This document shows positions 1-64,000 of a DNA stretch of 64,000 nt, in pieces. Position numbers and translations under genes: made by a program. The DNA comes from Pseudomonadota bacterium (lineage in GTDB: Bacteria > Pseudomonadota > Gammaproteobacteria > Xanthomonadales > Xanthomonadaceae): NCBI GenBank assembly GCA_018241125.1, contig JAFEEL010000044.1, positions 110,588-174,587 of the forward strand, given 5' to 3'. The stretch's first letter is position 1; each line of letters starts with the position of its first letter. The notes under the pieces are model-generated. The model was given only the letters and a program-made list of their open reading frames with translations, had not been told where the DNA came from and did not search any database.

Positions 1-1602
1 ATGAGCGATGGCGGCACCATCGACGCGCTGGAGCAAGCGCTCGCTCTGCGGGCCGCGCCGGGACGTGCGTCTATGCTGCGCAAGCGCCCGTTGCCTGACA
101 ATGTGTTGTTGTTGATCCGGATCGTCGCGGGCGATCGCAATCGTCTTGAGGGCGCCGTGCGCCGTACTGGCGAAACGGCGAACGCGGTGATGGAAGCGGC
201 GCAACTTTATCTCCAGCAGATCCTGCTGAGCGACGATGGCGATCCGTATCGGGTTCTGGGCGTGCCTGCCGATGCCAGTGACGACACCATCAAGGCGCAC
301 TACCGGAGCCTGATGGTCTGGCTGCATCCGGACCGTGATCCGGACCGATGGGAGACCGGATTCGCGGACCGCGTGAACGGGGCATGGAGGGCGGTCGGCT
401 CGGCGGCCCGCAGGGCCCAGCATGATGAACAGCGACGGGTGGAACTGGCGTCCGCTCAGCGCGCTCAGGGTGCCGCGTCGCGCGCGCGCAGCCGCGCCAC
501 GGTCATTGATTTGCGTGAGTCCAGGCCTCCGCGTGCCCGACCCAACCTCGGTTGGGTGCCGTTCGCCGGCTTGGGCGCACTCGTGGTGTTGGCGGCTTTG
601 GTGATCGGGGTTGCCTATGAGCTCCGAACGCAGACGCCGATTGCCGATGCTGACCACCCGTCGAGTCCGGCCGAGCAAGCGTCAGACGCGTCGTCCGAGC
701 CGAAAGACGCGGTCGCTGCGACGTCTGCGCGCAGCCCCGCAATCGGATCGGGTACCGCAGTTGCCCAGCCGCCACCCAGCGCAGATGAGTCGATGCAGGC
801 GCAAGCCGGTGCGGACAGCGGTGCGGGGGATCGGGTACAGGCGATCACCCAGCACCCATCGGTGGGCGCGCCGACCAGCGCAGCTATACCCGGGCCAGTC
901 GTGCCTGGCCTGTCCGAGCGCGAAGTCGGCGCGACGCGCGCTTCGGTCGGGCCGAATCCCGATGCGCGGCCGCAATCTACTGTGGCGATTGCTGGTGCGG
1001 AACGGTCGCGCGCGCAGGCGGCGCTGTTTCGAAGCCCGCGTGGCGTGGGCAGTGCGGGTGGCTTGGATGCATCGCGCGCCGGGCTGGCCGGTGCCACGCG
1101 CGTCGTCCGCGACCAGCGGATCGCTCCTGATCAGGCCGCCGCGCGCGATCCACAACGAGGTTCGGTGGTCGGGCGCGTCGTCGATGCGCCCGTCGCTCCG
1201 GCAGGGCCTGCGGCACCTGAGCAACCCGCGCCCGGCGTGTCGCCAAAAGAGGGTGCCGCCGCCATCAGCACCGCGTTTCTGGCGGCCTATTCAGACGGAA
1301 ATCTTCCGCGCCTGATGCGGTTGTTTACACCGACAGCGGTCAATGATCGCGGCGGCATTGAGGCGATCGCTGCCGACTACGCCGAGTTTTTCGTTTCATC
1401 CAGATCGCGATCCTTGCGCTGGCAGCCGGTCAGCTGGGACTTCCGCCCCGACCGAATCGTCGGAGTGGGCCCCTTCGACGCGAGAATCGTGCGCAAGGGC
1501 GATCTGTTGGCTTACGAGGTGAGGGGCTGGATGCGAATCGAGGCCGTACCCATCGGTGGGGTGTGGAAAATTCAACGAATACAGCACGGCAACAGCCAAT
1601 GA
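1..1602 (+). CDS. J-domain membrane protein with C-terminal NTF2-like domain
   Basis: A 533-residue protein; the reading frame is open from the first base, so the true start may lie before the window. Residues about 81-143 form a DnaJ-type J domain with the HPD signature at 109-111, which in this family stimulates the Hsp70 ATPase. One membrane segment follows at about 186-206, then a long Ala/Pro/Ser-rich low-complexity linker. The C-terminal 115 residues resemble the NTF2/SnoaL-like fold (aromatic strands near the end). The expected topology puts the J domain in the cytoplasm and the folded tail in the periplasm. It overlaps the next gene by ATGA, so they are probably translationally coupled. 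The position ahead of polysaccharide genes suggests a role in envelope or exopolysaccharide assembly, but that is inference. Confidence 0.7.
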   Translation: MSDGGTIDALEQALALRAAPGRASMLRKRPLPDNVLLLIRIVAGDRNRLEGAVRRTGETANAVMEAAQLYLQQILLSDDGDPYRVLGVPADASDDTIKAHYRSLMVWLHPDRDPDRWETGFADRVNGAWRAVGSAARRAQHDEQRRVELASAQRAQGAASRARSRATVIDLRESRPPRARPNLGWVPFAGLGALVVLAALVIGVAYELRTQTPIADADHPSSPAEQASDASSEPKDAVAATSARSPAIGSGTAVAQPPPSADESMQAQAGADSGAGDRVQAITQHPSVGAPTSAAIPGPVVPGLSEREVGATRASVGPNPDARPQSTVAIAGAERSRAQAALFRSPRGVGSAGGLDASRAGLAGATRVVRDQRIAPDQAAARDPQRGSVVGRVVDAPVAPAGPAAPEQPAPGVSPKEGAAAISTAFLAAYSDGNLPRLMRLFTPTAVNDRGGIEAIAADYAEFFVSSRSRSLRWQPVSWDFRPDRIVGVGPFDARIVRKGDLLAYEVRGWMRIEAVPIGGVWKIQRIQHGNSQ

Positions 1603-3161
1603 CCGTTCCCGATTCCCCACCAGAGGCCATCGCTGCGCTGGCGGTTCAGCCGTCGTCGTCGCCTAGACAGCGCCGGCCACGTCGCCAGCGGCGCTCAAAG
1701 GTCGTGCCGGCACGCCCGCGCTTGAGTGCTGCCGATTGGGTGCTGGTGGCCGTCGTCGCTACCATCGCGGTATGGCTGGGCTGGCGTGTGCTGACGCTGG
1801 GCATGGCCGATGCCAACGTAGACGACGATCCCCAGCAGGCGCTTGCCTGGCGCGCAGACGATCCGGATGCGATGGTCAATGTGTCGGCGCAGGATTTTGC
1901 GAATCACGATTACGATGGTTCTTGGCGTTTTGCTTTGGCAGCCGTGCGTGCCTACCCCTTGCAAGGCCGCGCATACAGCTTGCTCGCGCAGAATGCCGAT
2001 TTTTTTCATCGCACGGATGAGGCGTTGCGTTACTACACCATCGCCCATCGCTTGGCTCCGCGGGACTTGCCGACACTGTTGTATTTGAGCAATTCCGATC
2101 TGCGTCAAGGCAAGCTCGAGGCCGGGTTCGATCAACTGGATCAGGTTCTGTTGATGTACCCGGATTTGTTGGGGCGCATCCTGCCTTCTCTGGTGATGGT
2201 GGCGCAGTCGGGCCCGGCGCAGGATCAATTGGGACGTCTGTTGCGCGCGCGGCCACGCTGGCGGGTGGCATTTCTCTCGCTGCTGGCATCGTCGGGCCCG
2301 AACTCCATGGGCGCCGATCCTGCTGCCGTGGATCGCATCTTCGGGATGCGTGGTTCCAACGATCCGCTGCCCGAGTACCCCCCGCCGGTGCCGGGAACTC
2401 CGCAACCGCTCGACGCCGATGTCCCAACTGGTTTTACCGAGGCCGACTTGCTGATCAATCGGCAACTGGCCGACGGTCGCTGGCAGGTTGCCCGCGACAC
2501 GTGGTTGGCGAGCCTGTCCAAAGGGGAGCGTGCGGTCGCTGCGCTGTTGTTCGATGGCAACTTCGTATTCGTGCCGGACTACCGCGCGATCCCGTGGCTG
2601 GGCCTGACGACCAAAGGATTCGGTTGGCAACTTCCCACCGGAGGCTCCGGATACGATGCATCGATCGGGCCACGTTGGCGCGGTGCCGACCAAAACGGTT
2701 TGAAGGTGATATTCAATGGCCTGCCGGTGGACTATCAGCCGGTACAGCAACTGGTGGTGCTGGCGCCGGGGCATTATCGCGTGTCCGGCATGGGGCAGGC
2801 CAGCGGCATGACCAACGACGTCGGGCTGCGGTGGACAGTCGCTTGCGCCCAGGACAACAATCAGCAATTCCGTCAAGAACCGGAAGTCGTGCTCACGCAC
2901 TCCAAGCCGTTCATGGGAGAAATGCCATACGGGCCGTTCGCTTTCGAGTTCGATGTCCCGGCGCCTGGCGGCACCGTCACCATCGACGGCACGCCAACGC
3001 GCGTGGCCAGCGGCTGCCCGGCGCAGTGGCTCAGACTCGATCTGGGCGATGGCTTGTACAAAGGGATTCCCATGCAGGGTGGCGTCGTTTTCGACCACCT
3101 CGCCATCACGTCGATGGCTACCCCCCCGATGGTCACTCAACCTGTATCCACCCACTTGTAA
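1599..3161 (+). CDS. Membrane-anchored protein with TPR-like repeats, polysaccharide-locus associated
   Basis: 520 residues if it starts at the ATG that overlaps the previous stop (ATGA); an in-frame ATG 36 bases upstream is the alternative. A basic, Arg-rich N-terminus is followed by a single membrane segment near residues 47-66, so the bulk should be periplasmic. Residues about 90-240 look like helical TPR-type repeats. The C-terminal 200 residues are rich in beta-strand and Gly, with a paired-Cys pattern, and resemble a carbohydrate-binding-like sandwich; this part I do not recognise. It is probably co-transcribed with the J-domain gene and may be a scaffold or sugar-contact protein for export. 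Confidence 0.65.
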   Translation: MTVPDSPPEAIAALAVQPSSSPRQRRPRRQRRSKVVPARPRLSAADWVLVAVVATIAVWLGWRVLTLGMADANVDDDPQQALAWRADDPDAMVNVSAQDFANHDYDGSWRFALAAVRAYPLQGRAYSLLAQNADFFHRTDEALRYYTIAHRLAPRDLPTLLYLSNSDLRQGKLEAGFDQLDQVLLMYPDLLGRILPSLVMVAQSGPAQDQLGRLLRARPRWRVAFLSLLASSGPNSMGADPAAVDRIFGMRGSNDPLPEYPPPVPGTPQPLDADVPTGFTEADLLINRQLADGRWQVARDTWLASLSKGERAVAALLFDGNFVFVPDYRAIPWLGLTTKGFGWQLPTGGSGYDASIGPRWRGADQNGLKVIFNGLPVDYQPVQQLVVLAPGHYRVSGMGQASGMTNDVGLRWTVACAQDNNQQFRQEPEVVLTHSKPFMGEMPYGPFAFEFDVPAPGGTVTIDGTPTRVASGCPAQWLRLDLGDGLYKGIPMQGGVVFDHLAITSMATPPMVTQPVSTHL

Positions 3162-3223
3162 TTGACGGGTACGTGCGCTAGCATCCGTCTCGTCCCGCAT
3201 CAGCCACGCACGGAGTTCAAGTC

Positions 3224-3589
3224 ATGAAAGCATTTTTGGCAGTTGTACTCGTTTCGGCACTCGCTGCCACCAATGCGATGGCGGCGACGGCATCCACTGC
3301 AACCAGCGCCGCCCCGGCGACGATGGGGCAGGCGAACACGTTCTCCTTGGGCGCCGCGCCTGCCACCCATGCGGCCCAGCCTGCGCAGTACGCGCAAGCA
3401 GTGGGCTCGCAGTCTTGCAAGGACAGCCAAGGCAAGGAAGTGCCATGCTCTGGAAACGGCGAGTCCGGCGGTGGCATCAGCAGTGGTGTCGCGGCGGGCC
3501 TGATTGGTGTTGGCTTGGTGGGTCTTGCCATTGGCATGAGCCACAATTCCAACAAGCCGCTCACGGATCACTCACTCAGCCGTCCATGA
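3224..3589 (+). CDS. Small secreted glycine/alanine-rich protein
   Basis: 121 residues. The N-terminus is a clear Sec signal peptide (Lys then a hydrophobic run ending in AMA-A, cleavage near residue 20). The mature part is Ala/Thr/Pro-rich, has one Cys pair about 12 residues apart, and carries a Gly-rich hydrophobic stretch near residues 84-104 that could sit in a membrane. It is 62 bp downstream of the previous gene and followed at once by a strong terminator, so it is the last gene of the first transcription unit. I do not recognise a family. Confidence 0.6.
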   Translation: MKAFLAVVLVSALAATNAMAATASTATSAAPATMGQANTFSLGAAPATHAAQPAQYAQAVGSQSCKDSQGKEVPCSGNGESGGGISSGVAAGLIGVGLVGLAIGMSHNSNKPLTDHSLSRP

Positions 3590-3607
3590 GGACTTGTCAG
3601 TTTGTCG

Positions 3608-3640
3608 AAAAGGCCGCGCTTGGCGCGGCCTTTTTGTTTT
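3608..3640 (+). terminator. Rho-independent terminator
   Basis: A perfect 9-bp GC-rich stem (AGGCCGCGC / GCGCGGCCT) with a TTG loop is preceded by an A-run and followed by TTTTTGTTTT. It closes the transcription unit ending with the small secreted protein and insulates the next gene. Confidence 0.9.
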
Positions 3641-3674
3641 AGTGGACTTCGTAACGTACCAGCCGGCGGGTGAC

Positions 3675-5219
3675 ATGGCCAGATCGCGGCACCATCGAAA
3701 CAGTCGAACGCACCGCGAAGGCGATGTAACTCCTTTCTGGCAAGATCCGGCTGGGGTCAGGCCAGCGACCTTCGTGCTCAGTGCGGTCATGCTAGTTGCC
3801 GCCCTGCTGCTGGGAGGAGGGGCGAGTTGGTTGGGCGACACCTCAGTGCAACTCCTCTGCCTTCCGTTGCTGGTGCTGGCCGCGGTCGAGTGGCAGCAGC
3901 AGCGATGGGCGGCGAGTGATTGGGCGCCGCTCGCCCTGCTCACCGGCATCGTCTTGTTGGGTGCGGTGCAACTGGCACCGCTTTCGCCGGGTTTCTGGGT
4001 CAGTCTGCCGGGGCGCTCGCAACTGCTTGTCGATATGCACGCGGTCGGGCAAACCCCGGCGTGGTATGCGTTGAGCCTCGATCCGTTTGCCACCGAACGC
4101 GCGTTGCAAGGGCTTCTTCCGGTGGTAGCCCTGTTGTTCGCGACGCGGTGGATGTCCGAGCGGCAACTGCGTGTCATGTTGATGGTGTTGTTCGCTACGA
4201 CGTTGTTCCTCGTCGCGTTCGGTGTCTCGCAAAAATCGGCACCCGCCAGCGATGTCGTAGCCACCGTCAACGAGACGATCGCGCGAAACAATCTGGTGCT
4301 GAACACACTCGGTGACCAAGGGCCTTCGACGGCACCCGCGGTACCCGATTTCGGATTCGGCGTGTACTCCAACCGCAACCACTTCGCCACCCTGCTGGCG
4401 CTGTCGATTCCTCTTGCCTTTGCGGGAGCGCTGGCCGCATGGAGTCGCCGTCGGAAGGATGGCAAGCCCGGGCTGCCCGCGCTGAGCGTGGCGTACTTGC
4501 TCGTCCTTGGCGGCTTGCTGGCGGGCATTCTGGAGACGCGTTCACGCGCCGGGTTCTTGTTGGGCGCTGCGGTGTTGGTGGCGGCGCTGGCGATGCTGCG
4601 TGGCATGGGACTGAAGCGCAAACTGGTCTGGGGCATCGTCGCCGGGGTGGTGGTCGCGGGTTCTGCGGCGGTACTGATTGCCGGTTCCGACACGCTGACG
4701 CGCTTCGACCAAAGTGCTGGCCCCGACCTGCGTTGGAAGCTCCATGCCACGACCTTGGATGCAGCCAAGCACTTCGGCGCACTCGGCTCAGGGCTTGGCA
4801 CTTTCGTCGAAGCCTATCAGCAAGTGCCCCCGCGGGAAGGGATCCTGCCGGCATACGTCAACCACGCGCACGGCGACTATCACGAAGTTTGGCTCGAAGC
4901 AGGATGGCCCGGAATGCTGTTGGTGATGGGCTTCCTGGGCTGGTACCTGTATGCCAGCGCTCGCGTGTGGCTGCGTTCGGGTTCGGCTGCGTCCGATTTG
5001 CCAGCACGTGCAGCCAGCATCGCGATCGCCGTGGTTCTGGTGCACGGCTACATGGAATATCCGTTGCGCAAGTCCGCCATATTGGCCGCGATGGGGTTGT
5101 TGTGCGGATTGCTGCAAGCCGGTGCGCAGCGCAATTTGTCGGTAGCCGCAATGAGTGAAATCCAGCCACAGGCGCGTGATGGGGCACTGCTCCCCGGGGG
5201 GAAGGTGGAAGCGCCCTGA
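3675..5219 (+). CDS. O-antigen ligase / Wzy-like polymerase family membrane protein
   Basis: About 514 residues with roughly 11-12 hydrophobic membrane segments and one large periplasmic loop. The sequence NHAHGDYHEVWLEAGWPG near residue 400 matches the NHAHNDYLQ-type loop motif of the O-antigen ligase / Wzy_C superfamily, and a ligase-type HFATLLALS segment lies earlier. Such proteins polymerise or transfer undecaprenol-linked glycans on the periplasmic face. The start chosen is the first ATG beyond the upstream terminator, but its ribosome site is weak, so the start is uncertain. A second polymerase-like gene lies at 15218, so the two may divide polymerase and ligase duties. Confidence 0.75.
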   Translation: MARSRHHRNSRTHREGDVTPFWQDPAGVRPATFVLSAVMLVAALLLGGGASWLGDTSVQLLCLPLLVLAAVEWQQQRWAASDWAPLALLTGIVLLGAVQLAPLSPGFWVSLPGRSQLLVDMHAVGQTPAWYALSLDPFATERALQGLLPVVALLFATRWMSERQLRVMLMVLFATTLFLVAFGVSQKSAPASDVVATVNETIARNNLVLNTLGDQGPSTAPAVPDFGFGVYSNRNHFATLLALSIPLAFAGALAAWSRRRKDGKPGLPALSVAYLLVLGGLLAGILETRSRAGFLLGAAVLVAALAMLRGMGLKRKLVWGIVAGVVVAGSAAVLIAGSDTLTRFDQSAGPDLRWKLHATTLDAAKHFGALGSGLGTFVEAYQQVPPREGILPAYVNHAHGDYHEVWLEAGWPGMLLVMGFLGWYLYASARVWLRSGSAASDLPARAASIAIAVVLVHGYMEYPLRKSAILAAMGLLCGLLQAGAQRNLSVAAMSEIQPQARDGALLPGGKVEAP

Positions 5220-5306
5220 TCGGTCACAAGTCCATTGCTGCCGCTTGTCTTTTCAATTGACTGGGGCTAATTTACTGACCATGTTCAAACCTTGAACGAG
5301 CTGGTC

Positions 5307-5651
5307 ATGTCGCCGACCGTCGATGAACTTGGCGTGATTCTGTTGCGCCGCCTCGCGGATCAACCGCAGGCGACCCAGCGCGAACTGGCGCATGAAACTG
5401 GCGTGTCGCTTGGCAAGCTCAACTACGCGCTGCGTGCCCTGGTCGACAGGGGCTGGGTCAAGGCCGGGAACTTTCGTCGCAGCAGCAACAAGCTCGGTTA
5501 CGTCTACCTCTTGACCGCGCACGGGATCGAAGCCAAGAGTCGACTCGCACGCGACTTCCTTGCCCGCAAGATGGACGAATACGACGCCCTGCGCAACCAA
5601 ATCGAAACGCTGCGCCGCGAAGTGCAAGACGAAGCCGATGCGGGCGATTGA
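5307..5651 (+). CDS. MarR-type EPS-associated transcriptional regulator
   Basis: About 114 residues; a TTG start 15 bases upstream is also possible. Residues 5-75 form a winged helix typical of the EPS-associated MarR family: a repeated-Leu helix 1, then RELAHETGVSLGKLNYALRALVDRGWV as helix-turn-helix and wing. The C-terminus is a charged helix suited to dimerisation. This family usually sits beside a NusG-like antiterminator in exopolysaccharide loci, as here, where the two reading frames overlap by 14 bases. It probably controls transcription of the downstream polysaccharide operon. Confidence 0.8.
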   Translation: MSPTVDELGVILLRRLADQPQATQRELAHETGVSLGKLNYALRALVDRGWVKAGNFRRSSNKLGYVYLLTAHGIEAKSRLARDFLARKMDEYDALRNQIETLRREVQDEADAGD

Positions 5652-6195
5652 CGTGCTGTCGACCTCTGCGTCCATCGCCCACTGGTACTGCGTGCGCAGC
5701 AAACCGCGCGCCGAGACGCTGGCCGTCGAACACTTGCAACGGCAGGGATACGAGTGTTTCCTGCCGCGGATTGCGCGCCGCTCGGTGTTGGCGCGACTGG
5801 GTCGACCGCGTGCAGTGATTGAGCCGCTGTTTCCGCGTTACCTGTTCGTGCGGGCCGACCCGAACGTGCAAAGCCTGGCCGCGATTCGTTCCACCCGCGG
5901 GGCGGTCGGGCTGGTGCGTTTTGCTGGGGAACCGGCGCGTGTCGCTGACGATCTCATCAAGCGTCTGCGCCGCGACGCCGACGCGCAGGGCGTGATCGTG
6001 CGGTCGGTCCCGGATTTTCAACGCGGCGATGCAGTTCGTGTGTTGGATGGCCCGTTTGCGGGGTTGCGTGGCGTGTACGCGCAGCCGCGCGGCGAAGATC
6101 GGGCCGTGGTGTTGTTGCAATTGCTCGGTGGACAACAGCGTGTTTTGCTCAATGCGACGGTGTTGCAGGGTGTCGGAGCCGCTCGCGCTGCCTGA
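5638..6195 (+). CDS. rfaH: RfaH/NusG-like specialised transcription antiterminator
   Basis: 185 residues. Residues about 15-115 are the NGN domain (HWYCVRSKPRAETLAVEHL, then PLFPRYLFVRAD), which binds the beta-prime clamp of RNA polymerase. Residues 127-175 are a KOW motif (FQRGDAVRVLDGPFAGLRG). The similarity to RfaH rather than housekeeping NusG rests on the short length, the polysaccharide setting and the ops element 63 bp downstream. Such proteins load at ops and suppress Rho-dependent termination through long, poorly translated polysaccharide operons. The start overlaps the MarR-type gene. Confidence 0.85.
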   Translation: MRAIDVLSTSASIAHWYCVRSKPRAETLAVEHLQRQGYECFLPRIARRSVLARLGRPRAVIEPLFPRYLFVRADPNVQSLAAIRSTRGAVGLVRFAGEPARVADDLIKRLRRDADAQGVIVRSVPDFQRGDAVRVLDGPFAGLRGVYAQPRGEDRAVVLLQLLGGQQRVLLNATVLQGVGAARAA

Positions 6196-6257
6196 GCCGG
6201 GTGCCGTTCCGTCACAATCCAATCACGGCCCGACGGACGCTGCCGATGCAACCGTAG

Positions 6258-6269
6258 GGCGGTAGCGTG
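6258..6269 (+). promoter_or_regulatory. ops element (RfaH recruitment site)
   Basis: The sequence GGCGGTAGCGTG is an exact match to the ops core described for Escherichia coli RfaH-controlled operons. It lies in the untranslated leader between the RfaH-like gene and the first downstream gene, on the coding strand, which is where ops must be to act in the exposed non-template strand. Confidence 0.85.
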
Positions 6270-6370
6270 CTGCTGCAGGATGCGGTGGATGGGCGGTTGT
6301 AGCAATTTTGCACGAATTGCGGAGAATATGACCACGAATCATATGATCCTAACCAACTTATGGTCGTGTT

Positions 6371-6604
6371 ATGGAAACCGAGATTTCCAAGTCCCAATTC
6401 GAGGCTCGCGTGCTGGAAATCTTTCGCCGCGTGGAAATGACCGGCGAGTCGGTAGTGGTGACCGATCATGGGACACCGTCCGTCGTCGTGCGCAAGTATG
6501 TGGCACCGCGCACTTGCGTCCGCGATCGCCTGAAGGGTTCCGTCCTGCGCTTCGAAGCGCCGTTCGAGCCGGTGGCCGACGATGCGTGGGAAGCGCTCGG
6601 GTGA
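6371..6604 (+). CDS. Phd/YefM-family antitoxin
   Basis: 77 residues. The N-terminus (EISKSQFEARVLEIFRRVEMTGESVVVTDHG) has the Phd/YefM-like DNA-binding fold; the acidic, aromatic C-terminus would wrap the toxin. It overlaps the PIN toxin by four bases (GTGA), the usual coupling of these modules. The upstream 100 bases are AT-rich with short symmetric elements that could hold the autoregulated promoter. The module lies between the ops site and the first biosynthetic gene. Confidence 0.8.
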   Translation: METEISKSQFEARVLEIFRRVEMTGESVVVTDHGTPSVVVRKYVAPRTCVRDRLKGSVLRFEAPFEPVADDAWEALG

Positions 6605-6999
6605 TCGTGCTCGACACTCATGCGCTCATCTGGTGGGCCAGCCAGGATACGCAGTTGTCGGCGGCGGCGAAAAAGGTGATTGAGGATGAATTGGCCGACG
6701 GCGGGACGGTGGTGGTATCTGCAATCAGCGCGTGGGAGCTGGCACAACTCGTCGATCGCGGCAGGATCGCATTGGCCATGGATCTCGATGAATGGATGCG
6801 AGCCGTCGAGAGTATCGACGGCGTCTGGGTGGTGCCGTTGTCGGCACAGACCGCCATCCAGTCGGTCAACCTGCCGGGTGAGTTCCACAAAGATCCTGCT
6901 GATCGGAAGATCGTCGCGCTGGCGCGTGAGCGCAACGCCGTGCTGGTGACGGGGGACGAGAAAATTCAACGATACCCACATGTGAAATGGACGTGGTGA
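6601..6999 (+). CDS. vapC: PIN-domain ribonuclease toxin (VapC-like)
   Basis: 132 residues starting with GTG that overlaps the antitoxin stop. The acidic PIN active-site set is present: D5 (LDTHALIWW), E46 (SAWELAQL), D101 (DPADRKIVALA) and D119 (VTGDEKI). Proteins of this class cleave tRNA or rRNA in a Mg-dependent way when the antitoxin is degraded. It stops 10 bp before the UDP-glucuronate epimerase gene, so read-through from the toxin-antitoxin promoter would enter the biosynthetic operon. Confidence 0.82.
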   Translation: MIVLDTHALIWWASQDTQLSAAAKKVIEDELADGGTVVVSAISAWELAQLVDRGRIALAMDLDEWMRAVESIDGVWVVPLSAQTAIQSVNLPGEFHKDPADRKIVALARERNAVLVTGDEKIQRYPHVKWTW

Positions 7000-7009
7000 G
7001 GAAACCAAA

Positions 7010-8023
7010 GTGAAAGTGCTCGTCACCGGCACCGCCGGATTCATTGGTTCGCATCTGGCCATGCGCCTGCTCGCGCGTGGCGATGAGGTGGTCGGCATCG
7101 ACAACCTCAACGATTACTACGACGTGGGCTTGAAGAAGGCGCGGTTGGCGCGTTTCGCCGACGATCCGCGCTACACCCACGTCGCGGCGGATCTGGCTGA
7201 CCGCCCCGCCATTGAACACGTGTTCGCAACGTACAAACCTGCGCGCGTGGTGAATCTGGCCGCGCAGGCCGGCGTGCGCTACGCCGCGCTCAATCCGCAC
7301 GTGTACGTGACCAGCAACGTCACCGGCTTCCTGCACATTCTCGAAGGTTGCCGCCACCACGGCGTCGAGCACTTGGTATTCGCATCGACCAGTTCGGTGT
7401 ACGGCGCCAACGGCGCGATGCCGTTCTCAGAGCACCAGTCCACCGAACATCCGTTGACATTGTACGCGGCCAGCAAGAAGGCCAACGAGATGATGGCGCA
7501 CGGCTACGCGCACTTGTATGGCATACCGTGCACTGGCCTGCGCTTTTTCACCGTGTACGGGCCGTGGGGCCGGCCGGACATGTCGCCGATGCTGTTCGCC
7601 AACGCGATATTGGCTGGTGAGCCGATCAAGGTGTTCAACCACGGCCACCACACTCGCAGCTTTACTTACATCGACGACATCGTGGAAGGGGTGGTTCGCG
7701 TCCTCGATACCGTTCCGGAAAAGGTTGCCACCTGGGACGCCGTGTGTCCGGATCCCGCCACCAGCGGCGTTGCTCCGTACCGAATCTACAATATCGGGCA
7801 CGAACGGCCGGTCGAGCTGCTCCACTTCATCGAGCTCTTGGAGCAGGCATTTGGACGCAAGGCTCGGATGGAGATGCTGCCGCTGCAGCTTGGCGACGTG
7901 CCAGACACCCAGGCAGACGTGGCCGAGTTGATCCATGCAATCGACTTTGCGCCCCAGGTGTCGATCGAGGACGGCGTGAATCGCTTCGCCCGATGGTACA
8001 ATGACCGTTTTACTTCGACTTGA
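7010..8023 (+). CDS. UDP-glucuronate 4-epimerase-like NAD-dependent epimerase
   Basis: 337 residues, an extended short-chain dehydrogenase. GTAGFIGSHLA at residues 7-17 is the NAD-binding glycine motif and YAASKKANEMMAH holds the catalytic Tyr-x3-Lys. The NLNDYYDVGLKKARL and LRFFTVYGPWGRPDM segments are typical of UDP-GlcA/UDP-GalA 4-epimerases (CapI/GaeX type). It would interconvert UDP-glucuronate and UDP-galacturonate in the cytoplasm. A hexuronic acid in the glycan agrees with the glucuronyl C5-epimerase-like gene further down. No UDP-glucose dehydrogenase gene is visible here, so UDP-GlcA must come from elsewhere. Confidence 0.85.
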   Translation: MKVLVTGTAGFIGSHLAMRLLARGDEVVGIDNLNDYYDVGLKKARLARFADDPRYTHVAADLADRPAIEHVFATYKPARVVNLAAQAGVRYAALNPHVYVTSNVTGFLHILEGCRHHGVEHLVFASTSSVYGANGAMPFSEHQSTEHPLTLYAASKKANEMMAHGYAHLYGIPCTGLRFFTVYGPWGRPDMSPMLFANAILAGEPIKVFNHGHHTRSFTYIDDIVEGVVRVLDTVPEKVATWDAVCPDPATSGVAPYRIYNIGHERPVELLHFIELLEQAFGRKARMEMLPLQLGDVPDTQADVAELIHAIDFAPQVSIEDGVNRFARWYNDRFTST

Positions 8024-8042
8024 CCCATCTCAAGGAAAGAGG

Positions 8043-10893
<2,851 letters not shown>

Positions 10894-10895
10894 TC

Positions 10896-11189
10896 ATGCA
10901 AGTCGAAGCCATTTTCAGGCAGGGGCGGCTGGAGCTGTTGCAGCCCTTGCGCCTCAAGCACGACGGCGTACGCGTGGTCGTGACAGTGCCGGCCGAAGAA
11001 GTCGATACCAACAACCCATACGGTCTTTCGGACGAGGTGGTCGCGCAAGCCAGAACGACAGCCGAACGCATGGCTGCCTTGCTCGATGCGCCATTGCCGC
11101 CGGACGACGAATTGCCGGAACTGACGGAAAAGCAACTCGAGCGCATGGCCGCTTTTGAATTGCGCGATGAAGTCAAGAGGATGCGTTGA
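10896..11189 (+). CDS. AF2212/VapB-like antitoxin
   Basis: 97 residues. The first 35 residues (beta strand, then IFRQGRLELLQPLRLKHDGVRVVVTV) resemble the small SH3-like antitoxin domain of AF2212-type proteins; the rest is acidic and helical, as expected for a toxin-binding tail. It sits directly upstream of a PIN domain with a two-base gap. The family call is moderate; the antitoxin role rests mainly on context. Confidence 0.65.
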   Translation: MQVEAIFRQGRLELLQPLRLKHDGVRVVVTVPAEEVDTNNPYGLSDEVVAQARTTAERMAALLDAPLPPDDELPELTEKQLERMAAFELRDEVKRMR

Positions 11190-11191
11190 CG

Positions 11192-12754
11192 ATGGATCTG
11201 CTTCTGGATGTCAACGTCGTTCTGGATATCTGCACGCAACGCTATCCCCATGCGGAAGCGAGCACATGGGCGGTCGAGCGAGCTCTTGGCAGTGGCCGCA
11301 AGCTGTGGCTGTATTGCGGTTCCGTGCAAACCTTGGAATACAACCTGTACGAAATCCTCAAGCGCGAGAATGGAGCCTCGATCGGTTTCGCCAGCAACAA
11401 ATCATTGCTGGCGAAGGCGCGCAGGCAGTTGTCCGAATTCGTCAAAGGCAAACACTGGCTTTCGACCTTGGCCGGCGAGGGCAATGTTTTCGACGCTCCC
11501 GATCCGGAAGACGAGCAGCTCATCCGCGCCTTGGATCGTTTTCCTGCGGGCCAGATCAAGCTGCTGACGCGCGATGCACGCTTGCTTGCGCAGCACATGG
11601 AGAAAACCATTTCTCCGGTGGATTACTGCCGTCTGCCCGCTGAACCCGACAAGCCGATGGACTTCATCGACCTGGCCGCCCAGCAGGATCGCCTGCGCCC
11701 GCAACTGGAGACGGCGATCCACCGCGTCCTCCATCACGGCCAGTACATACTCGGCCCCGAAGTGGCGCGACTGGAGGACAAGCTCGCGACGTATTGCGGT
11801 GCCAAGCACTGTATTACCGTCGCCAACGGCACCGATGCACTGCAGATCGCGCTGATGGCGTTGGGCGTGGGGCCTGGCGATGAGGTGATCACGCCGGGTT
11901 TCACATACATCGCCACCGCCGAGGCGGCCGCCGTACTCGGGGCCAAGCCGGTGTATGTGGACATCGACCCACGCACCTACAACCTCGATCCGACGTTGCT
12001 GGAAGCGGCGATCACGCCGCGCACCAAGGCGATCATCCCGGTCTCGCTGTACGGCCAGTGCGCCGACTACGACGCCATCAACGCGATCGCGGCACGGCAC
12101 CGCATCACCGTCATCGAGGATGCCGCGCAGAGTTTCGGCGCGACCTACAAGGGACGCAAGAGCTGCAATCTCACCACCATCGCCACCACCAGCTTCTTTC
12201 CCAGCAAGCCGCTGGGCTGCTACGGCGATGGCGGTGCGATCTTTACCAGCGACGACACCTTGGCGAAGGTCATGCGCCAGATCGCCCGGCATGGGCAGGA
12301 AAAGCGCTATTACCATGTACGTGTCGGCATGAACAGCCGACTGGACACGTTGCAGGCGGCGATACTGCTGCCGAAGCTCGAAATGCTCGACGCGGAGATC
12401 GCCTTGCGTCAGCAAGTGGCGGCCAGCTACACGCACATGTTCACGGACCGAGATTTTGCTGCCACGCCCTATGTCGAATCGCACAACGTCAGTGCTTGGG
12501 CGCAGTATACGATCCAGATCGATCACCGAAGCCAGATGCAGGAACGCCTCAAGATGATTGGCATACCTACCGCCGTGCATTACCCCGTCCCGCTCAATCG
12601 GCAACCAGCTGTAGCAGATGCGGTCACGCGCTTGCCGATAGGAGATGCCGTAGCCAAACAGGTTATGAGCCTGCCGATGCATCCTTGCTTGGATAGGGAT
12701 AGTGTGCGGGACATTGTTTCAGCCATCATCGAAAATTGCGTTGTTGCAGCCTGA
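11192..12754 (+). CDS. wbpE: Fused PIN-domain toxin / WbpE aminotransferase
   Basis: A single 520-residue open frame. Residues 1-155 are a PIN-type domain: D6 (LLLDVNVVLD), E49, acidic residues at 104-107 (DPEDEQL) and D128 (LLTRDARLL). From M156 the sequence is a complete WbpE: MDFIDLAAQQDRL is the usual aminotransferase N-terminus, and the DegT/DnrJ fold with PLP lysine K339 (FFPSKPLGCYGDGG) follows over 365 residues. WbpE transfers amino from glutamate to UDP-3-keto-GlcNAcA. There is no stop codon between the two, so the toxin seems to have lost its stop on insertion. Independent initiation at the ATG at 11657 is the alternative to a true bifunctional protein. Confidence 0.8.
   Translation: MDLLLDVNVVLDICTQRYPHAEASTWAVERALGSGRKLWLYCGSVQTLEYNLYEILKRENGASIGFASNKSLLAKARRQLSEFVKGKHWLSTLAGEGNVFDAPDPEDEQLIRALDRFPAGQIKLLTRDARLLAQHMEKTISPVDYCRLPAEPDKPMDFIDLAAQQDRLRPQLETAIHRVLHHGQYILGPEVARLEDKLATYCGAKHCITVANGTDALQIALMALGVGPGDEVITPGFTYIATAEAAAVLGAKPVYVDIDPRTYNLDPTLLEAAITPRTKAIIPVSLYGQCADYDAINAIAARHRITVIEDAAQSFGATYKGRKSCNLTTIATTSFFPSKPLGCYGDGGAIFTSDDTLAKVMRQIARHGQEKRYYHVRVGMNSRLDTLQAAILLPKLEMLDAEIALRQQVAASYTHMFTDRDFAATPYVESHNVSAWAQYTIQIDHRSQMQERLKMIGIPTAVHYPVPLNRQPAVADAVTRLPIGDAVAKQVMSLPMHPCLDRDSVRDIVSAIIENCVVAA
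11657..11659 (+). other. wbpE: Probable native start codon of wbpE inside the fused frame
   Basis: In-frame ATG at the point where similarity to WbpE begins (MDFIDLAAQ). The preceding bases have no strong ribosome site, so whether WbpE is made separately from the PIN domain cannot be settled from sequence. Confidence 0.5.
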
Positions 12755-14073
12755 TGCTTGGCGCATGGCGTGAACGAATTGCGGCAAAATTGCCAAAAAA
12801 CCGAGTTGCACGTGGAATCATCACGCTGGCCAGTGGCACGGCAATCGCGCAGGTCGTGACGATCTGTGCAATGCCGATTGTCACCCGTCTTTACACGCCC
12901 GCCCAGATCGGGGTGATATCGCTGTTCCTGGCATATTTCGGATTCTGGGCAGCGACGCTGTCATTGCGTTATGAGTTTGCATTGCTCATCTGCAAGGATG
13001 ACGCAGAGTCACATCTCGTGTACCGCCTGGCGGTTATTTCGGTTGTTGTCATGTCATTGCTCGGAATACCCGTACTTTGGATGCTTCGTTGGGCCGGAGT
13101 GTTAGGGTTCGGATTGTTGCCGGAATGGGCCCCCTTGGCTGCTGCTCCTATACTCTTGGGCTACGGCCTTTTCATGGTAAATCGTTCCTGGGCGTTGCGC
13201 GCAGGTATCATCAACGAAATTACGAGCGCATCCGTCGCCAGATCCATCGCAACGGCAGGTGCACGCATCCTTCTGGGTGCGATGGGTGGTGGCGTTTTCG
13301 CTTTGTTTGCCGCTGAACTTGGGGGGGCGTGGGGTGCAATGTTAAGGCTTTTGCGCAAGGTGCACGCAAATTATTCGAAAAGCCGACCGGAAAAAATCAC
13401 GAGACATGACTTGATGTCGGTTGCAAAGCGTTACATCAAATTTCCAACGTTGGAGACTCCATCATCCTGGCTTAACCAATTAACACTGGCTCTGCCACTT
13501 CCAATTATCGCATCGACGCATGGTGTGACGGCGGCTGGCTGGTTTGGGCTTGCGCGCTCACTCGTTGCAATACCGAACACGCAGATTGGCGGTGCTGTTG
13601 CGGATGTATTGCAAATGGAAATTGCACATGCACTCCGAAAGAACGCTGTTCATGACGCGCGCAAGCTATTTTACGGTCTGATGCGAAGACTTGCACTGTT
13701 TGGATTGGTTCCGATGATCGCAGCGGTAGTGCTTGCGCCCAGCTTGATGTCAGTGATATTTGGATCAAAGTGGGCACCGGCGGGAATGGCCGCAGCGATA
13801 ATTGCGCCTTGGTTTTATATTGCTTTGGTTGTAAGCGCGTTGAGTAGGGTGTTATCCGTTTTTCAGGCGCAAGAATACAAGTTCATATACGACATACTAT
13901 CCGTGTCGTCAATGGCGGTGGTTTATGAATATGGGCAAAGCACAGGCACATCGCTAATGATGCTGATCTTCTGGCTGTCGATCGCTGGCATAATTAGTTA
14001 CCTGATCTATTTATATCTGATTGTGAAAGTCGTCAACAAACGCCTGCGAAACGCCGATGGTCACAGGACGTGA
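12754..14073 (+). CDS. wzx: Wzx-type O-unit flippase (MATE/MVF superfamily)
   Basis: 439 residues; the ATG overlaps the wbpE stop by one base (TGATG). About 12 membrane helices; the N-terminal pattern GIITLASGTAIAQVVTICAMPIVTRLYTPAQIGVISLF is typical of Wzx and polysaccharide-export flippases. It would move undecaprenyl-diphosphate-linked repeat units across the inner membrane. Base composition falls from about here, with many A/T third positions, unlike the upstream wbp genes, suggesting a separate origin. A G7 tract lies at 13321-13327. Confidence 0.82.
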   Translation: MLGAWRERIAAKLPKNRVARGIITLASGTAIAQVVTICAMPIVTRLYTPAQIGVISLFLAYFGFWAATLSLRYEFALLICKDDAESHLVYRLAVISVVVMSLLGIPVLWMLRWAGVLGFGLLPEWAPLAAAPILLGYGLFMVNRSWALRAGIINEITSASVARSIATAGARILLGAMGGGVFALFAAELGGAWGAMLRLLRKVHANYSKSRPEKITRHDLMSVAKRYIKFPTLETPSSWLNQLTLALPLPIIASTHGVTAAGWFGLARSLVAIPNTQIGGAVADVLQMEIAHALRKNAVHDARKLFYGLMRRLALFGLVPMIAAVVLAPSLMSVIFGSKWAPAGMAAAIIAPWFYIALVVSALSRVLSVFQAQEYKFIYDILSVSSMAVVYEYGQSTGTSLMMLIFWLSIAGIISYLIYLYLIVKVVNKRLRNADGHRT

Positions 14074-14136
14074 AATTTAAGACGTCTCTTTAAGTGATGC
14101 CTGGAAAATCGCGTAAAGCATGGAAGACAACGTCGC

Positions 14137-15228
14137 ATGATTAGCAAAAGTCGAAAATATCTGATCCTGGTCACCGCTTGGTTCGCATTGGTGACGATCG
14201 TGTTCAACAAGGGCGGCTATGCCATTAGCCGATTCAATGACAGTCTGCGTGTCTTTGTGACGACCGGTGATTTTGGCGTACGGACAGTCACCAGCGAGGG
14301 CATACCAGTATCGCATTCGGCGCGGACGCGCAAATCGTTCGTATCACCGTACTACGTTGTACACTACGGGCTCTTGTATTCGATGGCTGTGCCGCTTGCC
14401 AAACGCCACAATGTCGAAGTCTGGCGGGAAGATGAGACATTCAAGTATTGGGATATCGCTGGAGTCGATCCTGACGAAACAAAATTCAGAAATTGTGCCA
14501 ATTGGCTTGTAGACAACGCAAAGATGTTGGATGGACAGGTTCATCTTGCTTACGACTTTGATTGGCCATATGCAAATTATCCGGGTGGGGCACTGCACGC
14601 TCCTTGGTGGTCTGGGTTGACTGATGCATCTGCCATGGTGGTGCTGTTACGTGCCTACGACGCTTCAGGTGACCCGAAGTATCTTCGCGTTGCTGATGAA
14701 TTGTATCGATCAGTGCTTACGCCCGCAAATCGAGGCGGGAGTTTAGTTAAGTTCAACGGCCACCCATGGATCGAGGAGTATGTTGACCCGGCCGTAAAGG
14801 ACAAGCCGATGGCGTTTGTGTTGAACGGTATGGCGTATGCTGCGAACGCAGTTCAGGCGTATGAAGACTTCACCGGCACTACGAGCAGAGCGGCCGCTGG
14901 CCTGTATGCGTCGATTGGTGAAAATTCGCCAAAGTTTGCCATGGGAGACTGGAGCTATTACGACGCCATCGGAACTCCGGCCAACATAAAATATCATATA
15001 GTGAACACAGCCTTGCTTGCCGAAGTAGGGCGTCGGCTAGGGGCGCGTTCGGTTCAGGGAACCGTGGACAGGTGGGAAGTTGGTGTACGCAACCCTGGCC
15101 TTTTTTGGGTGATGCATGCTTCATTTACCGCTGCGTTAGCGCAGTTCGTCATGGAATACGTGCTTGTTTTGGTGGTCGGCATGATTATCATTTGGTTTGT
15201 GGTCCGGTGGACGAAATATGGTCGCTGA
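14137..15228 (+). CDS. Membrane-anchored D-glucuronyl C5-epimerase-like protein
   Basis: 363 residues. Membrane segments at about 8-23 and 338-357 flank a helical domain. Residues 155-300 resemble the C-terminal catalytic domain of glucuronyl C5-epimerases (heparan Glce and bacterial homologues): a PWWSGLTDASAMVVLLRAY (alpha/alpha-barrel) helix, NGHPWIEEY, the PMAFVLNGMAYA helix, and YYDAIGTPANIKYHIVNTAL near the end, with several conserved Tyr. These enzymes turn D-GlcA into L-IdoA within a finished polymer. It lies between flippase and polymerase genes and overlaps wzy, so the polymer may be epimerised in the periplasm. The call is by motif pattern only. Confidence 0.6.
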   Translation: MISKSRKYLILVTAWFALVTIVFNKGGYAISRFNDSLRVFVTTGDFGVRTVTSEGIPVSHSARTRKSFVSPYYVVHYGLLYSMAVPLAKRHNVEVWREDETFKYWDIAGVDPDETKFRNCANWLVDNAKMLDGQVHLAYDFDWPYANYPGGALHAPWWSGLTDASAMVVLLRAYDASGDPKYLRVADELYRSVLTPANRGGSLVKFNGHPWIEEYVDPAVKDKPMAFVLNGMAYAANAVQAYEDFTGTTSRAAAGLYASIGENSPKFAMGDWSYYDAIGTPANIKYHIVNTALLAEVGRRLGARSVQGTVDRWEVGVRNPGLFWVMHASFTAALAQFVMEYVLVLVVGMIIIWFVVRWTKYGR

Positions 15229-16522
15229 TTTGCGGTCTTGGATCAACTCGCGGGCTGCTATCGGGGCTCTGTGTTTGGTTTATTGTCTATTTATCACGTA
15301 TTATTTCAGGGTTATTGGGTTGCACTTTCAAAATGTAGTAGGATACGGGTATCATTCCTCCGAGTTAATTTTGATTTTGACTTCTTTTGCCTTCAATCTG
15401 ATCCCCGTATTTATCCTGCCTTTACGAAGTCAACGAGTTTCCATAAGTATACTATGGATCGTCTATTTTTTGTTTTTCGTGCCAGCGGAAATTGTGCCTC
15501 AGTACTTAGTGGATACCGACCCGGTAGATGTTTTGTGGTGGAATGCGCTTCTTCTGGGTGGGTTTTGTGCGACTGTTTGTGGTCATTACGTACCGGTAAT
15601 TAATATAAGTTTTCCGAAAGCATCTCTTGGTACATGGGTCGTCGGCGTCTGCACCATTTGGGTCACATTGATGGTGGCTCTAGTTTCCACATTTGGCACT
15701 GAGCTAAATTTCGCTTCGCTCGACGACGTCTACCGCGTGCGGGGGAGCTTCAAAGATTCGTTGGCATCTTCGGGGCCTCTCATTGGATATCTTGTGGTTT
15801 GGGGAGGCGATTGGCTTGCGCCATTGATGCTTGTCGTTGGACTTGTGATGAACAAGAAAAAGGAGCGACTAGGAACGGTTCTGATTACGTTGGCGTTGTT
15901 TTTGAGCCTATATATTTACGGCATCGCTGCGTACAAAAGTGTTGCGTTTAGTCTTTTAGCATGTGTGGCATTCATGTATGTCGTTGCTGGTAGGGTGATA
16001 GTTCCAACTAAATTTTTTTTTGTGCTTATGGGAATCGCCATTTTGGCATTTGTTCTCGCTACTTTCTTCGATTCCGATTTCGTTTGGCATCAATTGTTGA
16101 GGCGGCTTATCATTTCTCCTGGCATGGACGCGGCTTATTATTTTGAATATTTCCACCGATCATCGACACCGTCAGGCACGTCTGCTCCGGAAACAATTTG
16201 CATGTATGCATATGGAAACCAGTGCAGTGCTAACGCTGGGTATTTAGCAGCCGCATACGCGACGGCCGGGTCTACGGGGGTTGTGATGTTTGGTGCGATA
16301 GCAGGAATTGCGCTGTGGCTTGTCAATTCGTTGACCAGAGGCATCCCTCTGCCCGTGCTGTCTGGCTGCTTCCTGATGGTTGCTTATGCCCTCTCCAATA
16401 GCGCGCTCGGCACGGTGTTTGGTACCTATGGCATGTTGTTAATGACGGTGAGTATTGCATTGGTTCCGCTCGGGGTGTTTGACGCGAGGCCTGACTCTGG
16501 CATCGAAAGAGGCAGAGTTTGA
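15218..16522 (+). CDS. wzy: Wzy-like polysaccharide polymerase
   Basis: 434 residues with 11-12 predicted membrane segments, a large periplasmic loop at about 310-345 containing Cys, and very low similarity to any one family, all usual for Wzy. It overlaps the epimerase-like gene by 11 bases and is 1 bp ahead of a glycosyltransferase. Composition is the most AT-rich of the window and codon use differs strongly from the core genes. A run of nine T (16013-16021) lies in the coding region. Function is inferred from topology and neighbours (wzx, glycosyltransferases). Confidence 0.7.
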   Translation: MVADLRSWINSRAAIGALCLVYCLFITYYFRVIGLHFQNVVGYGYHSSELILILTSFAFNLIPVFILPLRSQRVSISILWIVYFLFFVPAEIVPQYLVDTDPVDVLWWNALLLGGFCATVCGHYVPVINISFPKASLGTWVVGVCTIWVTLMVALVSTFGTELNFASLDDVYRVRGSFKDSLASSGPLIGYLVVWGGDWLAPLMLVVGLVMNKKKERLGTVLITLALFLSLYIYGIAAYKSVAFSLLACVAFMYVVAGRVIVPTKFFFVLMGIAILAFVLATFFDSDFVWHQLLRRLIISPGMDAAYYFEYFHRSSTPSGTSAPETICMYAYGNQCSANAGYLAAAYATAGSTGVVMFGAIAGIALWLVNSLTRGIPLPVLSGCFLMVAYALSNSALGTVFGTYGMLLMTVSIALVPLGVFDARPDSGIERGRV

Positions 16523-16523
16523 C

Positions 16524-17627
16524 ATGAAGGTCGTGCATGTTAGCTCGGTTCACGGCCGTTATGACACACGGATATTTTTGAAGGAATGTCGCTGGTTGGC
16601 TGCAGGAGGCCACGAGGTGACGTTTATCGTTGCTGACGGCAACGGCGATGAAGTCCGCGATGGGGTGCGGATCCTGGATGTCGGTCAGTCTCGTAATCGC
16701 GGAGAGCGGTTTTTGGGGGCAGTCAATCGAGCCGCGAATGCAGGCATTCGACTAAGAGCAGATATTTATCACCTGCATGACCCTGAATTGCTGAGAATTG
16801 CGAGCAAGTTGCGGCGCCTCGTGGATAACGCGCGAATAATATTCGATGCACATGAGGATTTTCCGCGGCAGGTGCTTTCAAAGGATTGGATTCCCTCGAT
16901 GCTGCGTCGCCCTGTGGCTGCGGTAGCGGAACTGATCGAAAATCGAGTTGCCCGGAAGCTCACGGGGGTCGTGGCGGCAACTCCGCATATTGCGAGCCGC
17001 TTCGGGAGCGTGTGTTCTAGAGTCGTTAATGTCAACAATTTTCCGATGCTTGAGGAGCTGGTATCCGTTGAGCCGATTCGAACACGCCGGTCGTATATAT
17101 GCTATGTGGGAGGGATTACCCGCATTCGTGGCATTGTCCCACTGATCGACGCGCTTCCTCTGGTTCCAAATGTCAGGCTCGTTCTGTGCGGAGAGTTTTC
17201 TGGCGACGGATTGGAAGATGAAGTCAGGGCTGCGCCAGGCTGGTCTCAGGTCGATTATCGCGGACACGTGAGCCGGGCAGGTGTTAGACAAGTACTCGGG
17301 GAATGTATGGCCGGGATCGTGACGTTTTTGCCGGAACCTAACCATATCGACGCGCAGCCTAACAAGATGTTCGAATATATGTCGGCCGAACTTCCGGTCA
17401 TCGCGTCCGATTTCTCTCTTTGGCGACGTCTGGTTGACGAAGCTGGTGCCGGCATTTGCGTTAACCCGCAGTCGCCTGCGGCGATAGCAGGGGCGATTCA
17501 AATGTTGCTGGATGATCCTGCTGAGATTGAGCGTATGGGCAAGGCCGGTCGTAGAGCAGTGCTTGAGCATTACAATTGGCCAAACGAGGCGGCGAAGTTG
17601 CTTCGATTCTATGAGGACATGATGTGA
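16524..17627 (+). CDS. GT4-family glycosyltransferase
   Basis: 367 residues, GT-B fold. The N-terminal Rossmann domain begins KVVHVSSVHGRYDTRIFLKECRWLA; the C-terminal nucleotide-sugar domain has GGITRIRGIVPLIDAL and PNKMFEYMSAELPVIASD, the latter being the E-x7-E-like region of GT4. The donor sugar cannot be told from sequence. The last codons overlap wbpI by GTGA. Codon use is intermediate between the AT-rich wzy and the GC-rich genes after it. Confidence 0.85.
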   Translation: MKVVHVSSVHGRYDTRIFLKECRWLAAGGHEVTFIVADGNGDEVRDGVRILDVGQSRNRGERFLGAVNRAANAGIRLRADIYHLHDPELLRIASKLRRLVDNARIIFDAHEDFPRQVLSKDWIPSMLRRPVAAVAELIENRVARKLTGVVAATPHIASRFGSVCSRVVNVNNFPMLEELVSVEPIRTRRSYICYVGGITRIRGIVPLIDALPLVPNVRLVLCGEFSGDGLEDEVRAAPGWSQVDYRGHVSRAGVRQVLGECMAGIVTFLPEPNHIDAQPNKMFEYMSAELPVIASDFSLWRRLVDEAGAGICVNPQSPAAIAGAIQMLLDDPAEIERMGKAGRRAVLEHYNWPNEAAKLLRFYEDMM

Positions 17628-18721
17628 GACTTGTTACGGTGCTGGGTGCGCGCCCACAATTCATCAAAGCGAGTGTCGTATCGTCCGAGCTGGCGAAGTG
17701 CGCCGGTGTACAGGAGGTGGTGATTCACACAGGACAGCATTTCGACGCCAACATGTCAGATTTGTTTTTTGCGGAACTTGGCATGTCCAAGCCGGCGCAT
17801 GAGTTGGGTATTCATGGTGGCCCGCACGGTGAAATGACGGGCCGGATGTTGATCGGAATCGAACGGATCTTGGCGGATGAAAGACCCGATATCGTTCTGA
17901 TATATGGTGATACCAATTCCACCTTGGCGGGCGCTCTGGCGGCGGTGAAGCTGCATATTCCTGTGGCGCATGTCGAAGCCGGTTTGCGGTCGTTCAACAT
18001 GCGGATGCCGGAGGAGGTCAACCGGATTGTTACTGACCGCGTCTCGACTTGGTTGTTTGCGCCTACCGGCGAAGCGGTCACGCATCTTGGGCGGGAGGGT
18101 GTCGATCCAGCGCGGATTCACCAGGTAGGCGATGTGATGTATGACGTGGCGTTGCATCATGGTGCACGTGCGGCTGGACGCGCCAATGGCGCGGTGCGGC
18201 GACTTGGCCTGGTCGAGAAGGGTTTTGCGTTGGCGACCGTGCACCGTGCTGAAAACACCGATGACCCTGATCGGCTCGAGGTCATCGTCGATGCGCTCGC
18301 CGAAGTGGGCCGCGGGCTACCGTTGGTGTGGCCGTTGCATCCGCGCACGCGTGCGGTGCTCGAGCGCGTGGGTTTGCTGTCCCGGCTCGAGCAGTCCGTG
18401 CGCCTGATCGAGCCGCAGGGCTACCTGGATATGCTGGAGCTGGAGCACTCAGCGGTGGTCATCGCAACCGATTCGGGTGGTGTGCAGAAAGAGGCATTCT
18501 TTCATCGCGTCCCGTGCGTGACGTTGCGGGACGAAACCGAGTGGATGGAATTGGTGGTCGGCGGCTGGAATACATTGGCCGCGCCCGTCAGTGCGAAGGC
18601 GGTCATCGAGGCCATCGAGACGGCTATTGGCAGGCAGGGGAGCGATATTACTCCATACGGGAACGGCGATGCAGCAAAGCGGATCGCGCATCATCTGTCA
18701 GGCGTTGGCATCATTACATGA
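17624..18721 (+). CDS. wbpI: UDP-GlcNAc(3NAc)A 2-epimerase (WbpI), non-hydrolysing
   Basis: 365 residues from GTG. It is a full-length non-hydrolysing UDP-GlcNAc 2-epimerase relative: TVLGARPQFIKASVVS at the N-terminus, HTGQHFDANMSDLFF, YGDTNSTLAGALAA, HVEAGLRSFNMRMPEEVNR and TDSGGVQKEAFF. The IHGGPHGEMTGRM and FNMRMPEEVNR segments resemble WbpI rather than WecB. It would convert UDP-GlcNAc(3NAc)A to UDP-ManNAc(3NAc)A, the last step of the pathway started by the genes at 8043-12754. Confidence 0.88.
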   Translation: MRLVTVLGARPQFIKASVVSSELAKCAGVQEVVIHTGQHFDANMSDLFFAELGMSKPAHELGIHGGPHGEMTGRMLIGIERILADERPDIVLIYGDTNSTLAGALAAVKLHIPVAHVEAGLRSFNMRMPEEVNRIVTDRVSTWLFAPTGEAVTHLGREGVDPARIHQVGDVMYDVALHHGARAAGRANGAVRRLGLVEKGFALATVHRAENTDDPDRLEVIVDALAEVGRGLPLVWPLHPRTRAVLERVGLLSRLEQSVRLIEPQGYLDMLELEHSAVVIATDSGGVQKEAFFHRVPCVTLRDETEWMELVVGGWNTLAAPVSAKAVIEAIETAIGRQGSDITPYGNGDAAKRIAHHLSGVGIIT

Positions 18722-19947
18722 ACATCGTTCTGATAAATCACTACGCTGGCTCCACACGACACGGCATGGAGTTTCGCCCCTATTATCTTGCGCGTGAATG
18801 GGTGCGTGCGGGACATCGCGTACAGGTTCTTTCTGCTTCTTTCTCGCACGTTCGCACCCACCAGCCCGATCTTGGCGATCGGTCAGCGTTGGATGAGACC
18901 ATCGATGGCATCGACTACCGGTGGTATCGTACGCCTGCGTATCAGGGAAACGGTATCGGGCGGGTGGTGAACATGCTCTCGTTCCTGCACGCTGTGCGAC
19001 GCGATGCGCGGCGTATTGCGCGGGAGGTGCAACCGGATGTGGTAATTGCTTCCAGCACCTACCCCATGGACATCAAGCCGGCACGAAAAATTGCGAAATT
19101 GTCGGGGGCGAAGCTGGTGTATGAAGTGCATGATCTCTGGCCTCTTTCGCCGATGGAATTGGGTGGCATGTCGAAGTGGCACCCATTCATCTTATGGGTT
19201 CAACAAGCAGAAGACTGCGCTTACCGTCACGCGGATGTAGTGATTTCAATGCTGCCAAAGACCCGTGATTACATGGAGTCCAGGGGACTGAATGGGTCGA
19301 AATGGAAATATGTCCCTAATGGCGTGGATGAAGAAGAGTGGCGCATTCCGGCGCCTTTGCCTGGCGAAGCATTCTCTGAATTGCAGCGCATTCGGGCGAA
19401 GGGTGTCCCGGTGGTCGGATATACGGGGACGCATGGTTTGGCGAATTCGTTGGACAGCTTGCTGGATGCCGCCAGAGAGATGCAGGCGGAAGCAGAGGTG
19501 GTGATGGTGGGGACGGGACCGGAACGAGAGCGACTGTTGCGACGTATCCGGGCCGAGTGTGTTGCAAATATCACCATGTTGCCACCCGTTCCAAAGGCAT
19601 CGATACCCGCGCTCTTGGAAGAGGTTGACATAGCTTTCATCGGATTACAGCGCCAGAAGGTGTTTCAATTCGGCATATCGCCCAACAAGCTTCTCGACTA
19701 TATGATGGCCAGAAAGGTTGTGGTGATGGCGATCGAATCGGGAAACGACCCGGTGACGGAGTCCTGTTGCGGTCGAACCGTGCCGCCGGAAGATCCAGAC
19801 GCCATCAGGCGTGCTATTCGGGATTTGTCAGGCATGACCGCGGAAGATAGGGCGGCGATGGGCACGCGTGGCCGGGCCTACGTGCTCGCCAATCACACGT
19901 ACCCGGTGTTGGCACGTCGCTTCATCGAGGCCTTGGATCATGCCTGA
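18718..19947 (+). CDS. GT4-family glycosyltransferase (WbuB/WcaI-like)
   Basis: 409 residues, overlapping wbpI by ATGA. INHYAGSTRHGMEFRPYYLAREW at the N-terminus and LVYEVHDLWPLSPME are characteristic of the WbuB/WcaI branch, often N-acetylamino-sugar transferases. PNGVDEEEWRIP, YTGTHGLANSLDSLL and SPNKLLDYMMARKVVV mark the C-terminal donor-binding domain. It is a good candidate to add the ManNAc(3NAc)A or the second sugar of the repeat unit; which one is unknown. Confidence 0.85.
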   Translation: MNIVLINHYAGSTRHGMEFRPYYLAREWVRAGHRVQVLSASFSHVRTHQPDLGDRSALDETIDGIDYRWYRTPAYQGNGIGRVVNMLSFLHAVRRDARRIAREVQPDVVIASSTYPMDIKPARKIAKLSGAKLVYEVHDLWPLSPMELGGMSKWHPFILWVQQAEDCAYRHADVVISMLPKTRDYMESRGLNGSKWKYVPNGVDEEEWRIPAPLPGEAFSELQRIRAKGVPVVGYTGTHGLANSLDSLLDAAREMQAEAEVVMVGTGPERERLLRRIRAECVANITMLPPVPKASIPALLEEVDIAFIGLQRQKVFQFGISPNKLLDYMMARKVVVMAIESGNDPVTESCCGRTVPPEDPDAIRRAIRDLSGMTAEDRAAMGTRGRAYVLANHTYPVLARRFIEALDHA

Positions 19948-20647
19948 ATCGTCGCAGGAGCCCGCAAAGGTTGCCGAGCGCTATGCCAGGCGCAAGGGTG
20001 CCGGTGGCGATGACCGTTACAGCGCGCTGAATCCAGCCGTTTGGCAGGGCATGCAGGAGCGCCAACGCGCATTGATCGGGCTGCTGGTTCGACATCGTCC
20101 GGCAGATTTGAGCAGCCTGCGTGTGCTGGAAGTCGGTTGCGGGGGGGGGGGGAATCTGCTGGAGTTGCTCAGGCTGGGCTTCGATCCGCGGAACCTGACG
20201 GCCAACGAACTGTTGCCCGAGCGCGCGGCTGCTGCACGGATGAATCTGCCGGAGGCCGTGATGGTGCATGAAGGGGATGCCACGGCGCTTGATCTGCCGG
20301 CGTCAAGTTTTGATATCGTTTATCAGTCCACCGTGTTCACATCCATTCTCGATGTGGCGTTCCAAGTCAGGCTGGCGCATCGCATGTGGGAATGGGTGCG
20401 CCCCGGCGGAGCTGTTCTGTGGTACGACTTCACGTTCGATAACCCGCGCAATCCGGACGTGAGTGGCATGCCGCTCGCGCGGATCAAGAAATTGTTTCCG
20501 GAAGGGGTTGTCGATGCCAAGCGGGTGACGCTGGCACCGCCCATCAGCCGCCGGGTGTGCAGGCTTCACCCGGGCTTCTACCGTTTGTTCAACATGCTCC
20601 CCATGTTGCGCACCCATGTCCTTTGCTGGATAGGAAAATCACGATGA
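19940..20647 (+). CDS. Class I SAM-dependent methyltransferase, putatively phase-variable
   Basis: 235 residues, overlapping the previous gene by 8 bases. VLEVGCGGGGNLLELL at about residues 63-78 is motif I of class I methyltransferases; EGDATALDLPASSFDIVYQSTVF gives motifs II/III. It likely O-methylates a sugar of the polysaccharide, on the nucleotide sugar or the lipid-linked unit. The glycine motif is encoded by twelve consecutive G, so loss or gain of one G would truncate the protein after about 70 residues. It overlaps the next gene by four bases. Confidence 0.8.
   Translation: MPESSQEPAKVAERYARRKGAGGDDRYSALNPAVWQGMQERQRALIGLLVRHRPADLSSLRVLEVGCGGGGNLLELLRLGFDPRNLTANELLPERAAAARMNLPEAVMVHEGDATALDLPASSFDIVYQSTVFTSILDVAFQVRLAHRMWEWVRPGGAVLWYDFTFDNPRNPDVSGMPLARIKKLFPEGVVDAKRVTLAPPISRRVCRLHPGFYRLFNMLPMLRTHVLCWIGKSR
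20141..20152 (+). repeat. Poly-G tract (12 G) inside methyltransferase gene
   Basis: Four successive GGG glycine codons give an unbroken G12 within SAM motif I. Other glycines in neighbouring genes are mostly GGC or GGT. Tracts of this length slip during replication, so it could act as an on/off switch. Confidence 0.8.
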
Positions 20648-21786
20648 GCTGGAAGGTTCAGTTGTTCAAACTAAATTTCGACGAACGTGAAGAGCGGGCC
20701 GTTGCCGAGGTCATTCGCAGCGGCTGGCTGACCATGGGCGACAAGACCGTGGCATTCGAACGTGAATTCGCGGCGTATCTCGGCAGCGATGCCCGTGCCA
20801 TTGCAGTGTCCAATGGCACCGCGGCGTTGCACCTGGCATTGTTGGCGCTTGGAATTGGTTCGGGCGATGAAGTGATCGTGCCGGCACAGACCTTCGTAGC
20901 CGACATCAATGCGGTCGTATTGTCCGGCGCCACGCCCAAGATGGCCGATTGCACGTCTTTCGACGATTGGAATATCGATCCTGCGGATATCGAACGCAAG
21001 ATCAGCGGCCGCACCAAGGCGGTGATGATCGTGCACTATGCGGGCGTGCCGTGCGATATGGATGCGATCGTGGATCTGTGCGCCCGACGGAATCTGAAGC
21101 TGATCGAAGATTGCGCACACGCGCCAGGAGCGCGTTACAAGGGTCGCAGTGTCGGTACCTTTGGAGATGCAGGCTGTTGGAGCTTTTTCACCAACAAGAA
21201 TTTGTCGGTTGGTGAGGGTGGAATGGTGACCACGCGGTCTGGCGACCTTGAACAGCAGGTGCGTTATTTGCGCTCGCACGGCATGACCAGCCTGACGCTG
21301 GATCGGCACCAGGGGCGCGCCATCAGTTACGACGTAGTGCGTCCAGGCCTGAACTACCGTATCGACGAAATGCGCGCAGCGTTAGGGCTGGTGCAGTTGT
21401 CCAAACTGGACGCGGCCAACACTCGGCGGCGTGAAATTGTGGAGGCATACCGCGAAGCGCTGGCGAGTGTTGATGGTGTGGCGTTGCCATTCCCGGATCG
21501 CTTGGATCGGACTGGGTCATGCCATATATTCCCTATTTTGCTTGACACGGGTCTTGATCGATTGCGCATTGTGGAAGCACTCAAGTCTGCTGGCGTACAA
21601 TCGAGCATCCACTACCCTGCAGTGCACCAGTTCAGTGCGTATGCGGGCATGGATCTCGGCGCAACGCCGGTCGCCGACGAAATTGCACAGCGGGAGCTGA
21701 CATTGCCGCTGTATCCAGGCATGTCTGGTGACGATGTGACGCTGGTGGTGGCGGCACTGCGAACCGCCATTGCGCAAGCGGCTTGA
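20644..21786 (+). CDS. DegT/DnrJ-family sugar aminotransferase
   Basis: 380 residues, PLP-dependent. SNGTAALHLALLALGIGSGDEVIVP is the family N-terminal signature, IEDCAHAPGARYKG the cofactor pocket, and K185 (WSFFTNKNLSVGEGG) the PLP lysine. With the 4,6-dehydratase and sugar transferase directly downstream, it most plausibly aminates UDP-4-keto-6-deoxy-GlcNAc at C4 (PglE-like), but another keto-sugar substrate is possible. Confidence 0.82.
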   Translation: MSWKVQLFKLNFDEREERAVAEVIRSGWLTMGDKTVAFEREFAAYLGSDARAIAVSNGTAALHLALLALGIGSGDEVIVPAQTFVADINAVVLSGATPKMADCTSFDDWNIDPADIERKISGRTKAVMIVHYAGVPCDMDAIVDLCARRNLKLIEDCAHAPGARYKGRSVGTFGDAGCWSFFTNKNLSVGEGGMVTTRSGDLEQQVRYLRSHGMTSLTLDRHQGRAISYDVVRPGLNYRIDEMRAALGLVQLSKLDAANTRRREIVEAYREALASVDGVALPFPDRLDRTGSCHIFPILLDTGLDRLRIVEALKSAGVQSSIHYPAVHQFSAYAGMDLGATPVADEIAQRELTLPLYPGMSGDDVTLVVAALRTAIAQAA

Positions 21787-21796
21787 GGTTACGCAG

Positions 21797-22984
21797 ATGA
21801 ATGTACTCCAGTTGATCGGCCGTACGCAGCCATTGTTCGACGCCGATGTGCGTGCTCATGAAATCGAGCTTGGAGAGCGGGTTAGGGATAACCGTTTCCT
21901 GGTGATCGGAGGCGCTGGCTCGATCGGGCAGGCGGTTACGCGCGAGATATTCAGGCGCAAGCCGAAGGCGCTGCATGTTGTGGACATCAGCGAGAACAAC
22001 ATGGTCGAACTGGTGCGGGATATCCGCAGCACGCTCGGCTACATCGATGGCGATTTTCGCACCTTTGCCATCGACTGCGGTAGCCGTGAATTCGATGCGC
22101 TGATGCACGCTGGCAGCGGTTATGACTACGTGCTCAATTTGTCCGCGCTCAAGCATGTGCGCAGCGAGAAAGACCCGTTCACCTTGATGAGGATGATCGA
22201 AGTGAACGTGCTCAACACCATCAAGACGATCGAGCTGGCGAAAGCAGGTGGTGCGCGCAAGTATTTCTGCGTGTCCACCGACAAGGCCGCCAACCCGGTC
22301 AACATGATGGGTGCCAGCAAACGCATCATGGAAATGTTCCTGATGCGCGCCAGCGAGAGCTTGCCGATCTCGACCGCGCGCTTCGCCAATGTCGCTTTTT
22401 CGGACGGATCCCTGTTGCATGGCTTTAATCAGCGTTTCGCCAAGCACCAACCGATCTCGGCACCGAACGACGTGCGGCGCTACTTCGTCACGCCACAGGA
22501 GTCGGGCGAGCTGTGCCTGATGTCGTGCTTGCTGGGCGACAATCGCGACATCTTCTTCCCCAAGCTCAGCGAGGCGCTGGATCTCACCCGCTTCTCCGAT
22601 ATCGCGGTGCGTTACCTCGCCGCCTTGGGATTCGAAGCACATGAGTGCGCCAGCGAAGAGGAGGCGCGGCAACGCGCTTCGGAGCTGATCGCGCGCAAGC
22701 AATGGCCGTGCTACTTCTTCGCCAGCGACACCACGGGCGAGAAGGATTTCGAGGAGTTCTACACCGATACTGAAACTTTGGACATGGCCCGCTTCGCGAA
22801 CATCGGCGTGATCAAGAATGCGCCGGACTACGATGCCGCCAGGCTCGGACACTTTCTTTCGACGATCAAGAACGTGCGCCGCCAGCCGACCTGGGACAAG
22901 CCCGAGCTGGTCAATCTTTTCAACATCATGATTCCCGACTTCCAGCACAAGGAAACCGGCAAGTACCTCGATGGCAGGATGTAA
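21797..22984 (+). CDS. UDP-HexNAc 4,6-dehydratase-like (CapD/PglF family)
   Basis: 395 residues. FLVIGGAGSIGQAVTREIF is the NAD-binding motif; STDKAANPVNMMGASKR carries the Met-x3-Lys that replaces Tyr-x3-Lys in PglF/FlaA1-type dehydratases. There is no N-terminal membrane region, so this is the soluble, short form. It has an extra C-terminal segment of about 110 residues after the catalytic fold. It should make a 4-keto-6-deoxy-HexNAc for the aminotransferase upstream. Confidence 0.78.
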   Translation: MNVLQLIGRTQPLFDADVRAHEIELGERVRDNRFLVIGGAGSIGQAVTREIFRRKPKALHVVDISENNMVELVRDIRSTLGYIDGDFRTFAIDCGSREFDALMHAGSGYDYVLNLSALKHVRSEKDPFTLMRMIEVNVLNTIKTIELAKAGGARKYFCVSTDKAANPVNMMGASKRIMEMFLMRASESLPISTARFANVAFSDGSLLHGFNQRFAKHQPISAPNDVRRYFVTPQESGELCLMSCLLGDNRDIFFPKLSEALDLTRFSDIAVRYLAALGFEAHECASEEEARQRASELIARKQWPCYFFASDTTGEKDFEEFYTDTETLDMARFANIGVIKNAPDYDAARLGHFLSTIKNVRRQPTWDKPELVNLFNIMIPDFQHKETGKYLDGRM

Positions 22985-22987
22985 GCC

Positions 22988-23662
22988 ATGCAGCGATTAC
23001 TTGACATTCTGCTTTCAGGCTTTGCCTTGCTTGTGCTCTCGCCGCTGCTGCTGCCGATTGCCCTGGCATTGCGCCTGACTGGCGAGGGCGAGGTGTTCTA
23101 CGTGCAACAGCGCGTGGGGCGCGGAGGCAGCCAGTTCAGCCTTTACAAGTTCGCCACCATGCTCAAGAACAGCCCCAACCTGGGCACCGGCACGGTGACC
23201 GTGAAGCATGACCCGCGTATCCTTCCGCTGGGGCGTTTCCTGCGGAAAACCAAGATCAACGAGTTGCCTCAGTTGCTCAATATACTGAAGGGCGACATGA
23301 GTATCGTGGGGCCTCGCCCGCAGGACAAGCGCTGCTTCGACGTTTTTCTGCCGGCTTCGCAGGAGGCGATCAAGCGGGTGCGACCGGGCTTGTCTGGAAT
23401 TGGCTCTATCGTGTTTCGTGATGAAGAAAACTTGTTGCACGGTCACACTGATACGGCGAGTTTTTACGACGATGTAATTGCGCCTTACAAGGGGGAACTG
23501 GAGGAGTGGTACGTGGCCAATGATAGCCTGCGCACCTATCTGGCATGCATCGTGCTGACAGTCTGGGTTGTGGTGTTTCCAAAGTCGACCGTCGTTTGGC
23601 GTGTGTTTCCTGCATTGCCGAGTCCGCCAGCGACTTTGACCGATGCATTGGGTGTGCCATAG
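22988..23662 (+). CDS. Undecaprenyl-phosphate sugar-1-phosphate transferase (PglC/WcaJ-type)
   Basis: 224 residues. An N-terminal re-entrant membrane helix (RLLDILLSGFALLVLSPLLLPIALAL) precedes the catalytic domain, with the conserved LPQLLNILKGDMSIVGPRP block. It lacks the four extra membrane helices of WcaJ/WbaP and so is a minimal monotopic enzyme like PglC. It starts repeat-unit assembly by moving a sugar phosphate onto undecaprenyl phosphate; the neighbouring dehydratase and aminotransferase suggest a diamino-trideoxy or 6-deoxyaminosugar. It is the last gene of the operon. Confidence 0.88.
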   Translation: MQRLLDILLSGFALLVLSPLLLPIALALRLTGEGEVFYVQQRVGRGGSQFSLYKFATMLKNSPNLGTGTVTVKHDPRILPLGRFLRKTKINELPQLLNILKGDMSIVGPRPQDKRCFDVFLPASQEAIKRVRPGLSGIGSIVFRDEENLLHGHTDTASFYDDVIAPYKGELEEWYVANDSLRTYLACIVLTVWVVVFPKSTVVWRVFPALPSPPATLTDALGVP

Positions 23663-23718
23663 TAGTCCGATGTAGCCGACGCGTTCGTCAACAGGTAGAG
23701 AGAGCATATACGACGGAA

Positions 23719-25239
23719 TCAGGCACCGATCAGACTTGATGCCAATGTAAGCATCCAAATGTCGCGGATTTCCTTGGGGGTGCTTGAGGGTTTAAGTTGC
23801 GGGTAGTAGCGGTCTATAAAAGGGGCTGCTTCCGGCGAGCTGACAAGTTGATAAAGTTGCCGTCCGAGTGTACGGATGGTGCTGTCGAACGCGCCCCACT
23901 GCGGGTAGCTACCCGTGGGGAAAGACCATGCCAAGCTGTACGGTGCCTCTCCCGAGCGACATTCGCCGGTGCCGTTGTCGTAGCCTACCCGATACCACCC
24001 ATTCTGCCCGTCCCAAAAATTGCTGAACAAAGGATGAGTGCGATCCTTGTTCCAGATCGTGTCCACGATCTGGTTGGCGAAAGCACGTTGCAGCATGACG
24101 GGGTCGAAGGCGTTGCTGGAATAGCCGAATACCTTGGTGATGTTGGCCTTGTTGCGGACGAAGGTATCCAGCGCCGGCACGAGCCTGCGGGCATGGCTGA
24201 TATCCCAGCTCATGTCGACGTCGATGTAATCTGGGGTGGATTGCACCCGCAGGCTCTTGATCATCCTGCCCTGATCGTCTTTGTTGCATGACACTGGGCT
24301 GGCTGTGTCGTTGTAGCGGGCATATCGGTTGTCGGTGTAGAGGCGCCAGTAGCCTTTGTCGAGGGTCGCACGGGGTCCATACACACTACTTTCGATGGTG
24401 GTGCGCTTCAGGAACAGCGAGAACATTTTGGCAATTAGGTCGCGCTTCGATTGCAATTGCTTGAGGGCGGCGGCCCCGGCGGTGCCCATGTTCACACTCG
24501 CTTGCTGCAACTCGGCCAGATCCGACAATGCAGTCTTGAGCCACAAATCCTTATCTTGATAGAAATATTTTGCGCTGCCGTCCTTGACGCTGGTGGGCGT
24601 CATGTGCAGTCGGTCGTCAACCCACGCGGAATAGTCGGGTGAAAGCCAGCGATTGACCTGTAAGGCCATGGTGCTCGATGCGTTCTCGAGAAACGCACTT
24701 TCGGCCGGTGTGCGCCGATCAGGGCGAACATTTTCGACTATGTTTGTGGCGATTGCGCCGATCAGCCCGAGAAATTGCATGCTGCACAGCGGAACCTCCT
24801 TGCCGAGCAGTTTGTTTGTCGTGGTGCAGGTGCTGCCGCCCGTGCAAACCCAGCCCGTGCTGGTCGGGTCGTCCGGCAGGGGACGCAGAGCGGCAAAGGA
24901 CATGTTCAGAGTGGAGGCGAGTTCATCGATCTGTTGCAGATCCTTGCAGCGGCGAGTCATCTCCACAAATGATTGCAGCTCTTCTTGTGTGTAATATAGG
25001 ACATAAACATTTCCGCTCTTGTTCAACCCGTTTTGAAGTTGCTGCGTAACATATGGCCTGGCGGAGCGTTCCCAAAGCTGTATGGCTTGAGCATGCACGG
25101 GACCCGTGCAGGTAAAATCGTTCACTGCGGGCGCGACAACGGACGTCGGTTTTTTGTTTTGTGCCGCCAACGTGCATCCGGCTTGCGAAAGAACCAGCAA
25201 AACCAAGCACGAAAAGAAGACAATCAGTGACTTTCCCAT
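23719..25239 (-). CDS. Putative secreted lipoprotein of unknown function
   Basis: 506 residues, convergent with the sugar transferase. The N-terminus has a signal peptide ending in SQAGC; Cys22 could be lipidated although the -3 residue is atypical for a lipobox. The mature part is about 480 residues, mostly helical, with several Cys (possible disulfides in the CTGGSTCTTT region) and a Trp/Tyr-rich C-terminal third. I do not recognise a family. The position at the end of the polysaccharide locus hints at an envelope or glycan-processing role. Confidence 0.6.
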   Translation of the reverse strand: MGKSLIVFFSCLVLLVLSQAGCTLAAQNKKPTSVVAPAVNDFTCTGPVHAQAIQLWERSARPYVTQQLQNGLNKSGNVYVLYYTQEELQSFVEMTRRCKDLQQIDELASTLNMSFAALRPLPDDPTSTGWVCTGGSTCTTTNKLLGKEVPLCSMQFLGLIGAIATNIVENVRPDRRTPAESAFLENASSTMALQVNRWLSPDYSAWVDDRLHMTPTSVKDGSAKYFYQDKDLWLKTALSDLAELQQASVNMGTAGAAALKQLQSKRDLIAKMFSLFLKRTTIESSVYGPRATLDKGYWRLYTDNRYARYNDTASPVSCNKDDQGRMIKSLRVQSTPDYIDVDMSWDISHARRLVPALDTFVRNKANITKVFGYSSNAFDPVMLQRAFANQIVDTIWNKDRTHPLFSNFWDGQNGWYRVGYDNGTGECRSGEAPYSLAWSFPTGSYPQWGAFDSTIRTLGRQLYQLVSSPEAAPFIDRYYPQLKPSSTPKEIRDIWMLTLASSLIGA

Positions 25240-25292
25240 GAAAACTCCGTGCGGCTGCGAGCGAAAGCAAGAGGCCGCGCAGGAAGCGCGGT

Positions 25293-26660
25293 TCAAAACA
25301 CCTTCCCCGGGTTGAGAACTCCCGCGGGATCGAAGACGCGCTTCATCGCCCGCATCAGCTCGATTTCCGGAGAGCTACGCGAATAGTGCAGATAGTCCTT
25401 CTTGAGCAGGCCGACGCCGTGCTCGGCGGAGATGCTGCCGCCGAACTCTGACAGCAGCGCCCCCAGGCGATGCGTCACCCGTTCGCAACTGGCGGTGAAC
25501 GCTTCGTCCGACATGGCGTCCGGGTGGATGACACTGATGTGCAGGTTGCCGTCGCCGATGTGGCCGAACCACACGACTTCGAACTCGGGATACTCGCGGG
25601 CGAAAAAGCCATCCGCCGCGGTGAGGAACGTCGGTAGCATCCCCACTCGGACGGCGATGTCGTTCTTGTAGGGGCGCAGATGGGACAGGCTCTCGGTGAT
25701 GCCTTCGCGCAGGCGCCATAACTCCTGCGCTTGGGCATCGGACTGGCCGAGCACGCCGTCGTTCACCAGCCCGTCGGCAAGCGCCTCGTCGAATGCCGAC
25801 AATGCGGCTTCCTGGTCGGCATCGAATTCGGCCAGGACATACCAAGGTGCCGGTGCTTCGAACGGCCTGCGCCCTCCCGCCCTGACCACATGTGCCAGCG
25901 CCTTGTCCGAAAAGAACTCGAACGCGCTCAGGACGAGGCGACGGCGCAACCGATCCAGGAGTTCCGTGAGTGCATCCAATCGCGGCAACGCGAGCACCAT
26001 CACCTGCTGCTGCGGTGGCGGCTCCGCCAGCCGCAACGCAACTTCCACGATCACGCCCAGCGTGCCTTCCGATCCGACGAACAAATGCCTCAGGTCGTAG
26101 CCGGTGGCGTTCTTCACCAGCCCGCGATTGAGATCCAGCAGTTCCCCGGAACCGGTCACGACCTTCAGCCCGGCGACCCAGTTGCGCGTCAACCCGTAGC
26201 GCAACACCTTGATGCCGCCCGCATTCGTGGCGACGTTGCCGCCGATCTGGCTCGATCCCCGTGAGGCGAAGTCAACCGGGTAGATCAGATCGCGCTCGCG
26301 CGCAGCGTCCTGTACGGCCTGCGTGGTGATGCCTGCCTGCACCGTCAACAGGCGATCTGCGGCGTCGAAGGAGAGGATCGAACGCATCGACTCCAGCGAC
26401 ACCACCACTTCGCCGTTTGCGGCGACGGCGCCCCCGGACAGGCCGGTGCGGCCGCCTGAGGGCACCAGTGGCGCGCCTGTCTGATTCGCCCATCGAACCA
26501 GGGCCTGGACTTCCGCGACGGACTCCGGCAGCGCCACAGCGGACGGCGAGGGCACGAACCTGCGCGTCCAATCCCGGCCGTAGTGCTCCAGGTCGGATGG
26601 CGAGCGCAACAGACGCCGTACGGGGATCGATTCGAAAGGAGCGCTGGACGTTGTCAGCAC
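25293..26660 (-). CDS. FAD-linked D-2-hydroxyacid dehydrogenase (GlcD / D-2-hydroxyglutarate dehydrogenase-like)
   Basis: 455 residues, VAO-type flavoprotein. APLVPSGGRTGLSGGAV and DFASRGSSQIGGNVATNAGG are the FAD-binding PCMH domain; the C-terminal FAD-oxidase domain has GHIGDGNLHISVIHP (metal/substrate His) and SAEHGVGLLKKDYL. The family oxidises D-lactate, glycolate or D-2-hydroxyglutarate with electrons going to quinone or ETF. The substrate cannot be fixed from sequence; D-2-hydroxyglutarate is plausible because WbpB-type enzymes release it. Confidence 0.85.
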   Translation of the reverse strand: MLTTSSAPFESIPVRRLLRSPSDLEHYGRDWTRRFVPSPSAVALPESVAEVQALVRWANQTGAPLVPSGGRTGLSGGAVAANGEVVVSLESMRSILSFDAADRLLTVQAGITTQAVQDAARERDLIYPVDFASRGSSQIGGNVATNAGGIKVLRYGLTRNWVAGLKVVTGSGELLDLNRGLVKNATGYDLRHLFVGSEGTLGVIVEVALRLAEPPPQQQVMVLALPRLDALTELLDRLRRRLVLSAFEFFSDKALAHVVRAGGRRPFEAPAPWYVLAEFDADQEAALSAFDEALADGLVNDGVLGQSDAQAQELWRLREGITESLSHLRPYKNDIAVRVGMLPTFLTAADGFFAREYPEFEVVWFGHIGDGNLHISVIHPDAMSDEAFTASCERVTHRLGALLSEFGGSISAEHGVGLLKKDYLHYSRSSPEIELMRAMKRVFDPAGVLNPGKVF

Positions 26661-26810
26661 GAGCTTCTGCCTGATCTGGCCTCACGTTCCGGGCGTGCGA
26701 ACCGCCAGCGGACGCGGTGGTTGAGCTGATTCATGGTCGAAGCACTTGCAACCGGGTGTTGCTTGTACGCGATGCCGACGGGCCGGCGAATGTAATTGCA
26801 GCGCATGCGC

Positions 26811-27026
26811 TCAGTGTTCCTCAACCCCCAAAAACGCGATCACCGGGGCGGTCGCGGCGCCGGCTTCGGTGAACACCGAGCGCGATTCAGAACCGTCCTT
26901 GATGCGGATTTCGGCGCCCGATTCGCGGAAGCTTTTGCGGTTGCCGGGGCGGATCCACATGATGCGATCCGGGTTGACGTACTGCATGTCGCCATCGGCA
27001 TCGACGATCTTCAGGTAGGCACTCAT
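26811..27026 (-). CDS. Small hypothetical protein
   Basis: 71 residues from the ATG giving MSAYLKIVDADGDMQYVNPDRI; a longer in-frame extension upstream looks non-coding. Predicted mainly beta strands, soluble, no signal or membrane segment. It stands alone between the FAD oxidase and smpB. No family recognised. Confidence 0.5.
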   Translation of the reverse strand: MSAYLKIVDADGDMQYVNPDRIMWIRPGNRKSFRESGAEIRIKDGSESRSVFTEAGAATAPVIAFLGVEEH

Positions 27027-27201
27027 CGCGGTCTCCGGGTCGAGGGTGGGTGGCAGGGCCGTGTCGCGGCAGCGCGTGTGCGGCATGTTACGACGAACTG
27101 GCGGGCTTGCGGGGGTGTGCCGGTCGCTGACTGGACGGCTGGTGACAGCCGGCAGCGAGCGCGCGCCGACGTGAACGATTCCGCGCCGGCAGCGTGGCGT
27201 C

Positions 27202-27714
27202 TCAGGCGTCCTTGTTGTGGCGGCGCATCACCCGCTGCTTGTCGCGCGCCCAGTCGCGCTCCTTGATCGCCGCGCGCTTGTCGTGGGCCTGCTTGCCGCG
27301 CGCCAGGGCAATCTCCAGCTTGACCTTGCCGTGCTTCCAGTACAGCGCGGTGGGCACCAGCGTGTAGCCGTCGCGTTCGACCGCGCCGATCAGCTTGGCG
27401 ATTTCGCGCTGGTGCAGCAGCAGCTTGCGGGTGCGGCGGTCGTCGGCCAGCACGTGGGTGGAGGCGGTGATCAGCGGGGTAATCTGCGCGCCGATCAGGA
27501 ACAACTCGCCCTTGAGGATCATCGCGTAGCTGTCGGAAAAGTTCAGCCGCCCGGCGCGCAGCGCCTTGACCTCCCAGCCCTGCAGGGCGATGCCGGCCTC
27601 GTAGCGATCTTCCAGCGCGTAGTCGTGGCGGGCACGCTTGTTGAGCGCGATGGTCTTGGGCGCGGCGTCCTTGCGTGGGCTTGCGGTATCCTTGGCGGGT
27701 TTCGTGTTGGCCAT
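27202..27714 (-). CDS. smpB: SsrA-binding protein SmpB
   Basis: 170 residues. SmpB binds tmRNA and brings it to stalled ribosomes for trans-translation. The core beta-barrel is evident: [31 protein letters not shown], then LNFSDSYA and the basic tail [23 protein letters not shown]. The N-terminus carries a 20-residue Lys/Ala-rich extension. It is divergent from ratA. No ssrA gene could be found in the window. Confidence 0.95.
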
Positions 27715-27869
27715 GTGCGTATTGTCGCCGATGCAGGCCGGGCGTGGCAGTGGTGCGCGTGGTTCGAGACGCATGGTCTCGGCCTGCGGCCGCAGCCCGT
27801 CCTGCTCACCACGAACGGTCGTTCGACAGCGGAGGCGACTTTGGCTTGCGATGCGTATTCCGAATCAGG

Positions 27870-28322
27870 ATGGCAGTGACGATGACCACCATCCATCGCA
27901 GCGCGCTGGTGGCGCAACCGCCGGCCCGGTTGTTCGAACTGGTCAACGACGTGGCCGCGTACCCGCGCCGTTTCGACTGGTGCATCGGCAGTCAGGTGCT
28001 CGAAAAGTCGAAGAAGTCGATGCTGGCGCGGCTGGACGTGCGCGTGGCCGGGATGCCGGTGAGCTTCACCACGCGCAACACGCTTACCCCGGTCGCGCGC
28101 ATCGAACTGGAACTGGCCGAGGGGCCGTTCCGCGATTTCGGTGGATTCTGGAGTTTCGATGCGCTTGGCGACGCCGGCTGCCGGGTCGGCCTGCAATTGC
28201 ATTTCGAACTCGCCGGAAAGCTGCTCGGCACCGCGCTGGCGCTGGGTTTTGCCGGGTTCGCAGACCGCCTGGTCGATGACTTTTGCAAGGTCGCGCGCGC
28301 GGAGGCCGGCAGTGCCGCTTGA
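27870..28322 (+). CDS. ratA: RatA / polyketide-cyclase-like START-domain protein
   Basis: 150 residues (start at 27870, or 12 bases later). HRSALVAQPPARLFELVNDVAAYPRRFDWC is the typical N-terminus of the RatA/Coq10 START family, with the C-terminal helix FADRLVDDFCKVA. RatA was described as a 50S-binding toxin that blocks subunit joining, while relatives bind ubiquinone; the latter role is equally likely. It overlaps rnfH by 11 bases, the classic arrangement, and is divergent from smpB. Confidence 0.9.
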   Translation: MAVTMTTIHRSALVAQPPARLFELVNDVAAYPRRFDWCIGSQVLEKSKKSMLARLDVRVAGMPVSFTTRNTLTPVARIELELAEGPFRDFGGFWSFDALGDAGCRVGLQLHFELAGKLLGTALALGFAGFADRLVDDFCKVARAEAGSAA

Positions 28323-28602
28323 CGATCATGCCCTGCAGGTGACGGTGGCCTTGGCGCTACCGGATCGGGCGTGGTTGGTCGCTCTGCGACTGCCCGCTGG
28401 CGCCACTGTCGATGAAGCGGTGGAGCGCTCGGGCCTGCGTGCACGCGCGCCCGGAGTCGATCAAGCCAATCTGACGTTGGCGATTTTCGGTAAACCGATC
28501 ACGCCGGCCACCGTGCTGCGCGATGGCGATCGGGTCGAGTTGTTGCGGCCCCTGCTGCTTGATCCGAAACAAGCGCGGCGCCGGCGCGCCCGCGAAGGCT
28601 GA
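28312..28602 (+). CDS. rnfH: RnfH / UPF0125 family ubiquitin-like protein
   Basis: 96 residues from GTG. A beta-grasp fold (VTVALALPDRAWLVALRLPAGATVDEAVERSG) and the IFGKPITPATVLRDGDRVELLRPLLLDPK segment are diagnostic of RnfH. Its function is unclear; it is nearly always next to ratA, as here. Confidence 0.9.
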   Translation: MPLDDHALQVTVALALPDRAWLVALRLPAGATVDEAVERSGLRARAPGVDQANLTLAIFGKPITPATVLRDGDRVELLRPLLLDPKQARRRRAREG

Positions 28603-28615
28603 AGCGCTATCGCGC

Positions 28616-29041
28616 TCAGTTGCCGCCGCTGTCGCTGCCGCCGCTGCTGCCGTTTTTCTTCTTCTTGTCCTTGGGCAAGTTGCCGAAGCGGCCCATCTTT
28701 TTGGCCAGCGCCTGATCTTGCTCGGGGAAGTACGAGCCGGTCATGCTGACCAGATTGTTGCCTTCGAACACCAAGGTGAGCGTCTTGATGTCCGGCTTGC
28801 TCTGCCCGCGCCGATCCTGCTCGCTGGCGGCGTAGTCCCAGCGCTGCGAATGGAACGGGTCGGCGATCGACGGAGTGCCCAGCAGCACGATCACGTCCTG
28901 CTTGCTCATGCCCGGCTTGACCATCTCGACGTTCTTGGCCTCCAGCAAGTTGCCCTGATACACCGGCTGGTGGTAGATGAGGGTGCCGCAGCCGGCCAAC
29001 GCGAGGGCCAAAGTCGGTGCGAGGAGCCAGGAAGTTCGCAT
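28616..29041 (-). CDS. bamE: Outer-membrane assembly lipoprotein BamE
   Basis: 141 residues. Lipoprotein signal ALALAGC with lipidated Cys18. Residues about 30-110 are the SmpA/OmlA fold (YHQPVYQGNLLEAKNVEMVKPGMSKQDVIVLLGTPSIADPF). BamE supports beta-barrel insertion by the BAM complex. The C-terminal 25 residues are a Lys-, Ser- and Gly-rich tail beyond the usual domain. It is divergent from fur. Confidence 0.93.
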   Translation of the reverse strand: MRTSWLLAPTLALALAGCGTLIYHQPVYQGNLLEAKNVEMVKPGMSKQDVIVLLGTPSIADPFHSQRWDYAASEQDRRGQSKPDIKTLTLVFEGNNLVSMTGSYFPEQDQALAKKMGRFGNLPKDKKKKNGSSGGSDSGGN

Positions 29042-29135
29042 GTCCGGTCGAATCCGCTCAAGGAAGGGCGCGAGGGGCGGATGATACACTAGACCCTCGG
29101 AGCGCCGCTTCAATCGGCGCCAGTGGACGGGCGGG

Positions 29136-29543
29136 ATGGAATCGCAGGAACTGCGCAAGGTCGGGCTCAAGGTCACCCATCCACGGATGCGGATTCTGGA
29201 AATCCTCGACCGTGCCGACACTCGCCACCTCACCGCCGAGGACGTTTACCGCGAACTGCTGGCCGACAATCAAGACATCGGCCTGGCGACGGTGTACCGG
29301 GTGCTGATGCAGTTCGAAGCCGCCGGGCTGGTGCTCAAGCACAACTTCGAGGGCGGCCACGCCGTCTATGAACTCGACCGCGGCCAACACCACGATCACA
29401 TGGTCGATCTGGACACCGGCACGGTGATCGAGTTTTCCAGCCCGGAGATCGAGCAACTCCAGCAGCAGATCGCCCAGCGCCACGGCTACACGATCGAAGC
29501 GCACAGCCTGGTGTTGTATGTGCGGGCGAAGAAGCCGCAGTGA
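29136..29543 (+). CDS. fur: Ferric uptake regulator Fur
   Basis: 135 residues. Winged helix RKVGLKVTHPRMRILEILDRADTRHLTAEDVYREL, regulatory His/Glu sites, and the metal-binding HHDHM stretch of the dimerisation domain. It represses iron-uptake genes when bound to Fe(II). The structural-zinc CxxC pair of some Fur proteins is absent. A possible -10 box TACACT lies about 45 bp before the start. Downstream is a repeat-rich spacer. Confidence 0.95.
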   Translation: MESQELRKVGLKVTHPRMRILEILDRADTRHLTAEDVYRELLADNQDIGLATVYRVLMQFEAAGLVLKHNFEGGHAVYELDRGQHHDHMVDLDTGTVIEFSSPEIEQLQQQIAQRHGYTIEAHSLVLYVRAKKPQ

Positions 29544-29953
29544 ATGGGGAGCGGTGAGCGGTGAGCGGTGAGCGGCGGGCTGTGAGCGGGTACGGGGTGC
29601 AACGGCTGTTTCTGTTACTCCTTCCCCCGCTTGCGGGGGAAGGTTGGGATGGGGGCATGATCTGACGTCGCAGCGTGCCCCCACCCTGACCCTCCCCCGC
29701 AGGCGTGGGAGGGAAAGGAGCACACGCATTCGAGGCCGGAATTGGATTGAGCTTTCTCCTTGTCTCTCGCCCTCGCTTGTCCGTCGTCGCGAGTCCTTCA
29801 GTTCCTTGCCCTTCAGGCTGTCATCTGGAGCGCAGCGATGGATCTGCCTTGCGTGGCGACGGCCTGTGCTGACGAGCAGCAGATCCCTCGCTGCGCTCGG
29901 GATGACACGCTTTCCGCCTCACCCCTCACCCTTCACCCTTCACTCTTCACTCT
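29544..29953 (+). repeat. Intergenic repeat region between fur and recN
   Basis: A 410-bp spacer without genes. In order: heptamer tandem repeat GGTGAGC (about 29549-29590), a facing pair of GC-rich REP-like hairpins (29621-29642 and 29679-29720), one degenerate copy of the palindromic element (29819-29907), and heptamers of TTCACCC/TTCACTC type that run up to the recN stop codon. Confidence 0.8.
29819..29907 (+). repeat. Palindromic MITE-like element, copy A
   Basis: 89 bp starting TGTCATC and ending GATGACA. The right arm is intact (AGATCCCTCGCTGCGCTCGG) while the left arm has several mismatches. Related copies are at 60446-60534 and 61881-61962. Confidence 0.75.
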
Positions 29954-31645
<1,692 letters not shown>

Positions 31646-31753
31646 GGACATCCTCGTGCCGACGGCCACACCGGCGGGCCGTCGCGCCCGCAATGATACG
31701 CAAGGCCTGCCGGTTCGCCGCCTTTCGAGCCAGTGGCAGAGCACTTGAAAATA

Positions 31754-31768
31754 TACGGGTATCCCGTA
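31754..31768 (+). promoter_or_regulatory. Inverted repeat, probable toxin-antitoxin operator
   Basis: TACGGG-TAT-CCCGTA, a perfect 6-bp inverted repeat ending two bases before the toxin start codon. The position fits autorepression by the HTH antitoxin. Confidence 0.6.
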
Positions 31769-31770
31769 GT

Positions 31771-32076
31771 ATGCCGTGTGTGCGAACCGTGATCGAAACG
31801 CCCACTTTCCAGCAGCAAGCCGAAAAACTGTGGATGGAAGATGAGCGGCTGGACTTCATCGCGTTCATCGCCCAGACCCCGGAGGCAGGTGACGTGGTTC
31901 CGGGTGCAGGTGGCGCGCGCAAGGTGCGCTGGTCTCTGCCCGGCACGGGCAAGCGCGGCGGCGTGCGGGTGATTTATTTCAACTACGCACACGACGGCAC
32001 GGTGCTGCTGGTGATGATGTACGCAAAGTCGGCCAGGACCGACGCCACCCACGACCAGATCAAGCGAGCCAGATGA
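31771..32076 (+). CDS. RelE/HigB-like toxin
   Basis: 101 residues. The compact RelE fold is indicated by FIAQTPEAGDVVPGAGGARKVRWSLPGTGKRGGVRVIYF and YAKSARTD, where the conserved Lys/Arg and Tyr form the mRNA-interferase site. The toxin precedes its antitoxin, the HigBA order. The next gene starts one base after its stop. Confidence 0.82.
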   Translation: MPCVRTVIETPTFQQQAEKLWMEDERLDFIAFIAQTPEAGDVVPGAGGARKVRWSLPGTGKRGGVRVIYFNYAHDGTVLLVMMYAKSARTDATHDQIKRAR

Positions 32077-32077
32077 C

Positions 32078-32389
32078 ATGAAGGACATCGAGAAGATCGC
32101 CAAGGCCATCGAAGCCGATGCCGGCCAGGCGCTTCCGCAACTGCGCCAGGCGCTGAGCGAGGCGGCGCAACGCAAGGGCCGTACGACCACGCCGGAACAG
32201 ATGCTGGTGCGTGCGGCACGGGTGAAACTCAGCTTGTCGCAGGCCGAGCTTGCCGAGCGCATCGGTACGCCCGTCGCCACTTTGCGCGACTGGGAACAGG
32301 GCCGTTTCGCGCCACCGGGTGTGGCACTGCGCCTTTTGCGCTTGCTGCTGGCGCACCCGGGGCTGGTGAACGAACTGGCGGCCGCGTAG
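32078..32389 (+). CDS. HTH (XRE/HigA-like) antitoxin
   Basis: 103 residues. The C-terminal half is a helix-turn-helix (VKLSLSQAELAERIGTPVATLRDWEQGRFAPPG) of the kind seen in HigA-2/NadS antitoxins; the N-terminal helix would bind the toxin. Likely represses at the palindrome at 31754-31768. Confidence 0.82.
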   Translation: MKDIEKIAKAIEADAGQALPQLRQALSEAAQRKGRTTTPEQMLVRAARVKLSLSQAELAERIGTPVATLRDWEQGRFAPPGVALRLLRLLLAHPGLVNELAAA

Positions 32390-32519
32390 TCGTTCGTCGC
32401 CCCCCACATGTGCGCGGACAGCCGGGATCGGACCGCGCGCCGACGGCCAGCGGATGCAGCTTCCAAGATCAAACTCAGCGCGCTCGGGTGCCAGCCGACG
32501 CTGCCATAATCAACCGCTC

Positions 32520-33569
32520 ATGGCCCATCCCATCGCCCACCTCGACGCCCGCGCGCGCGGCCTGCTGCGCAGCCTGATCGCGCAGTACATCCGCGACGGC
32601 GAGCCGGTGGGTTCGCGCACGCTGGCCAAGCAGTCCGGGCTGGACGTGAGCCCGGCGACGATCCGCAACATCATGGCCGACCTCGAAGAAATCGGCCTGG
32701 TCGTGGCCCCGCACACCTCGGCCGGGCGTATCCCGACCGCGCAGGGTTACCGCGTGTTCGTCGATTCGCTGCTGCAGGTGCAGCCGCTGGGCGAGGGCGA
32801 TCTGGGCCGCCTGCGGCAAAGCGTGCACGCCGGCGCCGGCACCCAGACGCTGCTCACCAACGCTTCGCAATTGCTGTCGGCGATGAGCCATTTCGTCGGC
32901 GTGGTGACGGTGCCGCGACGCGAGCAGTTCGCGTTCAAGCACATCGATTTCGTGCCGATCGACGCGCAGCGCGTGCTGGTGATTCTGGTGTTCACCGACA
33001 ACGAGGTGCAAAACCGCATCATCACCACCCGCCGCGCCTACACGCCGTCCGAGCTGGAGCAGACCGCCAACTACCTCAACGCCCATTTCGCCGGGCGCCC
33101 GCTGCGCGAGATCCACGCCGCGCTGATGCGCGAGCTGCGCGATACCCGTTCGGCGATGGAGCGGGTATTGGGTGCAGCGATGGAAGTGGCCGAGCACGCG
33201 CTCGACCCGGGCGACGAGGACGTGCTGCTGGCTGGGCAGACCCGGCTGATGGGCTTGCAGGATTTGTCCGATGTCGAGCGCCTGCGCGAGCTGTTCGAGG
33301 CGTTCTCGCGCAAGCGCGAGATCCTGCAATTGCTCGAACGCTGCATTCACGCGCAGGGCGTGCGCATCTTCATCGGTGAGGAAACCGGGCTGGCACCGCT
33401 GGGCGGCTGCACCGTGGTCACCGCGCCGTACGCGGCGGACGGCAAGGTGCTGGGCGTGCTGGGGGTGATCGGCCCGACGCGGATGGCCTACGAGCGGGTG
33501 ATCCCGATGGTGCAGGCGACCGCCGATTTGCTCGGAGCGGCCTTGAATCCGGGGTCACCAACCCCATAG
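32520..33569 (+). CDS. hrcA: Heat-inducible transcription repressor HrcA
   Basis: 349 residues. N-terminal winged helix (LLRSLIAQYIRDGEPVGSRTLAKQ and SPATIRNIMADLEEIGLV), then the GAF-like dimerisation domain (IGEETGLAPLGGCTVVTAPY, GVIGPTRMAYERVIPMVQ). HrcA normally represses groE and dnaK operons at CIRCE elements. No CIRCE-type inverted repeat is visible before hrcA, grpE or dnaK, so its targets are probably elsewhere. Confidence 0.95.
   Translation: MAHPIAHLDARARGLLRSLIAQYIRDGEPVGSRTLAKQSGLDVSPATIRNIMADLEEIGLVVAPHTSAGRIPTAQGYRVFVDSLLQVQPLGEGDLGRLRQSVHAGAGTQTLLTNASQLLSAMSHFVGVVTVPRREQFAFKHIDFVPIDAQRVLVILVFTDNEVQNRIITTRRAYTPSELEQTANYLNAHFAGRPLREIHAALMRELRDTRSAMERVLGAAMEVAEHALDPGDEDVLLAGQTRLMGLQDLSDVERLRELFEAFSRKREILQLLERCIHAQGVRIFIGEETGLAPLGGCTVVTAPYAADGKVLGVLGVIGPTRMAYERVIPMVQATADLLGAALNPGSPTP
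33542..33569 (+). promoter_or_regulatory. Sigma-32 heat-shock promoter for grpE
   Basis: CTTGAAT, a 13-bp spacer, then CCCCATAG: near-perfect match to the RpoH consensus. It overlaps the last codons of hrcA. Confidence 0.8.
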
Positions 33570-33800
33570 AAGGGCCGGAGGCCCCGGATTCAAGGCGGTG
33601 TTTTCCTCGCGCATCCGTGCGCGGGGCAACGCCGGAAATCCGGGTTCGGTATCGGGTGAGGGGCGTTCCCGGTGCCGAACCGCACATCCGTGTGCGGACT
33701 TTTCAAAAAGACGGTCGCTCCGCCACCCAATCAAGCAGCCATTCCCATGAACCCCCTGTGGCGGCGGTTTGTGCCGCCGCGATCCACCAAGGTACCCGAC

Positions 33801-34325
33801 ATGCAGGCCAGCGAACCCCAATCCGACGATGACGAAACCGAGTTCGACCCCGAGTTCGATGCCATCGTCGCCGAGCGCGATGCCGCGCAGGCCGAACTGG
33901 CGAAGATGCGCGAGCAGTTCCTGCGCGAACACGCCGAGCTGGAGAACACCCGCAAGCGGCTGGCGCGCGATGTCGAGCAAAGCCGCAAGTTCGCCAACGA
34001 GCGCCTGCTCGGCAGTCTGCTGCCGGTGTTCGACAGCCTCGAGGCGGGCATCGCCGCCGCCCATGGCGAGTCGCCCGCCGTGCGCGAGGGGCTGGAACTG
34101 ACCTTGCGCCAGCTTTCCAAGGTCGCCCAGGACAATGGCATGACCGTGGTCGCGCCGCTCGGCCAGCCGTTCAACCCCGAGCACGCGCAGGCCATCGCGG
34201 TGCTGCCGGCCAGCGAACAGCATCCACCCGGCACCGTCATCGAAGTGCACCAGAAGGGCTACCTGCTCAACGAGCGCCTGCTGCGCCCGGCGCTGGTGAT
34301 CGTGGCCAAGTCCGAGCACGACTGA
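33801..34325 (+). CDS. grpE: Nucleotide exchange factor GrpE
   Basis: 174 residues from the ATG preceded by AAGG; an in-frame ATG at 33747 would add 18 residues. A long N-terminal coiled coil (FDAIVAERDAAQAELAKMREQFLREHAELENTRKRLARDVEQ) is followed by the beta-wing with EVHQKGYLLNERLLRPALVIVAK. GrpE releases ADP from DnaK. It has its own heat-shock promoter and a terminator-like hairpin behind it. Confidence 0.93.
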   Translation: MQASEPQSDDDETEFDPEFDAIVAERDAAQAELAKMREQFLREHAELENTRKRLARDVEQSRKFANERLLGSLLPVFDSLEAGIAAAHGESPAVREGLELTLRQLSKVAQDNGMTVVAPLGQPFNPEHAQAIAVLPASEQHPPGTVIEVHQKGYLLNERLLRPALVIVAKSEHD

Positions 34326-34340
34326 GTCCTTGACCCCGTC

Positions 34341-34383
34341 GCCCCGGCGGTTTTCAACAGCCGAAGGCTGGTCAAGCCGGGGC
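34341..34383 (+). terminator. Terminator-like stem after grpE
   Basis: Outer stem GCCCCGGC / GCCGGGGC with an inner hairpin CAGCC-GAA-GGCTG, followed by CCCATTTTGATTT. It would separate grpE from dnaK transcription. Confidence 0.5.
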
Positions 34384-34448
34384 CCATTTTGATTTCAGAG
34401 TTCGACACGGCCTTCTAAACGCTGGACATGGCAAGCGGCCAGAGCCAA

Positions 34449-34474
34449 TGGGTCCCGGCGTTCGCCGGGACGAC
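34449..34474 (+). repeat. Short GC-rich inverted repeat
   Basis: GTCCCGGCG-TTC-GCCGGGAC in the grpE-dnaK spacer; resembles the dispersed GTCCCGGC-type hairpins of many proteobacteria. Confidence 0.5.
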
Positions 34475-34491
34475 GAACACCATCCACGGCG

Positions 34492-34519
34492 CTTGAAACC
34501 GCCGCCGCCACCCCCACAA
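34492..34519 (+). promoter_or_regulatory. Sigma-32 heat-shock promoter for dnaK
   Basis: CTTGAAA, 13-bp spacer, CCCCACAA, about 70 bp before the dnaK start codon; the same spacing as the grpE promoter. Confidence 0.75.
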
Positions 34520-34589
34520 CGCAGGCATCGGCCACCGACCCGGTAGCCGCCCCGAATCCAACGCGACACCCGACATCAGGAGAACACTC

Positions 34590-36509
<1,920 letters not shown>

Positions 36510-36529
36510 GGGCATCGACGCACGCTGAG

Positions 36530-36557
36530 CGCCCCTGTCAGAAATCGGGCAGGGGCG
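36530..36557 (+). terminator. Hairpin after dnaK
   Basis: CGCCCCTG / CAGGGGCG 8-bp perfect stem, 12-base loop, 20 bp after the dnaK stop. No T-run, so termination strength is doubtful. Confidence 0.35.
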
Positions 36558-36588
36558 AGCGACGAGCAAAGATCGTGGTGCCATTGAG

Positions 36589-36624
36589 CCCCTCTCCCAT
36601 CGGGAGAGGGGTTGGGGTGAGGGG
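36589..36624 (+). repeat. REP-like hairpin, CCCTCTCCC family
   Basis: CCCCTCTCCC-ATC-GGGAGAGGGG with the tail TTGGGGTGAGGGG. The same unit occurs at 57093-57128. Confidence 0.75.
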
Positions 36625-36656
36625 CGGATTCCTCCGGTAACGCACGGGCAGGCAAC

Positions 36657-37253
36657 GTGGAAAAAGGCCGACTCGAAGCATTCTCCGACGGCGTGATCGC
36701 GGTCATCATCACGATCATGGTGCTGGAGTTGAAAGCCCCGCACGCGGCCACTTGGCAGGCGCTGCTGGCCAACGCCCCGGTGTTCGCCAGCTATGTGTTG
36801 AGTTTCGTGTACGTGGGCATCTACTGGAACAACCACCACCACCTGTTGCACGCAGCCAGGAAGGTCAATGGCGGGGTGCTGTGGGCGAACCTGTTTTTCC
36901 TGTTCTGGCTGTCGCTGTTTCCGTTCACCACCAGTTGGTTGAACGAGTCGCACCCGGCGCCGGCGCTGTGGCCGACCGCACTGTACGGGTTCGTGCTGTT
37001 GATGGCCGGTTTGTCGTGGATGCCCTTGAGCCGCGCGCTGATGTGCAGCAACGGCGGTTACGATGGCGCGCTCGGGCGTGCGCTGGGCGGGCCGTGGGGC
37101 GACTGGAAGGCCAAGCTGTCGCTGGCCGGCTACGTGCTCGGGATCGCGCTGGCCTTCATCGCGCCGATGGTTTCGTGCGCACTGTACGCATTGGTTGCGC
37201 TGCTGTGGGTGATCCCGGATCGGCGCATCGAACAACAACTCGCGGAACCTTGA
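36657..37253 (+). CDS. TMEM175-family (DUF1211) membrane protein, putative potassium channel
   Basis: 198 residues from GTG, six membrane helices. The first helix has the FSDGV motif ([22 protein letters not shown]), the filter signature of TMEM175 channels. Bacterial members conduct K+ as tetramers with weak selectivity. It lies between dnaK and dnaJ and its stop is one base before the dnaJ ATG, so it may be read with the chaperone genes. Confidence 0.85.
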
Positions 37254-37254
37254 G

Positions 37255-38382
37255 ATGAGCAAGCGCGACTACTACGAAGTTCTGGGTGTGGCGAAAAATG
37301 CCAGCGACGAGGATTTGAAAAAATCCTATCGTCGCTTGGCGATGAAATACCACCCGGATCGCAATCCGGGCGACGCCCAAGCCGAAGCCAGCTTCAAGGA
37401 ATGCAAGGAAGCCTACGAGGTGCTGTCCGACGGCGCCAAGCGCGGTGCCTACGACCAGCGCGGGCACGCCGCCTTCGAGCACGGCTTCGGCGGGCCGGGC
37501 GCAGGCCCGGGTTTTGCCGACGTCGGCGACATCTTCGGTGACATCTTCGGCGACATCTTCGGCGGCGGGCGTGGGCGTCAGGCGCAGCGGCGCGGCAACG
37601 ACCTGCGCTACGGATTGGAACTGGATCTGGAAGAAGCGGTATCGGGTATCGAGAAAAAGATCGACATCGCCACCTTGATCGATTGCCGCGTGTGCAATGG
37701 CGCTGGCTCGGCCGACGGCAAGCTCGACACCTGCGCCACCTGCCGCGGTTCGGGTCGGGTGCGCTTGCAGCAGGGCATCTTCTCGCTGCAACAAGCCTGC
37801 CCCAATTGCGGCGGGCGCGGGCGCATCGTCGCCAACCCGTGCAAGGCCTGCCACGGCGAGGGCCGCGCCGAGGACGTGAAGACGCTGTCGGTGAAGATTC
37901 CCGCCGGCGTGGATACCGGCGACCGCATCCGTTTGCAGGGCGAAGGCGAGGCCGGCCCGGCCGGCTCGCCGCCGGGCGATCTGTTCGTGGAAGTACACGT
38001 GCGCGAGCACGCGATTTTCAAGCGCGAGGGCGACGACCTGTATTGCGAGATCCCCATTCGCATCTCGCAAGCCGCGCTCGGCGACGGCGTGCGCGTGCCC
38101 ACCCTCAACGGCGAGGCGGAAATCAAGATTCCCGCCGAAACCCAGACCGGCAAGGTGTTCCGCCTGCGCGGCAAGGGTGTCAAATCGGTGCGCAGCCGCG
38201 GCCCCGGCGATCTGCTGTGCCGGGCGGTGGTGGAAACCCCGGTCAACCTCACCGCGCGCCAGCGCGAACTGCTCGAACTGTTCGAGGCCACCTTCGAGGG
38301 CGACGAAGGCCGGCGCCACTCGCCGCGTTCGAGCACCTTTCTCGACGGCGTGAAGGCGTTCTGGGAACGCATGACCGGCTGA
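37255..38382 (+). CDS. dnaJ: Chaperone DnaJ (Hsp40)
   Basis: 375 residues. J domain at 1-70 with HPD ([10 protein letters not shown]), a Gly/Phe linker rich in repeated IFGD units, and four zinc repeats [32 protein letters not shown], then two beta-sandwich substrate domains. The C-terminal 15 residues are longer than in the E. coli protein. It follows the TMEM175-like gene without a gap. Confidence 0.97.
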
Positions 38383-38431
38383 GCGGCCGGCGCGATCAAA
38401 CTGCCGCCAGCCGTCATCGGATGCGCCCCGA

Positions 38432-40114
38432 TCAGGCGTGCATCGGCAGCGGGATGGCGATCGACTCCACGGCGGCGCGGCCACGGGCTTCCATCGAGGC
38501 CAGGAAGCGCCAGACGAACAGCAAGGTCACCGCCAGCAGGCCCGGGTAGCCGATCCCGGCCAGCAGGTAGGGCAGGGTCGGATCGCCATCCACGCGCACC
38601 CGCGGCAGCCCGAAGCTGAGCAGGCCCAGGGTGATGATGGCGCCGAACACCCACATCCCGGTCAGCCAGATGCCCGCCTCGAAGCCGCTCAACGGGCGGC
38701 TCCAGCCGACCGCGGCGCTCGGCGCCGGGATGGCCGGTGCGGCCACCCGCACGCGCTTGCCCAGTGTGGCCAGGTCGTACACCAGCAGTCCGGTCCCGAC
38801 CGCGAACAGGAAGCCGAACACCGGCACCAGCAACTTGAAGATGCCCATCGCCGGGAAGATGTCGCCGCCGAACCAGTGCAGGCCGAGCGTGCGATACACG
38901 AACACCTGCACGGTGCCACCCAGCGCGAACGACAGCGAGATGCCCAGGATCGAGGCGAACAGCAGCCAGAACGCCAGCTTGCCCAGCCGCTGGTCGAAGT
39001 CGGTCGCCTTGCGGATCACCGGTACCGCGTAATAGGCCGCGGCGATGCCGAGCATGCCGAAGGTGCCAAACAGCGCCAGGTGCGCGTGGCTGGGCGTGAC
39101 CCAGGTGCCGTGCGACCACACGTTGGTCAGGGCGAAGGTCATGGTGAAGCCGAGGATCCCGGCGCCGACTTGTTCGAGCACCACCGAGCCGAGGATGAAG
39201 TAAAACGCCGGTGCATTTTCCAGCGGTCGCCGGTTCTGGTGGGCGTCGAGGTAGATGTGCCAGAAGCAGAACACCAGCGGCAGCGGTTCGAGCGCGCTGA
39301 ACAGCGATCCCCAGAATTGCCAGAACTCCGGCGTGCCGATCCAGAAATAGTGGTGGGCGTTGCCGATCAGGCCCGACAGCCACACCAGCGCCACACCCCA
39401 GAACACCGCGTAGCCGACCGATTTCACGTCCACCTTGAACAACAGCACCAGCAGGAAGCCGACCAGCGAGATGTGGATCACTTCCCACACCCCTTCCACC
39501 CAGTAGTGCACCACGAACCAGCGGAAGTATTCCTGCAGGTCGAGGCGGGCGACGTAGAACATGCCGAACAGCCAGACCACGGTCAGCGCCACCACCCCCA
39601 GCGCCAGCCCCCAATGCACTTCGTTCCACTGGCTGCGCGGCGGGAACGTGCGCAGCACCACGAAGGCCAGGATGCAGAACGCGACCAGGATCGCCACCTG
39701 CGCGGCGCGCCCGGCTTCCAGGTATTCCAGCCCCTGCTGCAACCACGGCTGGCCCTGCCACCAGCCGGCGATGCCGCGCATCGCCAGCCCCTGCGTGGCC
39801 ACGTTCCAGGCCACCACCACGATCACCGCGTAAAACAACAGCTTGACCAGCCATGGCGCGGCAAGGTCGCGCTTGGACAACAGCGGGCCGACAAAGAAGA
39901 TCGCGCCGATGAACCCGCACAAGATCCACAACAGGCCCAGATTCAAGTGCTCGGCGCGCACCACGTTGAAGTTGAGCGTGCCGGCCAGCAAGGTGGGGTC
40001 GGCCTGTTGCAGCGCCAGCAGCATCCCGAAGCCGACCTGCGCGGCGAACAGCACCAGCATCAGCATGAAATAGCGCAGGGCCAGACGCTGCGTCGGGTAT
40101 TGGATCTGCAACAT
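38432..40114 (-). CDS. norB: Nitric oxide reductase large subunit NorB, C-terminally extended
   Basis: 560 residues against about 466 for typical cNOR NorB. The start is the ATG overlapping the norC stop (TGATG); the open frame extends further upstream but lies over norC. Relative to Pseudomonas NorB all ligands are present with an offset of four: H56 and H345 (haem b), H343 (haem b3), H203, H254, H255 and E207 (Fe-B; HYWVEGVWE and GNAHHYFWIG). It reduces 2 NO to N2O in the inner membrane. The last 100 residues add two or more membrane helices not found in standard cNOR. Confidence 0.85.
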   Translation of the reverse strand: MLQIQYPTQRLALRYFMLMLVLFAAQVGFGMLLALQQADPTLLAGTLNFNVVRAEHLNLGLLWILCGFIGAIFFVGPLLSKRDLAAPWLVKLLFYAVIVVVAWNVATQGLAMRGIAGWWQGQPWLQQGLEYLEAGRAAQVAILVAFCILAFVVLRTFPPRSQWNEVHWGLALGVVALTVVWLFGMFYVARLDLQEYFRWFVVHYWVEGVWEVIHISLVGFLLVLLFKVDVKSVGYAVFWGVALVWLSGLIGNAHHYFWIGTPEFWQFWGSLFSALEPLPLVFCFWHIYLDAHQNRRPLENAPAFYFILGSVVLEQVGAGILGFTMTFALTNVWSHGTWVTPSHAHLALFGTFGMLGIAAAYYAVPVIRKATDFDQRLGKLAFWLLFASILGISLSFALGGTVQVFVYRTLGLHWFGGDIFPAMGIFKLLVPVFGFLFAVGTGLLVYDLATLGKRVRVAAPAIPAPSAAVGWSRPLSGFEAGIWLTGMWVFGAIITLGLLSFGLPRVRVDGDPTLPYLLAGIGYPGLLAVTLLFVWRFLASMEARGRAAVESIAIPLPMHA

Positions 40115-41088
40115 CAGCGCTTCTCCAGGCTGTGGATGTAGGCGACGATGTCCTTGACGTCGTCGTCCTTGAGCATCTGGCCGTATTGCTGCGGCATCAC
40201 GTCGGGGGTGAAGCCGGCCACGATCTTGGCGTTGGGCTTGACGATGGATTCGATCAGGTAGGCATCGTCGGCGGTGACCGTGCTGCCGTCGGTGAGCTTG
40301 ACCTTGGCTCCGTACAGCCCGCCCCAGTCGGGGCCGACCAAGTGCGGGCCGTCGATGGCGTGGCAGGCGGTGCAGCCGTTGTCCTTCGCCAACGCCTCGC
40401 CGTGCGCGATCGGGTCGGGCGTGGCGGCACTGGCGCTGGCCGCCGGTGCCGGCGCGGCGACCGGCGCCGTGCTGGCGACCTTCGTGCCGTGCAACAGTGC
40501 CAAGCGGTGCTGCAAGTCGCCGGTTTCCACCTTCGGCGGCCAGCCCTCCGTATTCATTTCGGAGGTGTACTTCAGGTAGGCGATCAGCTCGCCCACTTCG
40601 TCGGCGTGGAAGGGCAGGTTGGGCATGAAGGAGGTGCCGCCGCCACGCCGCTCGACGCGGTTTTTCGCGCCGGGGAACTTCTCGTAATACGCCGCCAGCG
40701 TGTCCACGCCGGCATCGGTGGCGATGGTCTTGTCGAGCAGTTGAGCGCGCAGCGCGCCCTCGGTGGGCCAGCCGCCGGCCGAGGGCAGGAACGCGGCCAG
40801 CCACGCCGGGCCGACCTGCTTGTATTCCTCGGTCAGATCCGGCGCAAGGTAGGCGCCGTTACCGACGATGGTGTGGCAGTCCATGCAGTTGTAGGCCTGG
40901 AACACGCGCTTGCCGGCGGTGGCCTGATAGCGCCCGAAGTGCACCTGATCGGGCGTGACCTGCCCGCGGTCGACGAGGAATGAAAAGCCCGAGAGCATGG
41001 CGAACACGCCCACCATCAGCCCGAACATGGCCAGCGCGCGCCGGCGCTTGATCGGTTCGTCGCAGTTCTTGCCGTCGGCGCAGGTCAT
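40114..41088 (-). CDS. norC: NorC fused to a second caa3-like cytochrome c domain
   Basis: 324 residues; ordinary NorC is about 150. One membrane anchor at about 18-39, then a NorC domain with haem site C68-M-D-C-H72 and axial M155 (SFMPNLPFH). After an Ala/Pro linker (205-225) comes a second cytochrome c, C239-T-A-C-H243 with M298, whose text (VGPDWGGLYG, DDAYLIESIVKP, DVMPQQYG, IVAYIHSLE) resembles the cytochrome domain of caa3 oxidase subunit II. Electrons probably pass from the outer to the inner haem and then to NorB. Confidence 0.87.
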   Translation of the reverse strand: MTCADGKNCDEPIKRRRALAMFGLMVGVFAMLSGFSFLVDRGQVTPDQVHFGRYQATAGKRVFQAYNCMDCHTIVGNGAYLAPDLTEEYKQVGPAWLAAFLPSAGGWPTEGALRAQLLDKTIATDAGVDTLAAYYEKFPGAKNRVERRGGGTSFMPNLPFHADEVGELIAYLKYTSEMNTEGWPPKVETGDLQHRLALLHGTKVASTAPVAAPAPAASASAATPDPIAHGEALAKDNGCTACHAIDGPHLVGPDWGGLYGAKVKLTDGSTVTADDAYLIESIVKPNAKIVAGFTPDVMPQQYGQMLKDDDVKDIVAYIHSLEKR

Positions 41089-41336
41089 GGCGTGCCTGCC
41101 TTGTCATCGCCGACTCTGGCCTTCTCGATGGCATCGTGCGCGAACAACGTGCGCAAGGCACCGAGGAAGGCGTAGAACACGTACACCGCCAGCAGGTAGC
41201 CGACCGCAAAGTAGACCTTCCACATCTCGTGCGAGGCCGGCCAGTACGCGAAGTCGCGCCAGAATGGCCACGACAGCGCCAGTCCGGCGGCACTGGCCAC
41301 CATCGACAACGTCAAGTCGATCGCCCGTTGCGTCAT
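41085..41336 (-). CDS. Small membrane protein, first gene of the nor operon
   Basis: 83 residues from the ATG six bases after AGGAG. Two membrane helices (about 8-25 and 42-64) with an aromatic-rich connection, then a charged tail. It overlaps norC by ATGA. Unrecognised; it may be an extra subunit or assembly factor of this nitric oxide reductase. Confidence 0.65.
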   Translation of the reverse strand: MTQRAIDLTLSMVASAAGLALSWPFWRDFAYWPASHEMWKVYFAVGYLLAVYVFYAFLGALRTLFAHDAIEKARVGDDKAGTP

Positions 41337-41443
41337 CTGCGGCTCCTGTTGTGTGTGCATCCCCAGCGCCACCGGCTGCTGGAGGCCGCGCGCCTGCCTG
41401 CACCGGAACGCCGGCAGCATTGGCCCGTGTGCAGGCCAACGCC

Positions 41444-41457
41444 ATGACCCAAGTCAA
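41444..41457 (-). promoter_or_regulatory. Candidate FNR/Dnr-type binding site
   Basis: On the minus strand TTGAC-TTGG-GTCAT, with a perfect TGAC-N4-GTCA core, compared with TTGAT-N4-ATCAA. It lies 108 bp upstream of the first gene of the nor operon, where an activator of NO- or oxygen-regulated genes would bind. Confidence 0.4.
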
Positions 41458-41583
41458 GCCGGGCGGTGCCGGCGCGTGGTACCCGCGGCTGCCGAGAGCG
41501 CGCGCATCGCGCGGCGACCCCGCGGGCTGCCCGATCGTACGGGCGAACGTCGTACACTCACGCAATCGACGTGGAGGCTGTTG

Positions 41584-42081
41584 ATGAACGCGTTGCTGCA
41601 GGACGTGCTGGACTTGATCGACGGGCCGCTGGTGCAACAATTGGCCGGGCGTCTGGGGGTGTCGCCCGCGCAAGCGCAGGCGAACATCGCCCAGGCGTTG
41701 CCCGGGTTGCTGCACGCGTTGGGGCAACATGCCGGCACCCCTGCGGGTGCCGAAGCCATCCGCACCGCCGTGCAGCAGTTGACCGCGGGTGGATCGGGCG
41801 CAATCAACGTCGATGGCCTGATCGGCCAGATCATGGCCAGCCATCCGGGCGGTGCGGCGGGGCTGGCCGACGCCACCGGCGTGCCGCAATCCGATCTGGC
41901 GCACCTGTTGCCGGTGCTGGCACCGAGTATCCTGGCCGCGCTCTCGCGACAAGGCCCGCAAGGCGCCGGCGCTGCGCCGGATCTGGCGCAAGCGCTGGGC
42001 ACGGCGGCGCAACACGCGCAAGGCGCGGCAAGCGCCGGTGGCATCGGCGGCCTGTTTGGCGCGCTACTCGGCAGGCTCTGA
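41584..42081 (+). CDS. DUF937-family protein
   Basis: 165 residues. Helical protein with QQLAGRLGVSPAQAQANIAQALPGLLHAL at the N-terminus and a Gly-rich GGIGGLFGALLGRL tail, typical of DUF937 (YidB-like). Function unknown. It is 5 bp ahead of dapB and probably co-transcribed. Confidence 0.8.
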   Translation: MNALLQDVLDLIDGPLVQQLAGRLGVSPAQAQANIAQALPGLLHALGQHAGTPAGAEAIRTAVQQLTAGGSGAINVDGLIGQIMASHPGGAAGLADATGVPQSDLAHLLPVLAPSILAALSRQGPQGAGAAPDLAQALGTAAQHAQGAASAGGIGGLFGALLGRL

Positions 42082-42086
42082 AGCCG

Positions 42087-42803
42087 ATGGTCGCGCCGCC
42101 ACCGATCCGCCTGCTGGTGCACGGAGCTTCCGGGCGCATGGGTCGTGCGCTGCTGCGGCTGGTGGCGGTCGATCCGCGCTTCGAACTGGCCGGTGCCATC
42201 ACCCGCGCCGGCGGCATGGTCGATGGCGTGCGTTGCCTGCCGGCCGCGCGCATCGCGGCGGCACTGCCATTCGACGCGCTGGTGGATTTCAGCTTGCCGG
42301 CCGCATTCGATACCGCACTGGAAGTGTGCCTGCAGCGCGGCATCGCGCTGGTGTCGGGCACCACGGGATTGTCGCCGGCGCAGTGCAAAGCGCTGGCTCT
42401 GGCCGCGCAGTCCATCCCGCTGGTGTGCGCGGCCAACTTCAGCCTCGGCGTGGCGGTACTGCACGAACTGGTGGCGCGCGCCGCGGCCGCGTTGCCGAAC
42501 TGGGACTGTCACCTGCTGGAAACCCACCACGTGCGCAAGCTCGACGCGCCCTCGGGCACCGCGCTGGCATTGGGGCAGACCATCGCTGCCGCGCGCGGGC
42601 AGGCGCCGCACTACCTGAGCCTGCGCGCCGGCGACGTGGTCGGCGAACACCACGTGCAGTTCACCGGTGCCGGCGAGCGGCTGGAGTTGATCCACCGCGC
42701 CACCGACCGCGACATCTTTGCCCGCGGCGCGCTGGAGGCGGCCGCGCGGGTGGCCGGTCGTGCGCCGGGCTTGTACGCGCTGGGAAAGCTGCTGCTGGGC
42801 TGA
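42087..42803 (+). CDS. dapB: 4-hydroxy-tetrahydrodipicolinate reductase DapB
   Basis: 238 residues, slightly short for the family (about 270). LLVHGASGRMGRALLRLV is the NAD(P)-binding motif, SGTTGLSPAQ the linker, and ETHHVRKLDAPSGTALALG the substrate motif with catalytic His and Lys. It reduces the DapA product in lysine and diaminopimelate synthesis. The segment between the two domains is shorter than usual. Confidence 0.95.
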   Translation: MVAPPPIRLLVHGASGRMGRALLRLVAVDPRFELAGAITRAGGMVDGVRCLPAARIAAALPFDALVDFSLPAAFDTALEVCLQRGIALVSGTTGLSPAQCKALALAAQSIPLVCAANFSLGVAVLHELVARAAAALPNWDCHLLETHHVRKLDAPSGTALALGQTIAAARGQAPHYLSLRAGDVVGEHHVQFTGAGERLELIHRATDRDIFARGALEAAARVAGRAPGLYALGKLLLG

Positions 42804-42811
42804 GCGTCGCC

Positions 42812-43282
42812 TTACTTGCCCGCTGGCGGGGGCGTGTAGTCGCAGGTCGCGCCGGTCGGGGTGCTGTCGATGCTCATGGTCATCGCCATCGGGTGCTCGC
42901 CGCCCGTGCTGTTCATGTCGATGGTGACGTGCGAGCCGCCACCGGCCTTGGCGGCGAAGGTGCCCCGGCCGGTCATCGCCATCTGCCCGCTGCACGCGTA
43001 GTTGAAGCTGCCGCTGGTGCCGGAAAACGTGTAATTGCTGATCGTGCAATCGCCGTGGCGACCGTCGTGCGTACGTTGCACCACATCACGGACGTCGTGC
43101 TGTTTGCCCAGACACACGCTGGTATCGACCACCCGTGGCGGCATGGCCATCGGCATGTTGGTCATGTGCATGGTCATGGTGGTGGTCACGTGCAGCATCT
43201 GCCCGGGTTCGGCCATGGCAAGCGAAGGCAGGGTCGCCAACGCGAGGCAGACGACGATCGGGCGGTAGCGGGACGAGGACAT
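42812..43282 (-). CDS. Secreted DUF3617-family protein
   Basis: 156 residues from the ATG six bases after AGGAG. Signal peptide ends ALAMA-E near residue 24. Mature part is beta-rich with four Cys (VCLGKQ, DCTISN, NYACSGQM, TCDYTPP) that likely form two disulfides; Met-rich strands are typical of DUF3617. Periplasmic, function unknown. Convergent with dapB (8 bp between the stops). Confidence 0.8.
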   Translation of the reverse strand: MSSSRYRPIVVCLALATLPSLAMAEPGQMLHVTTTMTMHMTNMPMAMPPRVVDTSVCLGKQHDVRDVVQRTHDGRHGDCTISNYTFSGTSGSFNYACSGQMAMTGRGTFAAKAGGGSHVTIDMNSTGGEHPMAMTMSIDSTPTGATCDYTPPPAGK

Positions 43283-43359
43283 GCGGTGCTCCTGTGGCAG
43301 GTTGGGCGTGGACGCGATACGGTAGCCAAAGCGTGCGCGCCAAGCCAGTGGTGTGGCGC

Positions 43360-44394
43360 TCAGCCTGCGTTTTCCACCAGTTCGCGCAGCGGCCCGGGCA
43401 GGCACACGCGCAGACGGGCGTTCAACGCCTTCTCGTGGCGCTGCCAGAGCACGCCCAGCCCGATCACGCCCAAGCCGATGAAGGTCAGCGCGAACGGGAA
43501 CAGCAGGCTATCCTTGAACACTGCGTACGACAGATGACCGAGGTATCCGGCCACGCCCAGCCCGCCGAAGACCACGAACACGCGCCGCGCCAGCGCCGCA
43601 CCGATGCCGATCATGCCGATGTTGAGCAGCGCGTACAGCAGCTTGCCGACTTCGCTGTCCGAGTTCATCGCCGACAACCCGCCCCAGAACGCCAGCGTGC
43701 CGAACAGGTACAGCCAGAACGCGAAATCCGGCTCGCGGCGGGTGCGCAAGTCCACCCACAGCGCCAGCAGCACGGTGACCAATCCGACGAAGACCGATAC
43801 CTGCTTGCGCATTTCCCAGCCCTCGTCGGCACCGAACACGAAGGGCGTCAGATCCATGCTCATGTACCACAGCGTCACCGCGATGGGCATCACCATGTAC
43901 GGCAGGCGATAGCGCCACAGCAAGATCGCACCGGCAGCCAGCGTCGACAGTTCCATCACGATCCAGCGCCAGTCCACGCGCTGATGGTAATCGCGGTAGG
44001 TCATCTGGTCGTCGGGCCAGAAGCCAAGGCCACGCTGCAAGCCGTACACCGCCAATGGCACGAGCACGATCACGAAGGTGGCGACGATCCCCGCCGGCAC
44101 CTTGAGGTGCTTGCGGCGCAAGAAGAACTCGGTCAACCACAAGCCGCCCATGCCATAGCAGCAGGCGATGCCGAACAGCCCCCAGCCGCCGAACAGCTCC
44201 CAGCCGGTGCCCATGAACAGGCTCATCGCGCCGATGGCGATCAGCCCACCGAAGTAGTACAGGATGTGGCTGAACTGGAAGCCGGCGCGGTCGTGCCCGC
44301 GTTCGGACAAGAACTCCCACAGGCGCGCTGCCTGCCCGGCGTCGAGGATGCCGGCGGCGGCCGCGTCATCAAGGGTCTTGCGATGGATGTCCAT
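43360..44394 (-). CDS. DUF2157-family membrane protein
   Basis: 344 residues (an ATG nine bases upstream is possible). A soluble N-terminal helix pair (TLDDAAAAGILDAGQAARLWEFL) precedes about nine membrane helices. The first 40 residues match the DUF2157 N-terminal pattern. Function unknown; a terminator-like hairpin separates it from the upstream gene. Confidence 0.75.
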   Translation of the reverse strand: MDIHRKTLDDAAAAGILDAGQAARLWEFLSERGHDRAGFQFSHILYYFGGLIAIGAMSLFMGTGWELFGGWGLFGIACCYGMGGLWLTEFFLRRKHLKVPAGIVATFVIVLVPLAVYGLQRGLGFWPDDQMTYRDYHQRVDWRWIVMELSTLAAGAILLWRYRLPYMVMPIAVTLWYMSMDLTPFVFGADEGWEMRKQVSVFVGLVTVLLALWVDLRTRREPDFAFWLYLFGTLAFWGGLSAMNSDSEVGKLLYALLNIGMIGIGAALARRVFVVFGGLGVAGYLGHLSYAVFKDSLLFPFALTFIGLGVIGLGVLWQRHEKALNARLRVCLPGPLRELVENAG

Positions 44395-44477
44395 GCGCGG
44401 CATCGGGACGAACGTCGGGGTCGATGCTGTGGCGTGCCCCTGGGCGTGTCAAGTGCGTCCGCGCCGGAACCGGCGAA

Positions 44478-44497
44478 GGGCGGCCTTGCGGCCGCCC
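44478..44497 (-). terminator. Hairpin between the Bax1-like gene and the DUF2157 gene
   Basis: Perfect 8-bp stem GGGCGGCC / GGCCGCCC with a four-base loop, 28 bp after the Bax1-like stop. No T-run, but the stem is very GC-rich. Confidence 0.45.
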
Positions 44498-44524
44498 CTG
44501 CGATGAGGTCTGCTGCGGATCGGA

Positions 44525-45280
44525 TCAGTTGCGCGAGTTGAGCTTGCTCAGCAGGCGCAGGAACTCCAGATACAGCCACACCAGCGTCACCACCAGCCCG
44601 AACGCGCCGTACCACTCCATGTACTTCGGGGCGCGTGCCTGCACACCGCGTTCGATGCTGTCGAAGTCCAGGATCAGGTTCAGCGCGGCGATGATGACGA
44701 TGACCGCGCTCAGGCCGATGCCCATCGGGCTGGACGAGGTGATGACGCTGAACGGGTGGCCGAAGAAACCGCCGATCATGCTGGCCAGATAGAACAGCGC
44801 CACGCCGCCGGTGGCGGCGAACACGCCGAGGCGGAACTTCTCGGTGGCGCGGATCAATCCGCTGCGGTAAGCCAGCAGCAACGCGCCCATGGTGCCGAAG
44901 GTCAGGCCCACGGCCTGAATCACGATGCCCGGGTATTTGGCTTCGAAAATCGACGACACCGCACCGATGAACAGGCCTTCCAGCAGCGCGTAGACCGGCG
45001 AGGTGAACATCGCCCACTGCGCCTTGAAGATCGTCACCAAGGCGACCACGAAACCACCGATCGCGCCGACCATGGCCAGGCCCTGCATCGCGCCCAGGTC
45101 AGACGATTGGCTCCAGCTGTACATCGCCCCGACCAGCACGAGGATCAGCAGGAACGCGGTCTTGTTGACCGTGCCGTTGAGCGTCATCGCGCCGTCTTGC
45201 GCGGCGACGGTGCCGCTGGCGCTGTCGAGGAAGACGTTGGAGTTCAGCGCGGGGTTGGAACTGCGAAGCGGAGTGGCCAT
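44525..45280 (-). CDS. Bax inhibitor-1/YccA-family membrane protein
   Basis: 251 residues, seven membrane helices. The core has SPVYALLEGLFIGAVSSIFE and the fourth-helix region typical of the bacterial YccA-like BI-1 subfamily; DFDSIERGVQARAPKYMEWYGAFGLVVTLVWLYLEFLRLL is the conserved C-terminal pair. Family members are pH- and Ca-sensitive leak channels or protease modulators. Preceded by thiD (17 bp) in the same direction. Confidence 0.88.
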   Translation of the reverse strand: MATPLRSSNPALNSNVFLDSASGTVAAQDGAMTLNGTVNKTAFLLILVLVGAMYSWSQSSDLGAMQGLAMVGAIGGFVVALVTIFKAQWAMFTSPVYALLEGLFIGAVSSIFEAKYPGIVIQAVGLTFGTMGALLLAYRSGLIRATEKFRLGVFAATGGVALFYLASMIGGFFGHPFSVITSSSPMGIGLSAVIVIIAALNLILDFDSIERGVQARAPKYMEWYGAFGLVVTLVWLYLEFLRLLSKLNSRN

Positions 45281-45297
45281 GACGTGCGAAGGCTCCT

Positions 45298-46116
45298 TCA
45301 AGTCAGGTGTTGCAATGGGCGGCGCCAGAAGTGATCGAGCACCGCCAGCTTGGATCGCGCCGGGCGATACGAGTTCCGCAAGGCGCCGTGGACATAGTCT
45401 GTAGCCATCTTGCAGGCTTTCAAGAGCGGCTGCCCGCGACACAGGCCGGCGGCGATTGCGGAGGCCAGCGTACACCCGGTGCCGTGCGGCTGCACGTCCA
45501 GACGCTCGTGGTTGAAGCGGGCGCGGGTGTCGCGGTCGATGTAGCGATCCACCATGGCCACCCCGCCGGGCAGGTGCCCGCCCTTGAGCAGCACCGCCGG
45601 CGCGCCCAGCGCCAGCAGTTCATCCAGCGCCGCATCGGCCGCGTCCGCGCCGGCGATCGGGCGCCCGAGCAGGCATTCGGCCTCGGGGATGTTGGGGGTG
45701 ATGAGGGTCGCCTGTGGCAGCAGCCGCGTGCGCAGCGCGTCCAGCGCCGCCGCTTCCAGCAGGCGCGCCCCGGAGGTGGCGACCATCACCGGATCGAGCA
45801 CCACCCAACGCGGCCGCCAGTGCTCCAGCGCGTCGGCCACCGCGTGCACCACGGCGGCGTCGGCGAGCATGCCGATCTTCACCGTGGCGATGGAAAAATC
45901 GGCGAAGCAGGCATCGATCTGTGCGCGCAGGAAATCCACCGGCGGCACGTACACGGCGCGCACGCCGTGCGGGTTCTGCGCGGTCAACGCGGCGATCGCC
46001 GACAGCCCGTGCACGCCGAACGCAGCGAAGGTTTTCAGGTCGGCCTGGATGCCCGCCCCGCCGCCGGAATCCGAACCGGCGATGGTGAGCGCGCAGGGAG
46101 GAAGATCGTGGGTCAT
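45298..46116 (-). CDS. thiD: Hydroxymethylpyrimidine (phosphate) kinase ThiD
   Basis: 272 residues. TIAGSDSGGGAGIQADLKTF and the anion-hole motif GTGCTLASAIAAGL are diagnostic for this ribokinase-like enzyme, which phosphorylates HMP and HMP-P in thiamine synthesis. It begins 28 bp after the NuoB-like subunit gene and appears co-transcribed with the Hyf-like operon, with no thiamine gene beside it. Confidence 0.95.
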   Translation of the reverse strand: MTHDLPPCALTIAGSDSGGGAGIQADLKTFAAFGVHGLSAIAALTAQNPHGVRAVYVPPVDFLRAQIDACFADFSIATVKIGMLADAAVVHAVADALEHWRPRWVVLDPVMVATSGARLLEAAALDALRTRLLPQATLITPNIPEAECLLGRPIAGADAADAALDELLALGAPAVLLKGGHLPGGVAMVDRYIDRDTRARFNHERLDVQPHGTGCTLASAIAAGLCRGQPLLKACKMATDYVHGALRNSYRPARSKLAVLDHFWRRPLQHLT

Positions 46117-46144
46117 GTGGAATGTTCCTGCCGATGCGGGCCGT

Positions 46145-46654
46145 TCAACCGGCAACGTTGCGTGCGGCTACCGCCAGCAAGCCGCGCAACACGGCGGTGG
46201 GCGAGGGCGGGCAGCCGGGGATGGTCAGGTCCACCGGGAGCACTTCGGACAGCGCGCCCAGCGCGGCATAGCTGCGCCCGAACACGCCGCCACAGGCGGC
46301 ACAGTCGCCGACCGCGACCAGTCGCTTGGGGTCGGGCATGGCGTCCCACGTGCGCTTCACCGCCGCGACCATGTTCGTGCCGATCGGGCCGGTCACCAGC
46401 AGCACGTCGGCGTGGCGCGGGCTGGCAACGAACCGGATGCCGTGGCCTTCGAGGTTGTAGTAGGGGTTGCCCAGCGCACTGAGTTCCAGTTCGCAGGCAT
46501 TGCACGAGGCGGCATCGACCAGACGCAGGCACAGCGCGCGGCCGAGGATCTGCCAGATCGCCGCGTGCAGGGCCGCCGGGGAGTCCGCCGCGGGCGTTGG
46601 CGGGTTTTGGCTGACGTTGCCGATGCGGGCGATCTGGCGCAGGGTCTTGAGCAT
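46145..46654 (-). CDS. hyfI: Hydrogenase-4/complex I small subunit (HyfI/NuoB-like)
   Basis: 169 residues. The 4Fe-4S (N2-type) cluster ligands are present: C51-x2-C54 (DAASCNACELE), C118 (GDCAACGG, with C121 nearby) and C148 (IPGCPPSP). NPYYNLEGHGIRFVASPRHADVLLVTGP is typical of HyfI/HycG. It would pass electrons to or from the large subunit. Intact here although the large subunit is degenerate, so the complex still seems to carry out redox chemistry. Confidence 0.9.
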   Translation of the reverse strand: MLKTLRQIARIGNVSQNPPTPAADSPAALHAAIWQILGRALCLRLVDAASCNACELELSALGNPYYNLEGHGIRFVASPRHADVLLVTGPIGTNMVAAVKRTWDAMPDPKRLVAVGDCAACGGVFGRSYAALGALSEVLPVDLTIPGCPPSPTAVLRGLLAVAARNVAG

Positions 46655-46675
46655 GGTCGGTGACCGCGGGGCCGG

Positions 46676-48220
46676 CTACAGGTCGTGCCCGCTGTAGGAC
46701 AGGTTGAAGGATTTGTTGATCAACGGGAAATCCGCGACGATGTTGCCGATCGCCGCATACTCGACCACCGGCCAGTTCTGCCACGAGGGGTCGTGCGGGC
46801 GGCAGCGGCGGATGCGGCCATCGGCGCCGGTCTGGATCGCCACCAGCACCGGGCCACGCCAGCCTTCCACGCTGCCGAGCGCGAACCCTTCGCCGGTCGC
46901 CGGAGCCAGTGCCACCGTCGCCGGGCCGGGCGGCAGGTTCTCCAGCAAGCTGCGGCACAGGCGCAGCGATTCGCAGGCTTCCTCGAAACGTACCGCCACC
47001 CGTGCGGCGACATCGCCCTCGTCGCGGCCGGCCCGGCGCACGCCCAGCGCCCGGTACGGCTGCAGATCGCCATCCACCCGCTCGTCGCGGGCCACACCGC
47101 TGGCACGCCCGGCCAGCCCGATCAAGCCCAACCGGCGAGCCAGTTCGGGGCTGGCGCAGCCGGCGCCGACGAAGCGATCCTGCAGGCCCGAATGGTCGTC
47201 GTAGATCGCCCGCAGCGTCGCCACCTCGCGTTCCAGCAATGGCAGATCGGTCAGCAGATCCTTGCGCGCGGGTTCATCCAGGTCGCGGCCCACGCCGCCG
47301 GGCACGATGGCATCGAGTGGATAGCGCGCGCCGAACGCGGACTCGTTGCGCCGCAGCAGGTCTTCCTTGAGCCGCGAGAACTGGCTCAGGCCGAAGGCGA
47401 AGCCGCCATCGTTGCCCAACGCGCCCAGATCGCCCAGATGGTTGGCCAGCCGTTCGCGTTCGAGCAACAGCGCGCGCAGGGCGCAGGCGCGAGTCGAAAC
47501 CTCGGTGCCGGTCAGGGCTTCGGCGGCCATCGCGTAGGCCCATCCAAAAGCCACCGTGCTGTCGCCGGAAATCCGTGCCGCCAGCCGCGCGCCTTCGGTC
47601 AAGGTCATGCCGATGAAACGCCGCTCGATCCCTTTGTGCGTGTAGCCCAGGCGCGTTTCCAGACGCAGGACTTTCTCGCCGACCACCGCAAAGCGGAAAT
47701 GCCCGGGTTCGATGATGCCGGCGTGGACCGGGCCGACCGCGATTTCGTGTACGCCCTCGCCGGTCACCCGCACGAAGGGGTATTCGGGTGGCTCGTCGCG
47801 GTCACGCCGATCCATGCCGGCAATGCGCAGCGGGAAGGTCTGCCATTGACCGTGATCGAGCCAACCGCGCCCGTCGCCGCCCTTGGCGCGAATACCGGTC
47901 AGGTCGAAGTTGGCCCGTTGCAGCCGCGCGGCAACCGGGAAGATCGGCGCCAGATCCGGGTGCTCGGGTGCGTGCGCGTGCAGCGGCGAGGCGCTGACCA
48001 GCAGGCCCGCGTCGTCTTCCAGCGCCAGCCACAGCGTGAAGCCTCGGCCGAGGTCGCGATCATCGGTGCCCCACAGGCTGCGCAGGCGTCCGCCGGCATC
48101 GGCCACCGCCTGACACAGCGCCGGCAAGCGCGCGATCCCGACCTCGGCGTGGCGCGCGCGCAGCGGGCCGGGCAGCGGCGCGGCGGTGATCCCCGCAGGC
48201 AGGGCGGCGGACGTGCTCAT
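46676..48220 (-). CDS. hyfG: Hydrogenase large-subunit homologue lacking all Ni-Fe cysteines (HyfG/NuoCD-like)
   Basis: 514 residues; start ATG overlaps the hyfF stop. Residues 25-165 are NuoC-like, 165-514 NuoD-like (VGPVHAGIIEPGHFRF, RLGYTHKGIERRF). The proximal CxxC of hydrogenases is replaced by R216-I-S-G-D-S221, and the distal DPCxxC by N506-L-S-Y-S-G511, at the very C-terminus with no maturation peptide. A Ni-Fe site is therefore impossible. The quinone-side features of complex I may remain, so the protein may bind quinone or another partner instead of H2. Confidence 0.88.
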   Translation of the reverse strand: MSTSAALPAGITAAPLPGPLRARHAEVGIARLPALCQAVADAGGRLRSLWGTDDRDLGRGFTLWLALEDDAGLLVSASPLHAHAPEHPDLAPIFPVAARLQRANFDLTGIRAKGGDGRGWLDHGQWQTFPLRIAGMDRRDRDEPPEYPFVRVTGEGVHEIAVGPVHAGIIEPGHFRFAVVGEKVLRLETRLGYTHKGIERRFIGMTLTEGARLAARISGDSTVAFGWAYAMAAEALTGTEVSTRACALRALLLERERLANHLGDLGALGNDGGFAFGLSQFSRLKEDLLRRNESAFGARYPLDAIVPGGVGRDLDEPARKDLLTDLPLLEREVATLRAIYDDHSGLQDRFVGAGCASPELARRLGLIGLAGRASGVARDERVDGDLQPYRALGVRRAGRDEGDVAARVAVRFEEACESLRLCRSLLENLPPGPATVALAPATGEGFALGSVEGWRGPVLVAIQTGADGRIRRCRPHDPSWQNWPVVEYAAIGNIVADFPLINKSFNLSYSGHDL

Positions 48221-49671
48221 CCGATCATCGCCGCCGCGAGGCGGTACCACTGCGCCAGCACCGGCGGGATGTACAGCCCCAGGCACAGTACCAGCGCCAG
48301 ATGCGCGAATACCGGCAGCAGCGAGGGCCGGTGTGGCAGTGGCATGAGATCGTGTTCGCCGAACACCATCGTCTGCACGCGCCGGAAGATCGCCGCGAAC
48401 GCCATCGCCAGCGCCAGCACCAGCAGCGGGGTCGCCCACGGGTGCTCGTGCATGGCGGTGGTGAGGATCAGGAACTCGCTGGCGAACACTCCGAACGGCG
48501 GCATCCCGAGGATCGCCAGGGTACCCAGCATCAAGCCCCAGCCGATCCGCGGGCTGAGTGAAATCAGGCCGCGGATGCCGTCCATGTCCTGCGTCCCGGC
48601 CTTCTGGGTGGCGTGGCCGACCACGAAAAAAATCCCCGACTTGGTCAGCGAGTGCACGGTCAGGTGCAGCAGGGCGGCGAAGTTGGCCACCGGACCGCCC
48701 ATCCCGAAGGCGAACGTGGCGATGCCCATGTGCTCGATCGACGAATACGCGAACAACCGCTTGACATCCTTCTGTCGCCACAGGAACAACGTCGCCAGCA
48801 GCAGCGAGAGCAGGCCGAAACCCATCATCAGGTTCCCGGCCAGACCGCCGGGAACCGCGCCATCCACCAGCACCTTGCAGCGCACCACCGCGTACAGGGC
48901 GACGTTGAGCAACAGCCCGGACAGCACCGCCGAGACTGGCGTGGGCCCCTCGGAATGGGCATCGGGCAGCCAGTTGTGCAGCGGCGCCATACCCACCTTG
49001 GTGCCGTAGCCGACCAGCAGGAACACGAACGCCAGCGCCAGCACGGTCGGCTCCAGCTGCCCCTTGACCGCGTTCAGGTGGGTCCACAGCAGGGCCGCTT
49101 CGCCTTGGGTGCCGAGCACCTTGCCGGCCGCGAAGTACAGCAGCACGGTGCCGAACAACGCTTGGGCGATGCCGACCCCGCACAGGATGAAGTATTTCCA
49201 CGCCGCTTCGAGGCTGGCCGGGGTGCGGTACAGCGACACCAGCAGCACGGTGGACAAGGTGGCCATCTCCATCGCCACCCACAGGATGCCGAGGTTGTTG
49301 GTCAGCAGCGCCACTAGCATGGTCGCCATGAACAACTGGTACATGCTGTGGTACAGGCGCATCCGCGCCGGGGTCAGGCGCCCGCGGTGGGTTTCGATGC
49401 GCATGTACGGTCGCGAGAACACCGCCGTGGTCAGGCCGACGAAGCTGGTCAGCACCACCAGAAAGACGTTGAAGGGGCCGACGAAGAACTGCTCGTGCCA
49501 GACCAGCAGCGGGCCTTCGGCCATGACCTGCGCGGTGAGCGCGATGCTGGCCACGAAGGTGCACAGGCTGATCGCCACGTTGGCCTCGGCTGCACGCCGG
49601 CGCGCTCCGGTCAAGGCCAGCAGGACGCAGCCCAGCAGCGGGCAGGCCAGCGTCAAGGCGAGCGCGTTCAT
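48217..49671 (-). CDS. hyfF: Antiporter-like membrane subunit HyfF (NuoN/NuoM-like)
   Basis: 484 residues, about 14 membrane helices. The H+ translocation signature (ILWVAMEMATLSTVLLVSLYR with its Glu, GTKVGMAPLHNWLPDAHSEGPTPVSAVLSG with Lys and His) is conserved, as in mrp/complex I antiporter subunits. Overlaps its neighbours by ATGA on both sides. Confidence 0.88.
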   Translation of the reverse strand: MNALALTLACPLLGCVLLALTGARRRAAEANVAISLCTFVASIALTAQVMAEGPLLVWHEQFFVGPFNVFLVVLTSFVGLTTAVFSRPYMRIETHRGRLTPARMRLYHSMYQLFMATMLVALLTNNLGILWVAMEMATLSTVLLVSLYRTPASLEAAWKYFILCGVGIAQALFGTVLLYFAAGKVLGTQGEAALLWTHLNAVKGQLEPTVLALAFVFLLVGYGTKVGMAPLHNWLPDAHSEGPTPVSAVLSGLLLNVALYAVVRCKVLVDGAVPGGLAGNLMMGFGLLSLLLATLFLWRQKDVKRLFAYSSIEHMGIATFAFGMGGPVANFAALLHLTVHSLTKSGIFFVVGHATQKAGTQDMDGIRGLISLSPRIGWGLMLGTLAILGMPPFGVFASEFLILTTAMHEHPWATPLLVLALAMAFAAIFRRVQTMVFGEHDLMPLPHRPSLLPVFAHLALVLCLGLYIPPVLAQWYRLAAAMIG

Positions 49672-50333
49672 GGGTCGTCCTCCTTGAGCTTTTCCAGATG
49701 CTGCAAGTCGAGGCTGTCGAACTGCTCGCGGATCTGGAAAAAGAACACGCCCAGGATCGCCACCCCGACCAGCACGTCCAGAGCGATGCCCAACTCGACC
49801 ACCATCGGCATGCCGTAGGTGGCGCTGGTGGCGGCGAAGAACAGGCCGTTCTCCATCGCCAGAAAGCCGACCACCTGCGAGATCGCCTTGCTGCGGGTGA
49901 TCATCATCAGGAACGACAGCAAGATCACCGCCAGCGCCACGCCCAGGGTGCCGCGGGCGATGGTGGTGGCCATGTGCGCGACCGGCTGGGCCAGCCCGAA
50001 GGCGAACACCACCAGCACGATGCCCACCAGCATGGTGCTGGGGATGTTGAGCAGTGGCTCACGGTCCCAGCGCACGCCCAGGCGCGCGATCAGGCGTTGC
50101 AGGATCCACGGCAGCAACGCCGCCTTGAGCACGAACGAGAGCGCCGCCGAGTAGTACAGGTGGGACAGGCCGGAACTGAAGGCCACGATCGCGGTGGAAA
50201 TCGACAGCACCGCGCCTTGCAACGCGTACAGATCCACCAGCGAGACGATCCGTCGTTGCGAGAGCATGGCGAACGCCAGTAGCAGCATCAGCGCCGCACA
50301 CAGGTTGATCAGCTGGGGCACGAGGATGGCCAT
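49668..50333 (-). CDS. hyfE: Membrane subunit HyfE (NuoK-like)
   Basis: 221 residues, six or seven membrane helices; the C-terminal half has the NuoK-like FLAMENGLFFAATSATYG segment with a membrane Glu. Links the antiporter subunits to the HyfC platform. Confidence 0.85.
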   Translation of the reverse strand: MAILVPQLINLCAALMLLLAFAMLSQRRIVSLVDLYALQGAVLSISTAIVAFSSGLSHLYYSAALSFVLKAALLPWILQRLIARLGVRWDREPLLNIPSTMLVGIVLVVFAFGLAQPVAHMATTIARGTLGVALAVILLSFLMMITRSKAISQVVGFLAMENGLFFAATSATYGMPMVVELGIALDVLVGVAILGVFFFQIREQFDSLDLQHLEKLKEDDP

Positions 50334-50336
50334 CGT

Positions 50337-51287
50337 TCACACCTCCAGCAGCAAGTGCAGCAGCAGCCCGAGCACCGCCAGCAGGAAGGCGGTGGCGAGG
50401 AACTCCGGGGCACGGAAGATGCGCAGCTTCGCGCTCACCGTCTCGATCAGCGCCAGCCCGGCGCCGACCGCGAGCAGCTTGGCGATGGTGATCGCGGCGG
50501 TGGCGGCGATGCCCCAGGCGCCAGCCTGCGGGCCGGCCAAGCCCCAAGGCACGAACAGCGCCAGCCCGATCAGGGCGTAGTTTTGCAGCTTCAGCGCCGC
50601 CGCCCACTCCACCAGCGCCAGGTGGCGGCCTGAATACTCCAGCACCATGGCTTCGTGGATCATCGTCAGTTCGAGGTGGGTGGTCGGGTTGTCGATCGGG
50701 ATGCGCGCGTTCTCGGCCAGCAGCACCATCACGAAGGCGGTCGCGGCGAAGGCCAGGCTGGGGTAGATGGTGAAGTGGCTGTGCCCGAGGGTGGCGATGA
50801 TGGTCGGCAGCAGGGTGCTGCCGGAGATCATCGAGGCGGTGAACAGCACCATCAACAGCGCCGGCTCGGACAGGAAGCCGATCAGCATTTCCCGGCGCGC
50901 GCCCAGCGAGCCGAACGCGGTGCCCACGTCCATCGCCGCCAGCGCGGCGATGACCCGCGCGATCGCGAACACGCCGACCAAGGCGATGGTGTCGGCGGCC
51001 ATGCCGAGGCGGTTTTCACGCGTGATCGCCGGGATGATCGTCGCGGCCAGCGCCATTGCCCCGAATTGCACGTAGGGCGCGGCACGGAACAGCGGAGAGG
51101 CCGTGTGCGCGACCACGGCATCCTTGTGCAGCAGCTTGCGGATGCCACGCCACGGCTGCAGTACGCCGGCGCCGGCGCGGTTCTGCAAACGCGCCCGGCA
51201 CACGTCGACCCAGCCCACCAGCAGCGGCGCGGCGACCATCGCCAGCGCGCTTTCCAGCACCGTCGGGAGCAGTGCGGCGACGTTCAC
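50337..51287 (-). CDS. hyfC: Membrane subunit HyfC (NuoH-like)
   Basis: 316 residues, eight membrane helices. RARLQNRAGAGVLQPWRGIRKLLHKD and RIPIDNPTTHLELTMIHEAMVLEYSG are the NuoH/HyfC signature loops that contact the small and large subunits. It overlaps hyfB by ATGA and is three bases ahead of hyfE. Confidence 0.9.
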   Translation of the reverse strand: MNVAALLPTVLESALAMVAAPLLVGWVDVCRARLQNRAGAGVLQPWRGIRKLLHKDAVVAHTASPLFRAAPYVQFGAMALAATIIPAITRENRLGMAADTIALVGVFAIARVIAALAAMDVGTAFGSLGARREMLIGFLSEPALLMVLFTASMISGSTLLPTIIATLGHSHFTIYPSLAFAATAFVMVLLAENARIPIDNPTTHLELTMIHEAMVLEYSGRHLALVEWAAALKLQNYALIGLALFVPWGLAGPQAGAWGIAATAAITIAKLLAVGAGLALIETVSAKLRIFRAPEFLATAFLLAVLGLLLHLLLEV

Positions 51288-53296
51288 AACACGAACACCA
51301 GCAGGGCCAGCAGGGTGACGAAGCTGTAGAGCAGGTAGATCGCGATCTTGCCCTGTTGCAGGCGACCGATCCTGCGCGCCACCGCCAGTACCGCATCAGC
51401 GGTCGGCAGGTACAGCCAGTGCCACCACTTGTCGGCCAGAAACAGGGCGTAATGCGGATGGGTGTCGGCTGGGCTCGGGTCGTTCCAGTTGATGCGGAAG
51501 AATGGCCGGAAGATGCGCCGGATCGGCTGCCCGAAGCCCTCGGCGGTGTCTTGCATCCGCGCGGTCCATTCCGGGTAGCCGCAGTTCCATGCCGCGCTGC
51601 GGCGCACGCGACCGCGGTAGAGCGCGCGCATGCCCAGCCACGCCAGCGCGATCGCCAGCGCGATGCCCCCGGCGAACGCGCCCGGGCTGTAGGAGGCGCG
51701 GGTCGGCGCCCCGGCGATCAGCAACCAGCCGTGGGTGGCGTGCTCACCCAGCGAGGTGCCGAGCAAGCTGGCATTGACCGCATCCAGCCCGTGCAGCACC
51801 GTGACCGGCGCCAGCCCCAGCGCGACGCACGCCAGCGCCAGCCAGAGCAGGCCGCAGCGTTCCAGCCAGCCGGCATCGTCCGCCTTGGCCAGTGCCGCCT
51901 CGCGCGGCTGGCCGAGGAAGATCACGCCGAAGAACTTGACCATCACGAATGCCGCCAGCGCCACGGTCAGGGCCAACGCAGCCGCGCCCAGCGGCGCGAG
52001 CATGTTGACGATCGCGTGTGGCAGCGCCGGGGTGAACAGGTAGCTTTGCAGCAGCAACCATTCGGAAACGAAGCCGTTGAGTGGCGGCAGCCCGGCGGCA
52101 GCCAGCGTGCCGACCAGCGCCAGCCACGCCACCCACGGCATGCGGTGGATCAAGCCGCCAAGGCGGCCCAGGTTGCGTTGGCCGGTGGCGTGCAGAACCG
52201 AGCCGGTGGCCAGGAACAACAGACTCTTGAATACCGCGTGGTTGAGGCAGTGATAGAGCGTGGCCGCCAGCGCCAGCGCCGCCGCCATGTCCATCCCGAG
52301 GCTGCGGAACAGCAGCGTCAGGCCGACGCCGGTCAGGATCACCCCGATGTTTTCGATCGACGAGTAGGCCAGCAGCCGCTTCATGTCGGTCTGAACCGCC
52401 GCGAAGATCGCCCCGAACAGGGCGGTGAACGCCCCGATCGCCAGCACCGCCGCGCCCCAGCCCCACATGGGCGCGTGCAGCAAGTCGAAGGAGATCCGCA
52501 GCAGGCCGTAAATGGCAATCTTGAGCATGACCCCGCTGAGCAGCGCCGATGCGGGTGAGGGAGCCACTGGGTGCGCCTCGGGCAGCCACACGTGCAGGGG
52601 CACCAGTCCGGCCTTGGCGCCGAAGCCGAACAAGGCCAGCGCGAACGCCAAGCTGGCCTGCCACGGCGTGAGCGAGGCCGCACGCATGGCCGCAAAGGTG
52701 AACTGCCACGAACCGCCCTGCAGGACGCCGAAGGACAACAGGATCGCCAGCGCACCGATGTGCGCGATCAGCAGGTAGAGGAAGCCGGCGTTGCGGATCT
52801 CGGGGATGCGGTGCTGGGTGGTGACCAGGAAGTACGACGAAACCGCCATGATTTCCCACGCGACCATGAACGCGTAGGCGTCGTCGGCCAGCACCACCAG
52901 TGCCATGCTGGCCAGAAATACGTGGTATTGCAGGCACAGCAGGCCCGGCAGCGAACCCTCGCCGCTGCGAAAGTAACCGGCCGAATACAGTGAAGTGCCG
53001 AACGAGGCCACGCCGATCAAGGTCAGAAACACCCCGGCCAGCGGATCCAGGCGCAGGTGGAAGGGCAGGTCGGGCAGGCCCAGCGGCAACACCATCGACT
53101 GCGCCGGTGCCGCCAGCGCGAACACGCCGATGACCAGCAAGGCCGTGCTGCCCAGCGCGCCCAGCACGAACAGCAGACGCCCGGAAACGAACGTGCTGCG
53201 CGGTCGCAGCAACCCGGCCACACCGATCGCCAACCAGCCACCGACCACCGCCAGCGCGGCGGGCAGCAGGTCGGACTCGGGCCAGAGGAAATCCAT
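51284..53296 (-). CDS. hyfB: Antiporter-like membrane subunit HyfB (NuoL-like)
   Basis: 670 residues from the ATG after the MDFLWPESD start, about 16 membrane helices. WEIMAVSSYFLVTTQ, FGFGAKAGLVPLHVWLPEAHPVAPSPASALLSGVMLK and YHCLNHAVFKSLLFLATGSV give the proton-channel Glu, Lys and His. First gene of the hyf-like operon, 133 bp downstream of a small XRE regulator. Confidence 0.9.
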   Translation of the reverse strand: MDFLWPESDLLPAALAVVGGWLAIGVAGLLRPRSTFVSGRLLFVLGALGSTALLVIGVFALAAPAQSMVLPLGLPDLPFHLRLDPLAGVFLTLIGVASFGTSLYSAGYFRSGEGSLPGLLCLQYHVFLASMALVVLADDAYAFMVAWEIMAVSSYFLVTTQHRIPEIRNAGFLYLLIAHIGALAILLSFGVLQGGSWQFTFAAMRAASLTPWQASLAFALALFGFGAKAGLVPLHVWLPEAHPVAPSPASALLSGVMLKIAIYGLLRISFDLLHAPMWGWGAAVLAIGAFTALFGAIFAAVQTDMKRLLAYSSIENIGVILTGVGLTLLFRSLGMDMAAALALAATLYHCLNHAVFKSLLFLATGSVLHATGQRNLGRLGGLIHRMPWVAWLALVGTLAAAGLPPLNGFVSEWLLLQSYLFTPALPHAIVNMLAPLGAAALALTVALAAFVMVKFFGVIFLGQPREAALAKADDAGWLERCGLLWLALACVALGLAPVTVLHGLDAVNASLLGTSLGEHATHGWLLIAGAPTRASYSPGAFAGGIALAIALAWLGMRALYRGRVRRSAAWNCGYPEWTARMQDTAEGFGQPIRRIFRPFFRINWNDPSPADTHPHYALFLADKWWHWLYLPTADAVLAVARRIGRLQQGKIAIYLLYSFVTLLALLVFVL

Positions 53297-53429
53297 CGCC
53301 GATGCCGTCAGCGCGCCACCGGGATCGAACAGGTGGGCCGACCCGGCGCGGTCGCTACGGACAGGCAGCGGGCCCGGCGCCACGCGACTGCGCCGCTTGC
53401 CGCCGCGCGTGGGCTTGTGGAGCCCGGGC

Positions 53430-53681
53430 TCATGGCAGGGCTTTCAAGCGCACCCCGCGGCCGTGGCCGCGGCTGGGCGCGTCGTTGCCGATCAACTCGA
53501 TGCCGGCGGCCTCCAGCGCCTCGACCACCTTGGTCAAGGTGCCGACGACCCCGCGCACCACGCCGCCGCTGGCTTCCATGCGCTGGATGGTGGGCACAGA
53601 TACGCCGGCCAGCTTGGCCAGCTCGCGCTGGTCGATGCCGAGCAGGGCGCGCGCTGCGCGCATCTGGGCGGAGGAGATCAT
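53430..53681 (-). CDS. XRE-family HTH regulator
   Basis: 83 residues. Helix-turn-helix MRAARALLGIDQRELAKLAGVSVPTIQRMEAS at residues 7-38, then a helical segment that should dimerise. It reads towards the hyf-like operon and is divergent from the RHH antitoxin gene; between them are two inverted repeats. It may regulate either side. Ribosome site weak. Confidence 0.75.
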   Translation of the reverse strand: MISSAQMRAARALLGIDQRELAKLAGVSVPTIQRMEASGGVVRGVVGTLTKVVEALEAAGIELIGNDAPSRGHGRGVRLKALP

Positions 53682-53708
53682 GCGGAGATTTTCAGCAACG
53701 AACCATCT

Positions 53709-53728
53709 TGATGCAAGTATCTGCATCA
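53709..53728 (+). promoter_or_regulatory. Inverted repeat in divergent intergenic region
   Basis: TGATGCA-N6-TGCATCA, perfect 7-bp arms, between the XRE gene and the RHH/PIN module; followed by a similar GATGT-N5-ACATC (53736-53750). Likely operator(s) for one of the two regulators. Confidence 0.55.
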
Positions 53729-53805
53729 TATTGTGATGTATCAAACATCTTTTTCTTGCGAAGAAACCGATTTGGATGCAGAATGGAACCGAACTGAGGT
53801 TTGCC

Positions 53806-54048
53806 ATGACCACGCTCACCCTCAAGAACATCCCGGACGAGGTGTACCAACGCTTGCGCAGTTCGGCAGAGCGCCATCGGCGCAGCCTGAATCGTGAAGC
53901 CATCGTCTGCCTCGAAACGGCGCTGGCACCCACGCGCCTGCCGCCAGCCGAGCGCCTTGCCCGTGCGCGTGCGCTGCGCTCGGACTTGGCCGCAGGCGAT
54001 TACTCCGCCGGCGACATCGACACGTTCAAGCGCGCAGGTCGGGTGTGA
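53806..54048 (+). CDS. FitA-like ribbon-helix-helix antitoxin
   Basis: 80 residues. TTLTLKNIPDEVYQRLRSSAERHRRSLNREAIVCLE is the RHH fold of FitA/VapB; the C-terminal 35 residues bind the toxin. It overlaps the PIN toxin by four bases (GTGA). Confidence 0.85.
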   Translation: MTTLTLKNIPDEVYQRLRSSAERHRRSLNREAIVCLETALAPTRLPPAERLARARALRSDLAAGDYSAGDIDTFKRAGRV

Positions 54049-54449
54049 TCGTCGTCGATAGCAACATCCTGGCCTATCTGTATCTGCCCGGAGCGCACAC
54101 CGCCGCCGCCGAAGCGCTGCTGGCCCGCGACGGCGACTGGGCCGCGCCGCTGCTTTGGCGCAGCGAGTTCCGCAACATTCTGGCCGGGTATCTGCGTCGC
54201 GGCGCGCTGACATTCGAGCAGGCGTGTGCGCTGCAAAGCGAAGCCGAGTCGCTGATGACCGGCGCAGAGTACGAGGTGGACTCGCGCGCCGTGCTGGCGT
54301 TGGTGCAGGCCAGCGATTGTTCGGCCTACGACTGCGAGTTCGTGGCCTTGGCACGCCAGTTGGGCACCAAGCTGGTGACGATGGATCGCCAACTGCTGCG
54401 AGCGTTTGCGCACGATGCGCAGGCGCTGGCTCACTCGCCCTCGAAATAA
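54045..54449 (+). CDS. vapC: PIN-domain toxin (VapC/FitB-like)
   Basis: 134 residues from GTG. IVVDSNILAYLYLPG (Asp5), LLWRSEFRNILAGYL (Glu), SAYDCEFVALARQLG (Asp) and LVTMDRQLLRAF (Asp) give the four acidic residues of the ribonuclease. Pairs with the RHH antitoxin. Confidence 0.88.
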   Translation: MIVVDSNILAYLYLPGAHTAAAEALLARDGDWAAPLLWRSEFRNILAGYLRRGALTFEQACALQSEAESLMTGAEYEVDSRAVLALVQASDCSAYDCEFVALARQLGTKLVTMDRQLLRAFAHDAQALAHSPSK

Positions 54450-54545
54450 TCGCCGTCGATCTTCTTGAACTGGCGGCGGCTGGACGTAAGGATCGGGCCA
54501 CCGCAGGTCGCAGGCACTTGCTTGAATCATGTGTTTCGTCTATTT

Positions 54546-54560
54546 TGTCCAAAACGGACA
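54546..54560 (+). promoter_or_regulatory. Inverted repeat upstream of Phd/PIN module
   Basis: TGTCC-AAAAC-GGACA, 10 bp before the antitoxin start codon; a likely autorepression operator. Confidence 0.5.
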
Positions 54561-54570
54561 TGGAAACATC

Positions 54571-54822
54571 ATGCGCACCGTGACCGCATCGCAAGCCAAG
54601 CAGGGTTTTGCCGAAGTGCTCGACGCGGCCGCCCGTGAGCCGGTCGTCATCCGCCGCCACAACCGCGACGTGGCGGTGGTGATTTCGATGCACGACTACG
54701 AGCGCCTGCACCGATTGAACGTCGAGGAGTTTCTTCGCGTTGCCGACGAGATCGGGCGCGAAGCCGTGCGCCGTGGGTTGACCGAGGAAAAACTGGCCGC
54801 ACTGCTGGCCAGCGATGATTGA
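54571..54822 (+). CDS. Phd/YefM-family antitoxin
   Basis: 83 residues. TVTASQAKQGFAEVLDAAAREPVVIRRHNRDVAVVISMHDYERL is the complete Phd DNA-binding fold. The acidic helical tail precedes a PIN toxin, with eight bases of overlap. Separate from the module just upstream. Confidence 0.88.
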   Translation: MRTVTASQAKQGFAEVLDAAAREPVVIRRHNRDVAVVISMHDYERLHRLNVEEFLRVADEIGREAVRRGLTEEKLAALLASDD

Positions 54823-55225
54823 GCGTCGCTGGGTTGTCGATACCAACGTATTGGTCGCGCATGCGCTGATGCCAGCAGGTACGGCAGCACGTGCGGTAGA
54901 ACGTGCGGCGCGCAGCGGCGTGCTGCTGGTTTCTCGGGAAACTCTGGCAGAACTCGTGGCGGTGTTGGCGCGCAAAAAGTTCGTACGCTACCTTACGTCA
55001 CAGGCCCGGCTTGATTACCTGCGCGCGTTCGCCGGTGCGGCCAAACTCGTGGAAATCCACTGGTGCGGCGCGGTGTGCCGCGATCCGAACGATGACAAGT
55101 TCCTGCACGTGGCCGTGAACGGGCAGGCCGATGCGATCATCACCGGCGATGCCGACTTGCTGGCGCTGCACCCGTTCCACGGCGTGGACATCCTGACGCC
55201 AGCAGATTTTCTGCGGCGCGGGTGA
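54815..55225 (+). CDS. PIN-domain toxin (COG1569-like)
   Basis: 136 residues. WVVDTNVLVAHAL (Asp9), ETLAELVAVLARKKF (Glu), CRDPNDDKFLHVAV (Asp cluster) and IITGDADLLAL (Asp) are the PIN residues. Overlaps the Phd-type antitoxin. Confidence 0.87.
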   Translation: MIERRWVVDTNVLVAHALMPAGTAARAVERAARSGVLLVSRETLAELVAVLARKKFVRYLTSQARLDYLRAFAGAAKLVEIHWCGAVCRDPNDDKFLHVAVNGQADAIITGDADLLALHPFHGVDILTPADFLRRG

Positions 55226-55341
55226 CGCAAGTGGTTGAGCCGAAACTGTGATCCGTGAACGCTCTCGGGTCGTCGGAATTTCGATACCTGGCTTGCGTTG
55301 ATCCGCAGAGACGATGCAGCCGACACTGGCTAATGCTCGTC

Positions 55342-55366
55342 ATTCCCGCGTGCTCCTGGCGGGAAT
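55342..55366 (+). repeat. Short inverted repeat in 278-bp gene-free stretch
   Basis: ATTCCCGC...GCGGGAAT, of the widespread TCATTCCCGC-type hairpins. The surrounding gap 55226-55503 holds nothing else I can support. Confidence 0.5.
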
Positions 55367-55503
55367 CCAGCGCCTTTCGATGGTGGCTGCGACCGAGCAT
55401 CTCAAGCCGCGCGCTCGCTGAAACTGCGTTCGCGCAGGTTCTGCGGATGCCCTGCAACCAGTCGAAACAGCTGAATCTTGGTCGTCGCATACCGACAAGC
55501 GAC

Positions 55504-56925
55504 CTACAATACCTCCGACGCATAATCGGCCAGCCGCGAGCGCTCGCCCCGGCGCAAGGTGACGTGCGCGCTGTGCGCCCAGTTCTTGAAGCGATCCACC
55601 GCGTAGGTCAGGCCCGAGGTGGTCTCGGTGAGGTAGGGCGTGTCGATCTGCTCGACGTTGCCAAGGCAGACGATCTTGGTGCCCGGGCCGGCGCGGGTGA
55701 TGAGGGTCTTCATCTGCTTGGGCGTGAGGTTCTGCGCTTCGTCGAGGATCAGCCAGCGGCTGAGGAAGGTGCGCCCGCGCATGAAATTGAGCGAGCGGAT
55801 CTTGATCCGCGAGGCGAGCAGATCGTTGGTCGCCGCGCGGCCCCAGGCGCCGTTCTCGGCCGGGGTGCGGGTGAGCACTTCGAGGTTGTCGGTGAGCGCG
55901 CCCATCCACGGCGTCATCTTTTCTTCCTCGGTGCCGGGCAGGAAACCGATGTCCTCGCCCACGCTCACCGTGGCGCGGGTCATGATGATCTCGCGGTAGC
56001 GCTGCTGATCCATTGTTTGCGCCAGCCCGGCGGCGAGCGCGAGCAAGGTCTTGCCGGTGCCGGCGGTGCCCAGCAGGGTGACGAAGTCGATTTCCGGATC
56101 CATCAGCGCGTTGAGCGCGAAGTTCTGCTCGCGATTGCGCGCCACGATGCCCCACACCGAGCGCTGCGCGTGGCGGAAGTCGTCGACGATGCGCAAGGTC
56201 GCCTTGTCGCCCTCGACCTTGGCCACCGCCAGCTCGACTTCCTCCTCGCCGGGCAGGTACAGGTATTGGTTCGGATGCCAGTCCTCGTCGGCGCGCTTTT
56301 TCACCTCATACCAGGTGCGGCCCTTCTCCGGCCAACTGCGCAGGTCGGATTCGTGGCGATCCCAGAAGTCGGCGGGCAACTCGGCCGCGCCGGTGAACAG
56401 CAGGTTGAAGTCGTCCAGTGCGCGGTCGTTCTCGTAATCCTCGGCGGTGATGCCGTGGATCGAGGCCTTGATGCGCATGTTGATGTCTTTGGACACCAGC
56501 ACCACGGGCGTGTCCGGATGCGCCTGCCGCAGATCCATCACCGCGGCGAGGATCTGGTTGTCGGCCAGATGCGACTTGGGCGCGCCCGGCGCGCTGGCTT
56601 TTTTCTTCGCCTCGCCGCCATCGACCTGAAAGCGCAGCCGGCCCACGTTCGGGCTGATCTTGAGTTGCAGCGCCTTGGGGTGGGTCAGCGGCAGGCCATC
56701 GCCGATGCCGGCGCCGTCGTTGTTCTCGATCAGCTCGTTGATGAAGCGGCTGACCTGACGGGCGTTGCGGCTGACTTCCGAGTTGCCCTTCTTGGCCGCG
56801 TCGAGTTCTTCGATGACCATCATCGGCAGGAACACGTCGTGCTCTTCGAACTTGAACAGCGCGGTCGGGTCGTGCATCAGCACGTTGGTGTCGAGCACGA
56901 AGATGCGTTTGTCGGTAGGGGTCAC
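55504..56925 (-). CDS. PIN-PhoH protein (PhoH2)
   Basis: 473 residues. N-terminal PIN domain (FVLDTNVLMHDP, Asp11) at 1-130 fused to a PhoH-type ATPase with Walker A LLGTAGTGKTLLALAAGL near 270 and Walker B SRWLILDEAQNL. PhoH2 proteins are RNA helicase/ribonucleases. Downstream of a repeat-bearing gap of 426 bp. Confidence 0.92.
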   Translation of the reverse strand: MTPTDKRIFVLDTNVLMHDPTALFKFEEHDVFLPMMVIEELDAAKKGNSEVSRNARQVSRFINELIENNDGAGIGDGLPLTHPKALQLKISPNVGRLRFQVDGGEAKKKASAPGAPKSHLADNQILAAVMDLRQAHPDTPVVLVSKDINMRIKASIHGITAEDYENDRALDDFNLLFTGAAELPADFWDRHESDLRSWPEKGRTWYEVKKRADEDWHPNQYLYLPGEEEVELAVAKVEGDKATLRIVDDFRHAQRSVWGIVARNREQNFALNALMDPEIDFVTLLGTAGTGKTLLALAAGLAQTMDQQRYREIIMTRATVSVGEDIGFLPGTEEEKMTPWMGALTDNLEVLTRTPAENGAWGRAATNDLLASRIKIRSLNFMRGRTFLSRWLILDEAQNLTPKQMKTLITRAGPGTKIVCLGNVEQIDTPYLTETTSGLTYAVDRFKNWAHSAHVTLRRGERSRLADYASEVL

Positions 56926-57092
56926 TGCGTTCCCTTTATTGGATGGGTGATGAGCTGCGCTTGCGAACTGCCAGTGGCAGTTCGCGCAGCGCAGAACGCC
57001 GATACGACGGCGCGAAAAGATCGGTCAGCCATGTGTCGGAATCGGCTACAAAAACTCTCGCGGACGTTGGCCGGATCGCTGCGGCAGCATAG

Positions 57093-57128
57093 CCCCTCTC
57101 CCAGCGGGAGAGGGGTTGGGGTGAGGGG
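57093..57128 (+). repeat. REP-like hairpin, CCCTCTCCC family, second copy
   Basis: CCCCTCTCCC-AGC-GGGAGAGGGG plus TTGGGGTGAGGGG tail, in the phoH2-bcp gap (56926-57351). A related inverted copy CCTTCTCCCG-A-CGGGAGAAGG follows at 57192-57212, so the two form a facing pair. Confidence 0.75.
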
Positions 57129-57230
57129 CGAGACGGCGCCATCTTTGACGAATGCACGCTTTCGTCGGCCCTCATCCGGCGCTGCGCGCCACCTTCTCCC
57201 GACGGGAGAAGGGCACAGCAATGGGCAGGA

Positions 57231-57253
57231 TGGGTCGATCTGCGATCGACCCA
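57231..57253 (+). repeat. Perfect 10-bp palindromic hairpin
   Basis: TGGGTCGATC-TGC-GATCGACCCA. Its flanks resemble those of the hairpin at 58606-58629, suggesting a shared repeat family. Confidence 0.55.
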
Positions 57254-57351
57254 TCCCGCGAGAAAAGTCCTGCAAAGGCCCCACGCAATGCCGTGTGGCC
57301 GATGTGCGGCTGGCCCGCGTACATGCCGGGTCGTTGCGCGCCAAGCGCACG

Positions 57352-57828
57352 TCAGGGCTTGCCCTTGCGCAGCCGCGCGAGCGCATCGAGCACCGCCTGT
57401 GCGTGCCCGGCCACCTTCACCGGACTCCAGCGGTCGCGCACGATGCCTTCCGGATCGACCAGAAACGTGCTGCGGATGATGCCGCGCACTTTCTTCCCGT
57501 ACATGTTTTTCTCGCCGATCACGCCGAACGCGTTGCACAACGCTTCATCGGGATCGCTGGCCAGATCGAATTCGAAGCCGTGCTTTGCGCAGAAATTCTG
57601 GTGCGACTTCACCGAATCCCGCGACACGCCCAACACCACCGCGCCGGCGCGCTTGAACTTCGGCAACAGTGCGTTGAAGTCGATGCCTTCGGTGGTGCAG
57701 CCGGGGGTGTTGTCCTTCGGATAAAAATACAGGGCGAGCCACTTGCCGGCGTAATCGGACAGGCGGGCGTTCGCGCCCGTGGACAGGATGAATGCGATCT
57801 CGGGGATGCGGTCGCCGATGTCGGGCAT
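57352..57828 (-). CDS. bcp: Thioredoxin-dependent thiol peroxidase (BCP/PrxQ family)
   Basis: 158 residues. KDNTPGCTTEGIDF contains the peroxidatic Cys44; the usual resolving Cys five residues later is absent (Ile49), and the only other candidate is Cys80 (HQNFCAKH), an atypical-BCP pattern. Reduces peroxides with thioredoxin. The start of the next gene is 22 bp away. Confidence 0.9.
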   Translation of the reverse strand: MPDIGDRIPEIAFILSTGANARLSDYAGKWLALYFYPKDNTPGCTTEGIDFNALLPKFKRAGAVVLGVSRDSVKSHQNFCAKHGFEFDLASDPDEALCNAFGVIGEKNMYGKKVRGIIRSTFLVDPEGIVRDRWSPVKVAGHAQAVLDALARLRKGKP

Positions 57829-57850
57829 CAGGATTCTCGTTGACGGTGCG

Positions 57851-58447
57851 TCAAAACTTCATCGGATCCATGATCGCGTCGAGGTTCAGATGATCGCAGA
57901 ACTCCAGGAAATCGTCGCGCAAGCCGGCGATGTGCATGTCGTTGGGCACGCCGATGGTGATTTGCGCGGTGAACATCTCCGCGCCGGTCTGCATCGCCTT
58001 GTAGCGCGAGCAACTCAGGTTCTCGATGCTGATGCCCAGCCGGTCGAAAAAATCGGCGAGCTGGAACAAGATGCCCTGCTTGTCGGCCGCCACGACTTCG
58101 ACGATGTACGGCAACAGGTTGGTTTGCAGCGGTTTGGGCGAGGTGCGGTTCCACATCAGCTTGATGGTTTTTTCCTCGCGCTCCAGCCGCGTCAGCGCCG
58201 ATTCGAGCTTGGCCACCGCGTCCCACGAGCCCACCGCCAGCGCGGTCACCGACACGTCGTGGCCGACCGTGGACAGGCGCGCATCGGCCAGATTGCAGCC
58301 CGACTCGGCGATGCGCCGGCTCAGCGCCAGCAGGGGCGAATCCGGGTGGGCGGCGCTGGCGTTGATCAGCAGGTGGTTTTCGTTGGCCGCCGGACGGCTG
58401 GCGGCATCGCTGGTCACGGTCGGTGCGGTGCGGCGGGCGGGAGGCAT
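57851..58447 (-). CDS. gcvR: ACT-domain protein, glycine cleavage repressor (GcvR-like)
   Basis: 198 residues from ATG; the longer upstream frame is non-coding. Two ACT domains, around residues 25-95 ([35 protein letters not shown]) and 110-190 ([29 protein letters not shown]). GcvR-like proteins sense glycine for control of the glycine cleavage system. In the bcp-gcvR order common in gammaproteobacteria. Confidence 0.82.
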
Positions 58448-58605
58448 GGCGTCGGGCGGTCTCGGATCGCAGGCGAAAGGCGGGCCGTGGTTCCTCCGAC
58501 CGCTGCGCCAGCATAGGGTCGGCGCTGCCAAGCCGCAAGCACCGCGGGGCCATGGCAAAATCTGCCGTCAAGGCCGCGGGCTGGCAGGAAATCCCCTACG
58601 GGAAG

Positions 58606-58629
58606 ATGCGCCATCGTCCGATGGCGCAT
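58606..58629 (+). repeat. Perfect 11-bp inverted repeat in the gcvR-ssb gap
   Basis: ATGCGCCATCG-TC-CGATGGCGCAT. The gap 58448-58797 (350 bp) has no gene I can support; the ssb promoter should be in its right half, but no clear box is seen. Confidence 0.55.
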
Positions 58630-58797
58630 GGGCAGGCCGGCACCGATGCTGGCCGCGAAGGGAACCAGGCGCCGCGGCTGCTATCATGGCCACCAAGCCT
58701 TTCGTTCCCCTTCGCCGCCGATTCGACGTCCCGCCGATGCCGGCGCGGACGGCGGTCCCGGCTATCCCCCACGGCAGCACACAAACGGAGCAGCCAC

Positions 58798-59274
58798 ATG
58801 GCGCGCGGCATCAACAAGGTCATCCTCGTCGGCAACCTCGGCAACGATCCGGATACCAAATACACCCAAGGTGGGATGGCGATCTGCTCGATCAGCCTGG
58901 CCACCACCAGCGTGCGCAAGGACAAGGACGGCAACACCCAGGAGCGCACCGAGTGGCACCGCGTGAAGCTGTTTGGCAAGCTCGGTGAGATCGCCGGCGA
59001 GTACCTGCGCAAGGGCTCGCAGTGCTACATCGAAGGCTCGATCCGCTACGACAAGTACACCGGCAAGGACGGGGTCGAGCGCTACAGCACCGACATCATC
59101 GCCGACGAGATGCAGATGCTCGGCGGGCGCAGCGGCGGTAGTGGTGGCGGTGGTGGCGAGCGTCCGGAGCGCGCCGAGCGCAGCGCACCGCGACCGTCGG
59201 GCGGCTCGACTGGCGCGTCGCGCCCGGCGCCGTCTGCGGGCGATGATTTCCCCGACGACGACATCCCGTTCTAG
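58798..59274 (+). CDS. ssb: Single-stranded DNA-binding protein
   Basis: 158 residues. OB fold [26 protein letters not shown] to about residue 112, Gly/Ser-rich linker, and the acidic C-terminal tip [10 protein letters not shown] that recruits replication partners. Ten bases separate it from rmlB. Confidence 0.97.
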
Positions 59275-59284
59275 TCGGGCGACG

Positions 59285-60337
59285 ATGCAAACCTGGCTCG
59301 TGACCGGCGGTGCCGGCTTCATCGGCGGCAATTTCGTGCTCGACGCGGTGGCGTCAGGCATCCGTGTCGTCAATCTCGATGCGCTCACCTACGCCGGCAA
59401 CCGCGACACCCTTGCCGCGCTCGATGGCAATCCGAAGCACGTGTTCGCGCACGGCGACATCGGCGATGCCGCTTTGGTCGGCAAGCTGCTCGCCGCGCAC
59501 CGCCCCGACGCGGTGGTGAACTTCGCCGCCGAGTCGCACGTGGATCGCTCGATCGACGGCCCGGCGGAGTTCGTGCAGACCAATGTGGTCGGCACACTGG
59601 CCTTGCTCGAATGCACGCGCGACTATTGGCGCGGGCTGGAGGGTGCGGCAAAGGAGGCGTTTCGCTTCCTGCACGTATCCACCGACGAGGTGTACGGATC
59701 GCTGGGCGACAGTGGCGCGTTCACCGAAGACACGCCGTACGCGCCGAACTCGCCGTACTCGGCGTCGAAGGCGGCATCGGATCATTTGGTGCGCGCCTTC
59801 CATCACACCTATGGCTTGCCGGTGTTGACCACGAACTGCTCGAACAACTACGGCCCGTTCCAGTTTCCAGAGAAGCTCATCCCGCTGGTGATCCAGAAAG
59901 CACTGGCCGGGCAGCCGCTGCCGATCTACGGCGACGGCATGAACGTGCGCGATTGGTTATTTGTGAAGGATCACTGTGCGGCGATCCGCCGTGTGCTGGA
60001 AGCCGGGCGGGTGGGTGAGACCTACAACGTCGGCGGCGATGCCGAAAAGCCCAACCTCGCGGTGGTGAAGACGATCTGCGCGCTGCTCGACACGCGCAGC
60101 CCCTTGCCCGACGGACGACCGCACGAGGCGTTGATCACGTATGTGAAAGACCGCCCCGGTCACGATCGCCGCTACGCCATCGACGCCTCCAAGCTCAAGC
60201 GCGAACTGGGCTGGCAGCCGACGGTGGACTTCGAAGCCGGCATCGCGCAGACCGTGGACTGGTACCTGGACAACGCGGTATGGGTGGCGCGGGTGCTGGA
60301 TGGCAGTTATCGACTGGAAAGGATTGGGCAGGGGTGA
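59285..60337 (+). CDS. rmlB: dTDP-glucose 4,6-dehydratase RmlB
   Basis: 350 residues. [17 protein letters not shown] motif, [11 protein letters not shown] with the catalytic Asp-Glu pair, [15 protein letters not shown] Tyr-x3-Lys, and [17 protein letters not shown]. Second step of dTDP-L-rhamnose synthesis. The rml order is B-A-C-D, with two long repeat-filled gaps. Confidence 0.97.
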
Positions 60338-60659
60338 TGTTTTGTGATGCCTGCGGTGCGTTTGCTGAGCGGTGATTGGTGATTGGCAGGCTGTGAGCGG
60401 TGAGCGGGTCAGAGCCTCGCCCCGCATCCCGAGTTTCGCTCCTGCTGTCATCGATGAGCGCGGCGAAGGATCCGCTTTTCGTGGCAACGCCTGTACCGAC
60501 GAACAGCAGATCGCTCACTTCATTCGGGATGACAAGCTTTCTCCTCGCCTCTGGTTTCCTGCGCTCCGCTCACCACGCATTGCCCACGGCTCGACCACCC
60601 GACATCGCATCCACCGCAATTTTCGTCTTCGCATGCAACGACGTTTTCCGGAAATCCCC
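60338..60659 (+). repeat. Repeat-rich spacer between rmlB and rmlA
   Basis: 322 bp without a gene: GTGATTG and GTGAGCG heptamer repeats (60370-60410), then palindromic element copy B. Confidence 0.75.
60446..60534 (+). repeat. Palindromic MITE-like element, copy B
   Basis: 89 bp with TGTCATC / GATGACA ends, the same length as copy A and sharing its centre (CGTGGCAACG...CCTGT...GACGAACAGCAGATC). Arms are degenerate. Confidence 0.7.
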
Positions 60660-61547
60660 ATGACCCAACGCAAAGGCATCATCCTCGCCGGCGGCTCCGG
60701 CACGCGGCTGTACCCGATCACGCAGTCGATCAGCAAGCAACTGCTACCGGTGTACGACAAGCCGATGATCTATTACCCGCTGGGCGCGTTGATGCTCGCC
60801 GGTATCCGTGAGGTGCTGATCATCAACACCCCGCACGAGCAGGAACTGTTCAAGCGCCTGCTCGGCGATGGCTCGCAGTGGGGCATGCGCATCCAGTACG
60901 CGGTGCAGCCCAGCCCCGACGGACTGGCGCAGGCGTACCTGATCGGGCGCGAGTTCGTCGCTTGCGGACCGAGCTGCCTGGTGCTGGGCGACAACATTTT
61001 CTATGGTGATGGCTTCACCGGGCTGCTGCGCCGCGCCGATGAGCGCGCGCACGGTGCGACGGTATTCGGTTACTGGGTGCACGACCCGGAGCGCTACGGC
61101 GTGGCCGAGTTCGATGCCACCGGCATAGTGGTCGGACTGGAGGAAAAGCCCGCCAAGCCGCGCTCGCACTACGCCGTCACCGGCTTGTATTTCTACGATG
61201 GTCGCGCCAGCGATTTCGCGGCCAACCTGAAACCATCGCCGCGCGGCGAGCTGGAGATCACCGATCTCAATCGCTGCTATCTGGACGACGACTCACTGCA
61301 TCTGGAACGCCTCGGTCGTGGTTATGCGTGGCTCGACACCGGCACCCACGAGTCATTGTTGCAGGCATCGGACTTCATCGAGACCATCCAGGCGCGCCAA
61401 GGCCTGCGCGTGTGCTGCCCGGAGGAAATCGCCTTCTACAACGGCTGGATCGATGCCGCGCGCGTGCGCGAACTGGCCAAACCGCTGGCGAAGAACGGCT
61501 ACGGCCAGTACCTGCTAGCGATGATCGAGCATGGGCCGGTGGCTTGA
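60660..61547 (+). CDS. rmlA: Glucose-1-phosphate thymidylyltransferase RmlA
   Basis: 295 residues. [35 protein letters not shown] is the nucleotidyl-transferase signature, with LGDNIFYG metal-binding Asp and ELEITDLN. Makes dTDP-glucose, the first step of the pathway. Confidence 0.97.
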
Positions 61548-62221
61548 GGGCCGAGAGACGGGAGGCGGGAGGCGAGAGACGAGAGACGGGAGACGAGAGA
61601 CGGGAGACGGGAGGCGAGAGACGGGAGGCGAGAGACGGGAGGCGAGAGACGGGAGGCGAGAGACGGGAGGCGAGAGACGGGAGGCGAGAGACGGGAGGCG
61701 AGAGACGGGAGGCGAGAGACGGGAGATGCGGGTTGGTCCTCTCGATCCAAGCGCCGACCCCCGAGTCGCGAACCCCAGTCCAGACCCCCGAGTCCAGACC
61801 CCAGACCCCAGAGTCCAGACCCCAGACCCCAGAGTCCAGACCCCAGAGTCCAGAGTCCAGAGTCCAGAGTCCGACCTATGGTTGTCATCCCGAGCGCAGC
61901 GAGGGATCTGCTGTTGCAAGCGTCGAGCGAAGCAGATCCCTCGCTGCGCTCGGGATGACAACGGTGCAAGATGCCCCGCTTCCCGCTTCCCGCTTCCCGC
62001 TTCCCGCTTCCCGTCTCCCGTCTCCCGTCTCTTGGCTCACCGCTCTCGTCTCCCGTCTCCCGCTTCCCGCTTCCCGCTTCCCGTCTCCCGTCTCCCGTCT
62101 CCCGTCTCTCGCTTCCCGTCTCCCGTCTCCCGTCTCCCACTTCCCGTCTCCCGGCTCTTGGCTCACCGCTCTCGTCTCCCGCTTCCCGGCTCACCGCTCG
62201 CCGCTCACGAATCACGCACCC
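61548..62221 (+). repeat. Heptamer tandem-repeat arrays around palindromic element copy C
   Basis: 674-bp spacer between rmlA and rmlC, no gene. Left array of CGGGAGG/CGAGAGA-type heptamers (61555-61730), then CCAGAGT/CCAGACC heptamers (61770-61870), element copy C, then CTTCCCG/TCTCCCG heptamers (61978-62200), the complement of the left array. The two outer arrays form a very large imperfect inverted repeat. Long open frames here are repeat artefacts. Confidence 0.85.
61881..61962 (+). repeat. Palindromic MITE-like element, copy C (intact)
   Basis: Two 32-bp arms (61881-61912 and 61931-61962), perfectly complementary, around an 18-base loop. Arm start GTTGTCATCCCGAGCGCAGC. Most intact of three copies. 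Confidence 0.85.
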
Positions 62222-62794
62222 ATGAAACTCACCCCCACCGACCTCCCCGGCGTCCTGCTCATCGAACCGCGCGTGTTCGGCGACGAGCGCGGCTGCTTCT
62301 TCGAAAGCTACAACCAGCGCGCATTCGCCGAAGCCGGGTTGAACCCGCGCTTCGTGCAGACCAACGTCTCCGAATCGATCTGCGGCGTGCTGCGCGGGCT
62401 GCATTACCAGCAGCCCAACGCGCAGGGCAAGCTGGTGTCGGTGCTGGATGGCGAGGTCTATGACGTGGCGGTGGACATCCGCCGCGGGTCGCCGCACTTC
62501 GGTCGCTGGATGGCGGCGATCCTGAGCGCGAAGAACCGCCGCCAGTTGTGGATACCCGAGGGCTTTGCGCACGGATTCGTGACGTTGAGCGAGCGCGCCG
62601 TGTTCTCTTACCAATGCACGGCCTTGTACGATCGTTCCAGCGATGCCGGCATCCGCTGGAACGATGCCCGCATCGGCATCGACTGGCCGGTGGCGCAGCC
62701 GTTGTTGTCGGACAAGGATGCGATCGCGCCGTTCCTCGACGACTTGCTTGCCGATCCTGGCCGCGCCGACCGCTTGCCGGAGTATGCCTCGTGA
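62222..62794 (+). CDS. rmlC: dTDP-4-dehydrorhamnose 3,5-epimerase RmlC
   Basis: 190 residues, cupin fold. PRVFGDERGCFFESYNQRAF, LRGLHYQQPNAQGKLV with the catalytic His, and WIPEGFAHGFVTLSE. Overlaps rmlD by GTGA. Confidence 0.97.
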   Translation: MKLTPTDLPGVLLIEPRVFGDERGCFFESYNQRAFAEAGLNPRFVQTNVSESICGVLRGLHYQQPNAQGKLVSVLDGEVYDVAVDIRRGSPHFGRWMAAILSAKNRRQLWIPEGFAHGFVTLSERAVFSYQCTALYDRSSDAGIRWNDARIGIDWPVAQPLLSDKDAIAPFLDDLLADPGRADRLPEYAS

Positions 62795-63696
62795 GCATCC
62801 TGTTGCTGGGCGCCGACGGACAGGTCGGTTTCGAGTTGCACCGCGTGTTCGCACCGCTGGGCGACGTCGAGGCCTGCACGATTTCCGGCGCGTTGCCGGA
62901 TGGGTCATCCTGCACGCGCATCGATTTCACCGAACACGGCGGCCTGGCGCGCTTGATCGCCCAACGGCGGCCGTCGCTGGTGCTCAACGCGGTGGCGCAC
63001 ACCCAGGTCGACCGCGCCGAGGATGAGCCCGATCTGGCGATGCGCATCAATGCCGATGCGGTCGGCGAGCTGGCGCAGGCCTGCGCGCGACACGACGCCA
63101 AGATGATTCATTATTCGACCGATTACGTCTTCGGTGGTTCCGGCACGCGCCCGTTCCGCGAGGACGATGCAACCGCGCCGCTGGGCGTGTACGGTCGCAC
63201 CAAGCTGGCCGGCGAGCACGCCGTGCGCGCCAGCGGTTGCCGGCACCTGATCCTGCGCACGGCGTGGGTGTACGGCGCACGTGGGCAGAACTTCCTGCGC
63301 ACGATGCTGCGCGTGGGCCGCGAACGCGACGAACTGCGCGTGGTCGCCGACCAGATCGGATCGCCCACGCCATCGCGACAGATCGCGGTGGCCACCGCGC
63401 TGGCGCACGCGCGCAAGCCCGATGCGAGTGGAACATGGCACTTGGTCGCCGATGGACAATGCAGTTGGCACCAGTTCGCTTGCGCGATTTTCGAACACGC
63501 GCAGACGGCCCGCTTGATCGAGCGCGCCCCGCGGATCCTGCCTATCGCCAGCGCAGAGTATCCGACCAAGGCGCAACGGCCCGCGTATTCGCGCCTGGAC
63601 ACCACGCGTTTTGCCGGCGACTTCGGCCTGCGGCTGCCCGATTGGCGGCACGGTTTGCGACAGGTTGTCGCGGAGTTGGCCGAGGCCAATCTCTGA
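62791..63696 (+). CDS. rmlD: dTDP-4-dehydrorhamnose reductase RmlD
   Basis: 301 residues from GTG. LLLGADGQVGFELHRVF, STDYVFGGSGTRPFREDD and YGRTKLAGEHAV (Tyr-x3-Lys). Last step to dTDP-L-rhamnose, a likely donor for this cell surface. Confidence 0.97.
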   Translation: MSILLLGADGQVGFELHRVFAPLGDVEACTISGALPDGSSCTRIDFTEHGGLARLIAQRRPSLVLNAVAHTQVDRAEDEPDLAMRINADAVGELAQACARHDAKMIHYSTDYVFGGSGTRPFREDDATAPLGVYGRTKLAGEHAVRASGCRHLILRTAWVYGARGQNFLRTMLRVGRERDELRVVADQIGSPTPSRQIAVATALAHARKPDASGTWHLVADGQCSWHQFACAIFEHAQTARLIERAPRILPIASAEYPTKAQRPAYSRLDTTRFAGDFGLRLPDWRHGLRQVVAELAEANL

Positions 63697-63783
63697 GGGA
63701 TGGGTTTGAGGCTTTCGTAATGGCGCACTTGCTATGCTCGCGCGCGGGGAAACCCTGCCTCGATCACCGTAACGGAAACCTGC

Positions 63784-63915
63784 ATGCAACGTCCCATCGT
63801 GGCGGCCATTGCCGCCCTGTGTTTTTTCTCGACGCCCATTTTTTCCGCTGTCGCGGCTACGCCACCGACCGTGCCGGGCGGATTCAACTTTGAAGTGCAA
63901 CGTGGTCGTAGTTGA
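63784..63915 (+). pseudogene. Small secreted protein gene interrupted by IS element
   Basis: The 5-prime part encodes a signal peptide (about 24 residues, SAVA-ATPP) and about ten mature residues (PTVPGGFNFEV). The frame then runs into sequence matching the end of an IS30-type transposase and stops after 43 residues, so the original gene is cut here. Confidence 0.55.
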
Positions 63916-64000
63916 AGAATACCTCAGCTGGCGTCAAGTAGCCCAGACGTTTGCGTGGTCGATTGTTTAGCTTGTCCTCCACTGCTTGCAGCTCTTGTGC
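63884..64000 (-). mobile_element. IS30-family transposase, C-terminal end (runs off window)
   Basis: Minus-strand frame from the window edge to a TGA at 63884-63886 encodes LQAVEDKLNNRPRKRLGYL and TPAEVFF, the hallmark C-terminus of IS30-type DDE transposases. The terminal inverted repeat should be near 63880-63900 but its edge cannot be fixed from one end. The rest is beyond the window. Confidence 0.85.

Follow-up and report, generated by a model that had tools for sequence, protein, structure and literature searches.

Energy-converting-hydrogenase-related (Ehr) complexes are an already named and widely reported group (described in PMC6349859, PMC10284858, PMC7894505 and PMC12342949). According to these descriptions, the complexes from Geobacter (EhrA-L-S) and Nitrospira combine antiporter-like membrane subunits with a large and a small subunit resembling those of group 4 hydrogenases, the Ni-Fe ligands are missing, and Ehr is present in about half of the Nitrospirales genomes (PMC12342949). 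The six-gene form, hyfBCEFGI, has been known from Cupriavidus since 2010 (Rmet_4666-4671 in C. metallidurans CH34, H16_A2196-A2201 in C. necator H16), when it was likened to an incomplete hyf operon; in the part of that publication consulted, a role in lithotrophic growth was judged very unlikely and no alternative function was proposed (PMC2864759). The same six genes occur in the 64-kb stretch of DNA analysed here (hereafter the window), whose proteins are 55-71% identical to those of CH34. The subunit types are also common to the formate hydrogenlyases of E. coli (HycE of FHL-1, and Hyf / FHL-2), and the membrane logic is common to complex I (NuoCD/B/H/L/M/N), whose channel residues are similar to those of Ehr. 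The archaeal MBS/Mbx complexes are group 4 relatives in which the metal site is also altered; one of them (6u8y) was a PDB match to HyfG (E 3.3e-13).

The complex of the window resembles those of Geobacter and Nitrospira in its subunit composition and in the missing Ni-Fe ligands, whereas no gene for a formate dehydrogenase, for hydrogenase maturation or for a ferredoxin subunit lies near it. In comparison with the E. coli formate hydrogenlyase it lacks the four cysteines, the canopy Asp529, HycF/HycB, FdhF, the maturation tail and HypD, and unlike complex I its operon has neither an N-module (NuoE/F/G) nor NuoI (partial query). The genes are listed in Table 1.

Table 1. Genes of the hyf locus and its upstream neighbour (positions within the window).
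Gene	Product	Position	Strand	Basis
hyfB	NuoL/MrpA-like antiporter subunit, 670 aa	51284-53296	-	NCBIfam NF005086 852.7 bits (cut-off 667), Pfam PF00361
hyfC	NuoH-like coupling subunit, 316 aa, GTG start	50337-51287	-	Pfam PF00146 107 bits
hyfE	Small membrane subunit, 221 aa	49668-50333	-	NCBIfam NF008556 90.9 bits, below cut-off 136
hyfF	NuoM/N-like antiporter subunit, 484 aa	48217-49671	-	NCBIfam NF005045 851 bits (cut-off 543)
hyfG	Large subunit, 514 aa, 30-kDa + 49-kDa-like domains	46676-48220	-	Alignment, AlphaFold model
hyfI	Small subunit, 169 aa, single [4Fe-4S] site (C51, C54, C118, C148)	46145-46654	-	Pfam PF01058 103.6 bits
	Small XRE/HTH_3 regulator, directly upstream of hyfB	53430-53681	-	Pfam PF01381

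An earlier note on this DNA had described six overlapping genes. The ORF list of the window does contain six ORFs in the order hyfB-C-E-F-G-I, all on the minus strand at 46145-53296, but of the five junctions only B/C, E/F and F/G overlap, each by 4 bases, C/E and G/I being separated by 3 and 21 bases. HyfB and HyfF exceed the NCBIfam cut-offs as 'hydrogenase 4 subunit B / F', HyfC, HyfE, HyfG and HyfI resemble the NuoH, HyfE, NuoD and NuoB models with scores below the cut-offs, and the Pfam cut-offs are passed by HyfC, HyfG and HyfI. At least 576 relatives of the complex were confirmed, and the gene order is largely kept among them. When the six genes were compared with those of two congeners, third codon positions differed more often than second positions in every gene, by a factor of 1.8 to 3.3, a sign of purifying selection on all six. 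The XRE/HTH_3 regulator possibly controls the operon; a search of 85 sequences, counting the window, revealed homologues of it in 10. No homologue of HyfH, HyfA/HycB, NuoI (partial query), NuoE/F/G or FdhF was detected in the window at E<=1e-5, in agreement with the earlier statement that it holds neither HyfH/NuoI nor an NADH module.

As judged from its sequences, the complex of the window is an Ehr complex, a known family. In a midpoint-rooted tree, which took in 49 of the 93 Ehr rows and left out the named reference EhrL sequences, the window falls within a 52-row Ehr cluster (support 96/94). Sequences from Geobacteraceae, Nitrospirota and Leptospirillum share this cluster, so that it looks like the same family as the published Ehr; this placement, together with the absence of the cysteines, bears out the assignment made in the earlier note. 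Of 398 genomes sampled from the window's phylum, 62 have Ehr, a carrier being defined by a match to alignment A1 of 391 bits or more, which excludes a truncated homologue of 303 bits (G201). The phylum is probably Pseudomonadota, as one genome assigned to the same class has a HycE with 97% identity to that of E. coli. Within the window's own family the complex is patchy: among 59 other genomes searched as relatives, a clear orthologue is present in four (G001, G002, G008 and G050).

The large subunit carries the motifs R216-ISGDS and N506-LSYSG as previously quoted, and the positions of the four Ni-Fe cysteines are indeed all replaced (S218, S221, S508 and G511; S/S/S/G). A CxxC pair, which had been raised as a possible objection, is absent from the whole HyfG. 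In an alignment of 93 rows (93 distinct sequences, window included) none of the four ligand cysteines is found in 88 rows and one in the remaining 5. The same alignment, whose invariance figures lean to closer relatives because the 80 loci kept were the best of at least 576, has D220 (I243 in HycE), K503 (where HycE has G526) and N506 (instead of the canopy D529 of HycE) in 93/93 rows, and R216 (HycE R239), the canopy R455 (HycE R478) and D513 are likewise kept in all of them. Beyond the column of HycE R537, the residue after which HycE is cut, there are 0 residues in 93/93 rows compared with 32 in HycE; the C-terminal maturation peptide is missing from all these large subunits, and HyfG of the window ends at this very position. 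The column of the quinone-site tyrosine of the complex I 49-kDa subunit is Gly in 92/93 Ehr rows and the complex I canopy Asp is Asn in 93/93; a quinone would therefore need a new site. Taken together, these columns show more than a mere loss of the Ni-Fe pocket: residues that do not vary among the Ehr rows have taken its place. The earlier description of a lost Ni-Fe site holds, with the correction that the pocket has been rebuilt. The AlphaFold model of HyfG (mean pLDDT 84.3) has E. coli HycE as its top fold match (7z0s_E, E 7.8e-32), which is the best match in structure and sequence alike, with 31% identity in the fold alignment. In this model of the subunit alone, the pocket loops 148-168 and 178-196 and the C-terminus 509-514 fall below pLDDT 50, and therefore no cavity can be mapped from this model.

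The electron-transfer and membrane parts agree with what had been proposed for them. The Fe-S ligands of HyfI (C51, C54, C118 and C148) are kept in 81/81 rows, rows below 70% coverage having been dropped beforehand, and HyfI was undetected in two loci (L098 and L111). The proton-channel residues are intact, being conserved in at least 97% of rows: E148, K228, K306, H349, K357 and E412 of HyfB (67 rows), D100, D121, E134, E142, E193, D200, E207, E213, E218 and E228 of HyfC (72 rows), and E135, K225, K304, H336, K344 and E399 of HyfF (78 rows).

Related to the handling of H2, the maturase HypD was not found in the window genome (G000), where no [NiFe] hydrogenase maturation is therefore expected, and a PF00346 profile search of this genome recovered complex I NuoD alone besides HyfG, so that among the PF00346 proteins no catalytic large subunit outside the window, another objection foreseen, appeared. 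HypD is lacking in 40 of the 62 Ehr genomes. It is nevertheless somewhat commoner in Ehr carriers (22/62) than in other genomes (71/336; p 0.02, uncorrected), and this counts against the model proposed below. All ten genomes with a match at 250-285 bits have HypD, and the four of these matches that were read have the four cysteines.

We propose that Ehr is a redox-driven ion pump that descended from a group 4 (Hyf-type) hydrogenase and no longer handles H2, a reading to which we give a probability of about 85%. A soluble low-potential 2[4Fe-4S] ferredoxin would dock on HyfI at the former HyfH position and reduce its single [4Fe-4S] cluster; this cluster would pass electrons to an acceptor, most likely a quinone, bound in the rebuilt polar pocket formed by R216, D220, K503, N506, Y509, D513 and R455 at the HyfG/HyfI/HyfC junction. 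Turnover in the pocket would drive HyfC and then HyfE/F/B, so that protons (or Na+) are moved. Pumping, donor, acceptor and direction of the reaction are all inferred, and the specific combination of ferredoxin as donor and quinone as acceptor is put forward tentatively, with somewhat less than even confidence.

The ferredoxin donor is favoured because a related cysteine-less lineage has a 4Fe-4S domain fused to HyfI, and because a reduced genome (G235, 0.93 Mb) keeps Ehr with ferredoxin and FixABCX-like genes and fragments of complex I only. The fusion, an N-terminal domain on the HyfI homologue, is found in L071, L091 and a Variovorax plasmid, each time in a second complex that also lacks the Ni-Fe cysteines and shares its contig with a window-type complex; this lineage (L071, L091) lies outside the main Ehr cluster (96/94) on long branches, possibly as an artefact. 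The genome G235 (933,182 bases searched) was explored with E. coli queries at E<=1e-4 (some at 1e-3), by which divergent homologues could be missed, and the coverage extended to contig C48, with C1, C21 and C45 in part. It contains the Ehr genes (hyfC being interrupted where a contig ends), a YfhL-like ferredoxin (79.3 bits, cut-off 86), FixABCX-like genes that stay below the cut-offs, an NfnAB-like fusion, FrdAB, GlpC, MenA, UbiE and F1Fo ATP synthase subunits, the names FixA/B, FrdAB and NfnAB being our reading where cut-offs were not reached. Complex I is represented by NuoB/NuoCD fragments only and NuoF was not found; COX1, cyt bd, ndh, FDH, PFL, PFOR and PDH were not matched by the E. coli queries, nor was a terminal oxidase found. 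Against the model, the sdhC query did not reveal a fumarate reductase membrane anchor, and MenA and UbiE were the only menaquinone genes found among those tried. Ehr is the sole redox-driven pump found in this genome.

The earlier note had taken the partner of Ehr to be unknown. This stands insofar as the clustering of 5086 ORFs from 85 sequences revealed no conserved redox neighbour, the clusters near Ehr being mostly antisense shadows of hyf genes, but a ferredoxin donor now has some evidence. HTH, SulP, spermidine-synthase-like, SthA and Rnf genes recur just locally near Ehr. Among FixX carriers 7/15 have Ehr, compared with 62/398 genomes overall (Fisher p 0.004, kinship ignored); FixX was rejected as a general partner, there being 15 strong carriers in the 398 genomes and the window genome not being one of them. 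The latter counts against the ferredoxin-donor model in having no clear FixX (the match sits in a 544-aa frame, E 4.5e-12), no second PF01512 protein (the single one is complex I NuoF) and no RnfC_N match better than a weak one at E 7e-4.

Other electron donors have to be weighed against ferredoxin. It has been proposed for sibling lineages of Cyanobacteria (PMC6349859) that formate dehydrogenase feeds the complex, which would then act as a proton-pumping formate:quinone oxidoreductase, and published proteomics of Geobacter connects the abundance of Ehr with formate (PMC7894505). In L087 and L064, hyfI is followed by a gene cluster, starting 1.5 and 4.3 kb downstream, respectively, that includes a formate dehydrogenase alpha gene (passing the TIGR01591 cut-off) and NuoF-like partners, and the formate-releasing PurU sits between hyfG and hyfI in L106. 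However, strong neighbours of this kind (E below 1e-100) occur within 5 kb in just 2 of 95 sequences, in flanks of at most 10 kb and often shorter, and L062, L117 and L044 have only weak molybdoenzyme matches near Ehr. Molybdop_Fe4S4 has no match in G219 and G235 (both listed 100% complete) or in G318 (78% complete), and in at least 8 further of 66 Ehr genomes the sole match is within 2 kb of NuoF, i.e. NuoG. In the window no formate dehydrogenase with NuoE/F-like genes was found, and of two Molybdop_Fe4S4 matches in its genome the one examined scores far below every formate dehydrogenase cut-off. Genomes and scores of this kind led us to reject formate dehydrogenase as an obligate partner, and as the general donor we consider it unlikely. 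Still less probable is a machine running in reverse, as in lithotrophs, in which the proton-motive force would drive an uphill electron transfer from quinol to ferredoxin or NAD(P)+. Gallionella, Sideroxyarcus, Thiobacillus, Leptospirillum and Mariprofundus, which are known as iron or sulphur oxidisers, are among the 80 loci kept as the best of at least 576, a gene for the soluble transhydrogenase SthA is found no more than 5 kb from Ehr in seven sequences (G091, G321, G248, G418, L046, L054 and L056), and Rnf genes follow Ehr in G091 and G321; yet heterotrophs carry Ehr too, and in the window genome SthA was not matched at E<=1e-60, nor did RnfC reach its cut-off. RnfC_N exceeds its cut-off in 214/398 genomes, over three times as many as carry Ehr, and is therefore not specific to Ehr; Rnf was discarded as a general partner on this count.

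A device without redox function, either an antiporter or a DAB-like aid to CO2/bicarbonate uptake in which the redox arm is structural, would account for the SulP-like transporters near Ehr in L037, L044, L053, L057 and L103 (in the last one between hyfG and hyfI, with BicA as best model, far below cut-off), but these matches are found in just 5 of 85 sequences, and the invariance of the HyfI cluster cysteines and of a charged pocket makes this reading improbable. That the complex is a decaying, functionless relic of a hydrogenase could explain its patchy presence among the relatives of the window, but such a reading is contradicted by the invariant pocket, by the signs of purifying selection in all six genes and by the retention of Ehr in the reduced genome having just complex I fragments, and we give it hardly any credence.

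The preferred redox-driven pump has a more far-reaching form, which we regard as speculative: Ehr may be a minimal proton pump of the ferredoxin:quinone type that is able to replace complex I and whose quinone (or new-substrate) site, derived from a dead Ni-Fe pocket, resembles none yet known. In the 0.93-Mb genome it would probably be fed by electron-bifurcating FixABCX-like proteins, Fix and Ehr together constituting a split NADH:quinone oxidoreductase. For the evolution of quinone reduction, Ehr would supply a missing link from hydrogenases to complex I. With the invariant pocket, the fusion of a redox domain to HyfI and the findings in the reduced genome, the 'unknown partner' becomes a specific reaction that can be tested, and cultured Cupriavidus strains, which have these six genes, bring such a test within practical reach.

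The complex is encoded by six genes. HyfB and HyfF exceed the NCBIfam cut-offs for hydrogenase-4 subunits, and HyfC, HyfE, HyfG and HyfI are matched by the NuoH, HyfE, NuoD and NuoB models, respectively, under the cut-offs. By sequence, the closest solved relative of HyfG is HycE of the E. coli formate hydrogenlyase, which is also the best fold match to its AlphaFold model (mean pLDDT 84). The earlier note had seen no HyfH/NuoI or NADH module in the window, and no homologue of HyfH, HyfA, NuoI, the NADH module or formate dehydrogenase was found in the 64-kb window at E≤1e-5. The cluster is followed downstream by thiD and preceded by a small XRE regulator gene. Between this regulator and phoH lie two small gene pairs that we read as VapBC-like toxin-antitoxin systems (one PIN protein is above the TIGR00305 cut-off, the other is without any match). 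About 4 kb upstream of hyfB there are bcp/PrxQ-like and GcvR-like repressor genes, whose products score under NCBIfam cut-offs; gcvR-bcp is directly upstream of hyfA in E. coli K-12, which is either a shared old location or coincidence. The heme-copper oxidase-like genes of the window are, in our own reading, nitric oxide reductase-like.

Coordinates and records of the features discussed
Feature	Record	Coordinates	Strand
hyfB, C, E, F, G, I (six genes)	window	46145-53296	minus
cytochrome c and heme-copper oxidase-like genes	window	38432-41420	minus
PF00115 match of the oxidase-like genes	G000:C38 (window genome)	149469-150674	
two VapBC-like pairs	window	53776-55225	plus
bcp/PrxQ-like peroxiredoxin and GcvR-like repressor genes	window	57352-58558	minus
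SulP transporter between hyfG and hyfI	L103 (Geobacteraceae)	11664-13904	
spermidine-synthase-like gene near Ehr	L046, L054, L056, L060, L083, L067, L071, L042, L058, L070, L263, L264 (Ehr loci)		

In a midpoint-rooted tree of 71 large subunits, for which the program warned of long branches, the window HyfG falls inside a 52-row cluster (96/94), apart from NuoD and from the true hydrogenases, which form a separate clade (100/99). This cluster includes Geobacteraceae, Nitrospirota, Leptospirillum, Acidobacteriota and many Pseudomonadota, and the placement in the Ehr group holds: the window complex is a member of a group already known from print. A Nitrospirales survey describes the function of Ehr as unknown and its expression in N. 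moscoviensis as not rising with H2 (PMC12342949). The same six-gene set appears in a 2010 report on Cupriavidus metallidurans CH34 and C. necator H16 (PMC2864759), the only paper returned by a literature search with the Cupriavidus locus tags. Near the window genome the distribution is patchy, with clear orthologues in 4 of 59 other genomes searched. HyfG matches 89 plasmid or megaplasmid records, mostly from Rhizobium (31) and Azospirillum (14), some of which may be true hydrogenases. Five contigs (L042, L071, L091, L103 and L263) carry two complete or near-complete Ehr-type clusters, adjoining or a few kb apart and in several cases of differing subtype, and on L098 and L111 HyfI was not detected beside otherwise complete clusters. 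The cysteine-less large subunits of L158 (genome G097) and L159 (G349), with the motif N/D/L/G and very long branches, possibly represent another lineage that lost the Ni-Fe site.

The former Ni-Fe site was analysed by aligning HyfG with E. coli HycE, HyfG, NuoCD and further relatives. As read earlier, the ligand cysteines are replaced: the four columns are S, S, S and G in the window HyfG, and none of the four is kept in 88 of the 93 distinct Ehr sequences compared (the window's among them), while five keep one. R216, D220, R455, G456, K503, S504, N506 and D513 (window HyfG numbering) are invariant in all 93. The canopy aspartate column, kept by hydrogenases and complex I (Asp529 of HycE; PMC9474812), is N506 in Ehr. 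The canopy arginine of HycE, Arg478, is retained as R455, and the column of the complex I tyrosine holds glycine in 92/93 rows. In the comparison proposed in the earlier note, the pocket has thus neither decayed nor been made into a complex I quinone site, but is something new and fixed. Moreover, the last residue of all 93 Ehr proteins aligns with HycE R537, beyond which HycE extends for 32 residues. Maturation cleaves HycE after R537; hyfG thus encodes an already mature C-terminus, as expected if nickel insertion was abandoned. The HypD maturase is absent from the window genome and is missing from 40 of the 62 Ehr carriers among 398 genomes of the phylum; it is present in 10/10 genomes with lower-scoring matches (250-285 bits), the score range of enteric HycE/HyfG. 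Even so, Ehr carriers have HypD somewhat more often (22/62) than the other genomes do (71/336; p 0.02, kinship uncorrected).

Other sites of the complex are conserved. HyfI has its four cluster cysteines in every row (81/81), and the charged residues of HyfC and both antiporter-like subunits are conserved at ≥97%, in agreement with the earlier note, in which the Fe-S ligands were kept and the proton-channel residues looked intact. In all six genes, second-position changes relative to two congeners are fewer than third-position ones, and both redox input and ion pump seem to be under selection.

No conserved redox neighbour gene was found among 85 sequences. Formate as the electron donor is suggested by formate dehydrogenase gene clusters starting <5 kb from Ehr in 2/95 sequences (L087 and L064; the alpha gene passes its curated cut-off, and NuoF-like partners accompany it) and by PurU, inserted between hyfG and hyfI at the locus L106. 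However, a general role is opposed by two Ehr genomes listed as 100% complete without any Molybdop_Fe4S4 match and by at least eight more where the sole match is NuoG. The one molybdoenzyme of the window genome examined is PhsA-like, far under formate dehydrogenase cut-offs. Formate may still be a donor, and electrons may flow through Ehr in the reverse direction. SthA and Rnf genes adjoin Ehr in one lineage and SthA is near it in a few others; Rnf was rejected as a general partner, RnfC being common with or without Ehr. A spermidine-synthase-like gene lies a few kb from the complex in 10/85 sequences and also in Variovorax and C. metallidurans. The SulP transporter of L103 has BicA as its best model, with a score under the cut-off.

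Two observations point to ferredoxin. In Piscinibacter (L071), Rhodoferax (L091) and a Variovorax plasmid (L263), a second complex, also missing the Ni-Fe cysteines, lies about 1-6 kb from the window-type one, and its HyfI homologue carries an N-terminal 4Fe-4S domain. This fusion is a pointer to the electron entry point and the type of carrier protein, to be weighed with caution because L071 and L091 belong to a lineage that lies apart from the main Ehr cluster and keeps aspartate at position 506. The other is the reduced genome G235 (loci L153 and L175; about 0.93 Mb, 33% GC), where complex I is decaying (nuoB and nuoCD fragments only, on the contig that carries hyfB; NuoF not found) and Ehr is retained with open frames, hyfC being interrupted by a contig break. 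No match was obtained there for NDH-2, heme-copper or bd oxidases, FDH, PFL, PFOR or PDH, and Ehr is the sole redox-driven pump found. G235 keeps F1Fo subunits, fumarate reductase FrdAB, GlpC, MenA, UbiE, an NfnAB-like fusion, a YfhL-like ferredoxin (slightly under its cut-off) and FixABCX-like genes (under theirs); the fumarate reductase membrane anchor was not found. Ferredoxin to menaquinone is the reaction best allowed by these parts. FixX is commoner in Ehr carriers (7 of the 15 FixX carriers have Ehr; p 0.004, uncorrected), but its absence from the window genome makes Fix at most one among several electron sources.

The architecture, ligand replacement, protein end, conserved cluster and channels, and lack of HypD are established. 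In the mechanism that we propose, ferredoxin would dock onto HyfI, electrons would travel by way of its single cluster and reach a quinone held by the D220/K503/N506/R455 pocket, and this transfer would drive proton or sodium movement via HyfC, E, F and B. The full mechanism is tentative, with a probability of roughly 0.4, slightly lowered because the Fix proteins and ferredoxin of G235 score under curated cut-offs and its fumarate reductase anchor was not found. The pocket residues and the available laboratory strains make the reaction of the Ehr family directly testable.
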